NCBI RefSeq assembly: GCF_030555055.1
Contig: NZ_JAMOAO010000001.1
Coordinates: forward strand, 4,092,001 to 4,156,000
Direction of reading: 5' to 3'
DNA: 64,000 nt
Source: Nocardiopsis sp. YSL2
Lineage (GTDB): Bacteria > Actinomycetota > Actinomycetes > Streptosporangiales > Streptosporangiaceae
The position numbers were made by a program, and so were the translations under genes. Shown here piece by piece: positions 1 to 64,000 of the stretch. Every line of letters begins with the position of its first letter. Position 1 is the first letter of the stretch. The notes below the pieces were generated by a model. The model did not search any database. It saw nothing but the letters and a program-made list of their open reading frames with translations, and was not told the origin of the DNA.

Positions 1-315
1 CAGGGCCTGGTGCGCGTGGACGTCGGGCTCGCCGCCGACGTCCACGGCCGGGCCGACCCCGGCGTAGTGGATCAGCAGGTCCAGGGTCCCGCCGAGCCGG
101 TCGACCGCCTCGGCCACCGCCGCGCGCACCTGGGCGTCGTCGGTGATGTCGCATTCGACGACACCGGGGGCGGCCTTGCGGTCGATACCGACGACGTTCA
201 CGCCGAGGTGGCGGAGGACGGCCACGGTGGCGCTGCCGAAGGCGCCGGACGCGCCGGTGACGATGGCGTTCTGGCCGGGCAGGCGCCGCAGGTGGCGCGG
301 CAGGGGGGTCGTCAT
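1..315 (-). CDS. SDR family oxidoreductase, N-terminal part (runs off the window)
   Basis: Seen: the first 105 residues of a short-chain dehydrogenase/reductase; the 3' part lies left of base 1. The protein opens with a Rossmann fold: a beta strand followed by the glycine motif TGASGAFG near residues 20-27, then VVGID ending the second strand with an acidic residue, which in this family usually favours NAD(H). A CDIT segment (cofactor adenine side) and LIHYAGVG, a variant of the NNAG motif, follow. The catalytic Ser/Tyr/Lys region is outside the window, so the substrate cannot be judged. The ATG is supported by a GGAGGAG ribosome site 5 bases upstream. The gene is divergent from the MerR regulator at 432 and shares a 116-bp intergenic region with it, so MerR control is plausible but inferred. 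Confidence 0.9.
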   Translation of the reverse strand, partial: MTTPLPRHLRRLPGQNAIVTGASGAFGSATVAVLRHLGVNVVGIDRKAAPGVVECDITDDAQVRAAVAEAVDRLGGTLDLLIHYAGVGPAVDVGGEPDVHAHQAL

Positions 316-354
316 GTGATCTCCTCCACAGTCATTGCCGGAACGTTACAACGA

Positions 355-369
355 GCATTGTCACAATGC
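355..369. promoter_or_regulatory. 15-bp perfect palindrome, candidate MerR operator
   Basis: GCATTGTCACAATGC is a perfect inverted repeat with 7-base arms around a central C, in the divergent region between the SDR gene and the MerR-family gene. Its AT-rich centre stands out from the surrounding GC-rich sequence. Palindromes of this size between divergent genes are typical regulator sites. The assignment to this MerR protein rests only on position. Confidence 0.5.
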
Positions 370-419
370 AATGGGCTGTCGTCGGAAATTTACTGACGAG
401 TAGCGTCCGGCGGGGTCTC

Positions 420-425
420 TAGTCT
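420..425 (+). promoter_or_regulatory. -10 hexamer TAGTCT of a probable leaderless promoter
   Basis: TAGTCT fits the actinobacterial TANNNT -10 consensus and ends 6 bases before the ATG at 432. Transcription would start at or next to the ATG. No Shine-Dalgarno sequence precedes this start, which agrees with a leaderless mRNA. Confidence 0.5.
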
Positions 426-431
426 TGGTCC

Positions 432-1217
432 ATGGCCGAATACCGCATTGACGAACTCGCCCGGCTCGCGGACACGACTGTGCGCAACGTGCGGGTGTAC
501 CAGGACAGAGGTCTGCTGGCGCCGCCGCGCCGTCAGGGGCGCGTGGGGATCTACTCAGAGGCACATCTGGCGCGTCTTCGGCTGATCGGCCAGCTGCTGC
601 GTCGCGGCTACACCTTCGCCAACATCGGTGAGATGTTCCAGGTGTGGGAGCGCGGCGGCGACCTCTCCGAGATCCTCGGCTTCGAGTCCGCGATAGGGGA
701 CGCCTGGACCGACGAGATCGCCGACTACATCACACTGGGGGACCTGCGCGAGCTCTTCGGCAAGGGGGTGACGCCCAGGACCATAAAGCGTTCCCTGGAC
801 CTCGGTGTGCTCGAACGCGACGGCCTGCGCTTCCGGGTACCCAGCCCGCGCCTGCTGCACGCCGGGGTCGAGCTGGTGCGCCTGGGCATGAGCGTCGACT
901 CGGTGCTCGACATCGCCGAGAACCTGCGCGACAAGGTCGGGCACGTCGCCGAGCACATGGTCCGCCTCGTGGCCGACCACATCATCGCCGAGCACGCTCC
1001 GGGCACGGTCGTCCGGAGCGACGAGACGGCCGAGATCGCCGAACTCATCCGCCGGGTGCGCCCCCTCGCGCAGCAGGCGGTGGACGCCGTCCTGGCCCAG
1101 GCGATGGCCGACCACCTCAACGACGTCATGGGAGAGCACTTCGCGCAGGCGATGGAGCACCTGCGCGGTGAGAAGGACCTCCAGCGGGGAGCCGGCGGCC
1201 TACCGGGCTCGCCCTGA
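432..1217 (+). CDS. MerR family transcriptional regulator
   Basis: A 261-residue DNA-binding regulator. Residues 4-75 form the MerR winged helix-turn-helix: YRIDELARLADTTVRNVRVY is the recognition segment, followed by the wing (GRVGIYSEAHLARL) and the second helix pair. The remaining 180 residues have no cysteine cluster for metal and no recognisable drug-binding domain; they are helical and rich in charged residues, so the effector is unknown. It is divergent from an SDR oxidoreductase and followed by a GMC oxidoreductase on the other strand, which suggests lipid or alcohol metabolism, but only by position. The start has no ribosome site and a -10 box 6 bases away, so a leaderless transcript is likely. 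A strong hairpin follows the stop. Confidence 0.88.
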   Translation: MAEYRIDELARLADTTVRNVRVYQDRGLLAPPRRQGRVGIYSEAHLARLRLIGQLLRRGYTFANIGEMFQVWERGGDLSEILGFESAIGDAWTDEIADYITLGDLRELFGKGVTPRTIKRSLDLGVLERDGLRFRVPSPRLLHAGVELVRLGMSVDSVLDIAENLRDKVGHVAEHMVRLVADHIIAEHAPGTVVRSDETAEIAELIRRVRPLAQQAVDAVLAQAMADHLNDVMGEHFAQAMEHLRGEKDLQRGAGGLPGSP

Positions 1218-1240
1218 GGCCCACGTACACGCACCCCGCT

Positions 1241-1269
1241 GGAGGGCCCGAACACTGTTCGGGCCCTCC
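1241..1269 (+). terminator. 14-bp perfect hairpin after the MerR gene
   Basis: GGAGGGCCCGAACA is followed after one base by its exact complement, ending at 1269. The stem is strong but has no U tract, as is common for actinomycete terminators. It lies 24 bases after the MerR stop codon. Confidence 0.6.
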
Positions 1270-1271
1270 CA

Positions 1272-1443
1272 CCCGTCACCCACCATCGCCCCCGGGGGTC
1301 GCTTCGCGGCGGTGTGGGGGCTTCCGCCCTCAACGGACGCCTGCGGCGGGGCCCCTTTTTCCCGTCACCCACCATCGCCCCCGGGGGTCGCTTCGCGGCG
1401 GTGTGGGGGCTTCCGCCCTCAACGGACGCCTGCGGCGGGGCCC
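1272..1443. repeat. Two 83-bp direct repeats with 89-bp period
   Basis: The segments 1272-1354 and 1361-1443 are essentially identical. Each contains a CCCCCGGGGG core, a short GCTTCGCGGC stretch and GGGGGCTTCCGCC near the middle, and ends in GCGGCGGGGCCC. They lie between the convergent MerR and GMC genes, and neither strand encodes anything recognisable. The unit has the look of an intergenic dispersed element of the genome, but only the two copies here are visible. Confidence 0.85.
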
Positions 1444-1475
1444 TTCCTGTGCGTCCGGCGCTGCCGGACGCCTCC

Positions 1476-3329
1476 TCAGGAGTCCTGTGGGGCGGCGGGC
1501 GGGTTCCCGGTGTCGGCCGCGGGCTCGACCACCGACAGCGGCAGCGGCGTCGTGTGGCGCAGTTCGGCGAAGGAGCCCGCCGGTACCGCGGGCGCGTGCG
1601 GGAACACCGGCCGGACCCGCTCGTACCCGGCGCCCTGGGCGGGGCGGGTGTCCGGCTCGCCCTTGTTGGGCCACATCGACATCGCGCGCTCCGCCTGCGC
1701 GGTGATCGTCAGCGACGGGTTGACCCCCAGATTCGCGGTGACCGCCGAACCGTCCACCACGTGCAGGTCCGGGTACCCGTAGAGCCGGTGATAGGGATCG
1801 ATGACGCCCTGCCGCGCGCTGTCCCCGATCGGGCAGCCGCCCAGGAAGTGCGCGGTCATGGGGATGTTGAAGACGTCGCCCCAGGTGCCCCCGGGATGGC
1901 CGTCGATGCGCTCGGCCAGCCGGGTGGCCGCCTCCTGGCCCGCCGGGATCCACGTCGGGTTGGGGTCGCCGTGGCCCTGCCGGGAGGTGAGCCTCGCGCG
2001 GCCGCCGAGGAGTCCGCGCCTGACCGACGTGGTCAGCGAGTTGTCCAGCGACTGCATCACCAGTCCGATGATGACGCGCTCGGACCAGCGGCGGTTGGAG
2101 AAGCTGCGTGCGAACACCGCGGGGTGGCGCAGGGCCAGGCCGAGGAAGCGCAGCCAGCGGGGGACCTTCCCACCGCCGGGCACCTGCATCGCGGTGAGCA
2201 GCCCCATCGCGTTGGAGCCCTTGCCGTAGCGGACCGGCTCGATGTGGGTGTTCGCGTCGGGGTGGATGGAGGACGTGATCGCCACGCCCCGGGTGAGGTC
2301 CTCCGGCGGCGGGACCTGCTTGCTCATCGCGCCGACGAGTGCCTCGGAGTTGGTGCGCGTGAGCGTGCCGAGCCGCTCCGACAGCCGCGGCAGCAGACCC
2401 GAGTCGCGCATGCGGTGCAGCAGCGTCTGGGTGTTGTAGGTGCCCGCGGCCACGACGACCTGGCGGGCGGTGAACGTGCGGGCGTTCTCGCGGCGGCGCG
2501 GGGCGTCGGTGCGGACGGTGTCGACGGCGTAGCCGCCGCCGGGCAGTTCGCGCAGGCGCTCGACACTGGTCAGGGGGTGGACCTCGGCGCCGTCGCGCTC
2601 GGCGAAGTACAGGTAGTTCTCGGTCAGCGTGTTCTTGGCGCCGTGGCGGCAGCCGGTCATGCACTCACCGCACTCGGTGCACGCCTTCCGCTCCGGTCCG
2701 GCTCCGCCGAAGTAGGGGTCGCCGACGGTCTCGCCGGGAGCGGCCTTGGTGCCGTCGCCGTCCTGTCCGTCCCCGAAGCACACGCCGACCGGGGTGAGCC
2801 GGAACGTGTCGCCGACCCCCATGTCCTCGGCGACGGACCTCAGGTGCTCGTCGGAGGGGGTGACGGTGGGATTGGTGCGCACGCCGAGCATGCGCCGCGC
2901 CTGGTCGTAGAAGGGGGCGAGTTCGGACTTCCAGTCGGTGATGTGCCGCCACTGGGGGTCGTCGAAGAAGGGGTCCATCGGGTGGTACAGCGTGTTGGCG
3001 TAGTTGAGGGAACCGCCGCCGACGCCCGCGCCCGCGAGGATCATGACGTCCCGGAGCAGGTGGATGCGCTGAATGCCGTACATGCCGAGCTGAGGCGCCC
3101 ACAGGAAGTTGCGGAGATCCCAGGAGGTGGAGGGGAGGGTGTCGGGGGTGAAGCGGCGGCCGGCCTCCAGGACGCCGACGCGGTAGCCCTTCTCCGTGAG
3201 GCGAAGGGCGCTGACGGAGCCGCCGAAGCCGGAGCCGACCACGATCACGTCGTAGTCGAACCGGTCGTCGTCGTGCTCGGCCGGAACGGGGTCCGGGGCG
3301 GTGGGGGTGCCGATGCGCTCGTTGGCCAC
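1476..3329 (-). CDS. GMC family oxidoreductase (cholesterol-oxidase-like)
   Basis: A 617-residue FAD-dependent oxidoreductase of the GMC/cholesterol-oxidase type, which oxidises sterol or other alcohols. The dinucleotide-binding motif GSGFGG is at residues 32-37, followed by EAGRRF at the end of the second strand. GAGVGGGSLNYANTLY near 102-117 is the flavin-contacting segment, and the C-terminal HVVDGSAVTANLGVNPSLT near 523-541 is the GMC signature. Between them, near 218, is the cysteine group CTECGECMTGCRHG, resembling a ferredoxin-like or zinc cluster, seen in many actinobacterial members. No signal peptide or membrane segment is visible. GTG at 3329 is chosen because AGGAGAG lies 9 bases upstream; an upstream ATG gives a longer N-terminus with no family similarity. 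True substrate unknown. Confidence 0.87.
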   Translation of the reverse strand: MANERIGTPTAPDPVPAEHDDDRFDYDVIVVGSGFGGSVSALRLTEKGYRVGVLEAGRRFTPDTLPSTSWDLRNFLWAPQLGMYGIQRIHLLRDVMILAGAGVGGGSLNYANTLYHPMDPFFDDPQWRHITDWKSELAPFYDQARRMLGVRTNPTVTPSDEHLRSVAEDMGVGDTFRLTPVGVCFGDGQDGDGTKAAPGETVGDPYFGGAGPERKACTECGECMTGCRHGAKNTLTENYLYFAERDGAEVHPLTSVERLRELPGGGYAVDTVRTDAPRRRENARTFTARQVVVAAGTYNTQTLLHRMRDSGLLPRLSERLGTLTRTNSEALVGAMSKQVPPPEDLTRGVAITSSIHPDANTHIEPVRYGKGSNAMGLLTAMQVPGGGKVPRWLRFLGLALRHPAVFARSFSNRRWSERVIIGLVMQSLDNSLTTSVRRGLLGGRARLTSRQGHGDPNPTWIPAGQEAATRLAERIDGHPGGTWGDVFNIPMTAHFLGGCPIGDSARQGVIDPYHRLYGYPDLHVVDGSAVTANLGVNPSLTITAQAERAMSMWPNKGEPDTRPAQGAGYERVRPVFPHAPAVPAGSFAELRHTTPLPLSVVEPAADTGNPPAAPQDS

Positions 3330-3457
3330 GGTGTGGTCTCTCTCCTGGTCAGATGCGGGGAGCCCGTACTGCGCCGGATACGAGTCCGCAATATTCACGC
3401 TGTCATCTGGAAATGCGACATTGACTATTGTAATGTTCGTCACTACCGCCGAGTAAG

Positions 3458-3477
3458 GTGTGTCACAAGTAACACAC
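3458..3477. promoter_or_regulatory. Inverted repeat GTGTGT-N8-ACACAC
   Basis: A 20-bp interrupted palindrome in the 220-bp region between the divergent GMC oxidoreductase and DUF6230 genes. The inner part, GTCACAAGTAAC, is AT-rich for this genome. It could be an operator for either gene. The stretch from 3395 to 3480 is also notably low in GC (ATTGACTATTGTAATG), as expected for promoters. Confidence 0.4.
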
Positions 3478-3549
3478 GAGGCGTGCATCGGCGCAAGTCA
3501 ACTCCCCCCTCGCCGCACCCCCATCAGCGGCGGAACACTGGAGGTACTC

Positions 3550-4197
3550 ATGCCCAAGGCCCCCGACGAGGCGCTCACACCGCCTGAGGACGCGCCTGAG
3601 CAGAACACGGGCGCCGCCGGCACGCGGTGGCGCAGGTTCGCCCTGGTCGCGGTCCCCGGACTCGCGGCCGCGGCCGTCCTGGGCGGCATGACCACCCAGG
3701 GTCTGCTGGCCGCGTCCTTCGCCGTCTCCGGCGACAACTTCAAGATGTCGGCCGACGAGCTCGTCGGCGACGGTTTCTCGCAGTACGGCGACGTCGCCAA
3801 CTCGGTCGACGGCTCCGCACGCCCGATCGGGCTGTCCACGGTCAACAGCGCCGAGCTGGACAACCTGTGCATGTCCTCCCTGTGGGACCTGCCGATCGGC
3901 GAGGCCACGCTGGTCATCAACGCCGGCGAGAGCACCCCGGTCGAGGGCACCAACCTCGTCATCGACATCGAACAGCTCCAGGGCAACGCCGAGTTCAGCG
4001 CGATCGAGATCGGCCGCGACGCCAGCACCCTGGACAAGGCCGAAGGCGGCCAGGGCCCCGCGGGCGGCTTCGGCCTGCAGTCGGACAGCATCACCGTGAC
4101 CGACATGGAGATGACCACGTGGGCGGTCACGTCCGGCTCGCTGCGCCTGTCCGGGCTGAGCCTGGTGGTCAAACCCGGCAACCACGAGTGCTTCTGA
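3550..4197 (+). CDS. DUF6230 family protein
   Basis: A 215-residue protein matching the DUF6230 family by its layout: a charged cytoplasmic N-terminus of about 35 residues ending in RWRR, one hydrophobic segment near 37-60 rich in Ala, Leu and Gly, then an extracytoplasmic domain of about 150 residues beginning FAVSGDNFKMSADEL. Two conserved-looking cysteines (LCMSSLW and the C-terminal HECF) may form a disulfide. The function of the family is not known. ATG at 3550 has GGAGG 6 bases upstream. The next gene starts 4 bases after the stop; DUF6230 and DUF6114 proteins are commonly encoded side by side in actinomycetes, so they probably act together in the envelope. Confidence 0.8.
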   Translation: MPKAPDEALTPPEDAPEQNTGAAGTRWRRFALVAVPGLAAAAVLGGMTTQGLLAASFAVSGDNFKMSADELVGDGFSQYGDVANSVDGSARPIGLSTVNSAELDNLCMSSLWDLPIGEATLVINAGESTPVEGTNLVIDIEQLQGNAEFSAIEIGRDASTLDKAEGGQGPAGGFGLQSDSITVTDMEMTTWAVTSGSLRLSGLSLVVKPGNHECF

Positions 4198-4201
4198 TCC
4201 C

Positions 4202-5494
4202 ATGGCCCACGCACTCACCCTGATCCGCGCCTGGTGGGGCCGGTTCCGCACGTGGCGGAGCCGGCGACCGTTCCTGGGCGGATTCCTCCTGCTGGCGGCC
4301 GGCGTCGAGATCCTGGTGGCGCCGGCCGCGCAGACCCTGGTCCTGCCGATCGACCTGATCATCTACTCCGGCATCGCCGGGATCTCCGGCGGCCTCATCG
4401 GCCTGCTGCTGATCGCGATCGGCGTGCTGAGCTGGTTCCAGCCCGCGCAGAACAGCTTCTTCGGGCTGGTCGGCCTGCTGCTGGCACTGGTGTCCTTCGT
4501 GACCTCCAACTTCGGTGGGTTCGTCATCGGGATGCTGCTCGGCATCATCGGGGGGGCTTTCGTGTTCGCGTGGGGTCCCCGGTCGGCGGCCCGCTCCCGC
4601 CGCCGGGGACGGAGGCGGGCCGACCCGCCCGCCGACGAGGACGAGGCGGTCCGCCGCCCGGGCCCGGACTCCGTGGCGGCCGTGGCCGCCCCGCTGGCCC
4701 TGGCGCTGCTCCTGGCCGCGGCACCCGCGACGACCATCGGCTGGCCGTGGGACTGGTTCACACCCCCGGGCGGTGACGAGGAGCCCGCCGAGGAGCCCAC
4801 CGAAGCACCTTCCGGGGGACCGACGCCCGAGCCGTCCGCCTCGCCCGGGGACGAGGAGGCGCCCGACGGCGGGGAACCGGACGCCGAGGAAGGAGAGGAA
4901 GGAGCCGAGGACGACGGGGTCGAGGAGACCGGCGAGCCGGAGGCCGAGGCGGCCGACTGCGCGCTGCTCACCGGCCAGAGCGCGCTCGCCGACACCGAGG
5001 AGGAGCTCCTGGACGCCGTCCGCGCCTGCCAGGCCGCGGACGACGAGGGCGAGCTGCCGGAGGTGCCGGTCGAAGCGGCCTACGACTGTTCCCGCGGTTC
5101 GGTCCGAACGTCCGGTCTGACCTCGGAGAGGCTCGTCATGAGCGGCGCCAGCTACGACGGGGTGGTGGAGTGCCCGACCGCCGACGGTCCGCGGCGCTAC
5201 CTCAGGCTGACCATGAGCCGGGCCGACTTCACCGACGCCGAACTGTGGTTCGAGGACGCCGGCGTCCGGATGTCGCTGGGCCTGCCCACGATGGAGATGA
5301 ACGGCGACGTCCAGATGCACATCACGCGCATGCACGTGCGCATCCTGGGCATTCCGCTGACGTTCACCCCCGACTTCCCGCCGCCGCTGCTGCTGCCGTA
5401 CATGATCGTCACCGACGTGGACGTCGACAGCCCTCTGGCCTCCACCGACACCATGATCATCCCGGGCCTCAACTCCCAGCACGCGGGCACCTGA
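4202..5494 (+). CDS. DUF6114 domain-containing membrane protein
   Basis: A 430-residue membrane protein. The first 125 residues hold four hydrophobic segments (about 24-40, 48-75, 80-100 and 100-125), the DUF6114 unit. A short Arg-rich loop and another hydrophobic segment (about 155-180, SVAAVAAPLALALLLAAAPA) follow. Residues 190-255 are an acidic Glu/Pro/Ser linker, and the C-terminal 170 residues form a probable beta-rich extracytoplasmic domain with cysteines at ADCALL, RACQAA, YDCSRG and VECPTA. Such a long C-terminal extension makes it larger than many DUF6114 proteins. It is co-transcribed with the DUF6230 gene (4-bp spacing). Function unknown. Confidence 0.8.
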   Translation: MAHALTLIRAWWGRFRTWRSRRPFLGGFLLLAAGVEILVAPAAQTLVLPIDLIIYSGIAGISGGLIGLLLIAIGVLSWFQPAQNSFFGLVGLLLALVSFVTSNFGGFVIGMLLGIIGGAFVFAWGPRSAARSRRRGRRRADPPADEDEAVRRPGPDSVAAVAAPLALALLLAAAPATTIGWPWDWFTPPGGDEEPAEEPTEAPSGGPTPEPSASPGDEEAPDGGEPDAEEGEEGAEDDGVEETGEPEAEAADCALLTGQSALADTEEELLDAVRACQAADDEGELPEVPVEAAYDCSRGSVRTSGLTSERLVMSGASYDGVVECPTADGPRRYLRLTMSRADFTDAELWFEDAGVRMSLGLPTMEMNGDVQMHITRMHVRILGIPLTFTPDFPPPLLLPYMIVTDVDVDSPLASTDTMIIPGLNSQHAGT

Positions 5495-5542
5495 CCCGAA
5501 CCGGCCGCGCCCCGAACCGGCCGCGCCCCGAACCGGCCGCGC
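5495..5542. repeat. Three tandem copies of a 16-bp unit
   Basis: CCCGAACCGGCCGCGC is repeated three times without mismatch, starting at the base after the DUF6114 stop codon, and a degenerate fourth unit (CCCGGACGGGCC) follows. Slippage could easily change the copy number. Each unit contains the palindromic core CGGCCG. Confidence 0.9.
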
Positions 5543-5572
5543 CCCGGACGGGCCGAGGCCCCGAGAACACGC

Positions 5573-5600
5573 GGTGGCGCCGCCCGCGGGCGGCGCCACC
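5573..5600. terminator. 28-bp perfect palindrome between convergent genes
   Basis: GGTGGCGCCGCCCG is followed directly by its exact reverse complement. It lies between the ends of the DUF6114 gene (+) and the helicase gene (-) and probably terminates both transcripts. Confidence 0.65.
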
Positions 5601-5614
5601 TCACCGACGGCCGG

Positions 5615-7426
5615 TCACCACTGTTCGGTGATCAGGCGGCTGGGCCGCCCCACGTGCGAGACGTACAGCGCGTCGCGGGCCCGGGTGCACGCCACGAACA
5701 GCAGGGTGCGCTCCTGCTGGACCGCGTGCTCCAGCGCGACCTGGTCGCCGTCGGCCGCCTCGATGGCCGCCTTGGGCGGCAGCAGGTGGTCGCTGACCCC
5801 GACCAGGGCCACGCAGCGGAACTCCTGGCCCTTGAGCCGGTGCAGGGTCCCCACGCGTACCGCCTCGGCCCGGCCGGCGCCCTCCAGCGGCGTGGTGGCC
5901 ACGCCGCGCGCCTCCAGTTCCTTGGCGATCCCGCGCACGATCCAGTGGTTGCGTCCGGCCACCGCGATGTCGGCCGGACGTACGCCCGCCTCCAGCCACA
6001 CCCGGACCCAGTCGCCCAGAGCGGTCAGTTCCTCGGCGCGGTCGGCGCAGCCGCGCACCACCGGCGCGGGCCCGCGCAGCAGTGAGCGGTAGCCGGCCAG
6101 GGTGTCGGCGTTGTCGTCCATGCCCAGGGCCGAGCGGCGGCCCAGGATCGGCATGCTCCAGTCCAGGATCTCCTGGGTGACCCGGTAGCTGACCCGCAGC
6201 CGGTGCCCGCGCCCGCGCACGTTGATGCCGAGCGAGGCCAGTGAGACCCGGTTGTCGGACACGCGCTGGTGCGGGTCGCCGACGATGAACAGGTCGTCCT
6301 CGCCCTCGGGGACGGCCGCCCGCAGCATCCGCCACTGGGCCGGGTGCAGGTCCTGCGCCTCGTCGACCACCGCGTGCCGGAACAGCGGGCCGTCGGCCGC
6401 CAGCAGCCGTGCGGCCTCGGCCGCCAGTTGCGGGTAGGCCCACAGCCCCTCCACCCGCATCGCTCCGACGTAGCGCCGCACGGTCTCCCACACCTGGCGG
6501 CGGTGCTCGGGCGCCAGGTGCTGTACCCGCCCGCTGCGCTCGCAGCGGATGTAGGCGGGCATCAGGTCCAGGCCCTGGGCGAGGATGACCTGCTCCCACT
6601 CGTCCACCAGGAAGCGCCCGGAGAAGGGCAGGCCGTCGGCGACGGCGACCGCGCGCCAGCGGCGGGCCAGCTCGTCCTTGCCGATCATGCGGGGCGCCAC
6701 GCTGCTGTGGGCCTGGACGACCGACCGGGCGAGGCTGTCGATGGTCACCACGCGGACCCGGGAGCGGACGGCGGGATCGGGGAGGAGCCGGTCGAGCCGG
6801 TCGGCCAGGGACTGGGCGAGTGCCCGGTTGTAGGTGGTGAGCAGAACGGACTCGCGGGTGTCCGCCGGGTGCGCGGCGGCGTCGAGTTCGGCCAGGTGCG
6901 CGGCGCGGTGCAGAGCGATCACGGTCTTGCCGGTACCGGGTCCTCCGGTGATCTGCGTGGCCCCCTTGTAGTGCGCCCCGGTGATCCGGTGCTGGTCCGG
7001 GTGCAGGGTGAGCTGCCACTGGTCGAAGGGCGCGTCGAGGGCACCCGCGAGCTCGGGCGGGCCGGTGGGCGTGGGCGGGTCGACGCGGGCGGCGGTGCCG
7101 GTGTCGACGGGAGCGTCCGCGCGCAGGCCGCGGGCGTAGCGGAGCGCCTCGTCGCGCGGCCGTACGGTGATCAGGCGGTACTGGGTCCCGTCGGACGGCT
7201 CGGGCCGGTCCTCGGGTGCGCGGGGGGCGGGGACGACGACGCCGGACCAGTCGGGGTCGATGGCGACGACGCGGACGCGCGGATCCGCGGCGTCGGCGAC
7301 GGATTCCAGGTCGGCGAGGTCGCCGGTCTGGTAGGCGCGCATCGCCGCGAGGGTGTTGAGCTGGACCTCGGGCGTGAGGCGGGAGAAGTCGTCGAGAAAG
7401 GTCGGGGTGATCGCGAGGGCGGACAC
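5615..7426 (-). CDS. UvrD/Rep-like superfamily I helicase
   Basis: A 603-residue ATPase of the UvrD-like SF1 helicase group. After about 150 residues without recognised motifs comes the Walker A GGPGTGKT near 158-165. Motif II is VDEAQDLHPAQW near 355, motif III-like GDPHQRVSDNR near 385, and SYRVTQEILDW (motif IV region) near 415. The C-terminal helicase part has TLHRLKGQEF near 530 (motif V) and LLFVACTRARDAL near 580 (motif VI with the arginine finger). It is shorter than UvrD or PcrA (about 720-770 residues) and has a different N-terminus, so it is an accessory helicase of the type often annotated as an AAA-family ATPase. GTG at 7426 is preceded by GGAGGAAAC. It is transcribed alone; the substrate (DNA or RNA) is unknown. 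Confidence 0.85.
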   Translation of the reverse strand: MSALAITPTFLDDFSRLTPEVQLNTLAAMRAYQTGDLADLESVADAADPRVRVVAIDPDWSGVVVPAPRAPEDRPEPSDGTQYRLITVRPRDEALRYARGLRADAPVDTGTAARVDPPTPTGPPELAGALDAPFDQWQLTLHPDQHRITGAHYKGATQITGGPGTGKTVIALHRAAHLAELDAAAHPADTRESVLLTTYNRALAQSLADRLDRLLPDPAVRSRVRVVTIDSLARSVVQAHSSVAPRMIGKDELARRWRAVAVADGLPFSGRFLVDEWEQVILAQGLDLMPAYIRCERSGRVQHLAPEHRRQVWETVRRYVGAMRVEGLWAYPQLAAEAARLLAADGPLFRHAVVDEAQDLHPAQWRMLRAAVPEGEDDLFIVGDPHQRVSDNRVSLASLGINVRGRGHRLRVSYRVTQEILDWSMPILGRRSALGMDDNADTLAGYRSLLRGPAPVVRGCADRAEELTALGDWVRVWLEAGVRPADIAVAGRNHWIVRGIAKELEARGVATTPLEGAGRAEAVRVGTLHRLKGQEFRCVALVGVSDHLLPPKAAIEAADGDQVALEHAVQQERTLLFVACTRARDALYVSHVGRPSRLITEQW

Positions 7427-8193
7427 GTCGTGGTTTCCTCCGGTCTTCGACCTGGTGGTGTCTGCGGTGCTGTGCGGTCGGAGCGGATGGTCGCGCGCGC
7501 GTAGCTGCTGGCCAGGCTTGGTTTCGCGTGCACGGTGAAGATGCTCGCTGGGTAATTCCGGCAAACGCCGTCACACAGGCGATGAACGCCAGAAATCAGG
7601 CTCGGGTCGAATGTTGCGTCTGTGCAGGTCAGGATGGTGATTCCGGAAGTGCGTTCGAGTCCTCTCGCGAAGATTCTTCGGGGCGGGTGCGGGGGTCTCC
7701 GTGACCTGCGGTTCTGTGGCCGACGCCGATGTCCGAAAGCGCATTAGGTGACTGCCCGAAATCCGGCCCCGCGCGCGGGAAGGCCAGTTCCGAGCGGGAT
7801 CCATGGGACACCTGTGGCGCATCGTTCGCAGGGGACCGGAACGACCGAAACCCGTCCCGGGGTGCGGGGTGCGGGTCGGGCCGCGGCGGGGGAGGAGCGG
7901 GTGCCCTGGCCGGTTGCGGACACGGCCTGTGCAGGGGCGCCCCGACGCGAGATCGTGGGCGGGAGGGAACACGGCACCACAGTGGTTCAGGACTCTGCCG
8001 GGGTCCGTCCTGCCCCGGCAGAGTCCTCAACCACTCCAGAGGAGCGGTACCCAGTCCCGGACCTGCCCAAAGCGCCCCCGCCCCCCGAAACGTCGGTGGG
8101 GCCGGGCGTTCCGGCTTCGGTCTCGCCGCGACCGTCTCGACCCCATGCTCTACCGTGGGTGTGACAAGAGCGGAAAGGACCGGGACGAGCACA
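7427..8193. other. 767-bp intergenic region
   Basis: No convincing gene. Reading frames here (for example 7748-8164) have arbitrary composition, no ribosome site and no recognisable motif. The part next to the helicase (7427-7640) is lower in GC and should hold its promoter. The only strong structure is the long hairpin at 7981-8035. Confidence 0.6.
7981..8035. repeat. 55-nt hairpin with 23-bp stem
   Basis: A left arm (7981-8003, beginning AGTGGTT and ending GCCGGGG) pairs with a right arm (8013-8035) with one mismatch, around a 9-base loop. It is far from any upstream gene end on the plus strand, 160 bases before the DUF1707 gene, so a simple terminator role is doubtful. It may be a repetitive palindromic element. 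Confidence 0.75.
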
Positions 8194-8829
8194 GTGGCCC
8201 CCAATGACATGAACCGCATGCGCGTTTCCGACGCGGAACGGGACCAGGTCGCCGAGATCCTCCGTGAGGCGGCCGCGGAGGGTCGGATCACCCTCGATGA
8301 GCTCGACGAGCGCCTGGACGGCACCTACGCGGCCAAGACCTACGCCGACCTCGAACCCCTCACCGCCGACCTGCCGGGCTGGTCCGTCGCCGGCACCGCC
8401 TCCGGCCCCCGGGCGTCGGTGGTCCGACCGGACCCGATCGCGGCGCCACGGCCCGCGGGCGGCGGCGTCCTCGTGCTCGACGCCATGGGCGGCACGATCA
8501 AGCGCAACGGCCGCTGGCAGGTGCCGCCCCGGGTGGAGGTCACCAACAAGTACGGGTCGACCAAGCTCGACTTCCGCGAGGCGGCCCTCACCGCGCCGGT
8601 CGTGGAGGTCTTCGTCGACGCCTCCTGGGGTGAGGCGGACCTGCTCCTTCCCGAGAACGCCACCGCCGAGGTCGACGTCGACAGCTCCTGGTTCGGCAGC
8701 CTGAAGGTCGACGTCGACACCATCCGCACTCCCGGCGCACCGCACTTCGTCGTCACCGGCACCTGCCAGGGCGGCGGCTTCAAGATCCGCTACCGTCGCG
8801 GGGCCTTCTGGGACATGTTCGACGTCTGA
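8194..8829 (+). CDS. DUF1707 and LiaF-like domain protein
   Basis: A 211-residue protein with two recognisable parts. Residues 8-60 are the DUF1707 module (MRVSDAERDQVAEILREA, then EGRITLDELDERLDGTYAAKT and DLEPLTADLP). A Pro/Ala linker (about 68-85) leads to a C-terminal beta-rich domain of about 120 residues (GGTIKRNGRWQVPPRVEV through FKIRYRRGAFWDMF) like the C-terminal domain of LiaF-type proteins of the envelope stress response. There is no membrane segment, so it should be cytoplasmic. The start may be GTG 8194 or ATG 8209 or 8218; none has a strong ribosome site. Role unknown; a part in envelope stress signalling is inferred from the domain pair. Confidence 0.82.
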   Translation: MAPNDMNRMRVSDAERDQVAEILREAAAEGRITLDELDERLDGTYAAKTYADLEPLTADLPGWSVAGTASGPRASVVRPDPIAAPRPAGGGVLVLDAMGGTIKRNGRWQVPPRVEVTNKYGSTKLDFREAALTAPVVEVFVDASWGEADLLLPENATAEVDVDSSWFGSLKVDVDTIRTPGAPHFVVTGTCQGGGFKIRYRRGAFWDMFDV

Positions 8830-9000
8830 CCGACGGGCCCGCCCGCCTGTGCCGCCGTGCCCGTGCCCGCCCCGCGGTCGCCCGCGCGTCCGCCCCCGTG
8901 CCCGCCGAGGGCGGATCCGGCCGCTCCCGCGGTAGGCCATGATGGTGTCCCGCGTGACCCCGTGCGGCCGAGTACGGGGCGTACGGAGAGGACGGCGGGT

Positions 9001-9606
9001 GTGGGCATCTGGATCGTCGCGGCGGGCGTCGGCGGCTGTGTACTGGCACTGGCCCCCTTCACCTGGCCCTACCTGGCCAGCGCCGGACGCCGCCGCCGTG
9101 TGGAGACCGTTCCCGCCCGGCCGGTGGCCGTCGTCCTGGGCGCCGCGGCCTGGCCGGAGGGCCCCTCGCCGCTGCTGGCCCGCCGCCTGGACCTGGCCGT
9201 GCGCCTGTACGGGGACGGCCGGGTCGGCCGCGTCATCGTCTCCGGCGACAACCGCGAGGTCTCACGGCGGGAGACCGACGTCATGACCGCCTATCTCGTC
9301 GAGCGCGGGGTGCCCGCCGACCGGATCGACGCCGACCGCCACGGCTACCGCACCTGGGACACCTGCGTGCGCGTGCGCGACCTGTTCGGGGTGCGCGCGG
9401 CCGTCATGGTCACCCAGTCCTTCCACCTGCCGCGCACGGTCGCCCTCGCCCGTGCCGCCGGGATCGACGCCGTCGGGGTGGGGGACGCCAGCCTGGGCGC
9501 GCGCCGCCGCTCCACCCTCATCGGCTACGCGCGCGAGCTCGGCGCCGCCCTCAAGGCGCTGCGCGACGTCGTCGCGCGTCCAGCGCCCGCCAGCACCGAG
9601 CGCTGA
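9001..9606 (+). CDS. YdcF/SanA-like (DUF218) membrane protein
   Basis: A 201-residue protein of the DUF218 family. One N-terminal membrane segment (about 3-27) is followed by the family domain: RPVAVVLGAAAWPEGPSPLL (first strand and loop), VGRVIVSGDN near 79, a TDVMTAYLVERGVPADRI block, the THxxE-like segment TWDTCVRVRDLFG near 120, and VMVTQSFHLPRTVALARAAG near 138-157. SanA of E. coli has the same order and affects vancomycin exclusion; the enzymatic activity of the family is not established. GTG at 9001 has GGAGAGG upstream. A second, diverged copy of the same family lies at 12361-13140 on the other strand, with an insertion sequence beside it. Confidence 0.85.
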   Translation: MGIWIVAAGVGGCVLALAPFTWPYLASAGRRRRVETVPARPVAVVLGAAAWPEGPSPLLARRLDLAVRLYGDGRVGRVIVSGDNREVSRRETDVMTAYLVERGVPADRIDADRHGYRTWDTCVRVRDLFGVRAAVMVTQSFHLPRTVALARAAGIDAVGVGDASLGARRRSTLIGYARELGAALKALRDVVARPAPASTER

Positions 9607-9697
9607 GCCCGCCCCGGCACCGGTTCCCGCGGGCCCGGTGACACGGCCGATGTCGGCTCCGGCGGTCGCGCGGGTGCGCCCGAACGGCCGTTGGCGG

Positions 9698-9703
9698 GAT
9701 AAT
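9698..9703 (+). promoter_or_regulatory. -10 hexamer GATAAT of a probable leaderless promoter
   Basis: GATAAT ends 6 bases before the ATG at 9710, the spacing expected if transcription begins on the start codon. There is no Shine-Dalgarno sequence for this gene. Confidence 0.5.
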
Positions 9704-9709
9704 CGCCCC

Positions 9710-11167
9710 ATGAACGCGACCACGGACAACGACTCCAACGACGGTGCCGACGGCGGCGCCGCCGCAGTGAACTGGACGGCGCTGGCCCCCGAGGGCGGTG
9801 AGCGCGTCCCCGAGCTGCTCGGGCAGCTCGCCGGCAGCGACGCCGCGCTCTCCGAACTCCACGACCTCATCGAGTTCCCCGCGCCCGGCCACCTGGCCGC
9901 GCCCGCGGCCGTGGACTTCCTCGTCGACATCGCCTGCGACGAGGAGACGCCGCCCACGGACCGCTGGCGGCCCCTCAGCCTCCTGCTCGAACTGGTGACC
10001 GCGCACGCCGAGGACCGCTTCCCGCAGCCGCGCGACCTCGACCAGTGGCGCGACGAGGTGGCCTGGGCGACCTCCAACGACATCGAGAAGGTCCGCGAGC
10101 AGTACCGGGCCTGGGCCGAGGAGGCGCCCGACGAACAGCACTACCTGCGCATGCGCAACCGTCTCACGGCCATCGAGGGTCCCGCGGGCACCGCGGTGCT
10201 GCGGGCCGAGCTGGAGACCTTCGAGGCCGTGTGCGCACGCGTGCCCGACCTGGTCGGGCTGCTCAAGGGCGCGGTGAACCGGCGCGGCCTGGACCGCGCG
10301 GGCGAGTGGGTGAGCTACCTGCTGGCCTTCCTGGCCCCCGAGGCCGCGCGTGTCAGCGCCGAGATCACCGGCGCGTCCCAGTTCCTGCTGGCCAAGGACC
10401 TGCGTCCGGCGCCGCAGGCGCCGACCTCCCTGCGCGACGCCATGGCCGGGGCGCTGGACGACGGCGGCGATCCGCTGCCCGCCGAGATCTTCGCCCTGGG
10501 CCTGACCGCCAGCCCCCACGACGTCGACACGACCGTCGCCCTCACCCACCAGATGGCCGGCGGCAACCTGTACAACTCCTTCGCCGCGTCGGTCGCCGTG
10601 GTGCTGATCCACGGTGAGAACACCCCGCGCGAGGGGCTCCGGCGTATCGGGCGCGGCGGCGGCACCTCCATGGGCTACGAGGGCCTGTTCAACGAGTCCT
10701 GGCCCCACTGCGGCGTCCGGTCGCCGCGGGTGCTGGGCTTCCTGGCGCTCGGCCGCGCCGGGGACCGGGCCCGGCGGCTGCGCCTGGACATCCTGCCCGG
10801 TTTGCTCCAGGGCGAGGACGACTCGCGCGCGCTCGTGACCGGCGTCGGTCTGGAGATGGTGCTCGGCCCGCGTTCCAAGGGGTACTCCGAGGAGGAGCAC
10901 GCCAACGCCGAGTACGACGAGGACACGCTCAAGGTCCTGTGGGCGATCGCCGAACTGCCGGAACCGGCGTGGTCGGACGAGGAGTTCACCGACACCCTGC
11001 GCGCCTGGGCGCTGCCGGGTGAGCGCGAGGAGTTCTGCGCCCTGGTCGGCGTGGACCCCGACGCGGAGGAGGCCGAGGACGCCCCCGCGCAGGCGCAGGC
11101 CCCGGCCGCACCCGAGATCGGCGGGCTGCTCGGGCGCCTGTTCGGCGGCGGTGGCGGGCGCCGCTGA
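9710..11167 (+). CDS. Hypothetical protein, helical, 485 aa
   Basis: Not assigned to a family with certainty. The 485-residue protein is acidic, soluble and almost entirely helical in character, with no signal peptide or membrane segment. Segments such as HLAAPAAVDFLVDIACDE followed by WRPLSLLLELVTAHAEDR recall HEAT-like repeats that track the fraction of a population or list, and a Gly-rich tail (GRLFGGGGGRR) ends the protein. Proteins of this type are usually annotated as hypothetical in actinomycetes. A -10 box 6 bases before the ATG suggests leaderless expression. It is monocistronic and followed by a hairpin and then the IS630 element. Confidence 0.7.
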   Translation: MNATTDNDSNDGADGGAAAVNWTALAPEGGERVPELLGQLAGSDAALSELHDLIEFPAPGHLAAPAAVDFLVDIACDEETPPTDRWRPLSLLLELVTAHAEDRFPQPRDLDQWRDEVAWATSNDIEKVREQYRAWAEEAPDEQHYLRMRNRLTAIEGPAGTAVLRAELETFEAVCARVPDLVGLLKGAVNRRGLDRAGEWVSYLLAFLAPEAARVSAEITGASQFLLAKDLRPAPQAPTSLRDAMAGALDDGGDPLPAEIFALGLTASPHDVDTTVALTHQMAGGNLYNSFAASVAVVLIHGENTPREGLRRIGRGGGTSMGYEGLFNESWPHCGVRSPRVLGFLALGRAGDRARRLRLDILPGLLQGEDDSRALVTGVGLEMVLGPRSKGYSEEEHANAEYDEDTLKVLWAIAELPEPAWSDEEFTDTLRAWALPGEREEFCALVGVDPDAEEAEDAPAQAQAPAAPEIGGLLGRLFGGGGGRR

Positions 11168-11180
11168 GTCCGCCGGTGGC

Positions 11181-11203
11181 GGGCGCGCGGCCACGGCGCG
11201 CCC
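11181..11203 (+). terminator. Hairpin after the 485-aa gene
   Basis: GGGCGCGC, a 7-base loop, then GCGCGCCC, starting 14 bases after the stop codon. There is no U tract. Confidence 0.5.
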
Positions 11204-11225
11204 GCCATCCGCCACACACGCCCTA

Positions 11226-12361
11226 GTGTTCTGATTGGTTAGTTCACTTGCTGATGCGTTGGCAGTATGAGGCGATGCTGTCGAGGATCTCCTCTGCGGT
11301 CTTGGTCCACACATAGGGTCGGGGATTCTCGTTCCAGGACGCGGCCCAGGTGCGGATGTCCTTCTCCAGGGCCTGGACGCTGCGGTGGGTGCCGCGGCGG
11401 ATCAGCCGGTTGGTGATCTCGGCGAACCACCGCTCGACCAGGTTCAACCAGGAGGAACTGGTCGGGATGAAGTGCAGGTGGAACCGGGGGTGGCGCAGTA
11501 GCCACCTTTGGATCTCGGGGGTCTTGTGCGTGGCGTAGTTGTCCAGGACCAGGTGCACCTGCAGGTCCGCGGGGACCTCGCGGTCGATCTTGGCCAGGAA
11601 CTTCTTGAACTCGATGGCGCGGTGGCGGCGGTGGATCGAAGTGATCACCTGCCCTGTGGCGGTGTCCAGCGCGGCGAACAGGCTGGTCACCCCGGCACGC
11701 ACGTAGTCATGGGTGGCCCGCTCGGGGGTGCCGGGCATCATCGGCAGCACCGGCTGGGTGCGGTTGAGCGCCTGGATCTGGGACTTCTCGTCCACGCACA
11801 GCGCCACCGCCCGTTCGGGCGGGTCGAGGTAGAGGCCGACGACGTCGCGGACCTTGTCGATGAAGAACGGGTCGGTGGAGATCTTGAACTGTTCCCGCCG
11901 GTGGGGCTGCAGGCCGAAGGCGTTCCAGATGCGCCACACCGCGTTCTGGGTCATGCCGGTGTGCTGGGCCATGGAGCGCGTGGACCAGTGGGTGTCAGGG
12001 GCGGGTGTGCTCTCCAGGGTGGCGGCCACCACCGCCTCGACCTGGGCGTCGGTGATCGTGCGCGGCCGTCCGGGCCGGGGTTCGTCGGTCAGGCCGTCCA
12101 AGCGGTGCGCGATGAAGCGCTGGCGCCACTTGGTCACCGTGGGCGCCGATACTCCTACCGCGCGGCGGACCTGGGCGTTGGACAGGCCTTCGGCGCAGGC
12201 GAGCACGATCCGGGCCCGCAGGGCCAGGTCCTGTGCGGTCTTGCGTCGTCTGACCCACCGCTGGAGCTCGGCGCGTTCTTGGTCGCTCAGCTCCAGCGGG
12301 GGCAGCTTCGGTCCAGGAGCACTCATCCTGCAACCATAAACGAAATAACCAATCAGAACAC
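11226..12361 (-). mobile_element. Complete IS630-family insertion sequence, 1136 bp
   Basis: The element is bounded by 16-bp perfect inverted repeats, GTGTTCTGATTGGTTA at 11226-11241 and its complement at 12346-12361, and flanked by the dinucleotide TA on both sides (11224-11225 and 12362-12363), the target duplication expected of IS630/Tc1 elements. It carries one intact transposase gene. The right-hand TA lies inside the TAG stop codon of the YdcF-like gene at 12361-13140; the first base of the element (G on that strand) completes the codon, so the stop is preserved. Perfect ends and an intact transposase suggest a recent insertion. Confidence 0.95.
11244..12326 (-). CDS. IS630 family transposase
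   Basis: A 360-residue DDE transposase that should cut and paste the element at TA sites. The N-terminal half contains helix-turn-helix segments (SNAQVRRAVGVSAPTVTKW, residues 49-67) followed by a PRPGRPRTIT linker. The catalytic residues are Asp179 (CVDEKSQ), Asp262 (LDNYATHKT) and Glu298 (LNLVERWF), with 35 residues between the last two, a DD35E arrangement normal for IS630. The frame is intact over the full length of the element, with no stop or frameshift. The start is the ATG at 12326, 20 bases inside the right inverted repeat, preceded by an A-rich stretch containing the likely promoter. Confidence 0.95.
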   Translation of the reverse strand: MSAPGPKLPPLELSDQERAELQRWVRRRKTAQDLALRARIVLACAEGLSNAQVRRAVGVSAPTVTKWRQRFIAHRLDGLTDEPRPGRPRTITDAQVEAVVAATLESTPAPDTHWSTRSMAQHTGMTQNAVWRIWNAFGLQPHRREQFKISTDPFFIDKVRDVVGLYLDPPERAVALCVDEKSQIQALNRTQPVLPMMPGTPERATHDYVRAGVTSLFAALDTATGQVITSIHRRHRAIEFKKFLAKIDREVPADLQVHLVLDNYATHKTPEIQRWLLRHPRFHLHFIPTSSSWLNLVERWFAEITNRLIRRGTHRSVQALEKDIRTWAASWNENPRPYVWTKTAEEILDSIASYCQRISK

Positions 12362-13140
12362 TAGTCCTGCCTCCCGCCGGTGTCGGCGGTGTCGTCCGCG
12401 AGGGCGTCCTGGACGCCGGTCTCGTCGTCGCCCAGGAACGTCGGGTCGGGCCGCAGCAGCACGGTGCCCGCGGCGGCGACGGCGGCGGGCACCTCCCGCA
12501 GCCACCCGTAGACGGTGGCGAACGTGCGCTCGCGCAGGCTGGAGTCGGCCACGCCCACCGCGTCGATCCCCGCCGACCGGCACAGCCGTACCGCGCGCGG
12601 AAGGTGGAAGTCCTGGGTGACGACCGTGGCCGCCTCCACACCGAACACCTCGCGGGCGCGCACGCACGACTCCCACGTGGAGAAGCCCGCGTAGTCGCCC
12701 ACGATCCGGTCGGCCGGCACGCCCGCCGCCACCAGGTAGTCGGCCATGGTGTCGGTCTCGTTGTAGTGCTCGACGCTGTTGTCCCCGGTGACGAGGATGA
12801 CCGACACCCGATCGTCGAAGTAGAGATCGGCCGCGGTGTCCAGGCGCCGGGCCAGCAGCAGGGTCGGCTGTCCGTCCTGGCGTACACCGGCGCCCAGCAC
12901 GAGGGCGACCGGCCGGTCGGGCACGGTGTCGGCCGTGTGGCGGTGCCCGGCGGTGGACGCGACCGTCCACACGAACGGCAGGAAGGCCAGCACGACGGCG
13001 GCCGCGGCCACGGCGGCGACCAGTCGCACACGCCTGCGGGGGCGTCGGTCGGCCTTGGACCGGTCCGTTCCGGGCCGGTCGGCCGCGCGGTGAGCGTCGT
13101 CGGGGTCGGTCCCGGGGGTGGCCGGGTCGGAGGTCGTCAC
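12361..13140 (-). CDS. YdcF/SanA-like (DUF218) membrane protein, second paralogue
   Basis: A 259-residue DUF218 protein, related to the one at 9001-9606 but with a longer charged N-terminus (about 35 residues) before its membrane segment (about 38-60, RLVAAVAAAAVVLAFLPFVW). Family blocks are in order: RPVALVLGAGVRQDGQPTLL, VILVTGDNSVEHYNETDTM, TWESCVRAREVFGVEAATVV, and QDFHLPRAVRLCRSAGIDAV. A C-terminal tail of about 50 residues is extra compared with the paralogue. The IS630 element adjoins it: the stop codon TAG is formed by the duplicated TA plus the first base of the element, and removing the element would also leave TAG. The GTG start lacks a clear ribosome site and is uncertain; upstream ATG codons exist. 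Confidence 0.82.
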   Translation of the reverse strand: MTTSDPATPGTDPDDAHRAADRPGTDRSKADRRPRRRVRLVAAVAAAAVVLAFLPFVWTVASTAGHRHTADTVPDRPVALVLGAGVRQDGQPTLLLARRLDTAADLYFDDRVSVILVTGDNSVEHYNETDTMADYLVAAGVPADRIVGDYAGFSTWESCVRAREVFGVEAATVVTQDFHLPRAVRLCRSAGIDAVGVADSSLRERTFATVYGWLREVPAAVAAAGTVLLRPDPTFLGDDETGVQDALADDTADTGGRQD

Positions 13141-13232
13141 ACACGGGAAGACGCCCGGGGCGGCCAGTGAGTTCCGGATTCGGGGCACCCACGCGACCGG
13201 AAAGCGGGGTGCGGACATCCGCAGGGCCTGGT

Positions 13233-13238
13233 TAGAGT
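13233..13238 (+). promoter_or_regulatory. -10 hexamer TAGAGT of a probable leaderless promoter
   Basis: TAGAGT ends 6 bases before the ATG at 13245, and no ribosome site is present between them. Confidence 0.5.
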
Positions 13239-13244
13239 CACGGC

Positions 13245-14807
13245 ATGCCATCACAGAGAGACGCACTCCACCCCCGGCTGCGCGCCATCACCGACCTCAC
13301 CCCCGGCGCGACCCGCGAGGGCGCCGGCCTGCACGAGTACGACGGGGAGGTGGCCGACCTGTCCCCGGACGGCGTGCGATCCGCGCTGTCGCGGCTGGGC
13401 GGGCAGGTACTGGAGGACGCCCACGACGAGGCCCACCTGGCCGCGTTCGAACGGGCGCTGCGGCTGGAACTGGGCGAACTCGAACTGCACCGGTCCAACC
13501 CGATCTACCACCTGGGCGAACTCGACGTGTCGGGCTACGACCGCGAGTACGCCCCCAAGGAGGCCCGCGACCGGGCCCGCCTCGCCCACCTGTCCCGGTG
13601 GCCGGAGCTGGTCGAGAACGCGATCGCCGCCCTCGACCGCGTTCCGGCACCGGTGGCGCGCTCCCTGACCGGAGCGATCGCGGGCGCCGCCGACGGGCTT
13701 CCCGCGGACCTGCCCGAGGACGTGCGCACCGCCGCGCTGGCGGCCCACGCGCGACTGCTCGCCCACGTCGAACGCGCCGCCGAGCAGGGCCCGGAGAGCG
13801 CGGCGCTGGGCGCGGCCGACCTCAGCGCGCTCATGGGCACCGGTGAGGCCATGGACGTGGACCTCGCGGACCTGGCGGCCCGCGCCGACGCCGAACGCGA
13901 CCGCCTGCGCACCCGTCTGGCCGAGGCCACCGCCCGGCTGGAACCGGGGAGCGAACCGATGGAGGTCGCCCGCGGCCTGACCCGGCTGCACCCGGACGCC
14001 GACGGGGTCCTGGACGCGGCCCGACGGTGGACCGCGCTGGCCCTGGAGTTCACCGCCGAGCGCGGGCTGGTGCCCTACGGCGACGGCGAGTGCCGCATCG
14101 ACGTCTCACCGCCCTCCCAGCGGTGGGCGACGGCGATGATGGCCTGGTCGGGGCCCTGGGAGGCCGACACCCCGTCCTTCTACTACGTCACCCCGCCCGA
14201 CGCCTCGTGGACCGAGGAGGAGGCGGGGGAGTGGCTGGAGATGTTCAGCCACACCACGCTGCCCGCGATCAGCGTCCACGAGGTCGCGCCCGGCCACTTC
14301 TCGCACGGGCGGGCCCTGCGGCGGGCGCCGGGGCAGGTCCGCCAGGCGCTGCACTCGATGACCTTCGCCGAGGGGTGGGCGCACTACGCCGAGGAGATGT
14401 GCCTGGAGGAGGGCTTCGGCGCGTTCGCCGCCGAGCGGCTCGGGGACCCGGAGTGGACCGCGACGCACTACGAGATCGGCGTGTGGGTGGAGGCGCTCAT
14501 CCGCGTGACGCGGCTGTCCGCCGCCATCGGGGTGCACACCGGCGGGATGACCGTCGAGGAGGCGGCGGCGCGGTTCGCCGAGGACACGCCCCTCCAGGGC
14601 CCCGCGGCGCTGTCCGAGGCCCGCCGGGCCACGTTCGACCCCACCTACGGGCGCTACACGTGGGGCAAGCTGGAGATCCTCGCCCTGCGCGAGCGCGCGC
14701 GGCGGGAGTGGGGCGCGGACTTCTCCCTGCCCCGGTTCCACAAGGCCCTGCTCGACCTGGGATCGCCGCCCTTGGGCCTGATCGGCGCCGCCGTGGACCG
14801 GGGATAG
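13245..14807 (+). CDS. DUF885 family protein (zinc-metallopeptidase-like)
   Basis: A 520-residue DUF885 protein. The C-terminal half has the family's metal motif HEVAPGH (His345, Glu346, His351), followed by AEGWAHYAEEMCLEEGFG near 374-391, where a glutamate can supply a third zinc ligand as in gluzincin-like peptidases. The N-terminal half is helical and Ala/Arg-rich with no separate domain recognised. There is no signal peptide, so it should act in the cytoplasm. The length is close to the family norm of 500-600 residues. A -10 box 6 bases before the ATG and absence of a ribosome site suggest a leaderless mRNA. Peptidase activity is inferred from the motif; the substrate is unknown. Confidence 0.87.
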   Translation: MPSQRDALHPRLRAITDLTPGATREGAGLHEYDGEVADLSPDGVRSALSRLGGQVLEDAHDEAHLAAFERALRLELGELELHRSNPIYHLGELDVSGYDREYAPKEARDRARLAHLSRWPELVENAIAALDRVPAPVARSLTGAIAGAADGLPADLPEDVRTAALAAHARLLAHVERAAEQGPESAALGAADLSALMGTGEAMDVDLADLAARADAERDRLRTRLAEATARLEPGSEPMEVARGLTRLHPDADGVLDAARRWTALALEFTAERGLVPYGDGECRIDVSPPSQRWATAMMAWSGPWEADTPSFYYVTPPDASWTEEEAGEWLEMFSHTTLPAISVHEVAPGHFSHGRALRRAPGQVRQALHSMTFAEGWAHYAEEMCLEEGFGAFAAERLGDPEWTATHYEIGVWVEALIRVTRLSAAIGVHTGGMTVEEAAARFAEDTPLQGPAALSEARRATFDPTYGRYTWGKLEILALRERARREWGADFSLPRFHKALLDLGSPPLGLIGAAVDRG

Positions 14808-14900
14808 GCGACCCCCCTCCGCGACCGGTCGCGCGCCGGTGTCCGGCCCCGGGCCGGGCACCGGCGGTGGTCCGCGTCGCCCCGATCTGTCGTATCACCC

Positions 14901-14916
14901 ATCGTGATGACACGAT
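14901..14916. promoter_or_regulatory. Inverted repeat ATCGTG-N4-CACGAT before the CYTH gene
   Basis: A 16-bp interrupted palindrome about 50 bases upstream of the CYTH gene, in a locally AT-richer stretch that also contains TAAGCT at 14922, a possible -10 box. It could be an operator; no other support. Confidence 0.3.
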
Positions 14917-14964
14917 CTCGGTAAGCTCCCGACGACGGTCCAGCCGAGACACGAGGGGCGCCTG

Positions 14965-15555
14965 ATGCGGGAGATCGAGACCAAGTACCGGGTGGGGAGC
15001 CTCGGCGCGCTCCTCGGCGCCCTCGAAGCGGCCGGAGTGGACCTCGGTGGCCCGGCCTTCCAGGACGACCTGGCCTACGCGCCCGCGGGCTGGGAACCGG
15101 CCATGGGCAAGCCGGGGCACACCTTCGCCCGGCTGCGGAGCGTGGACGGCGGCGTGCACGTGTTCACGACGAAGACGCCGTTGGCCAACGCCATGGAGTA
15201 CCGCGAACACGAGACCGTCGTGGCCGACCGCGAGGAGATGCACCGAGCCGTCGTGGCCATGGGCTTCGTGCCGCACGTGCGCATCGTCAAGCACCGGCGC
15301 ACGGGCACGGCCGGGGAGATCACGGTGTGCGTCGACGTGGTGGAGGGCGTGGGCGCCTTCCTGGAGCTGGAGCGCGTCGTCGACGACGACCGCGACGCCG
15401 CGGCCGTCCAGGCCGACCTCGACGCCTGGGCGGACGGGCTCGGCGTCGCACTGGAGCGCACCACGGACACCTACGACACGATCGCGCACGGCGCGGCGGC
15501 CCGCCCAGGAGAGGGCCGCTCGGCCCCGCGCCTCGGCGACTCCGTCAGGACGTGA
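14965..15555 (+). CDS. CYTH domain protein (class IV adenylate cyclase-like)
   Basis: A 196-residue CYTH-fold protein. The diagnostic ExExK motif is Glu3-Glu5-Lys7 (MREIETKYR). Further strands carry the charged residues that line the tunnel and bind triphosphate and metal: HTFARLRSVDG, FTTKTPLANAMEYREHETVV, VRIVKHRRTG, ITVCVDVVEGVGAFLELE. The last block is typical of CyaB-like adenylate cyclases and thiamine-triphosphatase-like enzymes, and the sequence cannot separate these activities. GAGGGG lies 6 bases before the ATG. Its 3' end overlaps the end of the convergent lipoprotein gene by 11 bases. Confidence 0.88.
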   Translation: MREIETKYRVGSLGALLGALEAAGVDLGGPAFQDDLAYAPAGWEPAMGKPGHTFARLRSVDGGVHVFTTKTPLANAMEYREHETVVADREEMHRAVVAMGFVPHVRIVKHRRTGTAGEITVCVDVVEGVGAFLELERVVDDDRDAAAVQADLDAWADGLGVALERTTDTYDTIAHGAAARPGEGRSAPRLGDSVRT

Positions 15556-16987
15556 AGTCCGCGCTGTCGAAGGACGACTCGTCCTGCGCCCCGTCGGTGA
15601 CCCACCACCGCACGGGGGAGTTGTCGTACGGTCCGACGCCGTGGACCAGGACGAGCTCGTCGGAGCCGTCCGCGTCGTAGTCCGCGCAGGAGAACAGGCG
15701 GGCTGCCCGCGCGGTCTCGTCGTCGGTGCCGATCGGACCGCCCTGGGGGCCATGACGCACCAGGCGCGCGTCGGAGTCCACCTCGATCCGGCCGTCCTCG
15801 ACGTGCATCAGGTCGACGCCGAGCCCGTTCATGCCGATCGCGAGTTCTCCTCGCCCGTCGCCGTCCAGGTCGCAGGCGGCCAGGCCGTGTGCCGAGTAGC
15901 CGGTGGACTCCGCGCCCGCCACGGGCAGGTCACCCGAGACCGGGTCGCCGGGCGCCGCGGTGGACGGTCCGGGGTAGACGTTCACCCTGTGGTCGACCTC
16001 GGGCGCCTCGGTCCCGAACCCGGGTTCGTTGTTGCGGGAACCGTTGTCGGCCAGCGCCAGGTCGGTTCCGCCGCCGCCGTCCAGGTCGGCGAACGCCGCC
16101 AGGGCGCCCGCGCGCAGGTCCGACTCCTCCCAGGCCGCCGGATCTTCCGCGCCGGTCCGGAGCAGGCTGTTGCGGGGCTGTTCCCCGTCGTCGCCCCAGC
16201 GGATGAGCAACCGGGTCGGTCCGCCGTCGATGGCGAGGGGTTCCGAGATGAGGGCGCCGACCCACCCGTCGAGCGGACGCCGGCCGGTGCGCGCCGGGAC
16301 GCCGTCGCGGTCGAAGGGACCGTACAGGACCCGCAGCAGCGACCCGCCTGCCTCCGTCACGGATTCCTGGACCACTACGAGGTCGGCGGCGCCGTCCCCG
16401 TCGACGTCGCCCGCGACGGCCGGGAGGAGGGAGTCCAGCCAGTCCTCGTCCAAGGGCGGGGCCAGGGGGGTGGGGGCGGCGTCCGGGTCGGGCCCGGTCG
16501 GGCCGCCCCAGACCACCGCGTGGCCGCCGCGCGGATCGCCGCCGAGGTCGGCGCGGACGGGGATGTCGGTGAAGCCGTCCCCGTCCAGATCGGCGGTGCC
16601 AGGACGCTGGGGACCGCCGCGGCCGGAGGCGGACACGGCGAGCACTGCCTTCGGGGGAAGGACCGTGCGCGTGGCCGGGTCCGGGCCGTCCTCGGATCCG
16701 TAGACGATCATGAGGCGCCGGAGCTCGTCCCGGGCGGCCAGGCCGTCGGCGTCCGGGTTCTCGGCGTCGTAGTCCGTGAGGAAGAGCAGGTCGGCGAACC
16801 CGTCGCCGTTGACGTCGTCGGCCGTGTCACTGCCGGAGCCCTCGGGCACGGACCCCGCATCGTACTCCCGGACCTCCTCCGGGTCGCCCTCGCCGGTCCC
16901 ATCCGGCGGCGGAGAAGCGGGGTCGTTGCCGCAGGCCGCCAGGAAGAGCAGGAGGCCGGCGAGCGGTGCGAGTCGGTGGGGGGACAA
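15545..16987 (-). CDS. FG-GAP/VCBS-like repeat lipoprotein
   Basis: A 480-residue secreted lipoprotein. The signal peptide is short: HR, a hydrophobic stretch, then the lipobox LAAC with Cys19 as the lipid-attachment site. The mature protein starts with an acidic Pro/Gly spacer and then carries at least six calcium-binding-type repeats: DVNGDGFADLLF, DLDGDGFTDIPV, DVDGDGAADLVV, DLDGGGGTDLAL, DLDGDGRGELAI and DYDADGSDELVL. Such repeats build integrin-like beta propellers. No catalytic domain is seen. TTG at 16987 is chosen because it lies 6 bases after GGAG and places the signal sequence at the terminus; no ATG or GTG is close by. Divergent from the GH16-like gene. The leader has a decayed copy at about 18056-18190. 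Confidence 0.83.
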   Translation of the reverse strand: MSPHRLAPLAGLLLFLAACGNDPASPPPDGTGEGDPEEVREYDAGSVPEGSGSDTADDVNGDGFADLLFLTDYDAENPDADGLAARDELRRLMIVYGSEDGPDPATRTVLPPKAVLAVSASGRGGPQRPGTADLDGDGFTDIPVRADLGGDPRGGHAVVWGGPTGPDPDAAPTPLAPPLDEDWLDSLLPAVAGDVDGDGAADLVVVQESVTEAGGSLLRVLYGPFDRDGVPARTGRRPLDGWVGALISEPLAIDGGPTRLLIRWGDDGEQPRNSLLRTGAEDPAAWEESDLRAGALAAFADLDGGGGTDLALADNGSRNNEPGFGTEAPEVDHRVNVYPGPSTAAPGDPVSGDLPVAGAESTGYSAHGLAACDLDGDGRGELAIGMNGLGVDLMHVEDGRIEVDSDARLVRHGPQGGPIGTDDETARAARLFSCADYDADGSDELVLVHGVGPYDNSPVRWWVTDGAQDESSFDSADFTS

Positions 16988-17142
16988 CGGGGGCTCCGAT
17001 CGGTCCGTGTGGGAGGGGTCCGGGGCACGGGGCGCGTAGGGGCGAGGATAGCCGTACGGGAACCGCCAGGCTCCGCGTCCGCGGGCCACGCGCCTGTCGT
17101 AGGCGCGGTCTACGCTCGTCGGCACCGATCGAGAGGTGTCTG

Positions 17143-18000
17143 ATGACAGCCATGCCCGAACGCGGCTCGCGACCCGACCCGATCACGAAGGTCGGCTACG
17201 TACTGGAATTCGACGAGGACTTCGCCGGAGACCGGCTCGACACGACCCGGTGGATCCCCCACTACCTGCCGCAGTGGTCGAGCCGTGCCGCGTCCGCGGC
17301 TCGGCACCGGGTCGGCGGCGGGCACCTGGACCTGCGTATCGAGGCCGACCAGGCGCCGTGGGAGTACGACCTGGACGGCCCCATGCGCGTCTCCAACCTC
17401 CAGACGGGCCTGTTCGCCGGGCCGGTCGGGAGTGACATCGGCCAGCACGGCGTCCACGCACAGGCCCGTGTTCGCGAGGAATGGGAGAACCAGCGGCTCT
17501 ACACGCCGCACTTCGGCGTCATCGAGATGCGCGCCAAGGCCATCGCCGACGAGAACTGCATGGTGGCGCTGTGGCTGATCGGCTACGAGGAGGTCCCCGA
17601 GCACTCGGGTGAGATCTGCGTCGCCGAGATCTTCGGCCGCGACGTCACACCGGAGTCGGCGGCGGTCGGCATGGGCATCCACCCCTTCGACGACCCGGCT
17701 CTGCGCGACGACTTCACCCAGGTCCAGGTCCCCATGGACGCCCGCCGCTTCCACACCTACACCGTGGAGTGGACTCCCGAGCGCGTCTCGTTCTTCGTCG
17801 ACGGTCGCCTCCAACGCAGCCTCGACCAGTCCCCGGACTATCCGATGCAGCTCATGCTGAACATCTACGAGTTCCCCACCGAGCCCCGGGAACCGGCCGC
17901 CGCCTACCCCAAGCACTTCGTCGTCGACCACGTGCGGGGCTACCGGCCGCTCGACCGGCCCGCGAACCGGCTGCGCGGAACCGCCGCCCTCGCCGACTGA
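17143..18000 (+). CDS. Glycoside hydrolase family 16-like protein
   Basis: A 285-residue protein with the GH16 beta-jelly-roll order: FDEDFAGDRLDTTRWIPHYL at the start, a carbohydrate-facing middle (FGVIEMRAKA), the catalytic strand near 155-163, FHTYTVEWTPERVSFFVDGR near 205-225 and a closing PMQLMLNIYEF. GH16 enzymes use E-x-D-x-x-E or E-x-D-x-E. Here the strand reads GEICVAEIFG: both glutamates (157 and 162) are present but the central aspartate is Cys159, so normal retaining hydrolysis is doubtful. No signal peptide is visible, unusual for a GH16 enzyme. The ATG at 17143 has GAGAGG 6 bases upstream. Possibly a non-hydrolytic or cytoplasmic relative. Confidence 0.8.
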   Translation: MTAMPERGSRPDPITKVGYVLEFDEDFAGDRLDTTRWIPHYLPQWSSRAASAARHRVGGGHLDLRIEADQAPWEYDLDGPMRVSNLQTGLFAGPVGSDIGQHGVHAQARVREEWENQRLYTPHFGVIEMRAKAIADENCMVALWLIGYEEVPEHSGEICVAEIFGRDVTPESAAVGMGIHPFDDPALRDDFTQVQVPMDARRFHTYTVEWTPERVSFFVDGRLQRSLDQSPDYPMQLMLNIYEFPTEPREPAAAYPKHFVVDHVRGYRPLDRPANRLRGTAALAD

Positions 18001-18055
18001 CTCCCGCCGACCGGTACGGGCGAGGACCGCTCGCCGCCCGCCCGGAGGGGCGCCT

Positions 18056-18190
18056 CGGGGCCGCCACAGGCCGCCAGGACCAGGACGAGGCCGGTGCGTG
18101 ACGCGAGTCGGCGTGGGGACGAGGTCGACGGGGCTCCGATCGATCCGTGCGAGCGGGGCCGTGGACACGGCTCGCACGGGCGAGGACAAC
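18056..18190 (-). pseudogene. Relic of a duplicated lipoprotein leader
   Basis: On the minus strand this stretch resembles the leader of the lipoprotein gene at 15545-16987, including the GGAGCCCC ribosome region, a PRRL basic segment and a signal ending in LVLVLAACGG (lipobox). Upstream similarity includes the CGATCGGAG segment. No start codon remains at the corresponding position, and after the lipobox the frame encodes only about 40 unrelated residues and ends inside the 3' end of the GH16-like gene. It looks like the remains of a tandem copy whose body has been lost. Confidence 0.6.
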
Positions 18191-18277
18191 GCTGCCCGAG
18201 TCCGTAGGCTCGGCCATGACCGGCGGCCGTCCGGCTCGGTCGGCCGCGCGCCGACGACGCACCATGGAGGAGAGCCC

Positions 18278-18697
18278 ATGTCCAGGCCATCCCTGCCCGC
18301 CGAGGCCGTCGACCTGCTGCGCCGTCCCAATCCGGCCACCGTCACCACCCTGCGCTCGGACGGCGCGCCCGTGTCCACACCCACCTGGTACCTGTGGGAG
18401 GACGGCCGGGCGCTGATCAACATGGACGAGGGCCGGGTGCGGATCAAGCACCTGCGCCGCGATCCGCGCGTCTCCCTCACCGTGCTCGACCGGGACGACT
18501 GGTACACCCACGTCACCCTCCTCGGGCGCGTCGTGGAGTGGCGCGACGACGAGGGCCTGACCGACATCGACCGGCTCGCCCAGCACTACCTCGGCGGTCG
18601 CTATCCCGACCGTGAGCGCGGCCGGTTCAGCGCCTGGATCGAGGTCGAGCGCTGGCACGGCTGGGGCGCGATGAAGGACAGCGACCAGCCCGGCTGA
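18278..18697 (+). CDS. PPOX-class (F420-dependent type) flavin/deazaflavin oxidoreductase
   Basis: A 139-residue protein of the pyridoxamine-5'-phosphate-oxidase-like split-barrel family. The start LLRRPNPATVTTLRSDGAP and STPTWYLWEDGRAL are the usual first two strand pairs, followed by RIKHLRRDPRVSLTVLDRDDW and VTLLGRVVEW. Small proteins of this layout in actinomycetes bind F420 or FMN; PRRPN-like starts favour the F420 branch, but the cofactor cannot be decided from this sequence. The ATG is preceded by GGAGGAG at a good distance. It stands alone between two unrelated genes. Substrate unknown. Confidence 0.82.
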   Translation: MSRPSLPAEAVDLLRRPNPATVTTLRSDGAPVSTPTWYLWEDGRALINMDEGRVRIKHLRRDPRVSLTVLDRDDWYTHVTLLGRVVEWRDDEGLTDIDRLAQHYLGGRYPDRERGRFSAWIEVERWHGWGAMKDSDQPG

Positions 18698-18805
18698 GCG
18701 GGGACGGAGCCGCATCCCGTGCCGACCTCGCCGTCCGCGATGAGTTTCCTTCGGCCGACAGGTCTACCCCCTCGGCAGACGACGGACGACAGACGGAGGA
18801 ACCGC

Positions 18806-19450
18806 GTGCAACAGCTTCTGAAGGTGCAGAACTTCACCGTGTCGAGCGACGGCTTCGCCGCGGGAGAGAACCAGACGCTGGAAAGACCGTTCGGAGACGC
18901 CGACCCCCGGGAGTTGATCGCCTGGGCCGGGGCCACGGCGAGCTGGCCCAATCGCACCGCCCCCGGGGGGAGCCGCGGCCTGGACGACTACCTCGCGCGC
19001 GACTTCACGCACAACATGGGCGCCGAGATCATGGGCCGCAACAAGTTCGGGCCCGTGCGCGGGCCCTGGCCGGACTACGACTGGCAGGGCTGGTGGGGTG
19101 ACGAGCCGCCGTTCCACACCCCGGTGTTCGTGATGACCCACTATCCGCGTCCGTCGTTCTCGCTCTCCGACACCACGTTCCACTTCGTCGACGACGATCC
19201 GGCCACGGTTCTGGAGAAGGCGAAGGAAGCGGCGGAGGGCAAGGACGTCCGGCTCGGCGGCGGGGCCACCACCATCCGGCAGTTCCTCGAAGCCGACCTC
19301 GTCGACACCCTGCATGTGGCGGTCGCGCCGGTGAAGCTCGGATCCGGGGTGCGGCTGTGGGAGTCGCCCGACGAGTTGCTCGACCGGTTCCACCTGGACG
19401 TGGTGCCCAGCCCGAGCGGCGTGACGCACCACCTCTTCTGGCGGAAGTGA
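18806..19450 (+). CDS. Dihydrofolate reductase family protein (RibD C-terminal type)
   Basis: A 214-residue reductase-like protein. The N-terminal LLKVQNFTVSSDGFAAGENQ is the typical DHFR/RibD opening strand and loop, and MGRNKFGP is the conserved substrate-loop segment. VFVMTHYPRP, TTFHFVDDDP and GKDVRLGGGATTIRQFLEA (NADPH-binding G-G-A/G segment) follow, ending with DTLHVAVAPVKLGSG and the last strand. It is not the housekeeping FolA, being longer than FolA and carrying the RibD-type C-terminal motif. Paralogues of this kind are common in actinomycetes and their substrates are unknown. The GTG start has GGAGGA 5 bases upstream. A strong hairpin follows. Confidence 0.87.
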   Translation: MQQLLKVQNFTVSSDGFAAGENQTLERPFGDADPRELIAWAGATASWPNRTAPGGSRGLDDYLARDFTHNMGAEIMGRNKFGPVRGPWPDYDWQGWWGDEPPFHTPVFVMTHYPRPSFSLSDTTFHFVDDDPATVLEKAKEAAEGKDVRLGGGATTIRQFLEADLVDTLHVAVAPVKLGSGVRLWESPDELLDRFHLDVVPSPSGVTHHLFWRK

Positions 19451-19454
19451 CAGC

Positions 19455-19495
19455 GGGCCCCGGCCGGGCCCTCCTGGGGGAGCCCGGCCGGGCCC
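19455..19495. terminator. GC-rich hairpin between convergent genes
   Basis: GGGCCCCGGCCGGGC pairs with GCCCGGCCGGGCCC around a 12-base loop, with one bulged base. It lies 4 bases after the DHFR-like gene and before the end of the convergent small-gene operon, and can serve both. Confidence 0.65.
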
Positions 19496-19546
19496 AGGGC
19501 GTGCGGCGGTTCCGTGAGCTGTCCTCGCGGAACCGCAGCCTCCTCC

Positions 19547-19828
19547 CTATCCCGTTTCCGCGCCCCGGCGGATCGTGTGGAGCAGTTCCTCGGGGGTGTC
19601 GGCGCAGACCAGGCGCATGCGACCGGTGTGCGCGGCCCAGTACTGGCGGGTGTGCCGACCGAACCAGACCGTCCAGCCCTGGCGTGCCAGGTCCGCGAGC
19701 CGGGCACGCGGGTCGGGGGTGAGCCGCCCGGTCGCGGGTTCGGGTCCGGGGACCTCCTCGGGTCGGGTGATGCGGCTCGGCCACCGCGGGAAGGCGTCCG
19801 GTCGCCGGGGCCGGTCCATGACGATCAC
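19547..19828 (-). CDS. Small hypothetical protein, 93 aa
   Basis: Not recognised. The 93-residue protein is basic, with a Pro/Arg-rich first half and a second half (ARLADLARQGWTVWFGRHTR then YWAAHTGRMRLVCADTPEEL) with alternating strand and helix character. Its GTG start overlaps the stop of the 72-residue gene by four bases (GTGA), so the two are translationally coupled behind the ATP-binding protein gene. Small genes of this kind commonly accompany HTH/ATPase loci in actinomycetes. No membrane segment or signal peptide. Confidence 0.65.
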   Translation of the reverse strand: MIVMDRPRRPDAFPRWPSRITRPEEVPGPEPATGRLTPDPRARLADLARQGWTVWFGRHTRQYWAAHTGRMRLVCADTPEELLHTIRRGAETG

Positions 19829-20043
19829 CGTGCCTCCCGTTCCGGCCCGGTCAGGGACCGGCGCAGGTCGGCCGGGGTTCCGGCGGTGACCAGGTCGGAC
19901 GGGCAGGGGCAGCGGCGGCGACGCAGGGTCGCGGTGAGGACCGGGCGGCCGGTCTCGTCGTGGAGTTCGCAGATCAAGTGGTCGGGGAACTCGGCCCGCA
20001 GGAGTTCGACCTCGCGGCTGGGATAGAGGGCGTAGCCGGACAC
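19825..20043 (-). CDS. Small hypothetical protein, 72 aa
   Basis: Not recognised by function. The protein opens SGYALYPSREVELLRAEFPDH, then LICELHDETGRPVLTATLRRR, and carries a CPCPSD pair of cysteines. It begins with GTG two bases after the stop of the ATP-binding protein gene, with GGGAGG just upstream, and its stop overlaps the start of the next gene. It is therefore the middle gene of a three-gene operon. The composition suggests a small soluble beta/alpha protein. Confidence 0.65.
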   Translation of the reverse strand: MSGYALYPSREVELLRAEFPDHLICELHDETGRPVLTATLRRRRCPCPSDLVTAGTPADLRRSLTGPEREAR

Positions 20044-20045
20044 GC

Positions 20046-20564
20046 CTACCTCCCGAGAGCGTCGTGCTGCGACGACCGGGGCCGGGGGACTGGTGTTGCC
20101 GGTGTTGGCTCGGGGCCGTCCCATTCCAGAGTGAAGAAGACGGCCGGTCCGGAGCGGGTGCGTTCGACGCCCCAGGTGGCGGCCAGAGCGTCGACGAGGA
20201 AGAGGCCGCGCCCGTGCTCGGCCTCCGGGTCCGCTCGTACCACCTCCAGACAGGGGATGGTGGCGGTGTTGCGGGTGGTGCGCACGCTGATCCGGAGACT
20301 GTTGCGGAAGGTGAACACCGAAACGAGAAACGCCCTGCTGGGCTCCCTCTCGGGGACGTGCAGCAGGGCGTTCGTGGTGAGTTCGCTGAGGATGAGCAGC
20401 GCGTCGTGGGTCAGATACGCGGGTACTCGGACGAGGTCGAGTCGCTGACGCAGCCAGTCGCGGGCGTCCCGGACGGAAGTCGGCCGGCTGGGGAAGAGCC
20501 CCAGGAAGCGCCGCATGCCCGGCCACTGGGCGGTTTCGGGCGCAGTGGTACTACGCTCGTACAT
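20046..20564 (-). CDS. ATP-binding protein, anti-sigma-factor-like HATPase
   Basis: A 172-residue protein of the HATPase_c_2 group (RsbW/SpoIIAB-like). The N box is LILSELTTNALLH near 57-69, with Asn in the magnesium-binding position, and the G-box region is HGRGLFLVDALAATWG near 118-133. The typical first strand contains SRPTSVRDARDWLRQRL. In Bacillus such proteins bind and phosphorylate anti-anti-sigma factors; actinomycetes have dozens with no known partner. It is the first gene of a minus-strand operon with two small proteins and is divergent from the HTH regulator at 20790. The ATG has GTGAGG 6 bases upstream. No partner sigma or STAS gene is nearby. Confidence 0.85.
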   Translation of the reverse strand: MYERSTTAPETAQWPGMRRFLGLFPSRPTSVRDARDWLRQRLDLVRVPAYLTHDALLILSELTTNALLHVPEREPSRAFLVSVFTFRNSLRISVRTTRNTATIPCLEVVRADPEAEHGRGLFLVDALAATWGVERTRSGPAVFFTLEWDGPEPTPATPVPRPRSSQHDALGR

Positions 20565-20736
20565 AGGTCCTCACCTGTTCCTATCAGGTTCGAGGGCTGA
20601 GGCCCTGGCCAGGTGCGGACACACCTGACCAGGGCCGTTCTGTTGCACACGGACAGTCACGGACTTCGAGAAGTCACCCCTGCGGCGTGCGCTTGGTCTC
20701 TATCATCATCACTACAGAGGGTTAACGCAAGGCATC

Positions 20737-20764
20737 TTTAATAGTTCGTCGCATTTTTAGTTCG
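20737..20764. promoter_or_regulatory. AT-rich promoter with AGTTCG direct repeats
   Basis: Between the divergent ATPase and HTH genes the sequence drops sharply in GC (CTTTAATAGTTCG, CATTTTTAGTTCG). AGTTCG occurs at 20743-20748 and 20759-20764, 16 bases apart, preceded by T-rich runs. The repeat spacing of about one and a half helical turns suggests a binding site for the HTH protein or a promoter element. Confidence 0.4.
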
Positions 20765-20789
20765 CGCACGGTAGCTGGAGGCTGGCAGG

Positions 20790-21683
20790 ATGAACCGACG
20801 CACAGTGAACGACGCACCGAGTGGAGTGAGTATGAGGACCCGGCTCAGCCTGTCAGTGCGGGGCAAACGCCTGTTGCGCGAGCTGCGCCGACTCCGGGAC
20901 GAGCGCCGGATGAGTCCCGAGGACGTGGCCGGGCAGCTCGGCTGGCACAAGACGAAGCTCTACCGGATCGAGCGGGGCGAGAGCCGACTGATCCTCGACG
21001 ACCTGGATGAGCTGCTGGAGCTGTACGGGGTGCGCTCACCCGAACGCGAGTCGCTCTTCAAGCTGGGCAAGGACGCCTGGAAGCGCGGCTGGTGGTTGGC
21101 GTACCGGGACCTCTACCAGGGCGAGAGCTTCTTCGTGATGGAGAACGACGCGGCCAGGATCAGCGTCTTCGCGCCGAACCTGCTTCCGGGTCTCCTCCAG
21201 ACGGAGGAATACGCGAGGGAGGTCATCGCAGCGCTGGATCCGCAGGGACAGGATGCTGAAGTTGAGCGTCAGGTCGCGGTCAGGATAGAGCGTCAGGGGA
21301 TCCTTGCTCGGTCGAAGCCACCAGAACTCATTGCGGTTCTTGATGAGGGAGTTCTCCGAAGGGCCGTGGGTGATCCCAGGGTGCAGCGGGACCAGCTGAG
21401 CAGGCTCGTTGAGTTGGCTGAGCGACCCAATGTTCACCTTCGAGTCGTTCCCTTTGGCGCGGGCGTCTACATGGCTCAGTCCGGGCAGTTCACGATCTTT
21501 GAGTTCCCCGACCCTGAAGACGCGCCGGTCGTCTATCAGGAGGGCCTGTTCGGCGACGTCTATGTGGAGGACTCGGCAGATGTAGCGCGGTATAGGCTGG
21601 CAGCCGCAAAAACTGCCGGGGTGGCGATGGACACGGACGCGAGTCTCACCCTGATGCGCGGCTTGTTGAAGGAGACGGAATAG
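20790..21683 (+). CDS. HTH (XRE-type) regulator with DUF5753 domain
   Basis: A 297-residue regulator. Residues 25-85 form a Cro/C1-like helix-turn-helix (MSPEDVAGQLGWHKTKLYRI is the recognition unit, followed by ERGESRLILDDLDELLELYG). The rest matches DUF5753: WWLAYRDLYQGESFFVMEND, ISVFAPNLLPGLLQTEEYAR, a helical middle, then RPNVHLRVVPFGAGVYMAQSGQFT and FGDVYVEDSADVARYRLA. Such proteins, with a DUF397 partner, are abundant in actinomycetes; the BldB/WhiJ-like systems belong here and affect development. ATG 20790 (GGAGG 8 bases upstream) is preferred, ATG 20832 is possible. The DUF397 gene starts on the base after the stop, so the two are coupled. Confidence 0.9.
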   Translation: MNRRTVNDAPSGVSMRTRLSLSVRGKRLLRELRRLRDERRMSPEDVAGQLGWHKTKLYRIERGESRLILDDLDELLELYGVRSPERESLFKLGKDAWKRGWWLAYRDLYQGESFFVMENDAARISVFAPNLLPGLLQTEEYAREVIAALDPQGQDAEVERQVAVRIERQGILARSKPPELIAVLDEGVLRRAVGDPRVQRDQLSRLVELAERPNVHLRVVPFGAGVYMAQSGQFTIFEFPDPEDAPVVYQEGLFGDVYVEDSADVARYRLAAAKTAGVAMDTDASLTLMRGLLKETE

Positions 21684-21869
21684 ATGACATTCGAGTCCAT
21701 GCAGGGGCCTTGGCGTAAGAGCAGCTACAGCGGAGCGGGCAAGGAGTGCGTCGAGGTGGCGGACGTGGAGTCCGGTGCTCTCATCCGGGACTCGAAGCAG
21801 CCTGAGCTGGGGCACTTGACGTTCCACTCAGGCGAGTGGAACGTGTTCGTTACATCGGTCAAGGAGTAG
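21684..21869 (+). CDS. DUF397 domain protein, 61 aa
   Basis: A small DUF397 protein, the usual partner of XRE/DUF5753 regulators. The domain is complete: GPWRKSSYSGAGKECVEVAD, then SGALIRDSKQPELGHLTF and SGEWNVFV. Its start follows the regulator's stop codon directly (TAGATG). In known pairs the DUF397 protein antagonises or modulates the regulator, as proposed for the WhiJ-type loci. The frame after its TAG stop stays open for another 101 codons and encodes more DUF397 sequence (see the next gene). Confidence 0.9.
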   Translation: MTFESMQGPWRKSSYSGAGKECVEVADVESGALIRDSKQPELGHLTFHSGEWNVFVTSVKE

Positions 21870-21950
21870 CGAGGGCGGGCGGTTCCCCTGTTCGGAGATC
21901 TGGTCTTCCGTAAGTCGTCCTACAGCGGTGCAGGGAACAACTGCATCGAA

Positions 21951-22172
21951 GTGGCTAGCTGGTGGAAGTCGTCGTACAGCTCCAACACTGGGGCTTGTAT
22001 GGAGGTGGCTGGCTGGCGCAAGAGCAGTCATTCCACAGCCAGCGGGGAGTGCGTGGAGGTGGCGGACATGGAGTCCGGTGCCCTCATCCGGGACTCCAAG
22101 CAGCCCGAGTTGGGGCACCTGTCCTTCGTCTCCGGTGAGTGGAGCCTGTTCCTCGCCTCGGTGAAGCTCTAG
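21951..22172 (+). CDS. DUF397 domain protein with reiterated N-terminal motif
   Basis: The coding sequence ends at 22172 and is in frame with the previous DUF397 gene, separated from it only by that gene's TAG. The motif W-K-S-S-(Y/H)-S...G-x-C-x-E-V-A occurs three times in a row: FRKSSYSGAGNNCIEVA (21910-21955), WWKSSYSSNTGACMEVA and WRKSSHSTASGECVEVAD, and then one complete second half (SGALIRDSKQPELGHLSF). Its second half is nearly identical in DNA to that of the neighbour, so it arose by duplication. No good ribosome site precedes the GTG at 21951; translation may start elsewhere, depend on coupling, or not occur. The 73-residue protein is therefore a minimum call. Confidence 0.65.
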   Translation: MASWWKSSYSSNTGACMEVAGWRKSSHSTASGECVEVADMESGALIRDSKQPELGHLSFVSGEWSLFLASVKL

Positions 22173-22222
22173 CCCGCTCTCACCCGCCGCCGGTACGCCC
22201 GCGCCCCCTGCGGCCGGCACTG

Positions 22223-23182
22223 CTAGCGCGGGTCGGCGGCCACTCCCAGGTCGGCGAGCGCCGGCCGCACCCGGCCCCGGGACGCGTTCAGTGCCCGCGC
22301 CGCGTCGGCCGCGTCGACATCGGCCAGCAGCGACACCAGCGCCACCCGGGTGTCGCCCTGCGCCGCGGTCAGCGCGTCGGCACACGCCTGTTCCGGCATG
22401 CCCGTGGCCTGCACGAGGATCGTGACCACACGTCCGCGCAGCTTGGCGTTGCTCGCGTCCACGCCCACCATGAGGTTGGAATAGGTGCGTCCGAAACGGA
22501 CCATGACCGCCGTGGAGAACGCGTTGAGCGCGAGCTTCTGCGCCGTTCCCGCCTTCATCCGGGTCGAACCCGCGATGACCTCCGCACCCGTGTTCATCCC
22601 CACGTGCACGTCCACGTCGCGCCCCAGCGGCGCGTCCGGGTTGGCGCTGATGAGCACCGTGGTCGCCCCCTGCTCACGGGCCGCCGCCAGCGCCCCGCCC
22701 ACGTAGGGCGTCCGGCCGCTGGCCGCCAGGCCCACAGCCAGCGCGCCCGGCCGAACGCCGGCCGCGTCGGCCCGACCGGCCTCCCAGTCGTCCTCGATGC
22801 CCTCCACGGCGTGGACCAGGGCGTCGCCGCCGCCCGCGTGGTGCGCCACCACCCACTCCGGGGGGATCCCGTAGGTGGGCGGCAGCTCAGCGGCGTCCTG
22901 CGCGGCGATGCGCCCCGAGGTGCCCGCGCCGAAGTAGTGGATGGCCGCCCCGCTCTCCAAGGCGGCCACCCCCAGCTCCACGGCTCGCGCCAGCTCCGGC
23001 AGCACCGCGCCCACCGCGGCCGGAACCGTGGTGTCCTCGGCGTTGATCTGCCGCAGGACGTCGAGCGCCGGGAGCAGGTCGATGTCGTAGGTCCCCGAGT
23101 TGCGGGCCTCGGTCGGGGCGCGCACGATCACGGCCTCACCGCCGCTCCGAGCCCGCGGCCCGTCTCCGGTGTCTGCGTGCAC
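22223..23182 (-). CDS. murQ: N-acetylmuramic acid 6-phosphate etherase
   Basis: A 319-residue MurQ, which removes the lactyl ether from MurNAc-6-phosphate to give GlcNAc-6-phosphate and D-lactate in cell-wall recycling, in the cytoplasm. The SIS-domain phosphosugar site is FGAGTSGRIAAQDAAELPPTYG near 85-105, followed by HHAGGGDALVHAVEGIEDD with the catalytic acid region. GLAASGRTPYVGGAL and NTGAEVIAGSTRMKAGTAQK are the conserved blocks of the second part; the C-terminal region (LNASRGRVRPALADL) is the helical UBA-like tail typical of MurQ. The length is normal (about 300). The GTG start has AGGAGGG upstream. The RpiR-type regulator gene lies 104 bases upstream on the same strand. Confidence 0.93.
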   Translation of the reverse strand: MHADTGDGPRARSGGEAVIVRAPTEARNSGTYDIDLLPALDVLRQINAEDTTVPAAVGAVLPELARAVELGVAALESGAAIHYFGAGTSGRIAAQDAAELPPTYGIPPEWVVAHHAGGGDALVHAVEGIEDDWEAGRADAAGVRPGALAVGLAASGRTPYVGGALAAAREQGATTVLISANPDAPLGRDVDVHVGMNTGAEVIAGSTRMKAGTAQKLALNAFSTAVMVRFGRTYSNLMVGVDASNAKLRGRVVTILVQATGMPEQACADALTAAQGDTRVALVSLLADVDAADAARALNASRGRVRPALADLGVAADPR

Positions 23183-23286
23183 AGCGCCCTCCTGGTCGGT
23201 CCGCACCCGTGCCGTTCCCTTCCGCTCGTCCCGCTCGTCGCGATCGAACCGCCGCCGGACCTTTCCCCGGCGGCGCGGAGCACCCC

Positions 23287-24264
23287 TCAGGCCCCGTCCG
23301 GCTCCTCCGGCGGTGCCGCACTCCGGCGGCGTCGGCGGTCGTCGTTGATCCGCAGCCCGCGCACCGCCTCGTAGGTGGTCTCCAGCGCCGTCCGGCTCTC
23401 GGTGTACCGGATCTGCGCCAGGCCCACGAACAGGCAGTCCACCACGGTCAGCTGGGCCAGCCGACTGGCGGTCGCGCCCGACCTGAACGTGGTCTCGCGG
23501 GCCGCCGTTGTGAGCACGTGGTCGGCGAAACCGATCGGGGAGCGCGGGAAGTTGGTGATGGCCACGGTCCGGGCGCCGCGCCGCTTGGCCTCCGTGAGCG
23601 CCTGCACCGTGTCGGTGGTGGCCCCGCTGTGCGAGATCCCGATCGCCACGTCCCGCTCGTCCAGTACGGCCGCGCTGGTCAGCATCACGTGCGCGTCCGA
23701 CCACGCGAAGGACGTCAGGCCGATCCGGTGCAGCTTCTGCTGCAGGTCGGCGCCCACGAAGGCGCTGGCCCCCACCCCGTACACGTCGATCCGCCGTGCC
23801 CCGGCCATCGCGTCGACCACGGTGCGCAGCGCGTCCACGTCCAGAGCGGCCCCGGTCTCCTCCACCGCTCGGGCGTCGGTGTAGGCGATCTTCTGCACGA
23901 CCGTGACGAGCGTGTCGTCCGGATCGATGTCGCTGGCCACCTCCGGCGTCACCGACCGGGCGCCCCGGGCCTGGCCGGCCTCGGTGGCCAGTGCCAGCCG
24001 CAGTTCGCGGTACCCGCTGAAGTCGATGGTGCGGCAGAAGCGGATCACCGTGGCCTCGGAGGTGGCGCAGTCCTTGGCGAGCTGGGTGATCGACGAGGCC
24101 GCGGCCCGTTCGGGGTCGTCGACGACGTACTGGGCGACCCGCCGCTCGGCCGGGGCCAGCGACGGGATCAGCGACCGGATCCGCAGGACCGTGGTGGGCA
24201 CGGAGGACGAGGAGACCTCGCCGCGCTGTGCGCGATCGCCCGAGGACTTCGGAGTTTGCGCCAT
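23287..24264 (-). CDS. RpiR/MurR-family transcriptional regulator
   Basis: A 325-residue regulator. The N-terminal HTH_6 domain includes SLAPAERRVAQYVVDDPERA and the helix-turn-helix QLAKDCATSEATVIRFCRT near 62-80. The C-terminal SIS domain, which binds a phosphosugar, spans about 155-290 (RRIDVYGVGASAFVGADLQQ, GISHSGATTDTVQALTEAK, TVAITNFPRSPIGFADHVL). MurR of E. coli, the regulator of murQ, has this build and responds to MurNAc-6-P, and this gene lies directly upstream of murQ on the same strand, so the same ligand is likely but inferred. The promoter region has TTGACT at 24295-24300 and an operator-like repeat beside the start codon, which suggests autoregulation. There is no ribosome site before the ATG. 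Confidence 0.9.
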   Translation of the reverse strand: MAQTPKSSGDRAQRGEVSSSSVPTTVLRIRSLIPSLAPAERRVAQYVVDDPERAAASSITQLAKDCATSEATVIRFCRTIDFSGYRELRLALATEAGQARGARSVTPEVASDIDPDDTLVTVVQKIAYTDARAVEETGAALDVDALRTVVDAMAGARRIDVYGVGASAFVGADLQQKLHRIGLTSFAWSDAHVMLTSAAVLDERDVAIGISHSGATTDTVQALTEAKRRGARTVAITNFPRSPIGFADHVLTTAARETTFRSGATASRLAQLTVVDCLFVGLAQIRYTESRTALETTYEAVRGLRINDDRRRRRSAAPPEEPDGA

Positions 24265-24267
24265 GGA

Positions 24268-24281
24268 GGAAAGTTTCTTTC
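24268..24281. promoter_or_regulatory. GAAAG-TTT-CTTTC palindrome overlapping the rpiR -10 region
   Basis: GGAAAGTTTC followed by TTTC forms a palindrome a few bases from the ATG of the regulator. On the minus strand TTGACT (24295-24300) is a good -35 box, and the palindrome covers the -10 position. The first ten bases recur in the 21-bp palindrome upstream of the ABC importer (29916-29936). A binding site for this regulator is the simplest reading. Confidence 0.55.
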
Positions 24282-24463
24282 GGTCGCGGTTCAGAGTCAA
24301 CGCAGGGACGGAAAATATCGGGAGAATCCAGGATTTCAAGGGCAGGCCGTGTCGGCAAGTGTTCGCGACCCGATTGCGATATCCCAGCTCAAGGGGCACT
24401 CTGGGGTCAGAGCGGAGGCGGCTCCACTCCCCAACACGCGCCCGCCTCGCACGGGAGGGTGAA

Positions 24464-26203
24464 GTGTCGCTGAGTGCGTCGGCGCGGCGGGACCCCCGAG
24501 GGCTGTACGTCGGACTGCTCGGCCAGTTCGTGGTCGAGGTCGACGGTGCGCCCCTGCGCCTGCGGGGGGACAAGAGACGCACGGTCCTGGCGACCCTCCT
24601 GCTCCGGGCCGGGCACACCGTCCCGGCGGACCACCTCATCGCCCGTGTCTGGGGCGCACCGGCGGGCCAGGTCAACCGCAGCGCACTCCAGGTCCACGTG
24701 GCCCGGGTGCGGGCCATCTTCGACGACCACTGCGGTCGGCCCCTCATCCACGGCGGCGACGGCGGCTACCGGGCCGACCTGGAGGAGGGCGAGTCCGACC
24801 TGCTCTGCTTCCGCGCCCTGGTCGCCGCCGCGGGCGAAGCCGACTCCAGGGGCGATCCGGTCCGCCACGCCGACCTGTTGCTGCGTGCCCTGCGCCTGTG
24901 GCGCAGCCCGGTCCTCGCCGACATCGCGAGCCCCGTCCTGCACGAACGCGACGTCCCGCCCCTGCACGAAGAGCTCCTGCGGGTCGCCGAGGCGGGATGC
25001 CGTGCCGCACTGGCCCGCGGCGATCACGCCCGGGCCGCCGAGCACATCGGCCCCATCGTCGCCGACCACCCCGAGCGCGAATCCCTCATCCGCCTGCAGA
25101 TGGTCGCCCTCCACCGCTCCGGCCGCCCCAGCGAGGCCCTGCGCCTGTACGCGCGCACACGTGACGTCCTGGCCGAACGCCTGGGAACCGACCCCGGCCG
25201 CGACCTCCAGGAGACCTTCCACGCGATCCTGCGCGGCGACCTCGACGTCGATCCCGACCGGCCCGCGCGCGTGCCCCGCCAGCGCGCCGAGCCGGCGCTC
25301 ACCACCGCCCCCGCCCTTCGCCCGGCGGCGCCGACGCCCCTGCCCTCGGCGACACCGGCCGAACTCCCGGCGGCACCCGCGGTCCTGGTCGGGCGCGGTG
25401 CGCACCTGGCCGAACTGGACCGCCTCGCCGACCCGGCGGGACCGGCACCGGGGAACGTCCTGGTCCGCGGCCCGGCGGGCGCCGGCAGCAGTGCGCTGGC
25501 ACTGGTGTGGGCGCACGCCGTCGCCCCGCACTTCCCCGACGGTCAGGTCTACGTCAACCTGCGCCGCGACGACGGCACCCCGCGCGATCCCACGGAGGTC
25601 CTGCGGCGGCTGGTCCGCTCCCTGTCGGGGGGCCGCAACGACACCGAGGACCTCTCCGTCGACGAGTCGGCCGCCCGCGCCCGCTCCCTCCTGGCCCGGC
25701 GCCGCGTGCTGATGGTGCTGGACAACGCCGCCTCCACCCGCCAGGTGCGCCCGCTGCTCCCGGGCTGCCCGGAATGCGCTGCCGTGGTCACCAGCCGGTA
25801 CTGGCTCACCGACCTGCTGGTACGCGACGGGGTGCGCGCCCTGCCGGTGGGTGCGCTCCCCGCGGCCGACGCGGTCGTCCTACTGCGCTCCCTGCTGAGG
25901 GAGGACCGGTGCACCGAGGCCGCGCTGCGCCGTGTGGCCCACCTCGCCGGATATCTCCCGCTGCCCCTGCGGATGGCCGTGGCCTGGCTCGACACCCACC
26001 CGTCCCTGTCGGGCTCCGATCTCGTCCGGCGCCTGGAAGGGGTGGACCCGGCGCGCTGCGGGACGCCGACGGCCCGGATGGCCGCGGTGCTGCACGCCGG
26101 GCCCGAGGAGGTCAGGCACGGTCGCGGGGAAGTACCGACCGGTCGTGTTCCCCCCGATCCGAGTCTGGGTGACGGATCTTTCGTTCGGCTTTCGCCTGGG
26201 TGA
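24464..26203 (+). CDS. SARP/AfsR-type regulator with degenerate nucleotide-binding domain
   Basis: A 579-residue regulator. The N-terminal winged helix (about 15-105, GDKRRTVLATLLLRAGHTVP then SALQVHVARVRAIF) is the OmpR-type DNA-binding domain of SARPs. A bacterial transcriptional activation domain follows (about 110-255; RLQMVALHRSGRPSEALRLY). A Pro/Ala linker (about 265-305) leads to an NB-ARC-like ATPase. Its Walker A reads RGPAGAGSSAL near 336: the invariant lysine is Ser, so ATP binding may be lost; Walker B is LMVLDNA near 416. There is no TPR domain after it, unlike AfsR. The GTG is preceded by GGGAGGG. SARPs often activate antibiotic clusters; none is adjacent, and the PKS is 17 kb away. 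Confidence 0.86.
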   Translation: MSLSASARRDPRGLYVGLLGQFVVEVDGAPLRLRGDKRRTVLATLLLRAGHTVPADHLIARVWGAPAGQVNRSALQVHVARVRAIFDDHCGRPLIHGGDGGYRADLEEGESDLLCFRALVAAAGEADSRGDPVRHADLLLRALRLWRSPVLADIASPVLHERDVPPLHEELLRVAEAGCRAALARGDHARAAEHIGPIVADHPERESLIRLQMVALHRSGRPSEALRLYARTRDVLAERLGTDPGRDLQETFHAILRGDLDVDPDRPARVPRQRAEPALTTAPALRPAAPTPLPSATPAELPAAPAVLVGRGAHLAELDRLADPAGPAPGNVLVRGPAGAGSSALALVWAHAVAPHFPDGQVYVNLRRDDGTPRDPTEVLRRLVRSLSGGRNDTEDLSVDESAARARSLLARRRVLMVLDNAASTRQVRPLLPGCPECAAVVTSRYWLTDLLVRDGVRALPVGALPAADAVVLLRSLLREDRCTEAALRRVAHLAGYLPLPLRMAVAWLDTHPSLSGSDLVRRLEGVDPARCGTPTARMAAVLHAGPEEVRHGRGEVPTGRVPPDPSLGDGSFVRLSPG

Positions 26204-26296
26204 GAGGGGTGAGACTCGGCAAAGACCGCGTAGGGAAGCGGCCCGATCGGCCTCGGGGGGTGCTCACGGGTCTCATGAGTCGCTAGTGTCGAACAC

Positions 26297-26482
26297 ATGA
26301 CACAGAACCAAGAGCCCTCCCAAGACCCGGCGGGGAACACCCAGCACTTCCGCCGTTTCGTCGACGAGAACCCGCAGCCGGAGGAGACCGCGCGCCGCCC
26401 GGTCCTGCCGATCGTGCTGGCCGGAGTCGGCGTGATCCTGGCCGTGGCCGTGATCGTCGCCCTGGTGATGGCCTTCACCTGA
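26297..26482 (+). CDS. Small single-span membrane protein, 61 aa
   Basis: A short protein: a hydrophilic N-terminus of about 35 residues rich in Gln, Pro and Asn, then one membrane segment (about 38-60, VLPIVLAGVGVILAVAVIVA). It should sit in the cytoplasmic membrane with a free N-terminal tail. A TAGTGT -10 box at 26284-26289 stands 7 bases before the ATG, and there is no ribosome site, so a leaderless mRNA is likely. No family recognised. Confidence 0.7.
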   Translation: MTQNQEPSQDPAGNTQHFRRFVDENPQPEETARRPVLPIVLAGVGVILAVAVIVALVMAFT

Positions 26483-26582
26483 GCCTGGACGGCTACCGGT
26501 TCGCGGTCCCTTCGCGGCCCTGCTAGAGTTATCGACGTCGCCACGAGGCGCGGCCCCGACGGGCGGCGCCGGCGAACAGCGC

Positions 26583-26656
26583 GCGTCATTAGCTCAGTTG
26601 GTCAGAGCAGCTGACTCTTAATCAGCGGGTCCGGGGTTCGAGTCCCTGATGACGCA
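26583..26656 (+). tRNA. tRNA-Lys (anticodon CTT)
   Basis: A complete cloverleaf of 74 bases: acceptor arms GCGTCAT and ATGACGC, D arm with AGCTCAGTTGGTCAGAGC, anticodon stem GCTGA/TCAGC with loop CTCTTAA (CTT at 26617-26619), and T arm with GTTCGAG. The discriminator is A and CCA is not encoded. A TAGAGT -10 box lies at 26524-26529. Confidence 0.97.
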
Positions 26657-26661
26657 CCCAG

Positions 26662-26692
26662 GAGGGCCCCGGTCGCTACGGCCGGGGCCCTC
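26662..26692 (+). terminator. Hairpin after the first tRNA-Lys
   Basis: GAGGGCCCCGG and CCGGGGCCCTC pair around a 9-base loop, starting 6 bases after the tRNA. Confidence 0.7.
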
Positions 26693-26830
26693 GGTGTCCG
26701 TGCCGTCCGCGGCGTGGCGGTGCCGCCGCACGTGGCGCGGCACACAGGGCACCCGGTACGGAGTGCTCCGCACCTCCGGTAGAGTTGAGAACGTCGCTGC
26801 GGGGGAGTGCCGCTCCCACCAACGCCACAC

Positions 26831-26904
26831 GCGCCATTAGCTCAGTTGGTCAGAGCAGCTGACTCTTAATCAGCGGGTCCGGGGTTCGAGTCCCTGATGG
26901 CGCA
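26831..26904 (+). tRNA. tRNA-Lys (anticodon CTT), second copy
   Basis: Same body as the first tRNA-Lys, including the CTT anticodon (26865-26867). The acceptor stem differs by one compensated pair: GCGCCAT/ATGGCGC here against GCGTCAT/ATGACGC. It has its own TAGAGT -10 box at 26780-26785 and its own terminator, so the two genes are separate transcription units made by duplication. Confidence 0.97.
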
Positions 26905-26911
26905 CCCACGA

Positions 26912-26940
26912 AAGGCCCCGGTCGTCGCGACCGGGGCCTT
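26912..26940 (+). terminator. Hairpin after the second tRNA-Lys
   Basis: AAGGCCCCGGTC and GACCGGGGCCTT pair around a 5-base loop, 7 bases after the tRNA. Confidence 0.7.
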
Positions 26941-27242
26941 CGTCGTTCCCCGTCGCTGCGAGATCGCCGCCGGCTGTCGGTGTCCGGCGCTATCCTTCCG
27001 CCCTCCCCGCACAATGCCTTGGCGGTAGGGAATTTCGGCGCCCGGCGTTGGCCCCACGCGGGTTCGTCCCTGCTGCCAGCACGGATGTCCGCGCGGGGCG
27101 CCATGATCACACTGCGTCGTCCGAGTTTCGCCTTTTGCCAATTTCCTGGAACAGAATTGACAGATGGTCCTGATGTGGTGAATTCTGACCATTCCCGCCT
27201 GATCTCTGGCGGACTCTCCCTGCCATCCATCCGGAGTACCCC
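26941..27242. other. 302-bp intergenic region with promoter
   Basis: No gene is seen. The last 120 bases are AT-rich for this genome. TTGACA at 27157-27162 is a perfect -35 box; 17-18 bases later GAATTCT (27180-27186) is the only -10 candidate and is weak. This should drive the septum-formation-like gene at 27243, whose start is preceded by CGGAG. Confidence 0.5.
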
Positions 27243-27734
27243 ATGTCTTCGCGTTCCCCCGCTCTGCGCATCGCCTCGCTGTCCGCCCTCGCCGCCGGTG
27301 CGGCGGTCGTCCTGAGCGGTTGCGGTGTCGTCACGCAGATCCTCGGTGCTGCCGACAACAACGTCTTCGACCTCAACGTCGGTGACTGCTTCATCGACAG
27401 CGAGATGGAGGCCGCCTTCGGGGGCGAGGAGGTCACCGAGGTCCCCCTGGTCGACTGCGCGGAGCCGCACGACTCCGAGTTCTTCGTGTCCCACCAGATG
27501 GCGGAGGGCGAGTACCCGGGCGACGAGGCCGTCACCGCCGAGGCCACGGAGCTGTGCGAGGGCGATGCCTTCACCGAGTTCGTCGGAGTCCCCTGGGAGG
27601 AGTCGGCGCTCTACGCCTACCCGCTGACCCCCACCGAGGACTCGTGGAACCGTATCGACGACCGCGAGATCCTCTGCTACGTGTACGACCCCGAAGAGAT
27701 GGTCACCGGCACCCTTGAGGGCGCCGCCTACTAG
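27243..27734 (+). CDS. Septum-formation family lipoprotein
   Basis: A 163-residue lipoprotein: basic N-terminus, hydrophobic stretch, lipobox LSGC with Cys27. The mature part matches the septum_form family layout: FDLNVGDCFIDSEM at the beginning, VPLVDCAEPHDSEFFVSHQM in the middle with the conserved CxxPHxxE core, a second cysteine pair (ELCEGDAF and ILCYVYDP), and a short tail. Such proteins were named after septum formation genes in actinobacteria but their action is not known; the cysteines probably form two disulfides outside the membrane. ATG 27243 has GGAG 6 bases upstream. A broken copy of its 3' end follows directly. Confidence 0.85.
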   Translation: MSSRSPALRIASLSALAAGAAVVLSGCGVVTQILGAADNNVFDLNVGDCFIDSEMEAAFGGEEVTEVPLVDCAEPHDSEFFVSHQMAEGEYPGDEAVTAEATELCEGDAFTEFVGVPWEESALYAYPLTPTEDSWNRIDDREILCYVYDPEEMVTGTLEGAAY

Positions 27735-27747
27735 GCGTTGCCCCACG

Positions 27748-27840
27748 GGCTGGAACCTCTACGACAACCGTGCGTACCTCTGCCTGGTCTACGACCCGGC
27801 GGGCCCGGTCGAGGGGACCCTGGAGGACTCCGAGCGCTGA
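27748..27840 (+). pseudogene. 3' fragment of a duplicated septum-formation gene
   Basis: Fourteen bases after the lipoprotein stop codon, another frame encodes WNLYDNRAYLCLVYDP, then VEGTLEDSER and a stop. The intact gene ends with SWNRIDDREILCYVYDP and GTLEGAAY, so this is the end of a paralogue whose 5' part is gone. It has no start codon or ribosome site. Divergence of about half the residues shows that the duplication is old or came from a different family member. Confidence 0.75.
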
Positions 27841-27851
27841 GGCCGATGGGA

Positions 27852-27891
27852 CCGGGCGGCCCGCGCCACCACCGCGGCACGGGCCGCCCGG
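27852..27891. terminator. Hairpin between convergent genes
   Basis: CCGGGCGGCCCG and CGGGCCGCCCGG pair around a 16-base loop between the septum-formation region and the end of the convergent hydrolase gene. Confidence 0.6.
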
Positions 27892-27917
27892 CCCAGGGGT
27901 GCGCGAACACGCCCCGG

Positions 27918-29597
27918 CTAGCGGACCGTCGGCAGGCCCAGCGGCGGCGCCTCCCGCTCCGCCCTGGCCCGGGCGATGGCCCCACCGACCGCGTCGGAGT
28001 CCCCGTCCGGGGCGGAGAAGGTGTGGCCCGCCCGAGGGTCGGGAACCGGCCTCCCCTGGCATGAGAGGTCCTCGGGCTCGGCACCGTCCACCAGGTAGGC
28101 GTCCACCGCCTCCGTCACGCAGTCCAGCCCCGCGACACCGTAGAATCCGTGGCCGCCCTCGTCTTCGACGGTGAGCAGGGGGGCGTCGAGCCGGTCGGCC
28201 AGGGCGGGGCCGCCCTCATAGGCCGTCTGGGTGTCGAACTCCGCGGCGATGACCAGCCCGGCCGGGTGCCCGTCGCGCTCCAGGTCCACCAGCGGTTCGA
28301 CCGGTGCGCCGGTGTCGAACGTGCACGGCTGAGGTGCGTGCCAGAGCACGCCGATACCGAAGGGGTGGTCCTCGCGGACCCCGCGCATGTCGCGGTAGTA
28401 CCCGGACAGGCGGCCCGGCCAGTCGGCCTCGCACAGGACCGCCGTGAGCAGGTCGGTGTTGCCGGTCAGCGCGGGATCGGGTTCGGGAGCGGGCTCGGGA
28501 TCGTCGGCCGCCGCCACCGCGGCCTCGGGGAAGGGCTCGTCGTGGACGAAATAGGCCAGGTCCCGGGTGAACACGTCCCAGTCGCCCTGGTAGCGGGCGG
28601 CCACGCCCACGATGAAGTCCCAGTCGTCGTTGTCGTAGGCCTGCCCCTCGGGAAGCCCGGGGACGTCCTCGCGGGGGTCCTCCTCCAGGCGCCGTGAGGT
28701 CTCCTCGAAGGCCGCCACGACCTCCTCGGGGGTGGCCCCCATGTCATAGAGGTCGTCGTGCTCGGCCACCCAGGCGGTGTAGCGCTCCACGTTGCGGCTG
28801 TAGGCGGGGGCCTGGAGGGTGAACACGTCCCGCCAGATCCGGTCGGGGTGCACGGCCGAGTCCAGCACGCTGCGGTCCAGCCGCCCGGGGAACAGGCTGC
28901 CGTAGACCGCGCCCAGGTAGGTGCCGTAGGACCAGCCGAGGTAGTTGACCGTCTCCTCGCCCAGGGCGGCGCGCACGACGTCCATGTCCCGGGCGGTGTT
29001 CGCGGTGGTCATGTGGGGCCGCAGGTCGCCGTCGGCCTGGTCGCAGGCGCGCTGGTAGGCGATGGTGCCGCGGGTGATCCCGGAGAACTCGGAGTCGTCG
29101 GGCCGGGGCGGGACCAGGGGGAGGGCGGCCCCGCAGTCCAGGCGGGGGCTGGAGGCGCCGGTGCCGCGCGGGTCCATGCCGATCAGGTCGTAGACCTCGG
29201 CGACCCGGTCGTCGCCGAGGATGCCGGAGCCGTTCGCCTCGGCCGGCGAGACGGGGACGATGCGTCCGGCCCCGCCGGGGCCGCCCGGGTTGGTGAGCAG
29301 GATGCCGCGGCGGCGGTCGGGGTCCGAGGCGACGCGGCGGCTGATGGCGACGGTGGCGCGGGGGCCCTCGGGGTCGGTGTAGTCCAGGGGGACCTCGATG
29401 TCGGCGCACTCCAGTGTCTGTAGCACCTCCTCCTCGCAGCGGGTCCAGTCGACTTCCTGGTCGTGGAAGTCGGCGAGGGCGTCGTCGGGGGTCGGAGGAG
29501 TGAGGGGGTCGGCGGCGGCCGGGGCCGCCGTGAGGGAGGCGGCCAGCGACGCCGCCAGGGCGACCGCGACCGCGGTGTTCGTGCGTGCTCCTCGCAC
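27918..29597 (-). CDS. Secreted alpha/beta hydrolase, tripeptidyl-aminopeptidase-like
   Basis: A 559-residue secreted serine hydrolase of the SlpD/SlpE/Tap group, which removes N-terminal tripeptides from peptides or hydrolyses esters. The signal peptide covers about 30 residues and ends at an AxA site (TAAPAAADPL). The alpha/beta-hydrolase triad is visible: Ser223 in GWSYGTYLG, Asp455 in AAEFDTQTAY, His483 in DEGGHGFYG. TNPGGPGGAG near 120 is the oxyanion-side motif, and the TAP-like C-terminal domain contains the Asp and His. The length fits the family (500-560). GTG at 29597 has GGAGG 4 bases upstream. Divergent from the peptide-type ABC importer, which suggests a joint role in peptide use (inference). 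Confidence 0.88.
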   Translation of the reverse strand: MRGARTNTAVAVALAASLAASLTAAPAAADPLTPPTPDDALADFHDQEVDWTRCEEEVLQTLECADIEVPLDYTDPEGPRATVAISRRVASDPDRRRGILLTNPGGPGGAGRIVPVSPAEANGSGILGDDRVAEVYDLIGMDPRGTGASSPRLDCGAALPLVPPRPDDSEFSGITRGTIAYQRACDQADGDLRPHMTTANTARDMDVVRAALGEETVNYLGWSYGTYLGAVYGSLFPGRLDRSVLDSAVHPDRIWRDVFTLQAPAYSRNVERYTAWVAEHDDLYDMGATPEEVVAAFEETSRRLEEDPREDVPGLPEGQAYDNDDWDFIVGVAARYQGDWDVFTRDLAYFVHDEPFPEAAVAAADDPEPAPEPDPALTGNTDLLTAVLCEADWPGRLSGYYRDMRGVREDHPFGIGVLWHAPQPCTFDTGAPVEPLVDLERDGHPAGLVIAAEFDTQTAYEGGPALADRLDAPLLTVEDEGGHGFYGVAGLDCVTEAVDAYLVDGAEPEDLSCQGRPVPDPRAGHTFSAPDGDSDAVGGAIARARAEREAPPLGLPTVR

Positions 29598-29980
29598 GTG
29601 TCCTCCACTTCCGTGGCCGGGCTCGGGCGTGCTCCGCCGGACACGCCCTGTCGCGCGGCGCGTCCACGGAACACGTCCTGGAGGAGCCCGGGCTGTGTGC
29701 GTGTGAGCCGTCACCGTACGAATCGGTCGCCGCGGGTCGATACCGACAAAAGTTGTGGGTGCTGGGATCTGGCCGCATCCGGCCATGAAACGGTTGGAGC
29801 TTTGTCCGTCTTTGTCCCTGGAAAAGCCTTGCCCGGTGGAGAACGGGTCGCGTCGAGGGCGCCGTTTGGTCACAGGGGTGGCGTGCGCCACACATCCGCC
29901 GTTAGCGTGCTGTTCTATTAGGAAACTTTCCTAATAAAAACTGCGCCCTCCTGCCCCCGCTCGTCGCCCCAAGGAGCCAC
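29598..29980. other. 383-bp divergent promoter region
   Basis: No gene. It separates the secreted hydrolase (-) from the ABC importer operon (+). The hydrolase side is of ordinary composition with no clear promoter boxes. The importer side ends in an AT-rich stretch carrying the 21-bp palindrome at 29916-29936, followed by an A-rich run and the AAGGAG ribosome site of the first permease gene. Confidence 0.6.
29916..29936. promoter_or_regulatory. 21-bp perfect palindrome, operator of the ABC importer operon
   Basis: Arms TATTAGGAAA and TTTCCTAATA flank a central C. The core, read on the minus strand as GGAAAGTTTCC, matches 10 of 11 bases with the site next to the rpiR-type gene (24268-24278). 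Sites of this form are known for sugar-responsive repressors in actinomycetes (ROK and RpiR types); which protein binds here is inferred. The site is about 45 bases before the start of the first gene, a normal position for repression. Confidence 0.65.
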
Positions 29981-31078
29981 GTGGCCACCGACATCGCGGC
30001 CCCTCCACCGCCATCCGACGCCCCGGCGCCGGCCGCCGACCCGCCCTCCCCGCTACTGCGCGTCTGGCGCCACCACCTGTTCGTCAAGGTCCGCAAGTCC
30101 GCCGTCGTGGTGTTCGTGGTCGCCAACGTGACCTTCTTCCTCGCACGGGCCATGCCGGGCGACCCCATCGACGTCATGGCGGGCCGGCTGACCCAGGGCG
30201 GCATGAGCATGGCCGAGGCGCGGGTGATCGCCGCCAACTCGCTGGCCTTCGACCCGGACGCGCCGCTGTGGCGGCAGTGGTGGGACTTCTTCGTCGGCCT
30301 GGTCACCCTCGACCTCGGCAACACCATCACCCGGCCCGCGGTCGGCGTCGCCGAGGCCATCGCGGCCTACCTGCCCTGGACACTGTTCAGCATCGGTGTG
30401 GGCACGGTCGTCTCGATCGTCCTCGGACTGAGCCTGGGCATGGTGATGGCCTACCGGCGCAACCGGTTCCTCGACCACGTGCTGAGCGTGGCCGCCTCCG
30501 TCCTGGGCGCCGTCCCCAACTACCTCATCGCGATGCTGCTCGTGGTCGGCGGCGGCCTCTACCTCGGCTGGTTCAACCCCGTCGCCCTGCGCGGCACCGT
30601 GAGTCCCGGAGTCACACCCGGCTTCACCCCGGAGTTCGTCGGCGACGCGTTCTACCACGCCGGCCTGCCGATCCTCACCTACGTCCTCGCCATCATCGGC
30701 ACCTGGATGCTCGTCATGAAGGCCTCCACCACCGAGGTGCTCAGCGAGGACTACGTCACCGTCGCCCGGGCCCGCGGGCTGCGCGGCGGCCGTATCGCCG
30801 TCGCCTACGTCGGCCGCAACGCGGTGCTGCCGCTGGTGGCCCAGATCGCGATCTCCTTCGGCACCCTCGTCGGCGGCGCGGTCTTCGTCGAGCGGGTCCT
30901 GGTCTACAAGGGCGTCGGCGGCCTGCTCCTGGACGCCGTCAACTACCGCGACTACCCGCTCCTGCAGGGGCTGCTCATCATCGTCACCGCCTGCGTCGTG
31001 GCCGCCAACCTCGTGGCCGACCTGCTCTACAGCCGACTCGACCCGCGCATCAGCGACCAGGGGGCCGACGCACCATGA
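29981..31078 (+). CDS. ABC transporter permease, DppB/OppB type
   Basis: A 365-residue inner-membrane permease, first gene of the importer operon. After a Pro-rich cytoplasmic leader it has the DppB order: first span near 40-55 (VVVFVVANVTFFLARAMPGD, with the conserved PGDP), an extracytoplasmic stretch of about 70 residues, then five spans. The EAA loop that contacts the ATPase is seen as EVLSEDYVTVARARGLRGGR, and FGTLVGGAVFVERVLVYKGVG is the typical C-terminal motif. The GTG start has AAGGAG 5 bases upstream. The next gene starts inside its stop codon (ATGA). Confidence 0.93.
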   Translation: MATDIAAPPPPSDAPAPAADPPSPLLRVWRHHLFVKVRKSAVVVFVVANVTFFLARAMPGDPIDVMAGRLTQGGMSMAEARVIAANSLAFDPDAPLWRQWWDFFVGLVTLDLGNTITRPAVGVAEAIAAYLPWTLFSIGVGTVVSIVLGLSLGMVMAYRRNRFLDHVLSVAASVLGAVPNYLIAMLLVVGGGLYLGWFNPVALRGTVSPGVTPGFTPEFVGDAFYHAGLPILTYVLAIIGTWMLVMKASTTEVLSEDYVTVARARGLRGGRIAVAYVGRNAVLPLVAQIAISFGTLVGGAVFVERVLVYKGVGGLLLDAVNYRDYPLLQGLLIIVTACVVAANLVADLLYSRLDPRISDQGADAP

Positions 31079-31950
31079 CCGCCACCACCTCGCCCCCCGC
31101 CGGCGTCTGGGGCTCCATCTGGCAGGGGCTGACCCGCAGCACCAGCGGCTTCCTGGGACTGTGCCTCGTCCTGAGCGTGCTGCTCTTCTCCTTCGTGGGC
31201 CCCCTGCTCGTGGACACCCGCAACCCGACGGACGTCGCCCTCATCTGGGGACCGATGAACGCCGAGCACTGGCTCGGCACCAACCACGAGGGCAAGGACA
31301 CCTTCGTCCAACTCGTCCTCGGCGGGCGCGAACCCATCTGGGTGGGCGTCGCCGCCGCGCTCATCACCGTGGCCATCGCCGTCGTCCTCGGCGGGATCGC
31401 CGGCTACGTGCGCGGGCGCGTCGACCACCTCCTGCTCCAGCTGACCGACATCACGATGACCATCCCCTTCATCGTGCTCATGCTGGTCATCGCGTCCTTC
31501 TACCGCACCGCCTCACCGCTGATGGTCGCCTTCATCATCGGGCTGGTCACCTGGCCCTACCTGATGCGCTCCATCCGCGCCCAGGTGCTCAGCCTGCGCG
31601 AACGCGAGTTCATCGAGGCGGCCCGGCTCCAGGACCTGGGCACCGCCCGGATCCTCTTCGTCGAGGTGCTGCCCAACATGGCGGGCTACGTCTTCATCAA
31701 CTTCATCATCGCCATCACCAACGCGATCTACGCGGTCGTCGGCATGTACCTGCTCGGTCTGCTGCCCAGCACCGCCGACAACTGGGGCCTGATGATCCAG
31801 CAGGCCTGGGACAACAACGCGTTCCTCCTCCCCACCGCCGCCCCCTTCCTCATCGCCCCGATGGTGATGATCATGCTCTTCCAGATCGGGCTGGTCACCA
31901 TGTCCCGCTCCCTGGAGCAGGCACTCAACCCACGACTCCGGGACAGGTGA
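31075..31950 (+). CDS. ABC transporter permease, DppC/OppC type
   Basis: A 291-residue permease forming the translocation pore with the DppB-type protein. It has the expected first span (GFLGLCLVLSVLLFSFVGPL), the periplasmic motif HWLGTNHEGKDTFVQLVLGG (the LGTDxxGRDxxSR-type block, with a Glu-Gly-Lys variant), five more spans, and the EAA motif REREFIEAARLQDLGTARI. The length is normal. The ATG overlaps the upstream stop codon by four bases, so translation is coupled. Confidence 0.93.
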   Translation: MTATTSPPAGVWGSIWQGLTRSTSGFLGLCLVLSVLLFSFVGPLLVDTRNPTDVALIWGPMNAEHWLGTNHEGKDTFVQLVLGGREPIWVGVAAALITVAIAVVLGGIAGYVRGRVDHLLLQLTDITMTIPFIVLMLVIASFYRTASPLMVAFIIGLVTWPYLMRSIRAQVLSLREREFIEAARLQDLGTARILFVEVLPNMAGYVFINFIIAITNAIYAVVGMYLLGLLPSTADNWGLMIQQAWDNNAFLLPTAAPFLIAPMVMIMLFQIGLVTMSRSLEQALNPRLRDR

Positions 31951-31955
31951 GCCAC

Positions 31956-33032
31956 GTGAACGACCGCCCCGCCACCACCCCGGACCCCGCCGACGACGGC
32001 CCCCTGCTGTCCGTGCGCGGTGTCGACATCGGCTACCGCACCGGACGCAGAAGCCGGGTCACGGCGGTCCGCGGCGTCGGCTTCGACCTCTACCCCGGCC
32101 AGTCCATGGCCCTGGTGGGCGAATCCGGCTGCGGCAAGACCACGCTCGGCCTCGGCCTGCTGCGGCTCCTGCCTCGCACCGGGGTCGTCTCCGCCGGGGA
32201 GATCCTCTTCCGGCGCAAGGACGGCCGCCGCGTCGACGTGCGCGCCCTGGCCAGGGAGGACCTGCGCCGCTTCCGCTGGAACGAGGCGGCCATGGTCTTC
32301 CAGGGCGCGATGAACGCGTTCAACCCCGTGCTGAAGGTGCAGGACCACTTCCTGGACACCTTCCGGGCGCACGAGGGGCGCGGCACCCGCCGCAGCCGCG
32401 CCGCACTGCTCGAACGCTCCGCCGCACTGCTGGAACTGGTCCGGCTCGACCCCGCCCGGGTCCTGGCCGCGTATCCGCACGAGCTGTCCGGCGGCATGCG
32501 CCAGCGCGCCCTGATCGCCCTGGCCCTGGCACTGCGGCCCCAGTTGCTCATCCTCGACGAGCCGACGACCGCGCTGGACATCCTCACCCAGCGCGCCATC
32601 GTCGAGCGCCTGACCGAGCTGCGCGAGGAGCTGCGGTTCGCCATGGTCTTCATCACCCACGACCTGGGCCTGGCGGCCGAGCTCGCCGACCGCGTCGGCA
32701 CGATGTACGCGGGCCGGATGATCGAGACCGGCACCACGCGCGACATCTTCTACCGCTCGCGCCACCCCTACACCCGGGCACTGATCAACTCCGTGCCGCC
32801 GGTCGTGGGAGACCTGACCGTTCCGGAGTCACTGCCGGGCGGACCGCCGAGCATCGGAGCGCTGCCCGACGGCTGCTCCTTCGCGCCGCGCTGTGCCCAC
32901 GCCCAGTCACGCTGCTCGCGGATCCGCCCCGAGCTGGACGTGCTCAGGGCCCGTCCCGCAGGGCTCAGCCACGCCGCCGCGTGCCTGCGCGCCGAGGACG
33001 CCGCACTCTTCACCGAGGGGGCCACCCGATGA
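31956..33032 (+). CDS. ABC transporter ATP-binding protein, DppD/OppD type
   Basis: A 358-residue ATPase powering the importer. Walker A is GESGCGKTT near 55-63, the Q loop follows, the signature is ELSGGMRQRAL near 176, Walker B LLILDEPTTALD near 197, and the H loop is FITHDLG. The C-terminal oligopeptide-transporter extension has the cysteine group of a [4Fe-4S]-like site (GCSFAPRCAHAQSRCSR). GTG 31956 has AGGTGAG 5 bases upstream; GTG 31947, which overlaps the previous stop, would add three residues. Confidence 0.93.
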   Translation: MNDRPATTPDPADDGPLLSVRGVDIGYRTGRRSRVTAVRGVGFDLYPGQSMALVGESGCGKTTLGLGLLRLLPRTGVVSAGEILFRRKDGRRVDVRALAREDLRRFRWNEAAMVFQGAMNAFNPVLKVQDHFLDTFRAHEGRGTRRSRAALLERSAALLELVRLDPARVLAAYPHELSGGMRQRALIALALALRPQLLILDEPTTALDILTQRAIVERLTELREELRFAMVFITHDLGLAAELADRVGTMYAGRMIETGTTRDIFYRSRHPYTRALINSVPPVVGDLTVPESLPGGPPSIGALPDGCSFAPRCAHAQSRCSRIRPELDVLRARPAGLSHAAACLRAEDAALFTEGATR

Positions 33033-34063
33033 TCGACCCGTACGTGCACCACGATCCGTCCGCCGAGGGACGGGACCCCGAGGCGGCCGACACCGCGGTC
33101 CTGGGCCTGCACGGCGTCCGCCAGGTCTTCTCCACACCGCGCGGTGAGGTCCCCGCCGTCGCCGGGGTCGACCTGCGGGTGCGCCCGGGGCGGGTGCTGT
33201 GCCTGGTGGGGGAGTCCGGCTGCGGCAAGACCACCACGGCCCGCATGGCCGCGGCACTGGCCCGGCCCACCTCCGGCACCGTCCGCTTCCGGGGCCGGGA
33301 CGTCGCGGCCATGGGCCGGGCCGAGCGCTCGGCCTTCCGCCGGTCCGTCCAGTACATCCACCAGGACCCCTACGCCTCCCTGAACCCGGTGCGCACCGTC
33401 TACTCCACGGTCTCCGCCGGGCTGCGCCGCCACCGGCTCGTGAAGGACCGGCGCGAGGCCCGGGAGGCCACCATCGCGCTGCTGCGCCGGGTCGAGCTGA
33501 CCCCCGCCGAGGACTACCTGGACAAGTACCCCCACCAGATGTCGGGCGGCCAGCGCCAGCGCGTGGCGGTCGCCCGTGCCCTGGCGATGGACCCGCAGGT
33601 GATCATCGCCGACGAGTCCACCTCGATGCTGGACGTCTCCATCCGGGTCAGCCTGCTCAACACGCTGGGCCGGCTGCGCGACGACCTCGGGGTCGGCTTC
33701 CTGTTCATCACCCACGACCTGGCCGTGGCCAAGTACTTCGCCTGGGACGGCGAGATCGCGGTCATGTACCTGGGCCGGATCGTGGAGCAGGGCCCCACCC
33801 GCCGGGTGGTCAACGACCCCCGCCACCCCTACACCCGGGCCCTCGTCTCCGCGGTGTGCGAGCCGGACCCGGACCTGGCGCGCACCAAGGAGCGGGTCCG
33901 GCTGCGCGGCGCGGACATCCCCGACCTGACGGACCTGCCGTCGGGATGCGAGTTCCATCCGCGCTGCCCGATGTTCGAGCCGGGCCGCTGCGACACCGAG
34001 CGGCCCGCGCTGGCGCCCCGACCGGACCGCCTGCTGGCCTGCCACGTCGTCGACGGCGGGTGA
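33029..34063 (+). CDS. ABC transporter ATP-binding protein, DppF/OppF type
   Basis: A 344-residue second ATPase of the importer. Walker A GESGCGKTTT near 61, the Q-loop segment YIHQDPYASLNP near 110, signature MSGGQRQRVAVARALA near 171, Walker B VIIADESTSMLDVS near 191 (the usual DEPxSALDVS with Ser and Met replacing Pro, x and Ala), and H loop FITHDLA. The C-terminal extension contains the cysteines CEFHPRCPMFEPGRC. The ATG overlaps the previous stop (ATGA). DEST in place of DEPT keeps the catalytic Asp-Glu and is probably harmless. Confidence 0.93.
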   Translation: MIDPYVHHDPSAEGRDPEAADTAVLGLHGVRQVFSTPRGEVPAVAGVDLRVRPGRVLCLVGESGCGKTTTARMAAALARPTSGTVRFRGRDVAAMGRAERSAFRRSVQYIHQDPYASLNPVRTVYSTVSAGLRRHRLVKDRREAREATIALLRRVELTPAEDYLDKYPHQMSGGQRQRVAVARALAMDPQVIIADESTSMLDVSIRVSLLNTLGRLRDDLGVGFLFITHDLAVAKYFAWDGEIAVMYLGRIVEQGPTRRVVNDPRHPYTRALVSAVCEPDPDLARTKERVRLRGADIPDLTDLPSGCEFHPRCPMFEPGRCDTERPALAPRPDRLLACHVVDGG

Positions 34064-34067
34064 ACCG

Positions 34068-34256
34068 GTGCTGCTCATCGGCCGCTTCGGCCTCCTGGTC
34101 GGCTCCTTCCTGGTGCTGGCCAGCGCCCTCACGGCACTCCTCAACCCCCCGGGCACGGCCGAGTTCGTCATCAGCGTCGTCACGGCCGGTCTCGGCCTGC
34201 TGACCGTCGTTCTCGGCCTGCTCACCGTCCTCCTGGAAAGGAAGCGTCACCCATGA
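34068..34256 (+). CDS. Small two-span membrane protein, 62 aa
   Basis: A short hydrophobic protein with two membrane segments (about 4-24, GRFGLLVGSFLVLASALTAL, and about 33-55) and a short basic tail (ERKRHP). It lies between the second ATPase gene and the substrate-binding-protein gene, with a 4-base gap before and a 4-base overlap after, so it is part of the operon. Importers of this class do not usually need such a subunit; it may be an operon-specific accessory. No family recognised. Confidence 0.75.
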   Translation: MLLIGRFGLLVGSFLVLASALTALLNPPGTAEFVISVVTAGLGLLTVVLGLLTVLLERKRHP

Positions 34257-36055
34257 CCTCCACACCCCCCGAACACCTCCTGGAGATGAGCCGCCGCAAC
34301 GTCCTGCGCGCCGTGGGGGCCGGGGTCGCCGCCACGGCGGCGACCGGTGCGCTGAGCGCCTGCGCGGGCGGGGACCGGGGATCCGGCGGGGCCCGGCAGT
34401 TCGCCGGCGTCTTCGACTTCGATCTGGACTCCAACACCCGCAACGTGGCCGTCGAGGACGGCGCCCTGCTGCTGAACTCGGTCTACAAGGACCTGTTCCT
34501 CATGACCGGCGGGTTCTACAACTGGCGTGAGCACACGTGGGACTACATGCTGCTCGAAGGCTCCGAGTGGGACGGGGACGACCTGGTCGTGACCCTGCGC
34601 CCCGGCTTGAAGTGGAGCGACGGCAGCGACCTCACCGCCGACGACATGATCCAGAGCTACGCGATCGCGATCTTGGAGGTCGCGCCGTGGACGGTGGGCT
34701 TCCCGCAGGTCACGGAGCTGGAGCGGCTCGACGGCCTGAGTGTGCGGCTGGGCTTCGACGCTCCGTTCCCCAACATCGAGCGGAGCATCATCAAGCACCG
34801 GATCGTCGCCAGGTCCACCTACGCGGAGTTCGGGGAGCGCGCCCTGGAGCTGGTGCGCTCCGGGGTGCGCTACGGCGACGACGAGCAGAGCGCGTTCGTC
34901 GCCGACTTCGTGGAGTTCGCGCCGGAGGAGATCGTGTGCAGCGGGCCGTACATGTTCGACGCCGAGCAGATGTCGGACGCCCGCATCACCCTGGTGCGCA
35001 ACGAGAACGGCTACCAGGGCGGTGAGGTGCTCTTCGACGAGGTGGTCGTGCACAAGGGCGACAACCGCCAGTCGGCGCTGCTCATCCAGCAGCGCGAGGT
35101 CGACTACTCGACGGAGGCCCCCTCCGCCGCCGACCAGCTGGCCTTCCAGGGCGTGGAGGGGTTCAAGTGGGTCGAGCACGCGGGCTACGACGGCTGTGGG
35201 CTGATGTTCAACTACGCGGCCAAGCCGGAGTTGAAGGACGTGCGCGTGCGCAAGGCGCTGGCGCACCTGCTGGACACCGAGACGATCGGCCAGGTCGCGC
35301 GCGGCGAGGCCTACAGCGGGGTGGAGTACTACGCGGGGCTGGTCGACCTCCAGGCGGAGGAGATCATGACGGAGGAGGAGCTGGCGGGGTTCGAGCACTA
35401 CGGGTACGACCCCGACAGGGCGACGGAGCTTCTGGAGGACGCGGGGTGGACCCTGGAGGACGGGATCTGGCACCTGCCGGACGGGGAGCCGGCCAGCTAC
35501 GAGATCATCGGCGTCGCCGGCTGGGGCGACTTCGAGCTCACCGCGTCGCAGGTGGAGGAGGCGTGGAACTCCTTCGGGATCCGGTGCGAGGCCCGCAACG
35601 TTCCGTCCGACAACCCGTGGGGCATCTGGGGCGCGGGTGACTTCGAGGTCGCGGTGCGGCACTGGGGCAACCCGGAGATCCCCGACTACTGGGGAGCCTT
35701 CCAGATGAACTTCCTGCTGGAGAACTCCGGCGACGAGGACAACCCCGGCCAGTCGTTCGACCTGAACGTGGACAGCCCCTCCCAGGGGAAGGTCGACGTG
35801 GAGGAGCTGATCGAGGAGGCCAAGCGGGCCGGGACCGAGGAGGAGCAGCACGCCGCGCTCAAACGGCTGGCGATCATCTTCAACGAACTGCTCCCGCGCA
35901 TTCCGATCTGGACCTACCGGTACCTCGCACCCGCGGTCGAGGGGGTGCGCGTCCAGCACTTCGCCGCCGACCACCCGGCGGCCAACAACGAGCAGTACCA
36001 GGACAACCATGTGATGCTGTCGCTGATCCAGGGGGACCTGGAACCGGTCGAGTAG
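34253..36055 (+). CDS. ABC transporter substrate-binding lipoprotein, SBP_bac_5 (DppA-like)
   Basis: A 600-residue extracytoplasmic binding protein. The leader combines a twin-arginine motif (SRRNVLRAVG, residues 13-22) with a lipobox (LSAC, Cys37), so it is probably a Tat-exported lipoprotein. The mature part has the SBP_bac_5 layout: DLVVTLRPGLKWSDGSDLTADDM near 106-128, GPYMFDAEQ, LFDEVVVHKG, MFNYAAKPELKDVRVRKALA near 317, and a C-terminal region ending EQYQDNHVMLSLIQ. Ligands of the family include peptides, nickel and sugars; here an oligosaccharide or muropeptide is possible, given the operator, but not shown. Last gene of the operon, followed by a strong terminator. Confidence 0.92.
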   Translation: MTSTPPEHLLEMSRRNVLRAVGAGVAATAATGALSACAGGDRGSGGARQFAGVFDFDLDSNTRNVAVEDGALLLNSVYKDLFLMTGGFYNWREHTWDYMLLEGSEWDGDDLVVTLRPGLKWSDGSDLTADDMIQSYAIAILEVAPWTVGFPQVTELERLDGLSVRLGFDAPFPNIERSIIKHRIVARSTYAEFGERALELVRSGVRYGDDEQSAFVADFVEFAPEEIVCSGPYMFDAEQMSDARITLVRNENGYQGGEVLFDEVVVHKGDNRQSALLIQQREVDYSTEAPSAADQLAFQGVEGFKWVEHAGYDGCGLMFNYAAKPELKDVRVRKALAHLLDTETIGQVARGEAYSGVEYYAGLVDLQAEEIMTEEELAGFEHYGYDPDRATELLEDAGWTLEDGIWHLPDGEPASYEIIGVAGWGDFELTASQVEEAWNSFGIRCEARNVPSDNPWGIWGAGDFEVAVRHWGNPEIPDYWGAFQMNFLLENSGDEDNPGQSFDLNVDSPSQGKVDVEELIEEAKRAGTEEEQHAALKRLAIIFNELLPRIPIWTYRYLAPAVEGVRVQHFAADHPAANNEQYQDNHVMLSLIQGDLEPVE

Positions 36056-36075
36056 AGCACCGGAAGCCCGGTACG

Positions 36076-36109
36076 ACGGGGGCGGAGGCCGATCGGCCTC
36101 CGCCCCCGT
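36076..36109 (+). terminator. 34-bp perfect palindrome ending the importer operon
   Basis: A 17-base arm (ACGGGGGCGGAGGCCGA) is followed directly by its exact reverse complement. It lies 20 bases after the stop codon of the binding-protein gene. Confidence 0.8.
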
Positions 36110-36582
36110 GGCGTGCGTGGGAACGGAAGTTGCTGGAGTGATGAATGTGATCCTCCCCACTGCGAGCGAAGCGGACAGATCGACACAAGTAAGACATAAC
36201 ACTCAAAAGCCATAAAATGACTTTTCCTGAGTTATCGCACGTCATCCGTGTCCCGCTGGGGTGTTTCCCGGTGCTTTCCCGATTCGCCTGCCAAGCTCCA
36301 CGGCCTTTGTTAGTCTGACGAACCGAAAGACGGTTCTCGGTGGAAGTACAGGAATTGTTCCGGACGTGGATACTTGTCGCCGGATGGGTGTCGACCACCC
36401 CGGCCGGGGTATCCGAACGCGCGCCCGTGCCGCTCCGGGGACGTCGAGGCGTTTCCCCTGCGCCCGGGATGTGTCGTCAGTGCCAGGTCCCGGCGCGGTC
36501 CCGTCACCCCTGTTCTCCTCGAACGGGCCGAAGGTGCGGGGCCAGCGCCGCACCGCCCGGCTGATTCCAAGGAGACGAGATC
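36110..36582. other. 473-bp intergenic region before the conservon
   Basis: No gene. The first 120 bases are unusually AT-rich (AGTAAGACATAACACTC, CATAAAATGACTTTTCC) and should contain the promoter of the conservon operon. TAGTCT at about 36312 is a -10 candidate. The later half is ordinary GC-rich leader sequence up to the AAGGAG before the GTG at 36583. Confidence 0.5.
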
Positions 36583-39500
36583 GTGTCAGAGGAGCCGCCA
36601 CCACGACACGGCCCAGGTCCCGCGCAGTCGGGGATGGGCCGAGGCAGGTTTCGCAGGGCCATCTCCCGGATCGTCAAGTCCCAGGAAGTCCCACCCCCGG
36701 AGCCCGAACAAGGACATCCCGTGCATCAGCCCGTGCATCCGCACAACCCGGACCCGGCGTCGGAGCGGGACCAGACCACGCCGGTGAAGAACGAGGACGC
36801 CTCGTCGGCCACACCCGTCGGCCCCTTCTCCGGCCCGGCCGAGAACGGATACCGCCCGGCGGCCAGGGTGAACGTTCCCAACCCCTACACGCGGCCGCTC
36901 AAGGTCGACGACGTCGACACCGGTGCCCACCCGGTGGGGCAGTGGCGCGGGGTGGGCCTCAACGAGCCCGAGCCGCGCGTGGTTCCCGTGCGCGCGCCCG
37001 AGGCCGGCGCCGCGGGTGACCAGGCTCCCGCCGCCGACGACCGCAAGCCGAGCCCTCCCGCCGCGGACCCGGCTCCGGCTGCTCCCAGTTCGGCGAAGGG
37101 GAGTGCTTCGACGGGCCCTGCTCGGGTGGAGAAGAAGCCCGCCGAGCGGTCTCCGGCCGCCGCCAAGGACGGCGACTCGGCTTCCGGTCCTGTCGAGTCG
37201 ACGGTGGCGAAGGGGAGTGCTTCGACGGGCCCTGCTCGGGTGGAGAAGAAGCCCGCCGAGCGGTCTCCGGCCGCGGCCAAGGACGGCGACTCGGCTTCCG
37301 GTCCTGTCGAGTCGACGGTGGCGAAGGGGAGTGCTTCGACGGGCCCTGCTCGGGTGGAGAAGAAGCCCGCCGAGCGGTCTCCGGCCGCCGCCAAGGACAG
37401 CGACTCGGCTTCCGGCCCCGTTGCGCCGACCGCTGCCAAGGGGAGTGCTCCGAGTGGCGCCGCTCCAGTGGAGAAGAAGCCCGCCGAGCGGTCTCCGGCC
37501 GCGGCCAAGGACAGTGCCACCGGGGCCCCGACGGCTGACGGCGGCAAGCCGAGTGCTCCCGCTTCCAGGACTTCCGAGTCCGCTCCGGCGAAGGCGAGTG
37601 CCCCGACCACTGACGCTCAGGCCGAACGGAAGGCCGCCGACCGGCCCCCGGCTCCGGCGGAGCCGAGCGCTCCGGCCGCCTCCGCCCCCACGGCTCGAAC
37701 GCCGGCCGAGCCCTCTCCTTCCGCCGACCGGTCCCCGGCTCCGGGGAAGGAGAGCGCCCCGTCGGCGCCTGCTCCGACCGGCCGGACCGACACGGACTCC
37801 GCCGCGCACCCCCCTGAGCCCGGACGCGGGACACCGGCGCCCACTCTTCCGCCTCTTCGGCCCGTCCGCACCCGTACACGCCCCGAGCGGGGCGACCGCA
37901 CGGGAGCCCCGGCCGACCCGACCCCCCGTGCGGGCGACGCCTCGCCCGCAGCGCCCGACCTCACCAGCACCCACGACCGTTCCGGCCATCACGGCACCCG
38001 CTCCCCGCGGGTGCCGGCCGGACAGGACGGGGCCCGGCCCCCGGAGGGAGCTCCGCCCATGGCCGACCACACCCACACGACCTCGGACGAACCGGGGGAG
38101 CACGAACGACGCAGACCGCACGCCGCCGACGCGCCCACGAGCCACCAGGCGGCGGACCACACCGCGTGGGGCCAGCGGCCGACCGGACCAGCGGGGCCCC
38201 CGGCCCCGGGACGGCCCCACCACACGTATGACGAGCAGGGGTGGCGGGGCCCCCACGGGCAGCAACCCGCTCCCCCCTCACCAGGACGACAGGGGTACCA
38301 GGTGCCACAGGAGCCCACAGGCCTGCCGCAGCCCCCCGCGGGGTACGGCCACGGCCCCCAGCAGTACCCGCCCGCCCCGGACCCGCGCGGTCCGTGGCAG
38401 GACGGCCAGCAGCAGCACGGCTACCCGCCGCCGTACCCCTACGGCGCGTACCAGCAGGCGGCTCCTCCTCCGCCGCCCCAGCCGATGCCGCAGTATCCGA
38501 TGCCCTACCCGGCTCCGCACCCGATCGTGACCTACCAGAGCGCCTACCCGGCCCCCTTCCAGCCGCCCGGCTACGTCCTGCCCGGGCAGCCGGTGGTCTA
38601 CCCCGTTCCCTACCAGGCGCACGGGCAGCCGATCCAGCACGTCATCGTGCTCGCCCCCGGCCAGCCGCCGCAGGTCCTCACCGCGGAACCGGTGCAGGAC
38701 CGCGCCGAGCGCCCGGAGCGCGAGGACCGTCCCGAGGCGCCCGCGCACGACAGCGTCGAGTCGGCGGAGCAGCCCAGGGCGCTGCCGCGCCCCGAGGCGT
38801 CCGCCCCGGCACCGAGTGCGCCCGCTCCCGCGCCCGAGGCGACCGGGGACGAGAGCGCGCCCGCGGTCGGGAGCGCGCCCGCCCCCGAGGCCCCCGCCGC
38901 TCCCGCGCCCCCGGTCGCCGAACAGACGGAGACGATCCTCAACGAGGCTCTCGCCGGTCTGGCCATGCGCGACCTGTCGTTGGTGGACGCGCTCCTGGAG
39001 ATGGTCGAGGAGCTGGAGACCGACGCCAAGGACCCCGACCTCCTCGACAAGCTCTTCCAGATCGACAACTTCGCCACCCGCATGCGCCGCAACGGCGAGA
39101 ACTTCCTCGTGCTGACCGGCCACGACGGGGGCGAGTCCGACGCCCACGACGAGATCGTCCCCCTCCTCGACGTCGCCCGCGCCGCGACCTCCGAGATCAA
39201 GGACTACCCCCGCGTCCGCCTCGGGAAGCTGCCGCAGACCTCCATCACCGGTATGGCGGCCGACGACATCAGCCACCTCCTGGCCGAACTCCTGGACAAC
39301 GCGACGGCCAACTCGCCCGAGCACTCCCAGGTCGTCATCAGTGCCCGGGAGATGGACGACGGCCGGCTGATGATGATCGTCGAGGACGAGGGAGTGGGCA
39401 TCCCCGAGCACCAGCTCGGTGAACTCAACGACCGGCTCAGCGGCTCCCCGAGGCTCGACGACGACGTACCCCGGCACATGGGCCTGTACGTCGCGAGCCG

Positions 39501-39987
39501 GATCGGTCGCAAGCACGGCCTGGAGACCCGCTTGGAGTCCCGCGCGTTCCGTGGGGTGAACGCCTACACGATCATCCCCAAGGAGCTGTTGCGCGTGGCG
39601 ACGCCGCCGACCCCGGGCAAGTCCCGGACCTCGGCCGTCCCCTCGACGTCGGGTCCCTCGGTCGGATCCGTGTCCCAAGCCCTCACGCCCCCTCCGGTGA
39701 CGGGAACCAACGGAGTGAACGGCAGTTCGGCCTCCAAGCCCACCAACGGGGGAGACTCCTCCGTCACCGCCGCGGGCCTGCCCCGGCGCAGCGCCACCCC
39801 GCACGGCTCGCCGCTGCGGATGATGCCGCACCCGAAGTCGGTCCCTCCGCCCGGGCCGCCGTCGGACACACCCAAGCTGTCCGGCGAGGCCAGAGCCGAG
39901 CAGATCCGCGACGATCTCGGCGACTTCCTCGACGGCGAACGCGAGGCACGCGAGGAGTCGGACGGCAAGGAGGGCGGGACCACGTGA
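36583..39987 (+). CDS. Conservon sensor-kinase-like ATPase (CvnA type), low-complexity N-terminus
   Basis: A 1134-residue member of the CvnA group, the ATPase of conservon signalling. Only residues about 790-1000 are recognisable: a helical dimerisation region (LVDALLEMVEELETDAKDPD and LFQIDNFATRMRRNGENF), then the HATPase domain with N box LAELLDNATANSP (Asn906), G1 box EDEGVGIP near 935 and G2 HMGLYVASRIGRKHG. CvnA proteins normally read LDHLATRMRR here; this one has Asn829 in place of His. CvnA also normally begins with membrane and nitrate-sensing domains; these are absent. The N-terminal 780 residues are Pro/Ala/Glu-rich disorder with four 38-residue tandem repeats and a Pro/Tyr/Gln-rich stretch. 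GTG start with AAGGAG. First gene of the operon. Confidence 0.85.
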   Translation: MSEEPPPRHGPGPAQSGMGRGRFRRAISRIVKSQEVPPPEPEQGHPVHQPVHPHNPDPASERDQTTPVKNEDASSATPVGPFSGPAENGYRPAARVNVPNPYTRPLKVDDVDTGAHPVGQWRGVGLNEPEPRVVPVRAPEAGAAGDQAPAADDRKPSPPAADPAPAAPSSAKGSASTGPARVEKKPAERSPAAAKDGDSASGPVESTVAKGSASTGPARVEKKPAERSPAAAKDGDSASGPVESTVAKGSASTGPARVEKKPAERSPAAAKDSDSASGPVAPTAAKGSAPSGAAPVEKKPAERSPAAAKDSATGAPTADGGKPSAPASRTSESAPAKASAPTTDAQAERKAADRPPAPAEPSAPAASAPTARTPAEPSPSADRSPAPGKESAPSAPAPTGRTDTDSAAHPPEPGRGTPAPTLPPLRPVRTRTRPERGDRTGAPADPTPRAGDASPAAPDLTSTHDRSGHHGTRSPRVPAGQDGARPPEGAPPMADHTHTTSDEPGEHERRRPHAADAPTSHQAADHTAWGQRPTGPAGPPAPGRPHHTYDEQGWRGPHGQQPAPPSPGRQGYQVPQEPTGLPQPPAGYGHGPQQYPPAPDPRGPWQDGQQQHGYPPPYPYGAYQQAAPPPPPQPMPQYPMPYPAPHPIVTYQSAYPAPFQPPGYVLPGQPVVYPVPYQAHGQPIQHVIVLAPGQPPQVLTAEPVQDRAERPEREDRPEAPAHDSVESAEQPRALPRPEASAPAPSAPAPAPEATGDESAPAVGSAPAPEAPAAPAPPVAEQTETILNEALAGLAMRDLSLVDALLEMVEELETDAKDPDLLDKLFQIDNFATRMRRNGENFLVLTGHDGGESDAHDEIVPLLDVARAATSEIKDYPRVRLGKLPQTSITGMAADDISHLLAELLDNATANSPEHSQVVISAREMDDGRLMMIVEDEGVGIPEHQLGELNDRLSGSPRLDDDVPRHMGLYVASRIGRKHGLETRLESRAFRGVNAYTIIPKELLRVATPPTPGKSRTSAVPSTSGPSVGSVSQALTPPPVTGTNGVNGSSASKPTNGGDSSVTAAGLPRRSATPHGSPLRMMPHPKSVPPPGPPSDTPKLSGEARAEQIRDDLGDFLDGEREAREESDGKEGGTT
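37096..37551 (+). repeat. Four tandem 114-bp (38-residue) repeats inside the kinase gene
   Basis: Units start at 37096, 37210, 37324 and 37438. The protein unit begins KGSASTGPARVEKKPAERSP and ends near ASGPVESTVA. Units 1-3 are almost identical in DNA; the fourth has diverged (SAPSGAAPVEKK). The period is a multiple of three, so copy-number change would not break the frame. Confidence 0.95.
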
Positions 39988-40075
39988 GCCCCCACCGGAC
40001 CGACGCGACGCCCGCACGCACGCGCACCACTGACCAACAGCGACAACGACACACGGCCGAGGCAGGTTACCCGCG

Positions 40076-40501
40076 ATGACTGAACCCGCAAACGACAGCG
40101 TTGAGAACTTCTCGTGGCTCATCGACAGGTTCGTCCGCGATGTCCGAGGAGTCGAGCACGCCGTGGTCGTCTCCTCCGACGGCCTGGTGCTGACCCACTC
40201 CAGTGACTTCCCCGAGGAGCACGCCGAGCAGCTCGCCGCCATCGCCAGCGGACTGCACAGCCTCGCCGTCGGTGGAGCGAACCTGTTCCAGCGCGGAGAC
40301 TGCGAGCAGCTCCTGGTGCGCTTCAACCAGGGACACCTGTTCATCATGGCGATCAGCGACGGATCCTGCATGGCCGTCCTGACCGCGCCGGGCACGGAGT
40401 TGAAGATCGTCGGCTTCCAGATGACCAAGCTCGTGGAGAACGTCGCCCACGTGCTGACCCCGCAGCTGCGCTCGCAGCTGCGGGAAGTCATCCAGAGCTG
40501 A
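40076..40501 (+). CDS. Roadblock/LC7 domain protein (CvnB type)
   Basis: A 141-residue Roadblock/LC7 protein, the second conservon component. The fold is visible as ENFSWLIDRFVRDVRGVEHAVVVSSDGLV (helix then strands), the DFPEEHAEQLAAIASGLHSL helix, LLVRFNQGHLFIMAISDGSC and a final helix (VLTPQLRSQLREVI). In bacteria such proteins bind small Ras-like GTPases and modulate nucleotide exchange (as MglB for MglA), so its partner should be the GTPase at 40887. It follows the kinase-like gene by about 90 bases and lies on the same strand. The length is typical (about 130-145). Confidence 0.92.
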   Translation: MTEPANDSVENFSWLIDRFVRDVRGVEHAVVVSSDGLVLTHSSDFPEEHAEQLAAIASGLHSLAVGGANLFQRGDCEQLLVRFNQGHLFIMAISDGSCMAVLTAPGTELKIVGFQMTKLVENVAHVLTPQLRSQLREVIQS

Positions 40502-40552
40502 CGACGGCGACCCGAAACGGTTCACAGGGATCATGAGAAGGTTGCCACTGAA

Positions 40553-40912
40553 ATGAGCTTCCGCAGGCGAAGGAGCAACCGCGTCCGCCCGTTCACCTTC
40601 ACAGGTGGCCGGACGCGATCGCGGCATCCGCTGATGGTGCAGACCCTGGTCTCGACCTCTGAGCCGGGCCAGGAACCACCGAGCACCCTCATGCCGGAGT
40701 CCATCAACATCTACCGACTGTGCCGAGAGACGCGGTCACTCGCTGAGGTGTCGGCCGAGTTGAACATCCCCCTGGGCGTCACCCAGGTCCTGATCAGCGA
40801 CCTGGCCGAACAGGACCTGGTGTACATCCACCCGACCATCACCGGCAGCAGTCCATCGGAAAACCAGGTTCTGGAGAGGGCTCTTCGTGGTCTCGAACGA
40901 CTTTTCCAGTGA
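40553..40912 (+). CDS. DUF742 protein (CvnC type)
   Basis: A 119-residue DUF742 protein, third conservon component. It starts with a basic segment (RRRRSNRVRPFTFTGGRTR), then YRLCRETRSLAEVSAELNIPLGVTQVLI, which has winged-helix character, then DLAEQDLVYIH. The RPFTFTGGRTR start is the family's usual GGRTRP-like opening. The function is unknown; a scaffold or adaptor role in the conservon is assumed in the literature. Its last 26 bases overlap the start of the GTPase gene, so the two are coupled. Confidence 0.9.
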   Translation: MSFRRRRSNRVRPFTFTGGRTRSRHPLMVQTLVSTSEPGQEPPSTLMPESINIYRLCRETRSLAEVSAELNIPLGVTQVLISDLAEQDLVYIHPTITGSSPSENQVLERALRGLERLFQ

Positions 40913-41492
40913 CAGCAGGTCGAATCGCAAGAAGATGTCGAGCAAGATCGTCATCGCCGGTGGCTTCGGCGCCGGCAAGACGACCTTGGTGAGCTCGGTG
41001 TCGGAGATTCCGCCGGTCACGACCGAAGCGATCATGACCGAGGCCAGCATCGGTCACGACGACAACTCGATCACACCGCACAAGACGACCACCACCGTCG
41101 CGATGGACTTCGGTCGCATCACCGTCGACGACGAACTGATCATGTACATGTTCGGAACGCCGGGCCAGGCGCGGTTCTGGTTCATGTGGGACGATCTCGT
41201 ACGGGGCGCGGTCGGCGCCGTCGTCGTGGTCGACTGCCGCAGGCTCGCGGACTCCTTCGACGCGGTGGACTACTTCGAGACGACCAAGCGCATCCCCTAC
41301 ATCGTCGCGCTGAACAAGTTCGAGGGCCTCCTCGAGTACAGCCCCGAACAGGTCCGCGAGGCGTTGGAGATCAGCCCGGAGGTGCCGATCATCGACTTCG
41401 ACGCGCGCCACCGGAGCTCCGGCGGCGACGTGCTCAAGACGCTGCTCCGGTACGCCCTCGAACACAACCGCGCGAGCGAACCCGTTGCCTGA
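40887..41492 (+). CDS. Ras-like small GTPase (CvnD type)
   Basis: A 201-residue GTP-binding protein. The P loop is GGFGAGKTT (residues 25-33), switch I carries the Thr-rich segment TPHKTTTTVAMDFG, switch II is GTPGQARFW near 90, and the NKxD position is LNKFE near 143 with Phe-Glu instead of the canonical x-Asp, a variation that is usual in this bacterial family. Conservon GTPases act with the roadblock and kinase-like proteins at the membrane. GTG 40887 has GGAGAGG upstream and the frame overlaps the DUF742 gene by 26 bases. The protein is soluble. Confidence 0.92.
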   Translation: MVSNDFSSDSRSNRKKMSSKIVIAGGFGAGKTTLVSSVSEIPPVTTEAIMTEASIGHDDNSITPHKTTTTVAMDFGRITVDDELIMYMFGTPGQARFWFMWDDLVRGAVGAVVVVDCRRLADSFDAVDYFETTKRIPYIVALNKFEGLLEYSPEQVREALEISPEVPIIDFDARHRSSGGDVLKTLLRYALEHNRASEPVA

Positions 41493-41560
41493 CGGGCGGG
41501 GAGCGGGTCCAGCACCGGTCCCCTCGTCACCGTTGATTCCCCCAGGAAAGTAAGCGACAG

Positions 41561-42826
41561 ATGCGCAAAATCCTTATCGTCGGCGCGGGCCACGCCGGTC
41601 TGCACCTGGCCCATGGCCTTCTGACCGAGGGCTATGACGTCACGGTGATCACGGGGCAGTCCTCGATGGAGATCCGGACCGGCAAGCCCTCGGTCTCGCA
41701 GCTCACCTTCCCGACGGCCCTGAACTACGAGCGTGAGCACAACCTGGACCTCTGGAGCGCACTGTCCCCGCAGATCAGGAACCAGAGGGTGCATCTGTAC
41801 CCGAGGGGGGACGAGGCCGTCCGCACCTTCACCGGCAGGACCGGAGAGGGCAACGACTACACGGTCTCGGTGGATCGCCGTGTCAAGATGGCCGACTGGC
41901 TGGAGTACTTCGAGGACCGCGGGGGCAAGGTGGTGATCCACGGCGTCACCGTCACCGACCTCGACTACTTCTCCCGCATGTTCGAACTGATCATCGTGGC
42001 CGTCGGCCACGGCGAACTCGGCCAGCTCTTCGACTACGACGAGAGCCGTTTCAGCGGGGCCAGGCCCCGCTCGATCGCGCAGGCCCAGATCTTCGACGTC
42101 TGGCCCTGGGACGGCGATGACGAGAACATCGGCTGGGCGGCGTCCGCGGCCGACGCGGGCAACATCATCTTCATCCCGATCCTCACGCAGGAGGGGCCCT
42201 GCCACAACCTGCTCATGGTGGACAAGCGCGGCGGCCCCATGGACGCCTGGCCCGACCGGCCGGGTCCCGAGGAGCAGCTCCGCCGGATGAAGGACCTGCT
42301 GCGCCAGTACGCGCCGGAGTACTTCGAGCGGGCCAAGGACGCGGTCCTGTCGGACGGTCGCAACAGCACGCTGGTCGAGGAGTTGACCCCGCAGGTCCGC
42401 AACCCGGTCGGTGTGCTGCCGTCCGGCGGGCGCGTGCTCGGCATGGCGGACGTGGTCGTCACGATGGACCCGTACGTCGGCCAGAGCTGGAACAACTCCA
42501 CCAGGTGTGCCAAGGCCTACCTGGAGAGCATCATCGAGCACGGTGACCGTGAGTTCGATGAGGAGTTCCTGGTCAAGACGTTCGACCGCTTCTGGGAGTT
42601 CGGCCTGCACAACCAGCTCTGGTCCGAAATGAATTCCACATTGTGGGATAGCGGTGATCTACCGCCCTATTTCTACGATCTCCTCGACGCGGCCAGGGAC
42701 TTCTCCGAAGTGGGGGACCGGTGGATCCAGGGGTGGGACTACCCGCCGGACTACGGGACCTGGCTGCTTGATCCCGACCGCGCGATGCAGTTCGTCGCCG
42801 AGGTTCGAGCGCGGTCGGGCTCCTGA
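41561..42826 (+). CDS. Styrene/indole-monooxygenase-like FAD protein (StyA family)
   Basis: A 421-residue flavoprotein of the StyA group, oxygenases that use FADH2 from a separate reductase to epoxidise aromatic alkenes or indole. The N-terminal Rossmann motif GAGHAG is at residues 8-13, followed by QSSMEIRTGKPSVSQLTFPT, a typical StyA segment. RVLGMADVVVTMDPYVGQSW near 290-310 is the second FAD motif with the DP of group E monooxygenases. No StyB-like reductase gene is in the window. It follows the conservon GTPase by 68 bases, with AGGAAAG before the ATG; StyA-like genes attached to conservons are common in actinomycetes, so it may belong to the conservon rather than to the PKS next door. 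A terminator follows. Confidence 0.85.
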   Translation: MRKILIVGAGHAGLHLAHGLLTEGYDVTVITGQSSMEIRTGKPSVSQLTFPTALNYEREHNLDLWSALSPQIRNQRVHLYPRGDEAVRTFTGRTGEGNDYTVSVDRRVKMADWLEYFEDRGGKVVIHGVTVTDLDYFSRMFELIIVAVGHGELGQLFDYDESRFSGARPRSIAQAQIFDVWPWDGDDENIGWAASAADAGNIIFIPILTQEGPCHNLLMVDKRGGPMDAWPDRPGPEEQLRRMKDLLRQYAPEYFERAKDAVLSDGRNSTLVEELTPQVRNPVGVLPSGGRVLGMADVVVTMDPYVGQSWNNSTRCAKAYLESIIEHGDREFDEEFLVKTFDRFWEFGLHNQLWSEMNSTLWDSGDLPPYFYDLLDAARDFSEVGDRWIQGWDYPPDYGTWLLDPDRAMQFVAEVRARSGS

Positions 42827-42840
42827 CCTCCACTGCTCCG

Positions 42841-42880
42841 GCGAGAAGGCCCGATGTCCCTGTGGCATCGGGCTTCTCGC
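42841..42880 (+). terminator. Hairpin after the StyA-like gene
   Basis: GCGAGAAGGCCCGATG pairs with CATCGGGCTTCTCGC around a 9-base loop, with one bulged G. It lies 14 bases after the stop codon and separates the conservon operon from the PKS. Confidence 0.75.
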
Positions 42881-43347
42881 TGTCCGAGGGCGGATGGCAT
42901 CAGAGTTACGTCAATGACCGAATGCCTGAGTCGTTTGACCGAAAAGAGGTACTTCGTTGTCATGCGTTGTGGCCAGCGGTTACGATCCCTCGTGTTGAAG
43001 TCTGTTGCTGTAAGTGACATATGGATGTGTATGTGTCTGATGCCCGCATAAGTGTGGTATGTCGGCTATTTGTCGCGTCTGCCTTCGGGTAGGTGTTTCC
43101 GGCTAGACCAGGAAGGTGCCCCGTGTCTCCCCGCGCGTTCTCCTCGCACCTGCCCCGCGTGACTTCCCCTGCCCCTGAAGACCGCGATCCCCGTTCCGTG
43201 GGCCTCCCGCGTGTCGTATTCCAGTAGTAGCCCTTCTGACCTGCGGAAATATGCGACGCGCCCGTGCATTTGCACGGCACGCGCACAATGGCGCCCCGTC
43301 GGCGTGCGGACAACGCGAGAACGTGAAGCGTGATCGGAGCTAACGCG
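42881..43347. other. 467-bp region upstream of the PKS genes
   Basis: No gene. The first 200 bases are low in GC (TTGAAGTCTGTTGCTGTAAG, CATATGGATGTGTATGTG) and probably hold the PKS promoter. A long leader of ordinary composition follows, with one clear palindrome at 43262-43277. Confidence 0.5.
43262..43277. promoter_or_regulatory. Palindrome CCGTGCA-TT-TGCACGG upstream of the PKS
   Basis: A 16-bp inverted repeat with 7-base arms and a 2-base centre, about 70 bases before the first PKS gene. It fits the binding site of a dimeric regulator of the cluster or a small hairpin in the leader. No regulator gene is next to it. Confidence 0.45.
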
Positions 43348-46300
43348 ATGACCAGTGACCATCCGTCCGGCGGGCCGGGGGGCCCGGAGGCCCCCGTCGC
43401 GGTGGTCGGAGTCTCCTGTCGGCTCCCGGGGGCGTCGACCCCCGAGGCCTTCTGGCGGCTCCTGTGCGAGGGCCGGGAGTCGATCACCGCGCCACCCGAG
43501 CGACTCGGCGTCTCCTCCGCCACCCGGGACGGCCACTGGGGCGGCTACCTCGACCGCCCCGAGGACTTCGACGCGGCCTTCTTCGGCATCTCCCCGCGTG
43601 AGGCGCTGGCCATGGATCCCCAGCAGCGCATCATGCTCGAACTCAGCTGGGAGGCCCTGGAGCGGTCCCAGACGGCACCGGACTCCCTGCGCGGGTCGGA
43701 CTGCGGTGTGTTCACCGGCGCGATCTCCTCCGACTACGCGGCTCTGCAGCAGAGTGCAGGCGGCGCGGGCATCACCCACCACTCGATGGCCGGGAACCAG
43801 CGCGGGATGATCGCCAACAGGGTCTCCTACGCCCTGGGCCTGTCCGGTCCCAGCCTGACCGTGGACAGCGGACAGTCGTCCTCCCTGGTCAGCGTCCACA
43901 TGGCGATGGAGAGCCTGCGCCGGGGCGAGTGCTCGACGGCGCTGGCCGGAGGCGTCAACCTGATCCTGACCCCGGAGGGCACGGAGAGCGCGGCCCGGTT
44001 CGGCGGGCTCTCCCCCGACGCGCACTGCTACACCTTCGACGCCCGGGCCAACGGCTACGCGCGGGGCGAAGGCGGTGCCGTGGTGGTCCTCAAACCGCTG
44101 GACCGGGCCGTGGCCGACGGCGACCCGGTGTACGCGGTCCTGCGCGGCGGCGCGGTCAACAACTCCGGCCGGACCCCCTACCTCGCGCACCCCGACGCAC
44201 AGGGCCAGCGGGAGGTCCTGGCCACCGCGCTGCGGCGGGCCGCGGCCGACCCCTCCCAGGTGGGCTACGTCGAACTCCACGGCACCGGCACCCCCGCGGG
44301 CGACCCGGTCGAGGCGGCCGCGCTCGGCGCGGTGTTCGCCCAGGGGCGGGAGGAGCCGCTGCGGGTGGGCTCGGTCAAGACCAACATCGGGCACCTGGAA
44401 GGCGCCGCGGGGATCGTCGGGCTGGTCAAGGCCGTGCTGAGCCTGTCCTACGGACAACTGCCGCCGACCCGGAACTTCGCCGAACCCCACCCCGACATCG
44501 ACCTGGAGGCGCTGCGGCTGAGCCCGCAGACGCGTCGCGAACCGTGGCCCGCGGAAGCGCCGCTGGCCGGTGTGTCCTCCTTCGGGATGGGCGGCACCAA
44601 CTGCCACCTGGTCCTCGGACCGCCCCCGCCGCCCAAGGCCGACCGCTCGGGCGCCATCACGGGGGAGACGGCCCTGGACCCCGTTCCGTGGGTGCTGTCG
44701 GCGCGGTCGGAGGAGGCGCTGCGCGCGCAGGCCTCGGCTCTGCACCACTTCGTCTCCGCCCGCCCCGGACTGCTCGCCCAGGACGTGGGCCTGTCCCTGG
44801 CCAGGACCCGCGCCGTCTTCGAGCACCGGGCCGTCATCTTCGCCTCCGGCGGCTCGGAGGCACGTGAACTGGAGGCCGTGCGCGCCGATCGGGCCGCCGG
44901 CTCCGCGGGACGGGCCCGGCCCGTGATGGTCTTCCCCGGCCAGGGCGGGCAGTGGCAGGGCATGGCCCGGGAACTGCTGGACGACAACAGCTCCCTGGCC
45001 CGGGCCTTCGCCACACGGCTGCGCGAGTGCGAACGGGCGCTGGACCCCTACGTGGACTGGTCCCTGACCCGCGTGCTGCGCGGCGAGCCCCAGTCCCCGC
45101 CACTCACCGGGACCGACGCCCGCGTGGACGTGATCCAGCCGGTGCTGTGGGCGGTGATGGTCTCCCTGGCCAGGGCATGGGCGGAACTGGGCGTCGAACC
45201 GGCCGCGGTGATCGGCCACTCCCAGGGGGAGATCGCCGCCGCGTGCGTCGCGGGGATCCTGACGCTGGAGGACGCGGCGCGGGTGGTGGCCCTGCGCAGC
45301 CGCGCTCTGACCGCGCTCGCGGGCAGCGGGGGGATGGCCTCGCTGGGGCTGTCGCCCGACCGCGCCGAGGCGCTGGCCGCCGCCGACCCCGAACTGCACC
45401 TGGCCGCCGTCAACGGCCCCGAGTCGGTCGTGGTCTCGGGGACGCCCGAGGCGGTGCGCCGCGCCGTGGAGCACTGCGCCGACGCGGGTGTGCACGGCTC
45501 GCTCGTGGACGTCGACTACGCCTCGCACTCCGCGCACGTCGAACGCATCCGCCAGGACCTCCTGGAACGCCTCGGCGAGGTCGTGCCCCGGCCCGGCCGG
45601 GTCCCGTTCTTCTCCACGGTCCTGGGCCGTCGGTCGGCACCGGACGACCCGCCCATGGACGCCGAGTACTGGTTCCGGAACCTCCGCGGCACGGTCCGGT
45701 TCGCCGACGCGGTGCGGGCCGCGGGCGGGTCCGGGCACACGTCGTTCATCGAGGTCGGCCCGCATCCCGTCCTGACGTTCGGTATCGAGCGCACACTGGC
45801 CGCGGACGGGATCGACGCGGCGGTCCTCAAGACCCTGCGGCGCGACTGCGGGGACCGGGCCCAGCTGCTCGCGGCGGCGGCTCAGGCGTTCACCGAGGGT
45901 GTGGACGTGGACTGGGAACGCCTGTTCCGCGGGACGGGGGCGCGCCGGATCGACCTGCCCACCTACGCCTTCCAGCGGCGGAGCTTCTGGCCGGGAGCCG
46001 AGCCGGAGCCCGAGCCCCGGGAGCGGGACGCCGCCGAGGACGGCACCAGGGACCTGGTCACCGCGCTCGTCGTGCGGGTGCTCGGACAGCGCGCGCTCTC
46101 CGCCGCCGACGAGCAACGGGCCTTTCGTGACCTGGGCTTCGACTCGGTCATGCTGCTCGAACTCGCGGCCAGGGTCAGGGACCGCACGGGTGTGCCCCTG
46201 GAGGCGACGACCCTGTTCGACCTGTCCACGCCCGCGGCCCTGGCCGACCACCTGGTCGCGGAGCTGGGTGAGAGGGTGCCGCTGACGTCCGCCGCCCCGG

Positions 46301-49300
46301 AGGACGCGGGCCCCGATCCCTCCGCTCCGGCCGCGCGGCCCCCGACGGTCCGGCCCGGCCGCACGGCCCCCGCTGTCACGGCACCCGTCCCCGACGACGA
46401 CCCGGTCGCCATCACGGCCATGGCCTGCCGGCTGCCGGGTGGAGTACGCACGCCGGAACAGCTGTGGCGGCTGGTCGAGGACGGCGTGGACGCGATCGGC
46501 GACTTCCCCGACAACCGCGGCTGGGACCTGCCGGGCCTGTACGACCCCGAACCCGGCACCCCCGGCCGGACCTACACGCGCTCCGGCGGCTTCCTCTACG
46601 ACGCCGACCTCTTCGACGCCGACTTCTTCGGCATCAGTCCCCGTGAGGCCGACGCCATGGACCCCCAGCAGCGGCTGCTGCTGGAGACCTCCTGGGAGGC
46701 CGTCCAACGGGCCGGAATGAGCACCGACGACCTGCGTGAACGCCAGGTCGGGGTGTTCGTCGGCGCGATGCCGACCGAGTACGGGCCGCGCCTGGCCGAC
46801 CAGGGCGACGGCGGCGACGGCGGCTACCGGCTGACCGGCAGCACCCTGAGCGTGGCCTCGGGCCGCATCGCCTACGTCCTGGGCCTGCGCGGACCGGCGA
46901 TGACCATCGACACCGCCTGTTCCGCCTCGCTCGTGGCCCTGCACCAGGCGGCCCAGGCCATCCGCCGGGGCGAGTGCGAGATGGCCCTGGCCGGCGGCGC
47001 CACCGTGATGGCCACCCCCGGTATGTTCCTGGAGTTCGCCGCCCAGCGCGGCCTGTCCCCGGACGGGCACTGCCGCGCCTTCGGTGCCGGGGCCGACGGC
47101 ACCGCCTGGGCCGAGGGCGCGGGCATGCTCCTGCTGGAGCGCGCTTCCCACGCCCGCCGGGCCGGCCGGCCCGTCCTGGCACTGGTCAAGGGCAGCGCGG
47201 TCAACTCCGACGGCGCCAGCAACGGGCTGACCGCACCCAGCCGCGACGCCCAGGAACGGGTGATCCGCCAGGCGCTGGCCTCGGCCGGGCTGGAGCCGGA
47301 CGAGGTGGACGCCGTGGAGGCGCACGGCACCGGGACCCGGCTGGGTGACCCGATCGAGGCCAAGGCGCTGATCTCGGTGTACGGCGCCGCCCGGACCGAC
47401 GGTCCCCATGAGGACCTGCGGCTGGGATCACTCAAGTCCAACATCGGACACGCGCAGGCCGCCGCCGGCGTGGCCGGGGTGATCAAGACCGTCGAAGCCC
47501 TCCGGCACGGGCGCCTGCCCCGGACCCTGCACGCGGAGGAACCCACCGGCCGGGTCGACTGGGACGGCAGCGGGGTACGCGTGCTCTCCGACGCCGAGCC
47601 ATGGCCGGACACGGGGCGCCCCCGCCGGGCCGCGGTGTCCTCCTTCGGAATCAGCGGGACCAACGCCCACGTGGTGTTGGAGGGCGTGGCCGACGAGGGC
47701 GCGCCCGTCACCGTGCCCGAGGACCCCTTCCGGCGCGAACGCCACTGGGTCACGCCGCCCGCCGCGGTCGCGGCCGTCCAGGCACCGCCGGCGGAACCGC
47801 TGATCGACGACGGGCTCGCCCTGGCCGACGGGCGCACGGTCTTCACCGGGCGCGTGGACCTGGACGGCCAGGCCTGGGCGCGCGACCACGGTGTGCTGGG
47901 CCGTGTCGTCGCCCCGGGCACCGCACTGGTGGACCTGGCCGCGCACGCGGGCGCGCGCGTGGGCGCGCCCACCGTCGCCGACCTGGTCCTGGAGGCGCCC
48001 CTGGTCCTGTCCCGCGGCCCGGGCCTCAGGCTCCAGGTCACCGTGGACGCCGCGGACGAGCGGGGCCGACGCGCACTGGCCGTGCACGCCCGTCCCGTGG
48101 ACGCGGCTCCGGACACGCCGTGGACCCGCCACGCGTCAGGGGCGGTGGCCGCGGCCGACGCCCCCGCGTCCGACACCGCGGGCGACCCCGCGCCTGCCTC
48201 CCCCTGGCCGCCGACGGCGGCCGAGTCGCTGGCCGTGTGGCCCGACTACGACCGCCTGGTCCGGCGCGGCTACTCCTACGGACCGCTCTTCCGGGGCCTG
48301 CGCGGCGTGTGGCGGCACGAGAACGAGCTGCTGGCCGAGGTCGAACCACCCGTGGTGTCCGCCGCCGGCGGCCCCTTCCACGGGCCGCACCCCGCCGTGG
48401 TCGACGCCGCGCTGCACGTGCTCCTCCTGCACGGCGGCGACGAGCGCTCCCTGCTGGTGCCGTTCGCCTGGTCGGGCGTGCGCGTGCGGCCCGCCGCCGA
48501 GGCCGCCGCGTCCCGTCGCCTGCGGGTGCGCGCGACCGAACTCGGGCCCGACCGGTACCGCCTCGCCCTCACCGACGAGTCCGGGGCCGAGGTCGTCTCC
48601 GTCGACGAGCTCGTCCTGCGCCCGCTCGACGAGGACGTCCTTCCGCCGCGCGATCCCGCCGAACTGCCGGGCCTGTACGAACTGGTCTGGGAGAAGGTCG
48701 ACGCGCCCCCGCCATCGTCGGCCATCCCCACCGGTCTGCCCGACCTCGAGGGGCTGGACCGGGACGGCACGGTGCCGCCGGTGGTCTACACCGAACTGCC
48801 CGCCGCGGCCGTCTACTCCGACGAGACGCACGTCCCCGACGCCGTCCGCCAGGGCCTCGACTCGGCCCTGTCGACCATCCGCGCCTGGCTGACCGACCCC
48901 CGCACCGAGCACGCCCGCCTGGTGGTGGTGACCTGGCGGGCCGTGGCCACCGACCCCGCCACCCGGCTCACCGGACTCGCCGCCGCCCCCGTGTGGGGCC
49001 TGCTGCGGGCGGCCCAGCGCGAGTACCCCGACCGGCTCGTTCTGGTGGACTCCGACGGGTCCGAGGACTCGCACCGGGTGGTCGCGGGTGCGGTCGGACT
49101 GGGCGAACCCCAGCTCGCGCTGCGCTCCGGCACGGTCCTGGTGCCCCGCCTGGTCAGGGCCGACTCCGACGACCGGCTGACACCGCCGGGCGCGCTGTGG
49201 CGGCTGGACACCCGCCGCCCCGGCTCCCTGAAGGACCTGGACCTGCTGCCCGCGCTGGAGGCCGGCGGTCCGCTCGGCCCGCAGGAGGTGCGTCTCGCCG

Positions 49301-51450
49301 TCCGTGCCGCCGGGGTGAACTTCCGCGACGTCGTGGTGGCGCTGGGCCTGGTCGAGAACGAGACGGGCATGGGCATCGAGGGCGCCGGCATCGTCCTGGA
49401 CACCGGCGCGGACGTGGTCGGCCTGAGCCCGGGCGACCGCGTCACCGGAATGTTCGACGGCGCGTTCGGCCCGGTCGCGGTCGCCGACGCCCGCAGGCTC
49501 GCCGCCATTCCGCGGGGCTGGTCGTTCGAACAGGCGGCGGCGGTACCGGTGGCCTTCCTGAGCGCCTACCACGGCTTGGTGGACCTGGCCGCGGTGCGTC
49601 CCGGGGACAGCGTCCTCGTGCACGCCGCCGCCGGCGGTGTCGGTACGGCCGCCGTGCAGTTGGCCCAGCACATGGGCGCGTCCGTGTTCGGCACGGCCAG
49701 CCCGCACAAGTGGGCCGGGCTCGCCGCCTACGGACTCGCCGAGGAGCGCCTGGCCTCCTCCCGCGACCTGGAGTTCGAGGAGCGGCTGCGCGAGGCCAAC
49801 GGCGGGCGCGGCATGGACGTCGTCCTCAACTCGCTCAGCGGTGAGTTCGTGGACGCCTCCCTGCGGTTGCTGCGGTCCCCGGGCGACGGCGACGGCCCCG
49901 GCGGCCGGTTCGTGGAGATGGGCAAGACCGACATCCGTACCTCAGAAGACGTCGCCGGCGCCTACCCGGGCCGCGGATACCAGGCGTTCAACCTGCCCGA
50001 CGTCGCCCCGGAACGCATCGGGCAGATGCTCACGCGCGTCATGGAACTGCTCGAGAGCGGAGTGCTCTCGCCGCCGCCGACCGTCGTCCACCCCCTGCGG
50101 TGCGCCCAGGACGCCCTGCGCTCGCTCCAGCGCGGCGAGAACGTCGGCAAGCTGGTGCTCACGGTGCCCGCCCCCTACCCGCAGGAGCGCACGACACTGA
50201 TCACCGGCGGCACCGGAACCCTGGGCCACCGGGTGGCCCGCCACCTGGTCACCGGCTACGGCGTACGGCACCTGCTCCTGATCAGCCGCAGCGGACCGGA
50301 GGCCGAGGGACAGGCCGCCCGCACCGCCGAACTCGAGGCGCTCGGCGCCCGGGTGGAGGTCGTGGCGTGCGACGCCGCGGACCGCCCCGCCCTGCGCGCG
50401 CTGCTCGCGCAACTCCCCGAGGACCGGCCGCTGGGGGCCGTGGTGCACACCGCCGGCGTGCTCGACGACGCCACCATCACCTCCCTCACCCCCGAGGGCA
50501 TCGACCGGGTCCTGCGCCCCAAGGTCGACGCCGCGTGGAATCTGCACGAGCTCACCGCCGACGCCGACCTGGGATCCTTCGTCCTGTACTCGTCGGCGGC
50601 GGGCGTGCTGGGCAACCCGGGGCAGGCCAACTACGCGGCGGCCAACGTCTTCTGCGACGCCCTCGCCCACCACCGGCGCGAGCGCGGACTCCCCGCCACC
50701 TCTCTGGCCTGGGGCCTGTGGGCGGGCGGGAGCGGGATGACCGCGCACCTGGACGACACCGACCTCGGCGTCCTCAGCAGGGGAGGGCTCGCACCGATGC
50801 CGCCCGAGGACGCGCTGGCCCAGTTCGACACGGCCCTGCTGTGGGGACTGGCGAACGGCGTCCCCGCGCTGCTGGAGCCCGTCGGTGCCGCCGACATCCC
50901 GGTCCTGCGCGGCCTGTTCGCGCCGGCGGGCACGGACGCGCCCGCTGGCGCGGGAACCAGTGCGGACGCCGGGTCCGGCGCCGCGCCCGCCGACCGGTTC
51001 GCCGGGCTGTCCGAGGCCGACCGCGAACGCGCCCTGCTCGCCGAGGTGCGCGCCCACACCGCCGTCGTGCTCGGCCACGCACCGGAGGACGGGCCCGCGC
51101 GGATCGCACCGGACCGGCCCTTCACCGAGCTCGGTCTGGACTCGCTCACCGGTGTGGAGCTGCGCAACCGGCTGAGCGCCGCGACGGGCGTGCGGGTCCC
51201 GGCCACCGCTGTCTTCGACCACCCGACCCCGCGCGCCCTGGCGCGCTTCCTGACCGGGCTGCCGTCCCCCGACGAGAAGGAGATCCTCTGGCAGGGGCAA
51301 GCCGGTCCCCGCTCTTCCGCATCCCCGGCGGACGCCGGTGAGCGGGAGCGGAACATCGACTCCATGGGGGTGGACGCTCTCGTGGACCTGGCCCTCCAGA
51401 GCGAGTCCCCAGCCGAACGTGGACAGGAGACAGCACATGACTTCCGATGA
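43348..51450 (+). CDS. Type I PKS: loading module KSQ-AT-ACP and module 1 KS-DH-ER-KR-ACP (no AT)
   Basis: A 2700-residue polyketide synthase. The loading KS has Gln176 in place of the active cysteine ([10 protein letters not shown]), so it decarboxylates rather than condenses. Its AT has GHSQG (Ser625) and YASH (724-727), the methylmalonyl-CoA signature, giving a propionyl starter; the ACP serine is Ser933. The module-1 KS is complete: Cys1191, His1326, His1368. It passes straight from [11 protein letters not shown] into PFRRERHW, the usual post-AT linker, so no AT is present. DH (His1514 in [10 protein letters not shown]; Asp1686), ER ([18 protein letters not shown] near 2093), KR (GGTGTLG near 2287; LDD; Tyr2429) and ACP (Ser2599) look active. 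A C-terminal docking helix ([14 protein letters not shown]) should pair with PKS 2. ATG 43348 has GGAG upstream; GTG 43330 is the alternative. Confidence 0.95.
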
Positions 51451-54400
51451 CCACCGTCTGGTCGCGGCGCTCAGGTCCGCTCTGAAGGAGAACGCGCGAC
51501 TGCGAGAGGAACTCGACCATGTCGCGCGGCCCGAGCCGATCGCCATCGTGGGGATGGGGTGCCGTCTGCCGGGAGGCGTCGGCTCTCCCGAGGCACTGTG
51601 GGATCTGGTCGTCCACGGGCGGGAGACCGTGGGACCGCTGCCCGACGACCGCGGGTGGGACCTGGCGGCACTGCGAGGCGAGGGCGGCCACGCGCCGAGG
51701 TCGTCGATGGCCCAGGGGTCCTTCCTCGACGCGGCGGCCGACTTCGACCCGGGGCTCTTCAGCATCTCCCCCCGCGAGGCCGAAGCCATGGACCCCCAGC
51801 AGCGCCTGCTCCTGGAAGTGGCGTGGGAGAGCCTGGAGCGTGCCGGGATCAGCCCGTCCTCGCTCAGGGGGACCGACACGGGGGTGTACGTCGGCACGAC
51901 CAGTCCGGAGTACGGGCCCCGGCTGTCCCAGGCGCCGGAGGACGGTCTGGCGATGACCGGTACCGCCCTCAGCGTCGCCTCCGGCCGCATCTCCTACGCA
52001 CTGGGCCTCACCGGACCGGCGATCAGCACGGACACGGCCTGCTCGTCCTCGCTGGTGGCCGTGCAACTGGCGGTGCGCGCACTGCAGGCGGGGGAGTGCA
52101 CCCTGGCCCTGGCCGGCGGGGCGACGGTGATGTCCTCTCCCGGGCCGCTCACGGAGTTCACCCATCTGGGCGGGCTGGCGGCGGACGGCCGCTGCAAGGC
52201 CTTCGGCGCGACCGCCGACGGCGCGGGCTTCTCCGAAGGCGTCGGCCTGGTGACCCTGGAGCGGCTGTCCGACGCACGCCGCAACGGACACCGGGTCCTG
52301 GCGGTCATCCGGGGAGGGGCGATCAATCAGGACGGCGCCTCGAACGGTCTCACCGCGCCCAACGGGCCCTCTCAGGTCCGGGTGATCCGCAAGGCCCTGG
52401 CCGACGCCGGGCTGAGGCCGGAGGACGTCGATCTGGTGGAGGCGCACGGTACGGGAACCACGCTCGGAGACCCCATCGAGGCGCAGGCGCTGCTGACCGC
52501 CTACGGGCAGGAGAGGCCGGCCGACCGCCCCCTCTGGCTGGGATCGCTCAAGTCCAACGTCGGCCACGCCCAGGCCGCGGCGGGTGTGGCGGGGCTCATC
52601 AAGGTGGTGGAGTCCCTGCGCCACGGGGTGCTCCCCAGGACGCTGCACGCCGACGAGCCCACACCGCACGTGGACTGGGAGTCGGGAGCGGTCCGACTGC
52701 TGACACGGGAGCGGACCTGGCCGCGGACGGACCGCCCCAGACGGGCCGGCATCTCGTCGTTCGGGATGAGCGGCACCAACGCCCACGTCATCGTCGAACA
52801 GGCCCCGGAGGTGACGGAGGAGCCGCGTCCGGTGCGTGCCGCCGCTCCTCGGCGGAGCCTGCCGTGGATCCTGTCGGCACGGGACGACGAGACGCTGCGC
52901 GCGCAGGCGGCCCGCCTGCGGGACCACGTCCTCGACCACCCGGAGACGGATCCGGCCGACACAGGATGGTCGCTCGCCGCAACCCGGGCCCCACTCGAAC
53001 ACCGTGCCGTCATCGTCGCCGAGGACCGTGCGGCCTTCGCCGCGTCACTGCGGGCCTTGGCGGAGGGGCGCCCGGACTCCAGTACGCTGCTCGGCCGGGC
53101 CGGCAGTGATCGTCGGCCCGTCTTCGTCTTCCCCGGCCAGGGCGGCCAGTGGGCCGGCATGGCGGTCGAACTCATGGACACCTCCCCGGGGTTCGCGCAG
53201 CGGCTGGCCGAGTGCGAGGAGGCGCTGGCGCCCTTCGTCGACTGGTCCCTCACGGATGTGCTGCGCCAACGGGCGGGCACCGCCGCGACGGAACGCGTGG
53301 ACGTCGTTCAGCCGGTGCTGTGGGCCGTCATGGTCTCGCTCGCCGAACTGTGGAGTGGCCACGGAGTGCGGCCGACGGCCGTGGTCGGGCATTCCCAAGG
53401 AGAGATCGCTGCGGCCTGCGTGGCCGGCGCACTCTCGTTGGAGGACGCCGCGAAGGTCGTGGCGCTGCGCAGCAGGGCACTGCTGGAGTTGTCGGGCACC
53501 GGGGCGATGGCTGCGGTCGCCCAGGGGCCGGACGATGTCGCCGAGCGCATCGCCGGCCTCGGCGCGAGCGTTCATCTGGCGGCGGTCAACAGCCCGGCGT
53601 CGACGGTGATCGCCGGGGAACCGGAGGCTGTGCGCTCACTGGTCGAGGAGTACGAGGCCACGGGGGTGAGGGCACGGGCGATCGCGGTCGACTACGCGTC
53701 GCACACCCCGCACGTCGCCCGGATCCGCGAACGGTTGGGCAGGGAACTCGCGGGGATCAGCCCGCGTCGGCCGGACATCCCGATGTACTCGACCCTCACC
53801 GGAGAGCGGCTGGACGAGACCGCGCTGGATGCCGACTACTGGTACCGGAACCTGTCGAACCCGGTCGAGTTCGCCGAGGTGACCCGCGTTCTGCTGCGGG
53901 ACGGGCACGACGTGTTCGTGGAGGTGGGCCCGCACCCCGTGCTGGCCGCGCACGTCCAGGAGACCGCGGAGTCGCACGGTGCTCCGGACACGGTCGTCCT
54001 GGGCACGCTCCGCCGTGACGACGGGGGCTCCCGGCGCTTCACGGCCTCGCTCGCGGAGGCGCACTGCCACGGTGTCGACGTCGACTGGACCGGGGCGTTC
54101 GGTGAGGCCCCCCGTGTCGTGGACCTGCCCACCTACGCCTTCCGGCGTCGGCGCTTCTGGAGGGCGGGAGGCGGAGACGGCTCCGCGACCGGTGCCGGGG
54201 CCCTTCCGGCCGCCACCGACGGCGGAGCGGGTTCCGACCCCGCCTCGGACTGGGTCTACCGGGAGGACTGGGTACCGGTCGACGCGGTCGACGGACCGGT
54301 CGCGCCCTCCGGGACCTGGCTGCTGTTCGGCGCGGAGCCGTCGGACCCGGTCGTCACCGACATGGTCGCGGCGTTCGAGCGCGAGGGGTGCCGGGCCCGG

Positions 54401-56203
54401 GTCGTGGACGCGCCGGCCTCCGTCGACCGCGAGGGTCTGGCCGACCTCCTCGTCGATGCCCGAAGGAGCACGGACACGATCGCCGGTGTCGTGGCACTCC
54501 ACTGCCTGAACGCGGCCGACCGGGGCGACGGTGTCACCCGCCCCACGGCCTCCACCGCCCACCAGAGCACCGTCCTGCTCCTGCAGGCCCTCGGTGACGC
54601 CGCGCTCACGGCACCTCTGTGGTGCGTGACCCGAGGTGCCGTCCCCGCCGGGGGCGCGGTGAACGACCCCTCGTCGGCCCTGGTGTGGGGGCTGGGCCGG
54701 GTCGCCGCACAGGAACACGGCGACCGGTGGGGCGGCATGGTCGACCTGCCGTCCGCGGACGCGCCGGACGCGGGAGAGACCCTCGTCTCGGTCCTGACCG
54801 GGCACAGGGGTGACGCCGAGGACCAGCTCGCGATCCGTGACGGCGCGATCCTGGCGCGCAGACTCGTGCGGGCCCCCATCGGCCGGACCCGTGCCGTCCG
54901 GCGGTGGGAGCCCTCCGGCACGGTGCTGGTCACGGGTGGCACCGGGGCTCTGGGCGCGCACACCGCTCGCTGGCTCGCCCGGCGTGGCGCGGAACACCTC
55001 CTCCTGCTGAGCCGGCGGGGGACGGAGGCTCCGGGGGCCCGGGCCCTGGAAGCGGAACTGCGTTCGACGGGGGCCGAGGTCACGATCGCCCCGTGCGACG
55101 TCGCCGACCGCGCCGCTCTCGCCGCCGTCCTGGACCGGGTGCCCGAGAAGTACCCGCTGCGTGCCGTGGTGCACACCGCCGCCTCCCTGGACGACGGCGC
55201 GATCGACGACCTCACCCCTGACCAGGTGGCGTGCGCGCTGCGCGCTAAGGGCGACGCGGCGGTGCACCTTCACGAGCTCACCCAGGGCATGGACCTGTCG
55301 GCGTTCGTGGTGTACTCCTCGGTCTCCGCGGTCTTCGGCGTGACCGGCCAGGGCAACTACGCGCCGGGCAACGCCTTCTGCGAGGCACTGGTGCATCACC
55401 GGCGCTCGCTCGGGCTCCCGGCCACCTCGATCTCCTGGGGAGCCTGGGCCGGCGGCGGCATGGCCGAGGACACGGCCGTGGCCGAGCTGCTGCAGCGACA
55501 CGGGCTTCCGACCATGGATCCGGACACCGCGATCACGATGCTCGAACGCGCGCTCGACCGCGATCTGCCCGCGCTCGCCGTCGCGGACGTCGACTGGCCC
55601 CGGTTCCGCGCGGCGTTCACCGTCAACCGGCCCAGCCCCCTGCTGCGTGACCTCGGCCCCTTCTCCGCCGAACACGGGACCCCCGACCGGGCCGTCACCG
55701 GTGGCCTGGAGCAACAGCTGTCCGGGCTCGGCCGGGCCGGGCGCCGGAGGGTGCTCACCGAGCACGTGCGCCGTGAGGTCGCCGCCATCCTCGGCTACGC
55801 CTCCGGGGACGTGCTGGACGACGACCGCGGATACAAGGAGCTGGGGATGGACTCGGTGACCGCCATCGAGTTGCGCAACCGGATGTCCGCGCTCACCGGG
55901 CTCAGCCTGCCCGCCGGCCTCGCGTACTCCCACCCGACGTGTGCGGCGCTCGGCCGACACCTGGAGGAGCGACTGTTCGGCGATACCCAGCACATCGTGA
56001 TGACGCGGATCGACAGCATCGAGGAGGCCCTGACCGAGGACGAGGACTCGGCCATGGACCGCGGGGCCGTCGCCCGGCGGTTGCAGGACCTGCTCGAGCG
56101 GCTCACCCCGCGGCAGGAGCGGGTGGACGCGGTCGACAAGGATCTGGAGTCCGCGAGCAGGGAAGAGCTGTTCGCCTTCATCGACGACGCTCTGCGTGAC
56201 TGA
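51437..56203 (+). CDS. Type I PKS: module 2 KS-AT-KR-ACP
   Basis: A 1588-residue PKS extending the chain by one unit and reducing the beta-keto group to a hydroxyl. An N-terminal docking coiled coil ([19 protein letters not shown]) comes first. The KS has Cys202 (DTACSSSLV), His337 and His377. The AT has GHSQG with Ser653 and YASH at 753-756, so methylmalonyl-CoA. There is no DH or ER. The KR has GGTGALG near 1167, the B-type LDD motif ([13 protein letters not shown]) and Tyr1308 in NYAPGN, predicting a D-configured alcohol. The ACP serine is Ser1473 (LGMDSV). A long C-terminal docking region ends the protein ([20 protein letters not shown]). The ATG overlaps PKS 1 by 14 bases and has AGGAGA upstream. 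Confidence 0.95.
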
Positions 56204-56278
56204 CCGTGTTCCCGACCCCCTGACCTCTCCGCGATCCGTCATGGGTCGTGGACCACGCGAATCGGTGAGGCGACATCA

Positions 56279-58189
56279 ATGACGGAAGACACGCGGCTGC
56301 TCGACTACCTCAAGCGGGTCACCGCCGACCTGCGCCGTACGCGGGCCGAACTGGACAGCCTGCGTTCGCGCGACGCCGAGCCGATCGCGATCGTGGGCAT
56401 GGGCTGCCGGCTCCCGGGAGGGGCGGACACACCGGAAGCGCTGTGGAACCTGCTGCGGGACCGCGTCGACGCGGTCGGTGACCTGCCGGCCGACCGGGGA
56501 TGGGACCTGGACTCCGTGGTGGACCGCCCCGGCGCGACCCGGGCGGGCGGCTTCCTGGACGATGTGGCCGGGTTCGACGCGGAGTTCTTCGGGATCTCGC
56601 CCCGTGAGGCGGCGGCCATGGATCCGCAACAGCGCCTCATGCTCGAAGTGTCCTGGGAGGCGATCGAGCGGTCGGGCATCGACCCCTCCTCCCTGGCCGG
56701 GAGCGCGACGGGCGTGTTCACAGGGATCAGCGCCACCGACTACGCGGGAGGCGCGGCCTCGGGTGCGCTCCCCGTCCCCGACGAGGCGCAGGGGTACCTG
56801 CTGACGGGGACCGCCCCGAGTGTCGCCTCCGGTCGCGTGGCGTACACGCTGGGGCTGGACGGGCCCGCGCTGACCGTCGACACGGCCTGTTCCTCCTCCC
56901 TGGTGGCCATCCACCTCGCGGTGCGCGCGCTGCGCCGGGGCGAGTGCTCCATGGCCCTGGCGGGTGGCGCCACGGTGATGACGGCTCCGGCGCTGTTCAC
57001 GGAGTTCGCCAGGCAGGGAGGGCTCTCCGGCGACGGCCGCTGCAAGTCGTTCGGTGCGGACGCGGACGGCGCGGGGTTCGCCGAGGGCGCCGGTGTGGTG
57101 GTGCTGGAACGGCTCGCGGACGCCCGTCGGGACGGACACCGCGTCCTCGCGGTGATCCGGGGGAGCGCGGTCAACCAGGACGGCGCCTCCAACGGGCTGA
57201 CGGCTCCCAACGGGGCCGCACAGGTGCGTGTGGTCCGCGCGGCCCTGGACGACGCCGGTCTGTCCGCGGGCGATGTCGACGCGGTGGAGGCACACGGCAC
57301 GGGCACGGAACTGGGTGATCCGATCGAGGCCCAGGCCCTCATCGACGTCTTCGGGCCGGACCGCGGCACGGGCACGGTGGGAGTCGGTTCGCTCAAGTCG
57401 AACATCGGGCACACCCAGGCCGCGGCGGGAGTGGCCGGCCTCATCAAGATGGTGCTGGCGCTGGAGCACGGGTTCCTCCCCGCGTCCCTGCACTCCGAGG
57501 CGGCCACGCCGCTGGTGGACTGGTCGTCGGGGCGGGTCCGCGTGCTCTCCGAACCGAGGGCCTGGCACCGTGGCGAGCGAACGCGCCGGGCCGGCGTGTC
57601 CTCGTTCGGCATCAGCGGTACCAACGCCCACGTCATCGTCGAGGAGGCTCCGCAGGAGGTGCCCGACGAGTCGGCGGAGGCGCCCGCGCTCACGGACGGT
57701 TCCCTGCCCTGGGTCCTGTCCGCGCGTTCCGCGCCGGCCCTGAGGGACCAGGCGGTGCGCCTGCTCGGGCACCTGGAGACCGCGTCCGAGGCGGAACCGG
57801 CCGGAATCGCCCGCGCCCTCGCCACGACCCGGACGGGCTTCGCGCATCGGGCCGTGGTCGTCGGGTCCGCCGGCGACACCCTGGCGGAAGGAGTCCGAGC
57901 GCTGTCGGAGGGGCGGTCCACCGGCGGTGTCGTCACGGGGAGCGCCGGGCGGGTCGACTCGACCGTGTTCGTGTTCCCCGGCCAGGGCGGGCAGTGGGCC
58001 GACATGGCCCGCGGGCTCCTGGGGTCCTGCCGCGTGTTCGCGGAGGCCGTCGACACCTGCGAGGCGGCACTGGCGCCGTTCGTCGACTGGTCCCTGACGG
58101 CGGTGCTGCGCGCGGTGACCCCGGCGCTCCGGACGTGGTCGGCGCGGATGCCCGCGTGGACGTGGTGCAACCTGTGCTGTGGGCGGTGA
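56279..58189 (+). CDS. Type I PKS module 3, 5' part: docking, KS and start of AT (frameshifted)
   Basis: The 5' 636 codons of the third PKS gene. A docking coiled coil ([20 protein letters not shown]) precedes a complete KS with Cys204, His339 and His378. The KS-AT linker and the first 60 residues of the AT follow ([18 protein letters not shown]). After [14 protein letters not shown] at about 58123 the frame leaves the AT and runs into a stop at 58187. The AT sequence continues without a gap in another frame from 58123 ([17 protein letters not shown]). Restoring one base, most simply a G in CCCCGG near 58121-58125, joins both parts into one gene of 56279-63489. Sequencing error or real mutation cannot be told apart here. 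Confidence 0.9.
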
Positions 58190-61100
58190 TGGTGGCGCTC
58201 GCACGTGTGTGGGAATCGGCGGGAGTGGTTCCGACCGCTGTGGTGGGCCACTCCCAGGGTGAGATCGCCGCCGCCTGCGTCGCGGGCGCCCTGTCGCTGG
58301 AGGACGGCGCCCGGGTCGTGGCCGTGCGCAGCGCACTGCTGAGGGACCTGGCCGGACACGGGGCCATGGCGGCGGTCGCCGTCGGACCCGACCGTGCGGC
58401 GGAGATGATCGCTCCCTGGAAGGGGCGGATCGGCGTGGCCGCGGTGAACGGTCCCGCGTCGACCGTCCTGTCAGGGGACGACGAGGCCGTGGCGGAACTC
58501 GTCGCCACCTGTGCCGAGGAGGGCGTGCACGTCAGGCGGGTGGACGTGGACTACGCGTCGCACTCGGCCCACGTGGAGCGGATCCGGGACGACCTCCTGT
58601 CGGCCCTGGCGGACATCCGGCCCCGCAGGGCACGGCTGCCGATCCGTTCGACGGTCGCACCGTCCACGGAGTGGTCGCGGGGATCCTCTCCGCGCGGTGA
58701 GCGGATGGAGGGGACCGAGTTCGACGCGGAGTACTGGTATCGCAACCTTCGCCATCCGGTGCTCCTCGCACCGGTGATCGAGGAGCTCTCCGGCCGTCCC
58801 GGAGCCTTCGTCGAGGTCAGCCCGCATCCGGTGCTGGCCCTGGCGATCGAGCAGACGCTGGAGTCGGCCGACCGCACCGATCGAGCGGTGCTCTCCACGC
58901 TGCGGCGCGGTGAGGGAGGAGCCGCACGGCTCCAGACCGCTCTGGCCGAGGCCCACTGTGCCGGAGTCGACGTCGACTGGGCACGGGTCATCGGAGGTGC
59001 GGGCGCCAGCCGGCCCGCGCCGGCACTGCCCACCTACCCGTTCCAGCGCCGCCGCCACTGGCTGACCGACTCCCGGCCGTCGGCCGACCCCGCCGCTCTG
59101 GGGGTGGAAGGGGCCGGGCACCCGCTCCTCGGAGCCAGGGTCCCCGTCGCCGACACCGGACAGACGCTGTTCACGGGTGTGCTCGACGCCGGCCGGGAGG
59201 GCTGGCTCGCCGAACACACGATCGGTGGACGGGTGCTCCTGCCCGGAACGGCCGTGGTGGAACTGTTCCTGCACGTCGGACGCGAGTGCGGATGCCCCGA
59301 GATCGCCGACCTCACTCTCACGGAACCGGTGGAGATCCCGTCCGAGGAGAACGCGCCCGGGCTTCGGATCCAGGTCATGGTCGACACGCCCGACGCCACG
59401 GGAGGGCGGGCCGTGCGCCTGCGGTCGCTGGAGCCCGGCGAGCAGACCTGGAGGCTCCACGCGGAGGGCGCCCTGGTGCCGGAGACCCGGCAGCGGCCGG
59501 CTCCCGACACGGCGCGGGGCGGCGGTGCCGTGGAACTGCCGGCCGACGGCGCCTACGAGCTGTTCGCCGAGCACGGTTACGAGTACGGTCCGGCCTTTCG
59601 CGCATTGCGTGACGCGTGGGAGGACGGGACCGGGCTGGGGGCCGAGATCGAACCGGGAGCCGTCCCGCGCGGCGCCGCGCGCATGGCGGGCCCGCACCCC
59701 GTCCTGACCGACGCGGGACTGCAGGCGCTCCTGCTGAGTCACCTGTGCTCCAACGGTGGACGGGACCGGCCACTGCCGTACTCCTGGAGCGGGGTACGCC
59801 TGCACACATCCGAGACGCCGTCCCGGCTGCGCGTTCGCGCCGCGCGGACCGGGCCCGACACATGGGCCGTGGCGTTCACCGGCCCCGACGGTACTCCGGT
59901 GATGTCCGTCGACAGTCTCATGGTGCGCCACGCCCCGGCGCCGGACGGGACGTCCACCCCTGCCCTCTTCCACCAGGACTGGATCGAACTGGAGTGGACC
60001 GGAGACGCGGCCGACCGGGCACCCGGCGGTGCCTGGGCGGTGCTGGGCGACGGCGGGCCGACGGGCGCGACCAGGTACGCCTCCGCGGACGAGCTGGCGT
60101 CGGCGCTGGATTCCGGTGCGCCCGCACCGGACCTGCTCGTTGTGCCGGCGGGCGGTGGCGACGGGGCCGCCCCCGAGCGGACCAGAGCCGAGCTGCTGCG
60201 CGTGCTGGACCTCGTGCACCGCTGCCTGGACGACGACCGCCTCGGTGCCACGAGGATCGCGATCCTCACCGATGGAGCGGTCCGACCGGAGCGGACGGGC
60301 GACGCCCGCCACGTGGACGTGGCCGGGGCGGCGGTCTGGGGCCTGGTCTCCTCCGCGGAGACGGAGAACCCGGGGCGCTTCCTTCTCGTGGACTCCGACC
60401 GGGTCGACGAGCCTCTGGTCGCCCTCATGTCGGAGACCGGCGAGCCGCGGGTGGCCGTGCGCGACGGACGCGCGTACGCTCCACGACTGGCCGAGACCGA
60501 GACCGAGGCCGACGGCGGCGGCCTGGGGCTGCCGCAGCGCCGCACGGACTGGCGGCTGGACTTCCGCGGGACGGGAGGTATCGACGACCTGGTCGCGGTG
60601 CCCGACGGCGAACAGGGCAGGCCTCTGGCCGCGGGCGAGATCCGGGTCGCCGTGCGCAGCGCCGGGATCAACTTCCGCGACGTGCTGATGGCCGTCGGGA
60701 TGTACCCGGAACCGGCCGGCATCGGCAACGAGGGTGCCGGGACCGTCCTGGAGGTCGGTCCGGGCGTGGACGACCTCGCGATCGGAGACCGGGTCATGGG
60801 GATCTTCCCCGGAGCCTTCGCCCCCTGCGCCGTCGTCCGGCGCGAACGAGTGGTACGGGCTCCGGAGGGGTGGGACGACGCCTCGGCGGCCGCCGTTCCC
60901 GCCGCCTATCTGACCGCCTATCTCGCCCTGGTGGAGGAAGCCGGCCTCCGTCCGGGCGAGCGGGTACTCATCCATTCGGCGGCCGGTGGTGTGGGACAGG
61001 CCGCGGTGCACATCGCCCAGCACCTGGGGGCCCGTGTGCTGGCCACCGCCAGCCCGGAGAAGTGGGACGTACTGCGGTCGATGGGCGTGGCGCGCGAACA

Positions 61101-63489
61101 CCTCGCGCACTCCCGCCGACTCGATTTCGAGGAGGATCTCCGGGCGGGTTCCCCGCCCGTGGACGTCGTCCTGAACTCGCTCACCGGCGAGGCGATCGAC
61201 GCGTCCCTGCGGCTGATGGCGCCGGACGGGCGCTTCGTGGAGCTGGGGCGCAACGACGTCCGTGATCCGGCCCGTGTGGCGGCCGACCACGGCGGAGTCG
61301 AGTACCGGACCTTCGACCTCTCGACCCTGGACGCGGACCGCCTGCAGCGGGCCTACGGGGCGATCGTTCCCCTTCTGGAGAAGGGGGAGCTCCCCGGTGT
61401 CGACGTCACCCGCTTCCCCGTCGAGCGGGCCGTGGACGCCTTCCGCCTCATGCAGCGGGGCGGCAATGTCGGCAAGGTCGTCCTCGACATGGCCGCACGG
61501 TTCCGTCCCGGCGGCACCGTTCTCGTGACGGGGGGCACGGGGACGCTCGGCGCACTGGTGGCACGCCATCTCGTGGTCCGGCACGGTGTCACCAGCCTCC
61601 TCCTGGTGGGACGGCGCGGTCCGGACGCTCCCGGTGTCTCAGCGCTCGCCGACGAGTTGACCGGATGGGGCGCGCGGGTCCGTGTCGAGGCATGCGACGT
61701 GGCCGATCCGCAGCAGGTTCGCGCGCTCCTGAGCGATCTGTCTCCGGCGCACCCCCTGACCGCGGTCGTCCACGCCGCCGGCGTGGTCGGCGACGCCACC
61801 GTCGCCGGGCTCGGCCCCGATCTGCTGGAGCGGGTCCTGCGGCCCAAGGTCGACGGTGCGTGGAACCTGCACGAGGCCACGGTCGACCACGACCTCGACG
61901 CCTTCGTGCTGTTCTCGTCGGCGGCCGGGGTGTTCGGCTCGGCCGGTCAGGCCGGATACGCCGCGGCGAACGCCTTCCTGGACGCCCTCGCGCTCCACCG
62001 CCGCTCCCTCGGCCTGCCGGCCCAGTCGCTGGCCTGGGGCCGGTGGGAGGGCAGGAGCGGCATGACCGGCGGCCTCGGGGACGCCGAGACCGCTCGCATG
62101 GCGCGCTCCTGGGGCATGGAGGGGATGAGCGACGACGAGGGATGCGCCCTCATGGACGCCGCGGCGGCCACGGGACGGGCGCACCTGCTTCCGGCGGCGA
62201 TCGACCTACCGGGGCTCCGCGCGCGATCGGCGTCGACGGGCCCGGTTCCGGCCCTCCTTCGCGGGCTGGTGGGCGGCCCGGCCCGGGCCGCCACGGCCGG
62301 CGACCCCGCGGGAGGGGACCGGTTGCGCGACGCACCGGCCGGCCGGAAGCGCCGGGCACTGCTCGTCGAACTGATCGGTGAGCGTGCGGCCGAGATCCTC
62401 GGCCACACCGGCGGGCAGCGGCTGGAGCCGGACCAGGACTTCCTGGAATCGGGATTCGACTCGCTGACGGCCGTCGAACTCCGCAACCGCCTGGGAGAGG
62501 CCACGGGGCTCCGCCTGCCCGCCGCGGTCGTCTTCACCCATCGGACACCGAGCACCCTGGCGAAGCACGTGGACGACGCGCTGGCGGGGCCGGGCGCCGG
62601 GGCGGCGCCGGGGCCCGCTCACGACGCCGAAGACCTCGTGGACCTGTTCCGGGAGGCCTGTGCGGCGGGCCGGGCCGAGGACGCGATCGATCTCGCCCGG
62701 ACGGCGGCCCGGACCCGTCCGGTCCTGGCCTCAGACGACGCCTGGCCGACCCCGCTGACCGCGCTCTCCTCAGGTCCCCGGCGTCCCGTGCTGATCTGTG
62801 TCCCCTCACTGGTGATGACGTCGGGGAGCCAGGAGTTCGCCCGCTTCTCCGAGGCGTTCCGGGGCCGACACGGCGTCCGGGTCCTGGAGATGCCGGGCTT
62901 CCTCAACGGCGAACCGCTGCCCGCCGATCGGACGGTCGTCGCCCGAGGACTCGCCGCCGCCGCTCTACGCGCGGCGGACGGAGAACCGTTCGTCCTGCTC
63001 GGGCGATCGTCCGGAGGGTGGGCGGCGCACGTGGCCGCGGAGGAGCTGTGCCGCCAGGGACGGCCACCGTCGAAACTCGTACTGCTCGACACACCTCTGC
63101 CGGACGAACCGGGCGTGCTGCCGATCGTCACGGAGGCGGTGAACGCGCGCGCTCGGGAGTTCGGACTGATGGACACGGCCAGGCTCACGGCGATGGGCGC
63201 CTACCTGGGCATGTTCGCCCACTGGAGCCCGGCGGCGCTGCCCTGCCCGACCACGCAGGTCCGGCCGGCCGGCCCGATCCGTGTGGCGGACGGACGGGAG
63301 CTGGGCCGGGGATGGGAGTGGCCCGGCGGACACGAGCGCGTCGAGGTTCCCGGCGACCACCTCACCATGCTGGAAGCGCACGCGGACACCACGGCGGAAG
63401 CGGTTCTGGAGGCCCTGCGCGGCGCGAGGCAGCGACGGAGGGGCTTCGGGGGCCGGCGCTGGATGCGCGCAAGGAGGAACCGGGTCTGA
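58123..63489 (+). CDS. Type I PKS module 3, 3' part: AT-DH-ER-KR-ACP-TE (after frameshift)
   Basis: Continuation of module 3. The AT has GHSQG (Ser codon 58252-58254) and YASH (from 58552), so methylmalonyl-CoA. The DH has [10 protein letters not shown] (His codon 59215-59217) and TDAGLQ with Asp at 59710-59712. The ER has [14 protein letters not shown] and [12 protein letters not shown]. The KR has GGTGTLG, a VGD variant of LDD, and Tyr in GYAAAN (61957). ACP serine codon 62461-62463. The C-terminal thioesterase has [13 protein letters not shown] (Ser codon 63007-63009, G-x-S-x-G) and PGDHLTML (His 63358-63360). Module 3 should reduce its beta-carbon fully and release the chain as acid or lactone. 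No convincing start codon exists for this part alone, so it depends on correcting the frameshift. Confidence 0.9.
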
Positions 63490-63532
63490 GACGGGGCCGT
63501 CGGCTCGCGGCACGCCCGATGTGAGTCGCAGG

Positions 63533-63568
63533 GTCTCCCGTGCTCCGGTGGCGCGGAGCACGGGAGAC
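63533..63568. terminator. Perfect hairpin between the PKS and the dehydrogenase gene
   Basis: GTCTCCCGTGCTCC and GGAGCACGGGAGAC pair around an 8-base loop, 44 bases after the PKS stop and before the end of the convergent gene. Confidence 0.75.
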
Positions 63569-63608
63569 GCGTCGCGGCCGTGGGACGGTCACCGCGTGCC
63601 GGTCCCGG

Positions 63609-64000
63609 TCAGATGGTGGCGGTGTCGATCACGAAGCGGTAGCGCACGTCGCTGGCGACCACCCGCTCATAGGCGGTACCGATCTCCCCGGCGCCGATCA
63701 CCTCGATCTCCGAGCCGATGCCGTGCTCGGCGCAGAAGTCCAGCATCTCCTGGGTCTCGGCGATGCCGCCGATCATCGACCCCACGATGGCCTTGTTGCC
63801 GCCGATCAGGGAGAACAGGTTGATCGAGACGGGCTCCTCCGGTGCTCCGACGTTGGCCAGCACGCCGTCGGGCCGCAGCAGCGCCAGGTAGGCGCCGAAG
63901 TCCAGGGGCGCCGAGACGGTCGACAGGATCACGTCGAAGGTTCCGGCCAGTTCCTCGAACGTCGCCGGGTCGTCGGTCGCGTAGTAGTGGTCCGCGCCCA
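63609..64000 (-). CDS. Zinc-type NAD(P)-dependent alcohol dehydrogenase, C-terminal part
   Basis: The last 130 residues of a medium-chain dehydrogenase; the rest lies right of the window. Visible are the end of the Rossmann domain (GADHYYATDD, ELAGTFDVILSTV, LDFGAYLALLRPDGVLANVG) and the typical C-terminal SLIGGNKAIVGSMIGGIAETQEML block, which matches the NAD(P)-dependent cinnamyl/aldehyde reductase (AdhC/YahK) branch. Catalytic zinc ligands are outside the window. It converges on the PKS genes; a role in that pathway is possible but not supported by direction or coupling. Confidence 0.88.
   Translation of the reverse strand, partial: GADHYYATDDPATFEELAGTFDVILSTVSAPLDFGAYLALLRPDGVLANVGAPEEPVSINLFSLIGGNKAIVGSMIGGIAETQEMLDFCAEHGIGSEIEVIGAGEIGTAYERVVASDVRYRFVIDTATI

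Follow-up and report, generated by a model that had tools for sequence, protein, structure and literature searches.

A collinear type I polyketide synthase (PKS) encoded by three genes was found in the window (i.e. the whole 64,000-nucleotide stretch of Nocardiopsis sp. YSL2 DNA under analysis), and its extent fits the interval 43348-63489 given to it in a preliminary description. Pfam matches and reading of the translations yielded the domain order KSQ-AT-ACP, KS-DH-ER-KR-ACP, KS-AT-KR-ACP and KS-AT-DH-ER-KR-ACP-TE, with the features general to type I modular PKSs (collinear modules, KS, ACP and reductive domains, TE) and with gene 3 in two frames. As judged from its translation, gene 1 most likely starts at ATG 43348, and the start of gene 2 (ATG 51437) overlaps the 3' end of gene 1. 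A docking domain was detected by Pfam at the start of gene 3, and docking-like ends may occur elsewhere in the PKS genes (reading of the translations). The loading by KSQ with a methylmalonyl-type AT, the full reduction in modules 1 and 3 (DH-ER-KR in both), the KR-only module 2 and the terminal TE, all proposed beforehand, were recovered with their motifs (Table 1). The accompanying claim that every AT carries YASH is correct for each of the three ATs present; module 1 has no AT to carry it.

Table 1. Features of the PKS and its upstream neighbours (positions in the window)
Feature	Position	Strand	Basis or remark
Upstream operon: HATPase_c protein, Roadblock protein, small protein (40553-40912), GTPase-like protein	36583..41492	+	conserved neighbour
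StyA-like flavin monooxygenase	41561..42826	+	conserved neighbour
PKS gene 1: loading module (KSQ-AT-ACP) and AT-less module 1 (KS-DH-ER-KR-ACP)	43348..51450	+	ORF 43330-51450, Pfam
KSQ of loading module	43387..44679	+	VDSGQSSS; approximate ends
AT_L, methylmalonyl-type, sole AT of gene 1	44926..45906	+	GHSQGE, YASH
Loading-module ACP	46042..46254	+	approximate, placed by eye; two PP-binding stretches in gene 1 by Pfam
KS1	46399..47694	+	Cys-His-His intact; approximate end
KS1-DH1 junction (usual AT site)	47695..47796	+	short linker remains
DH1	47797..48642	+	Pfam
ER1	49276..50160	+	Val at stereo position, HAAAGGVG
KR1	50191..50724	+	LDD and YAAAN
ACP1	51046..51252	+	Pfam
PKS gene 2, module 2: KS-AT(YASH)-KR(B2 motifs)-ACP	51437..56203	+	ATG 51437 by reading
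PKS gene 3, first frame: docking domain, KS3, start of AT3	56279..58189	+	
PKS gene 3, second frame: remaining AT3 (YASH), DH, ER (Tyr), KR, ACP, TE	57994..63489	+	
Thioesterase	62791..63405	+	GRSSGG

Modules 2 and 3 each hold the KS, AT and ACP of a type I modular cis-AT extension module, whereas module 1 is devoid of an AT: the sole AT that Pfam detected in gene 1 spans aa 533-859, and 77 residues lie between the GTNAH motif of KS1 and the DH1 motif. The intervening linker contains PFRRERHW, which we take to be similar to a post-AT linker. Some form of the cluster was present in all 40 Nocardiopsis species genomes searched, and KS1 directly preceded DH1 in 36 of them (a 37th being interrupted by contig ends); three genomes (type C) lacked both KS1 and the loading ACP. 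Among 200 sampled genomes of the family, the full KS1-DH1 junction was found in 11/11 Nocardiopsis and in 0/189 genomes of other genera. When the junction was used as query for homologues, 6850 of 8000 candidates scored were accepted. Among the 120 matches listed, 22 spanned the full query: 17 with an organism name, all Nocardiopsis, one from the window itself and four lacking an organism name. A motif scan had recovered 19 junctions from 22 loci, but its pattern was over-strict and it was superseded by the junction-query and domain surveys. As read from these genomes, a module 1 without AT is characteristic of the genus Nocardiopsis, and this conservation rules out a local deletion or an assembly error as the reason for the missing AT.

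The conservation of catalytic residues suggests that module 1 works. The Gln replacing the active-site Cys of KSQ (followed in the window by an AT and by the ACP that type C genomes have lost) occurred in 38 of 38 aligned Nocardiopsis sequences, and the KS1 Cys was kept in all 34 readable ones. The catalytic Tyr and Asn of KR1 were found in 34/34 genomes with KS1 and in 0/3 without it; because KR1 stays intact alongside KS1 and decays upon its loss, we infer that module 1 is functional, although the three losses may represent only one or two events.

We regard it as probable that this genus-wide PKS, in its type A form, gives rise to 5-hydroxy-2,4,6-trimethylnonanoic acid and the corresponding invictolide-type delta-lactone (C12H22O2), with AT_L charging ACP1. 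KSQ would decarboxylate methylmalonyl to a propionyl starter, AT_L would load methylmalonyl onto ACP1 as well, and KS1 would extend the chain, which KR1, DH1 and ER1 would fully reduce. Module 2 would add methylmalonyl and leave a hydroxyl (2S,3R by motifs), and module 3 would add another methylmalonyl with full reduction before release by the TE, the delta-lactone being closed by the TE or spontaneously. The use of methylmalonyl by module 1, assumed in the preliminary description, fits the invictolide-skeleton lactone reported from Nocardiopsis, and the planar identity with invictolide that it had put forward is upheld by the domain order together with the published structures: invictolide is tetrahydro-3,5-dimethyl-6-(1-methylbutyl)-2H-pyran-2-one (PMC12940258), and 3,6,7-tri-epi-invictolide and an analogue are attributed to Nocardiopsis tangguensis (Sato et al. 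2011, J. Antibiot. 64:385, cited in PMC7699178). The invictolide-type compound class is thus already known from Nocardiopsis.

Since module 1 has no AT of its own, we propose that AT_L charges ACP1. No stand-alone AT was encountered among the ten neighbours scanned, and the single one in this genome is putatively FabD-like (by size and place); no dedicated trans-AT was thus found within this coverage, although the FabD-like enzyme may serve module 1. AT_L carries the methylmalonyl motif YASH in 38 of 39 readable genomes (it is degenerate in G037), which makes it the best candidate for serving both the loading ACP and ACP1. Were the FabD-like enzyme to supply module 1 with malonyl in trans, the products would be 5-hydroxy-2,4-dimethylnonanoic acid and a 6-butyl-3,5-dimethyl lactone; a stand-alone malonyl AT is proposed to complement missing ATs in haliamide (PMC6274090), and ER1 does not have the Tyr that goes with 2S-methyl products. 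We nevertheless find this improbable, as the lactone reported from Nocardiopsis has (by its title) the invictolide skeleton and a methylmalonyl-type AT is available on the same chain. There is likewise only a slim chance that AT_L recharges the loading ACP and that KS1 condenses with the methylmalonyl held there (a variant of the ACP1 route). AT_L adjoins that ACP, and no observation made here separates the two routes, yet every layout whose DNA extends far enough contains ACP1, and the type C chain has no other ACP (AT_L sits in a chain with ACP1 as sole ACP in G002 and G006). A skipped or dead module 1, leading to a triketide, would agree with its missing AT and with the absence of KS1 and the loading ACP from the type C genomes, but we deem it very improbable, given that every readable sequence with KS1 retains the catalytic residues of both KS1 and KR1, and that KR1 has decayed in the three KS1-less genomes.

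Gene 3 of this strain is frame-broken or mis-sequenced: it does not form a single open frame, and the frame change (near 58115-58150) splits AT3. Ten type A relatives carry an undivided AT3 within a single frame (2355-2578 residues), and Nocardiopsis sp. NRRL B-16309 is an example of a strain with an unbroken type A cluster; one further genome (G009) has broken frames. The cluster could, on these grounds, be a broken relic without product in this strain, a reading compatible with AT_L charging ACP1 in the genus at large. We hold it to be rather unlikely, considering that, outside this frame change, all three genes are open and have complete motifs, and that a single frame change can be a sequencing error. 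This strain, with its split gene 3, may produce the lactone.

The motifs predict 3S,5R,6R,7R for the lactone (CIP mapping by hand), whereas invictolide is 3R,5R,6S,7R; identity with the ant compound is not supported by this predicted stereochemistry, and a diastereomer such as 3,6,7-tri-epi-invictolide is the most likely lactone product. Two of four centres match invictolide and three of four match tri-epi-invictolide, the latter being weak agreement: allowing for either enantiomer, three or more centres would coincide by chance in 10 of 16 cases. The three centres in agreement are those predicted from the B2 motifs of KR2 and the Tyr of ER3. ER1 carries Val in 14 of 14 type A sequences, for which R is predicted at the side-chain methyl (C7), which would be S in 3,6,7-tri-epi-invictolide; this disagreement with the reported lactone counts against our preferred explanation. 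Stereocontrol by ER domains was reportedly treated by Kwan in 2008. The rule applied, as worded in PMC5331325, links Tyr to 2S-methyl products.

From 24 Nocardiopsis loci, 22 were taken for a comparison of neighbours (3 of these without upstream DNA), and the upstream neighbours were the same, where readable, in all 19 remaining named loci, the StyA-like monooxygenase adjoining the PKS in every one. The latter was considered as a tailoring enzyme and left as a mere neighbour, because relatives are common in other genera (60 of 120 family genomes match at 1e-60, 4 of them Nocardiopsis). The operon further upstream, presumably of the conservon type, is a conserved neighbour with putative pathway membership at most.

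The presence of the cluster in 40/40 genomes, together with the same upstream neighbours in 19/19 readable loci, suggests a role in Nocardiopsis's own biology rather than that of an occasional antibiotic. We tentatively entertain the broader possibility that a conserved loading-module AT charges the starter and first extension carriers genus-wide, and that later modules were repeatedly exchanged to give small lactones or pyrones acting as a genus-level signal or volatile, the type A member having the constitution of the ant queen lactone. A role towards ants is not supported, and PMC12940258 itself reports no further evidence for these queen compounds as specific signals of queen identity. The PKS offers a candidate gene cluster, open to testing, for a bacterial lactone with the planar structure of a fire-ant queen compound. 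It is also a naturally occurring example, fixed at genus level and accompanied by natural loss controls, in which a single AT probably serves two carrier proteins within a line that otherwise follows the cis-AT pattern.

With respect to known compounds, no gene cluster for 3,6,7-tri-epi-invictolide was found in the open literature searched. The proposed link to the window PKS rests, by analogy, on a common genus and a constitution equal to the predicted planar product, whereas the reported C7 departs from the prediction. Cis-AT modular PKSs with KSQ loading share the KSQ-AT-ACP start, the collinear modules and the terminal TE, but the window PKS differs by its AT-less first extension module; among the listed loci of other genera the order was mostly KS-AT. 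Trans-AT or mixed cis/trans-AT PKSs (e.g. haliamide, PMC6274090) resemble it in that an AT-less module needs another AT, yet here the ten neighbours scanned include no stand-alone AT and the genome holds just the putatively FabD-like one. The nocapyrones of Nocardiopsis alba (ncpA-D; PMC4110758) are similarly small Nocardiopsis products of a type I PKS (pyrones), although PMC4113818 hypothesises that nocapyrone L is built from a starter derived from an amino acid and extended with malonate, unlike the building blocks predicted for the window PKS.

The source genome (6.42 Mb, in 4 contigs) carries, within the window, three PKS genes whose Pfam domain order agrees with much of the preliminary description (KSQ loading, DH-ER-KR in modules 1 and 3, KR-only module 2 and TE), with two departures: module 1 has no AT and gene 3 occupies two frames. 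The YASH motif reported for all ATs is indeed present, along with GHSQGE, in each of the cluster's three ATs; YASH is the methylmalonyl-specific motif in DEBS ATs (PMC6164871).

Features of the PKS region (window coordinates)
Feature	Position	Strand	Description
PKS gene 1	43348-51450	+	KSQ-AT-ACP-KS-DH-ER-KR-ACP (Pfam)
PKS gene 2	51437-56203	+	KS-AT-KR-ACP (Pfam)
PKS gene 3	56279-63489, split over two frames	+	KS-AT-DH-ER-KR-ACP-TE (Pfam)
IS110-family transposase	64826-66082 (L009:1826-3082)		right of the PKS and of an alcohol dehydrogenase gene in the window's strain

The sole AT of gene 1 lies at residues 533-859 (Pfam), and 77 residues separate the GTNAH motif of KS1 from the DH1 motif, with no more than a short linker joining the two domains. 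The proviso that module 1 also adds methylmalonyl hence hangs on an AT-less module, and we infer such an addition in keeping with the methylmalonyl-type loading AT (AT_L). A 142-residue query spanning the junction matched all 40 Nocardiopsis genomes searched (one per species), aligning in one frame from residue 1 to at least 140 in 35 of them; the junction was spread over two adjacent frames in G009 and interrupted by contig ends in G022. By domain mapping, KS1 stood immediately 5' of DH1 in 36/40 genomes (domain matches 91-127 bases apart), while an AT preceded DH1 in three (G002, G006, G037) and G022 was split. Within a 200-genome family sample (<=20 candidates scored per genome) the full junction was recovered from all 11 Nocardiopsis genomes and, at E 1e-20, from 0 of the 189 others; 30 of these gave a partial match that began no earlier than query residue 9, and the remainder none (139 no-match genomes were counted without individual names). 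Nocardiopsis also hosts the best loci from named genomes (L011-L028 of 78). Judged by sequence, the AT-less module 1 is a trait of the genus.

Reading the domain map of the 40 genomes, we assigned three layouts: type A (14 genomes, including the window's cluster), defined by a KR in module 2, with ER3 also readable in 11; type B (19 genomes), in which module 2 has no KR and, in 17, module 3 reads DH-KR without ER; and type C (3 genomes), without loading ACP and KS1. The remaining four were interrupted at contig ends, their layout not being readable. In a KSQ + AT_L tree (leaving out G019 and G024, which had no usable KSQ-AT pair, and including one stray fragment, G022b) types A and B were intermixed (e.g., G000, type A, next to G001, type B; support 1.0); G002 and G006 clustered together (1.0), and G037 was weakly placed (0.41-0.52). 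As type C falls within one of two clades (0.99), both otherwise with KS1, it looks derived. By PKS logic, the type B architecture suggests small pyrones as products. Among named loci, type B (e.g., L012, L014, L016-L020, L022, L023) keeps the AT-less first protein, with module 2 lacking KR and module 3 lacking ER; type B AT2 motifs are YASH, FAAH, RAFH or HAFH, and those of AT3 include VASH, IASH, VAGH, IAGH and LISH. The type C loci L119, L120 and L121 retain KSQ-AT-DH-ER-KR-ACP with a decayed KR1, the loading ACP and KS1 being missing; L121 has degenerate AT motifs as well.

The window's AT3 is divided over two frames near 58115-58150 (a real change or a sequencing error); ten relatives of type A (G010, G017, G021, G022, G025, G027, G030, G031, G032, G034) have it whole, in a single frame of 2355-2578 residues. 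G009 (84% complete) has the same cluster with several broken frames.

Module 1 is, on its catalytic motifs, a working module: the KS1 Cys is kept in 34/34 readable genomes, and the KR1 YxxxN in 34/34 genomes with KS1 and a readable KR1 (0/3 in type C, where the three losses may reflect one or two events only). Six genomes of type B (G003, G008, G012, G028, G033, G039) and G037 have lost the ER1 NADPH motif, but it is intact in 14/14 type A genomes, for which a saturated side chain is therefore expected.

How, then, is ACP1 loaded? Stand-alone ATs are described as complementing missing ATs (PMC6274090, PMC10394414, PMC11907408). The source genome has 8 AT matches. The cluster accounts for four of them, AT3 being counted twice because it is split, and another PKS for two; a further match falls in a frame of 1945 residues. 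The eighth stands alone (359808-360665), and 1.6 kb away a 539-residue frame contains a KS. By size and place, this last AT and KS resemble FabD and FabF. The AT_L motif is YASH in 38/39 readable genomes (the exception, G037, is degenerate), unlike those of AT2 and AT3, which vary across the genus. In G002 and G006, moreover, ACP1 is the only ACP in the AT_L-bearing chain, so AT_L must be able to charge ACP1, provided those lines are active. The best explanation is that AT_L serves both, and would charge ACP1 of the AT-less module as well as the loading ACP; in the open-licence literature searched we found no description of a loading AT that also supplies the following module.

In 19/19 named loci with upstream DNA (22 examined) the PKS is preceded by an operon of conservon type and by a StyA-like monooxygenase, the latter common across the family; an HrpA match lies 3' of the PKS in 11/22. 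Window positions 20001-22000 have a G+C of 0.637, below the flanking stretches (0.728, 0.740). A second large PKS (G000:C1:2556001-2584308, L168 + L169, minus strand) opens with formyltransferase-like and AMP-binding domains; having six KS against two AT domains, it also has AT-less modules.

By established PKS logic, a propionyl starter extended three times with methylmalonyl and reduced as the domains indicate would yield 5-hydroxy-2,4,6-trimethylnonanoic acid, and closure of its 5-OH onto C1 a lactone of invictolide constitution. The chemical name of invictolide given in PMC12940258 matches this constitution; that paper reports no further evidence for these queen compounds as specific signals of queen identity.

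In all 13 aligned type A sequences KR2 carries LDD, and its catalytic Tyr is followed by a Pro; by eye, KR2 also has Gln and His features listed for B2 KRs (PMC11228615); these B2-type motifs predict 2S,3R. Under the ER rule (Tyr giving 2S; PMC5331325), ER3 (Tyr) is predicted to set 2S and ER1 (Val) 2R. The ER3 residue differs among 11 type A sequences (Tyr in 7; His in G025, G027 and G031; Thr in G022), and thus the C3 configuration may vary within type A. Mapped by hand, these motifs predict a 3S,5R,6R,7R lactone. Invictolide is 3R,5R,6S,7R, whence 3,6,7-tri-epi-invictolide is 3S,5R,6R,7S. The predicted configuration agrees with that of invictolide at 2/4 centres and with that of the tri-epimer at 3/4.

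The term 'epi-invictolide' occurred, within the open-licence literature searched, in one review alone (PMC7699178), which attributes compounds 60 and 61 to Nocardiopsis tangguensis with reference to the work of Sato et al. (2011) on 3,6,7-tri-epi-invictolide and its analogue; its passages on these compounds give no gene cluster. Within that literature, the candidate gene cluster, its genus-wide presence and the AT-less first module are new. The original finding is real, and its footing is firmer than a sequence-only reading could show, but the predicted product belongs to a compound class already reported from Nocardiopsis, that of 3,6,7-tri-epi-invictolide.
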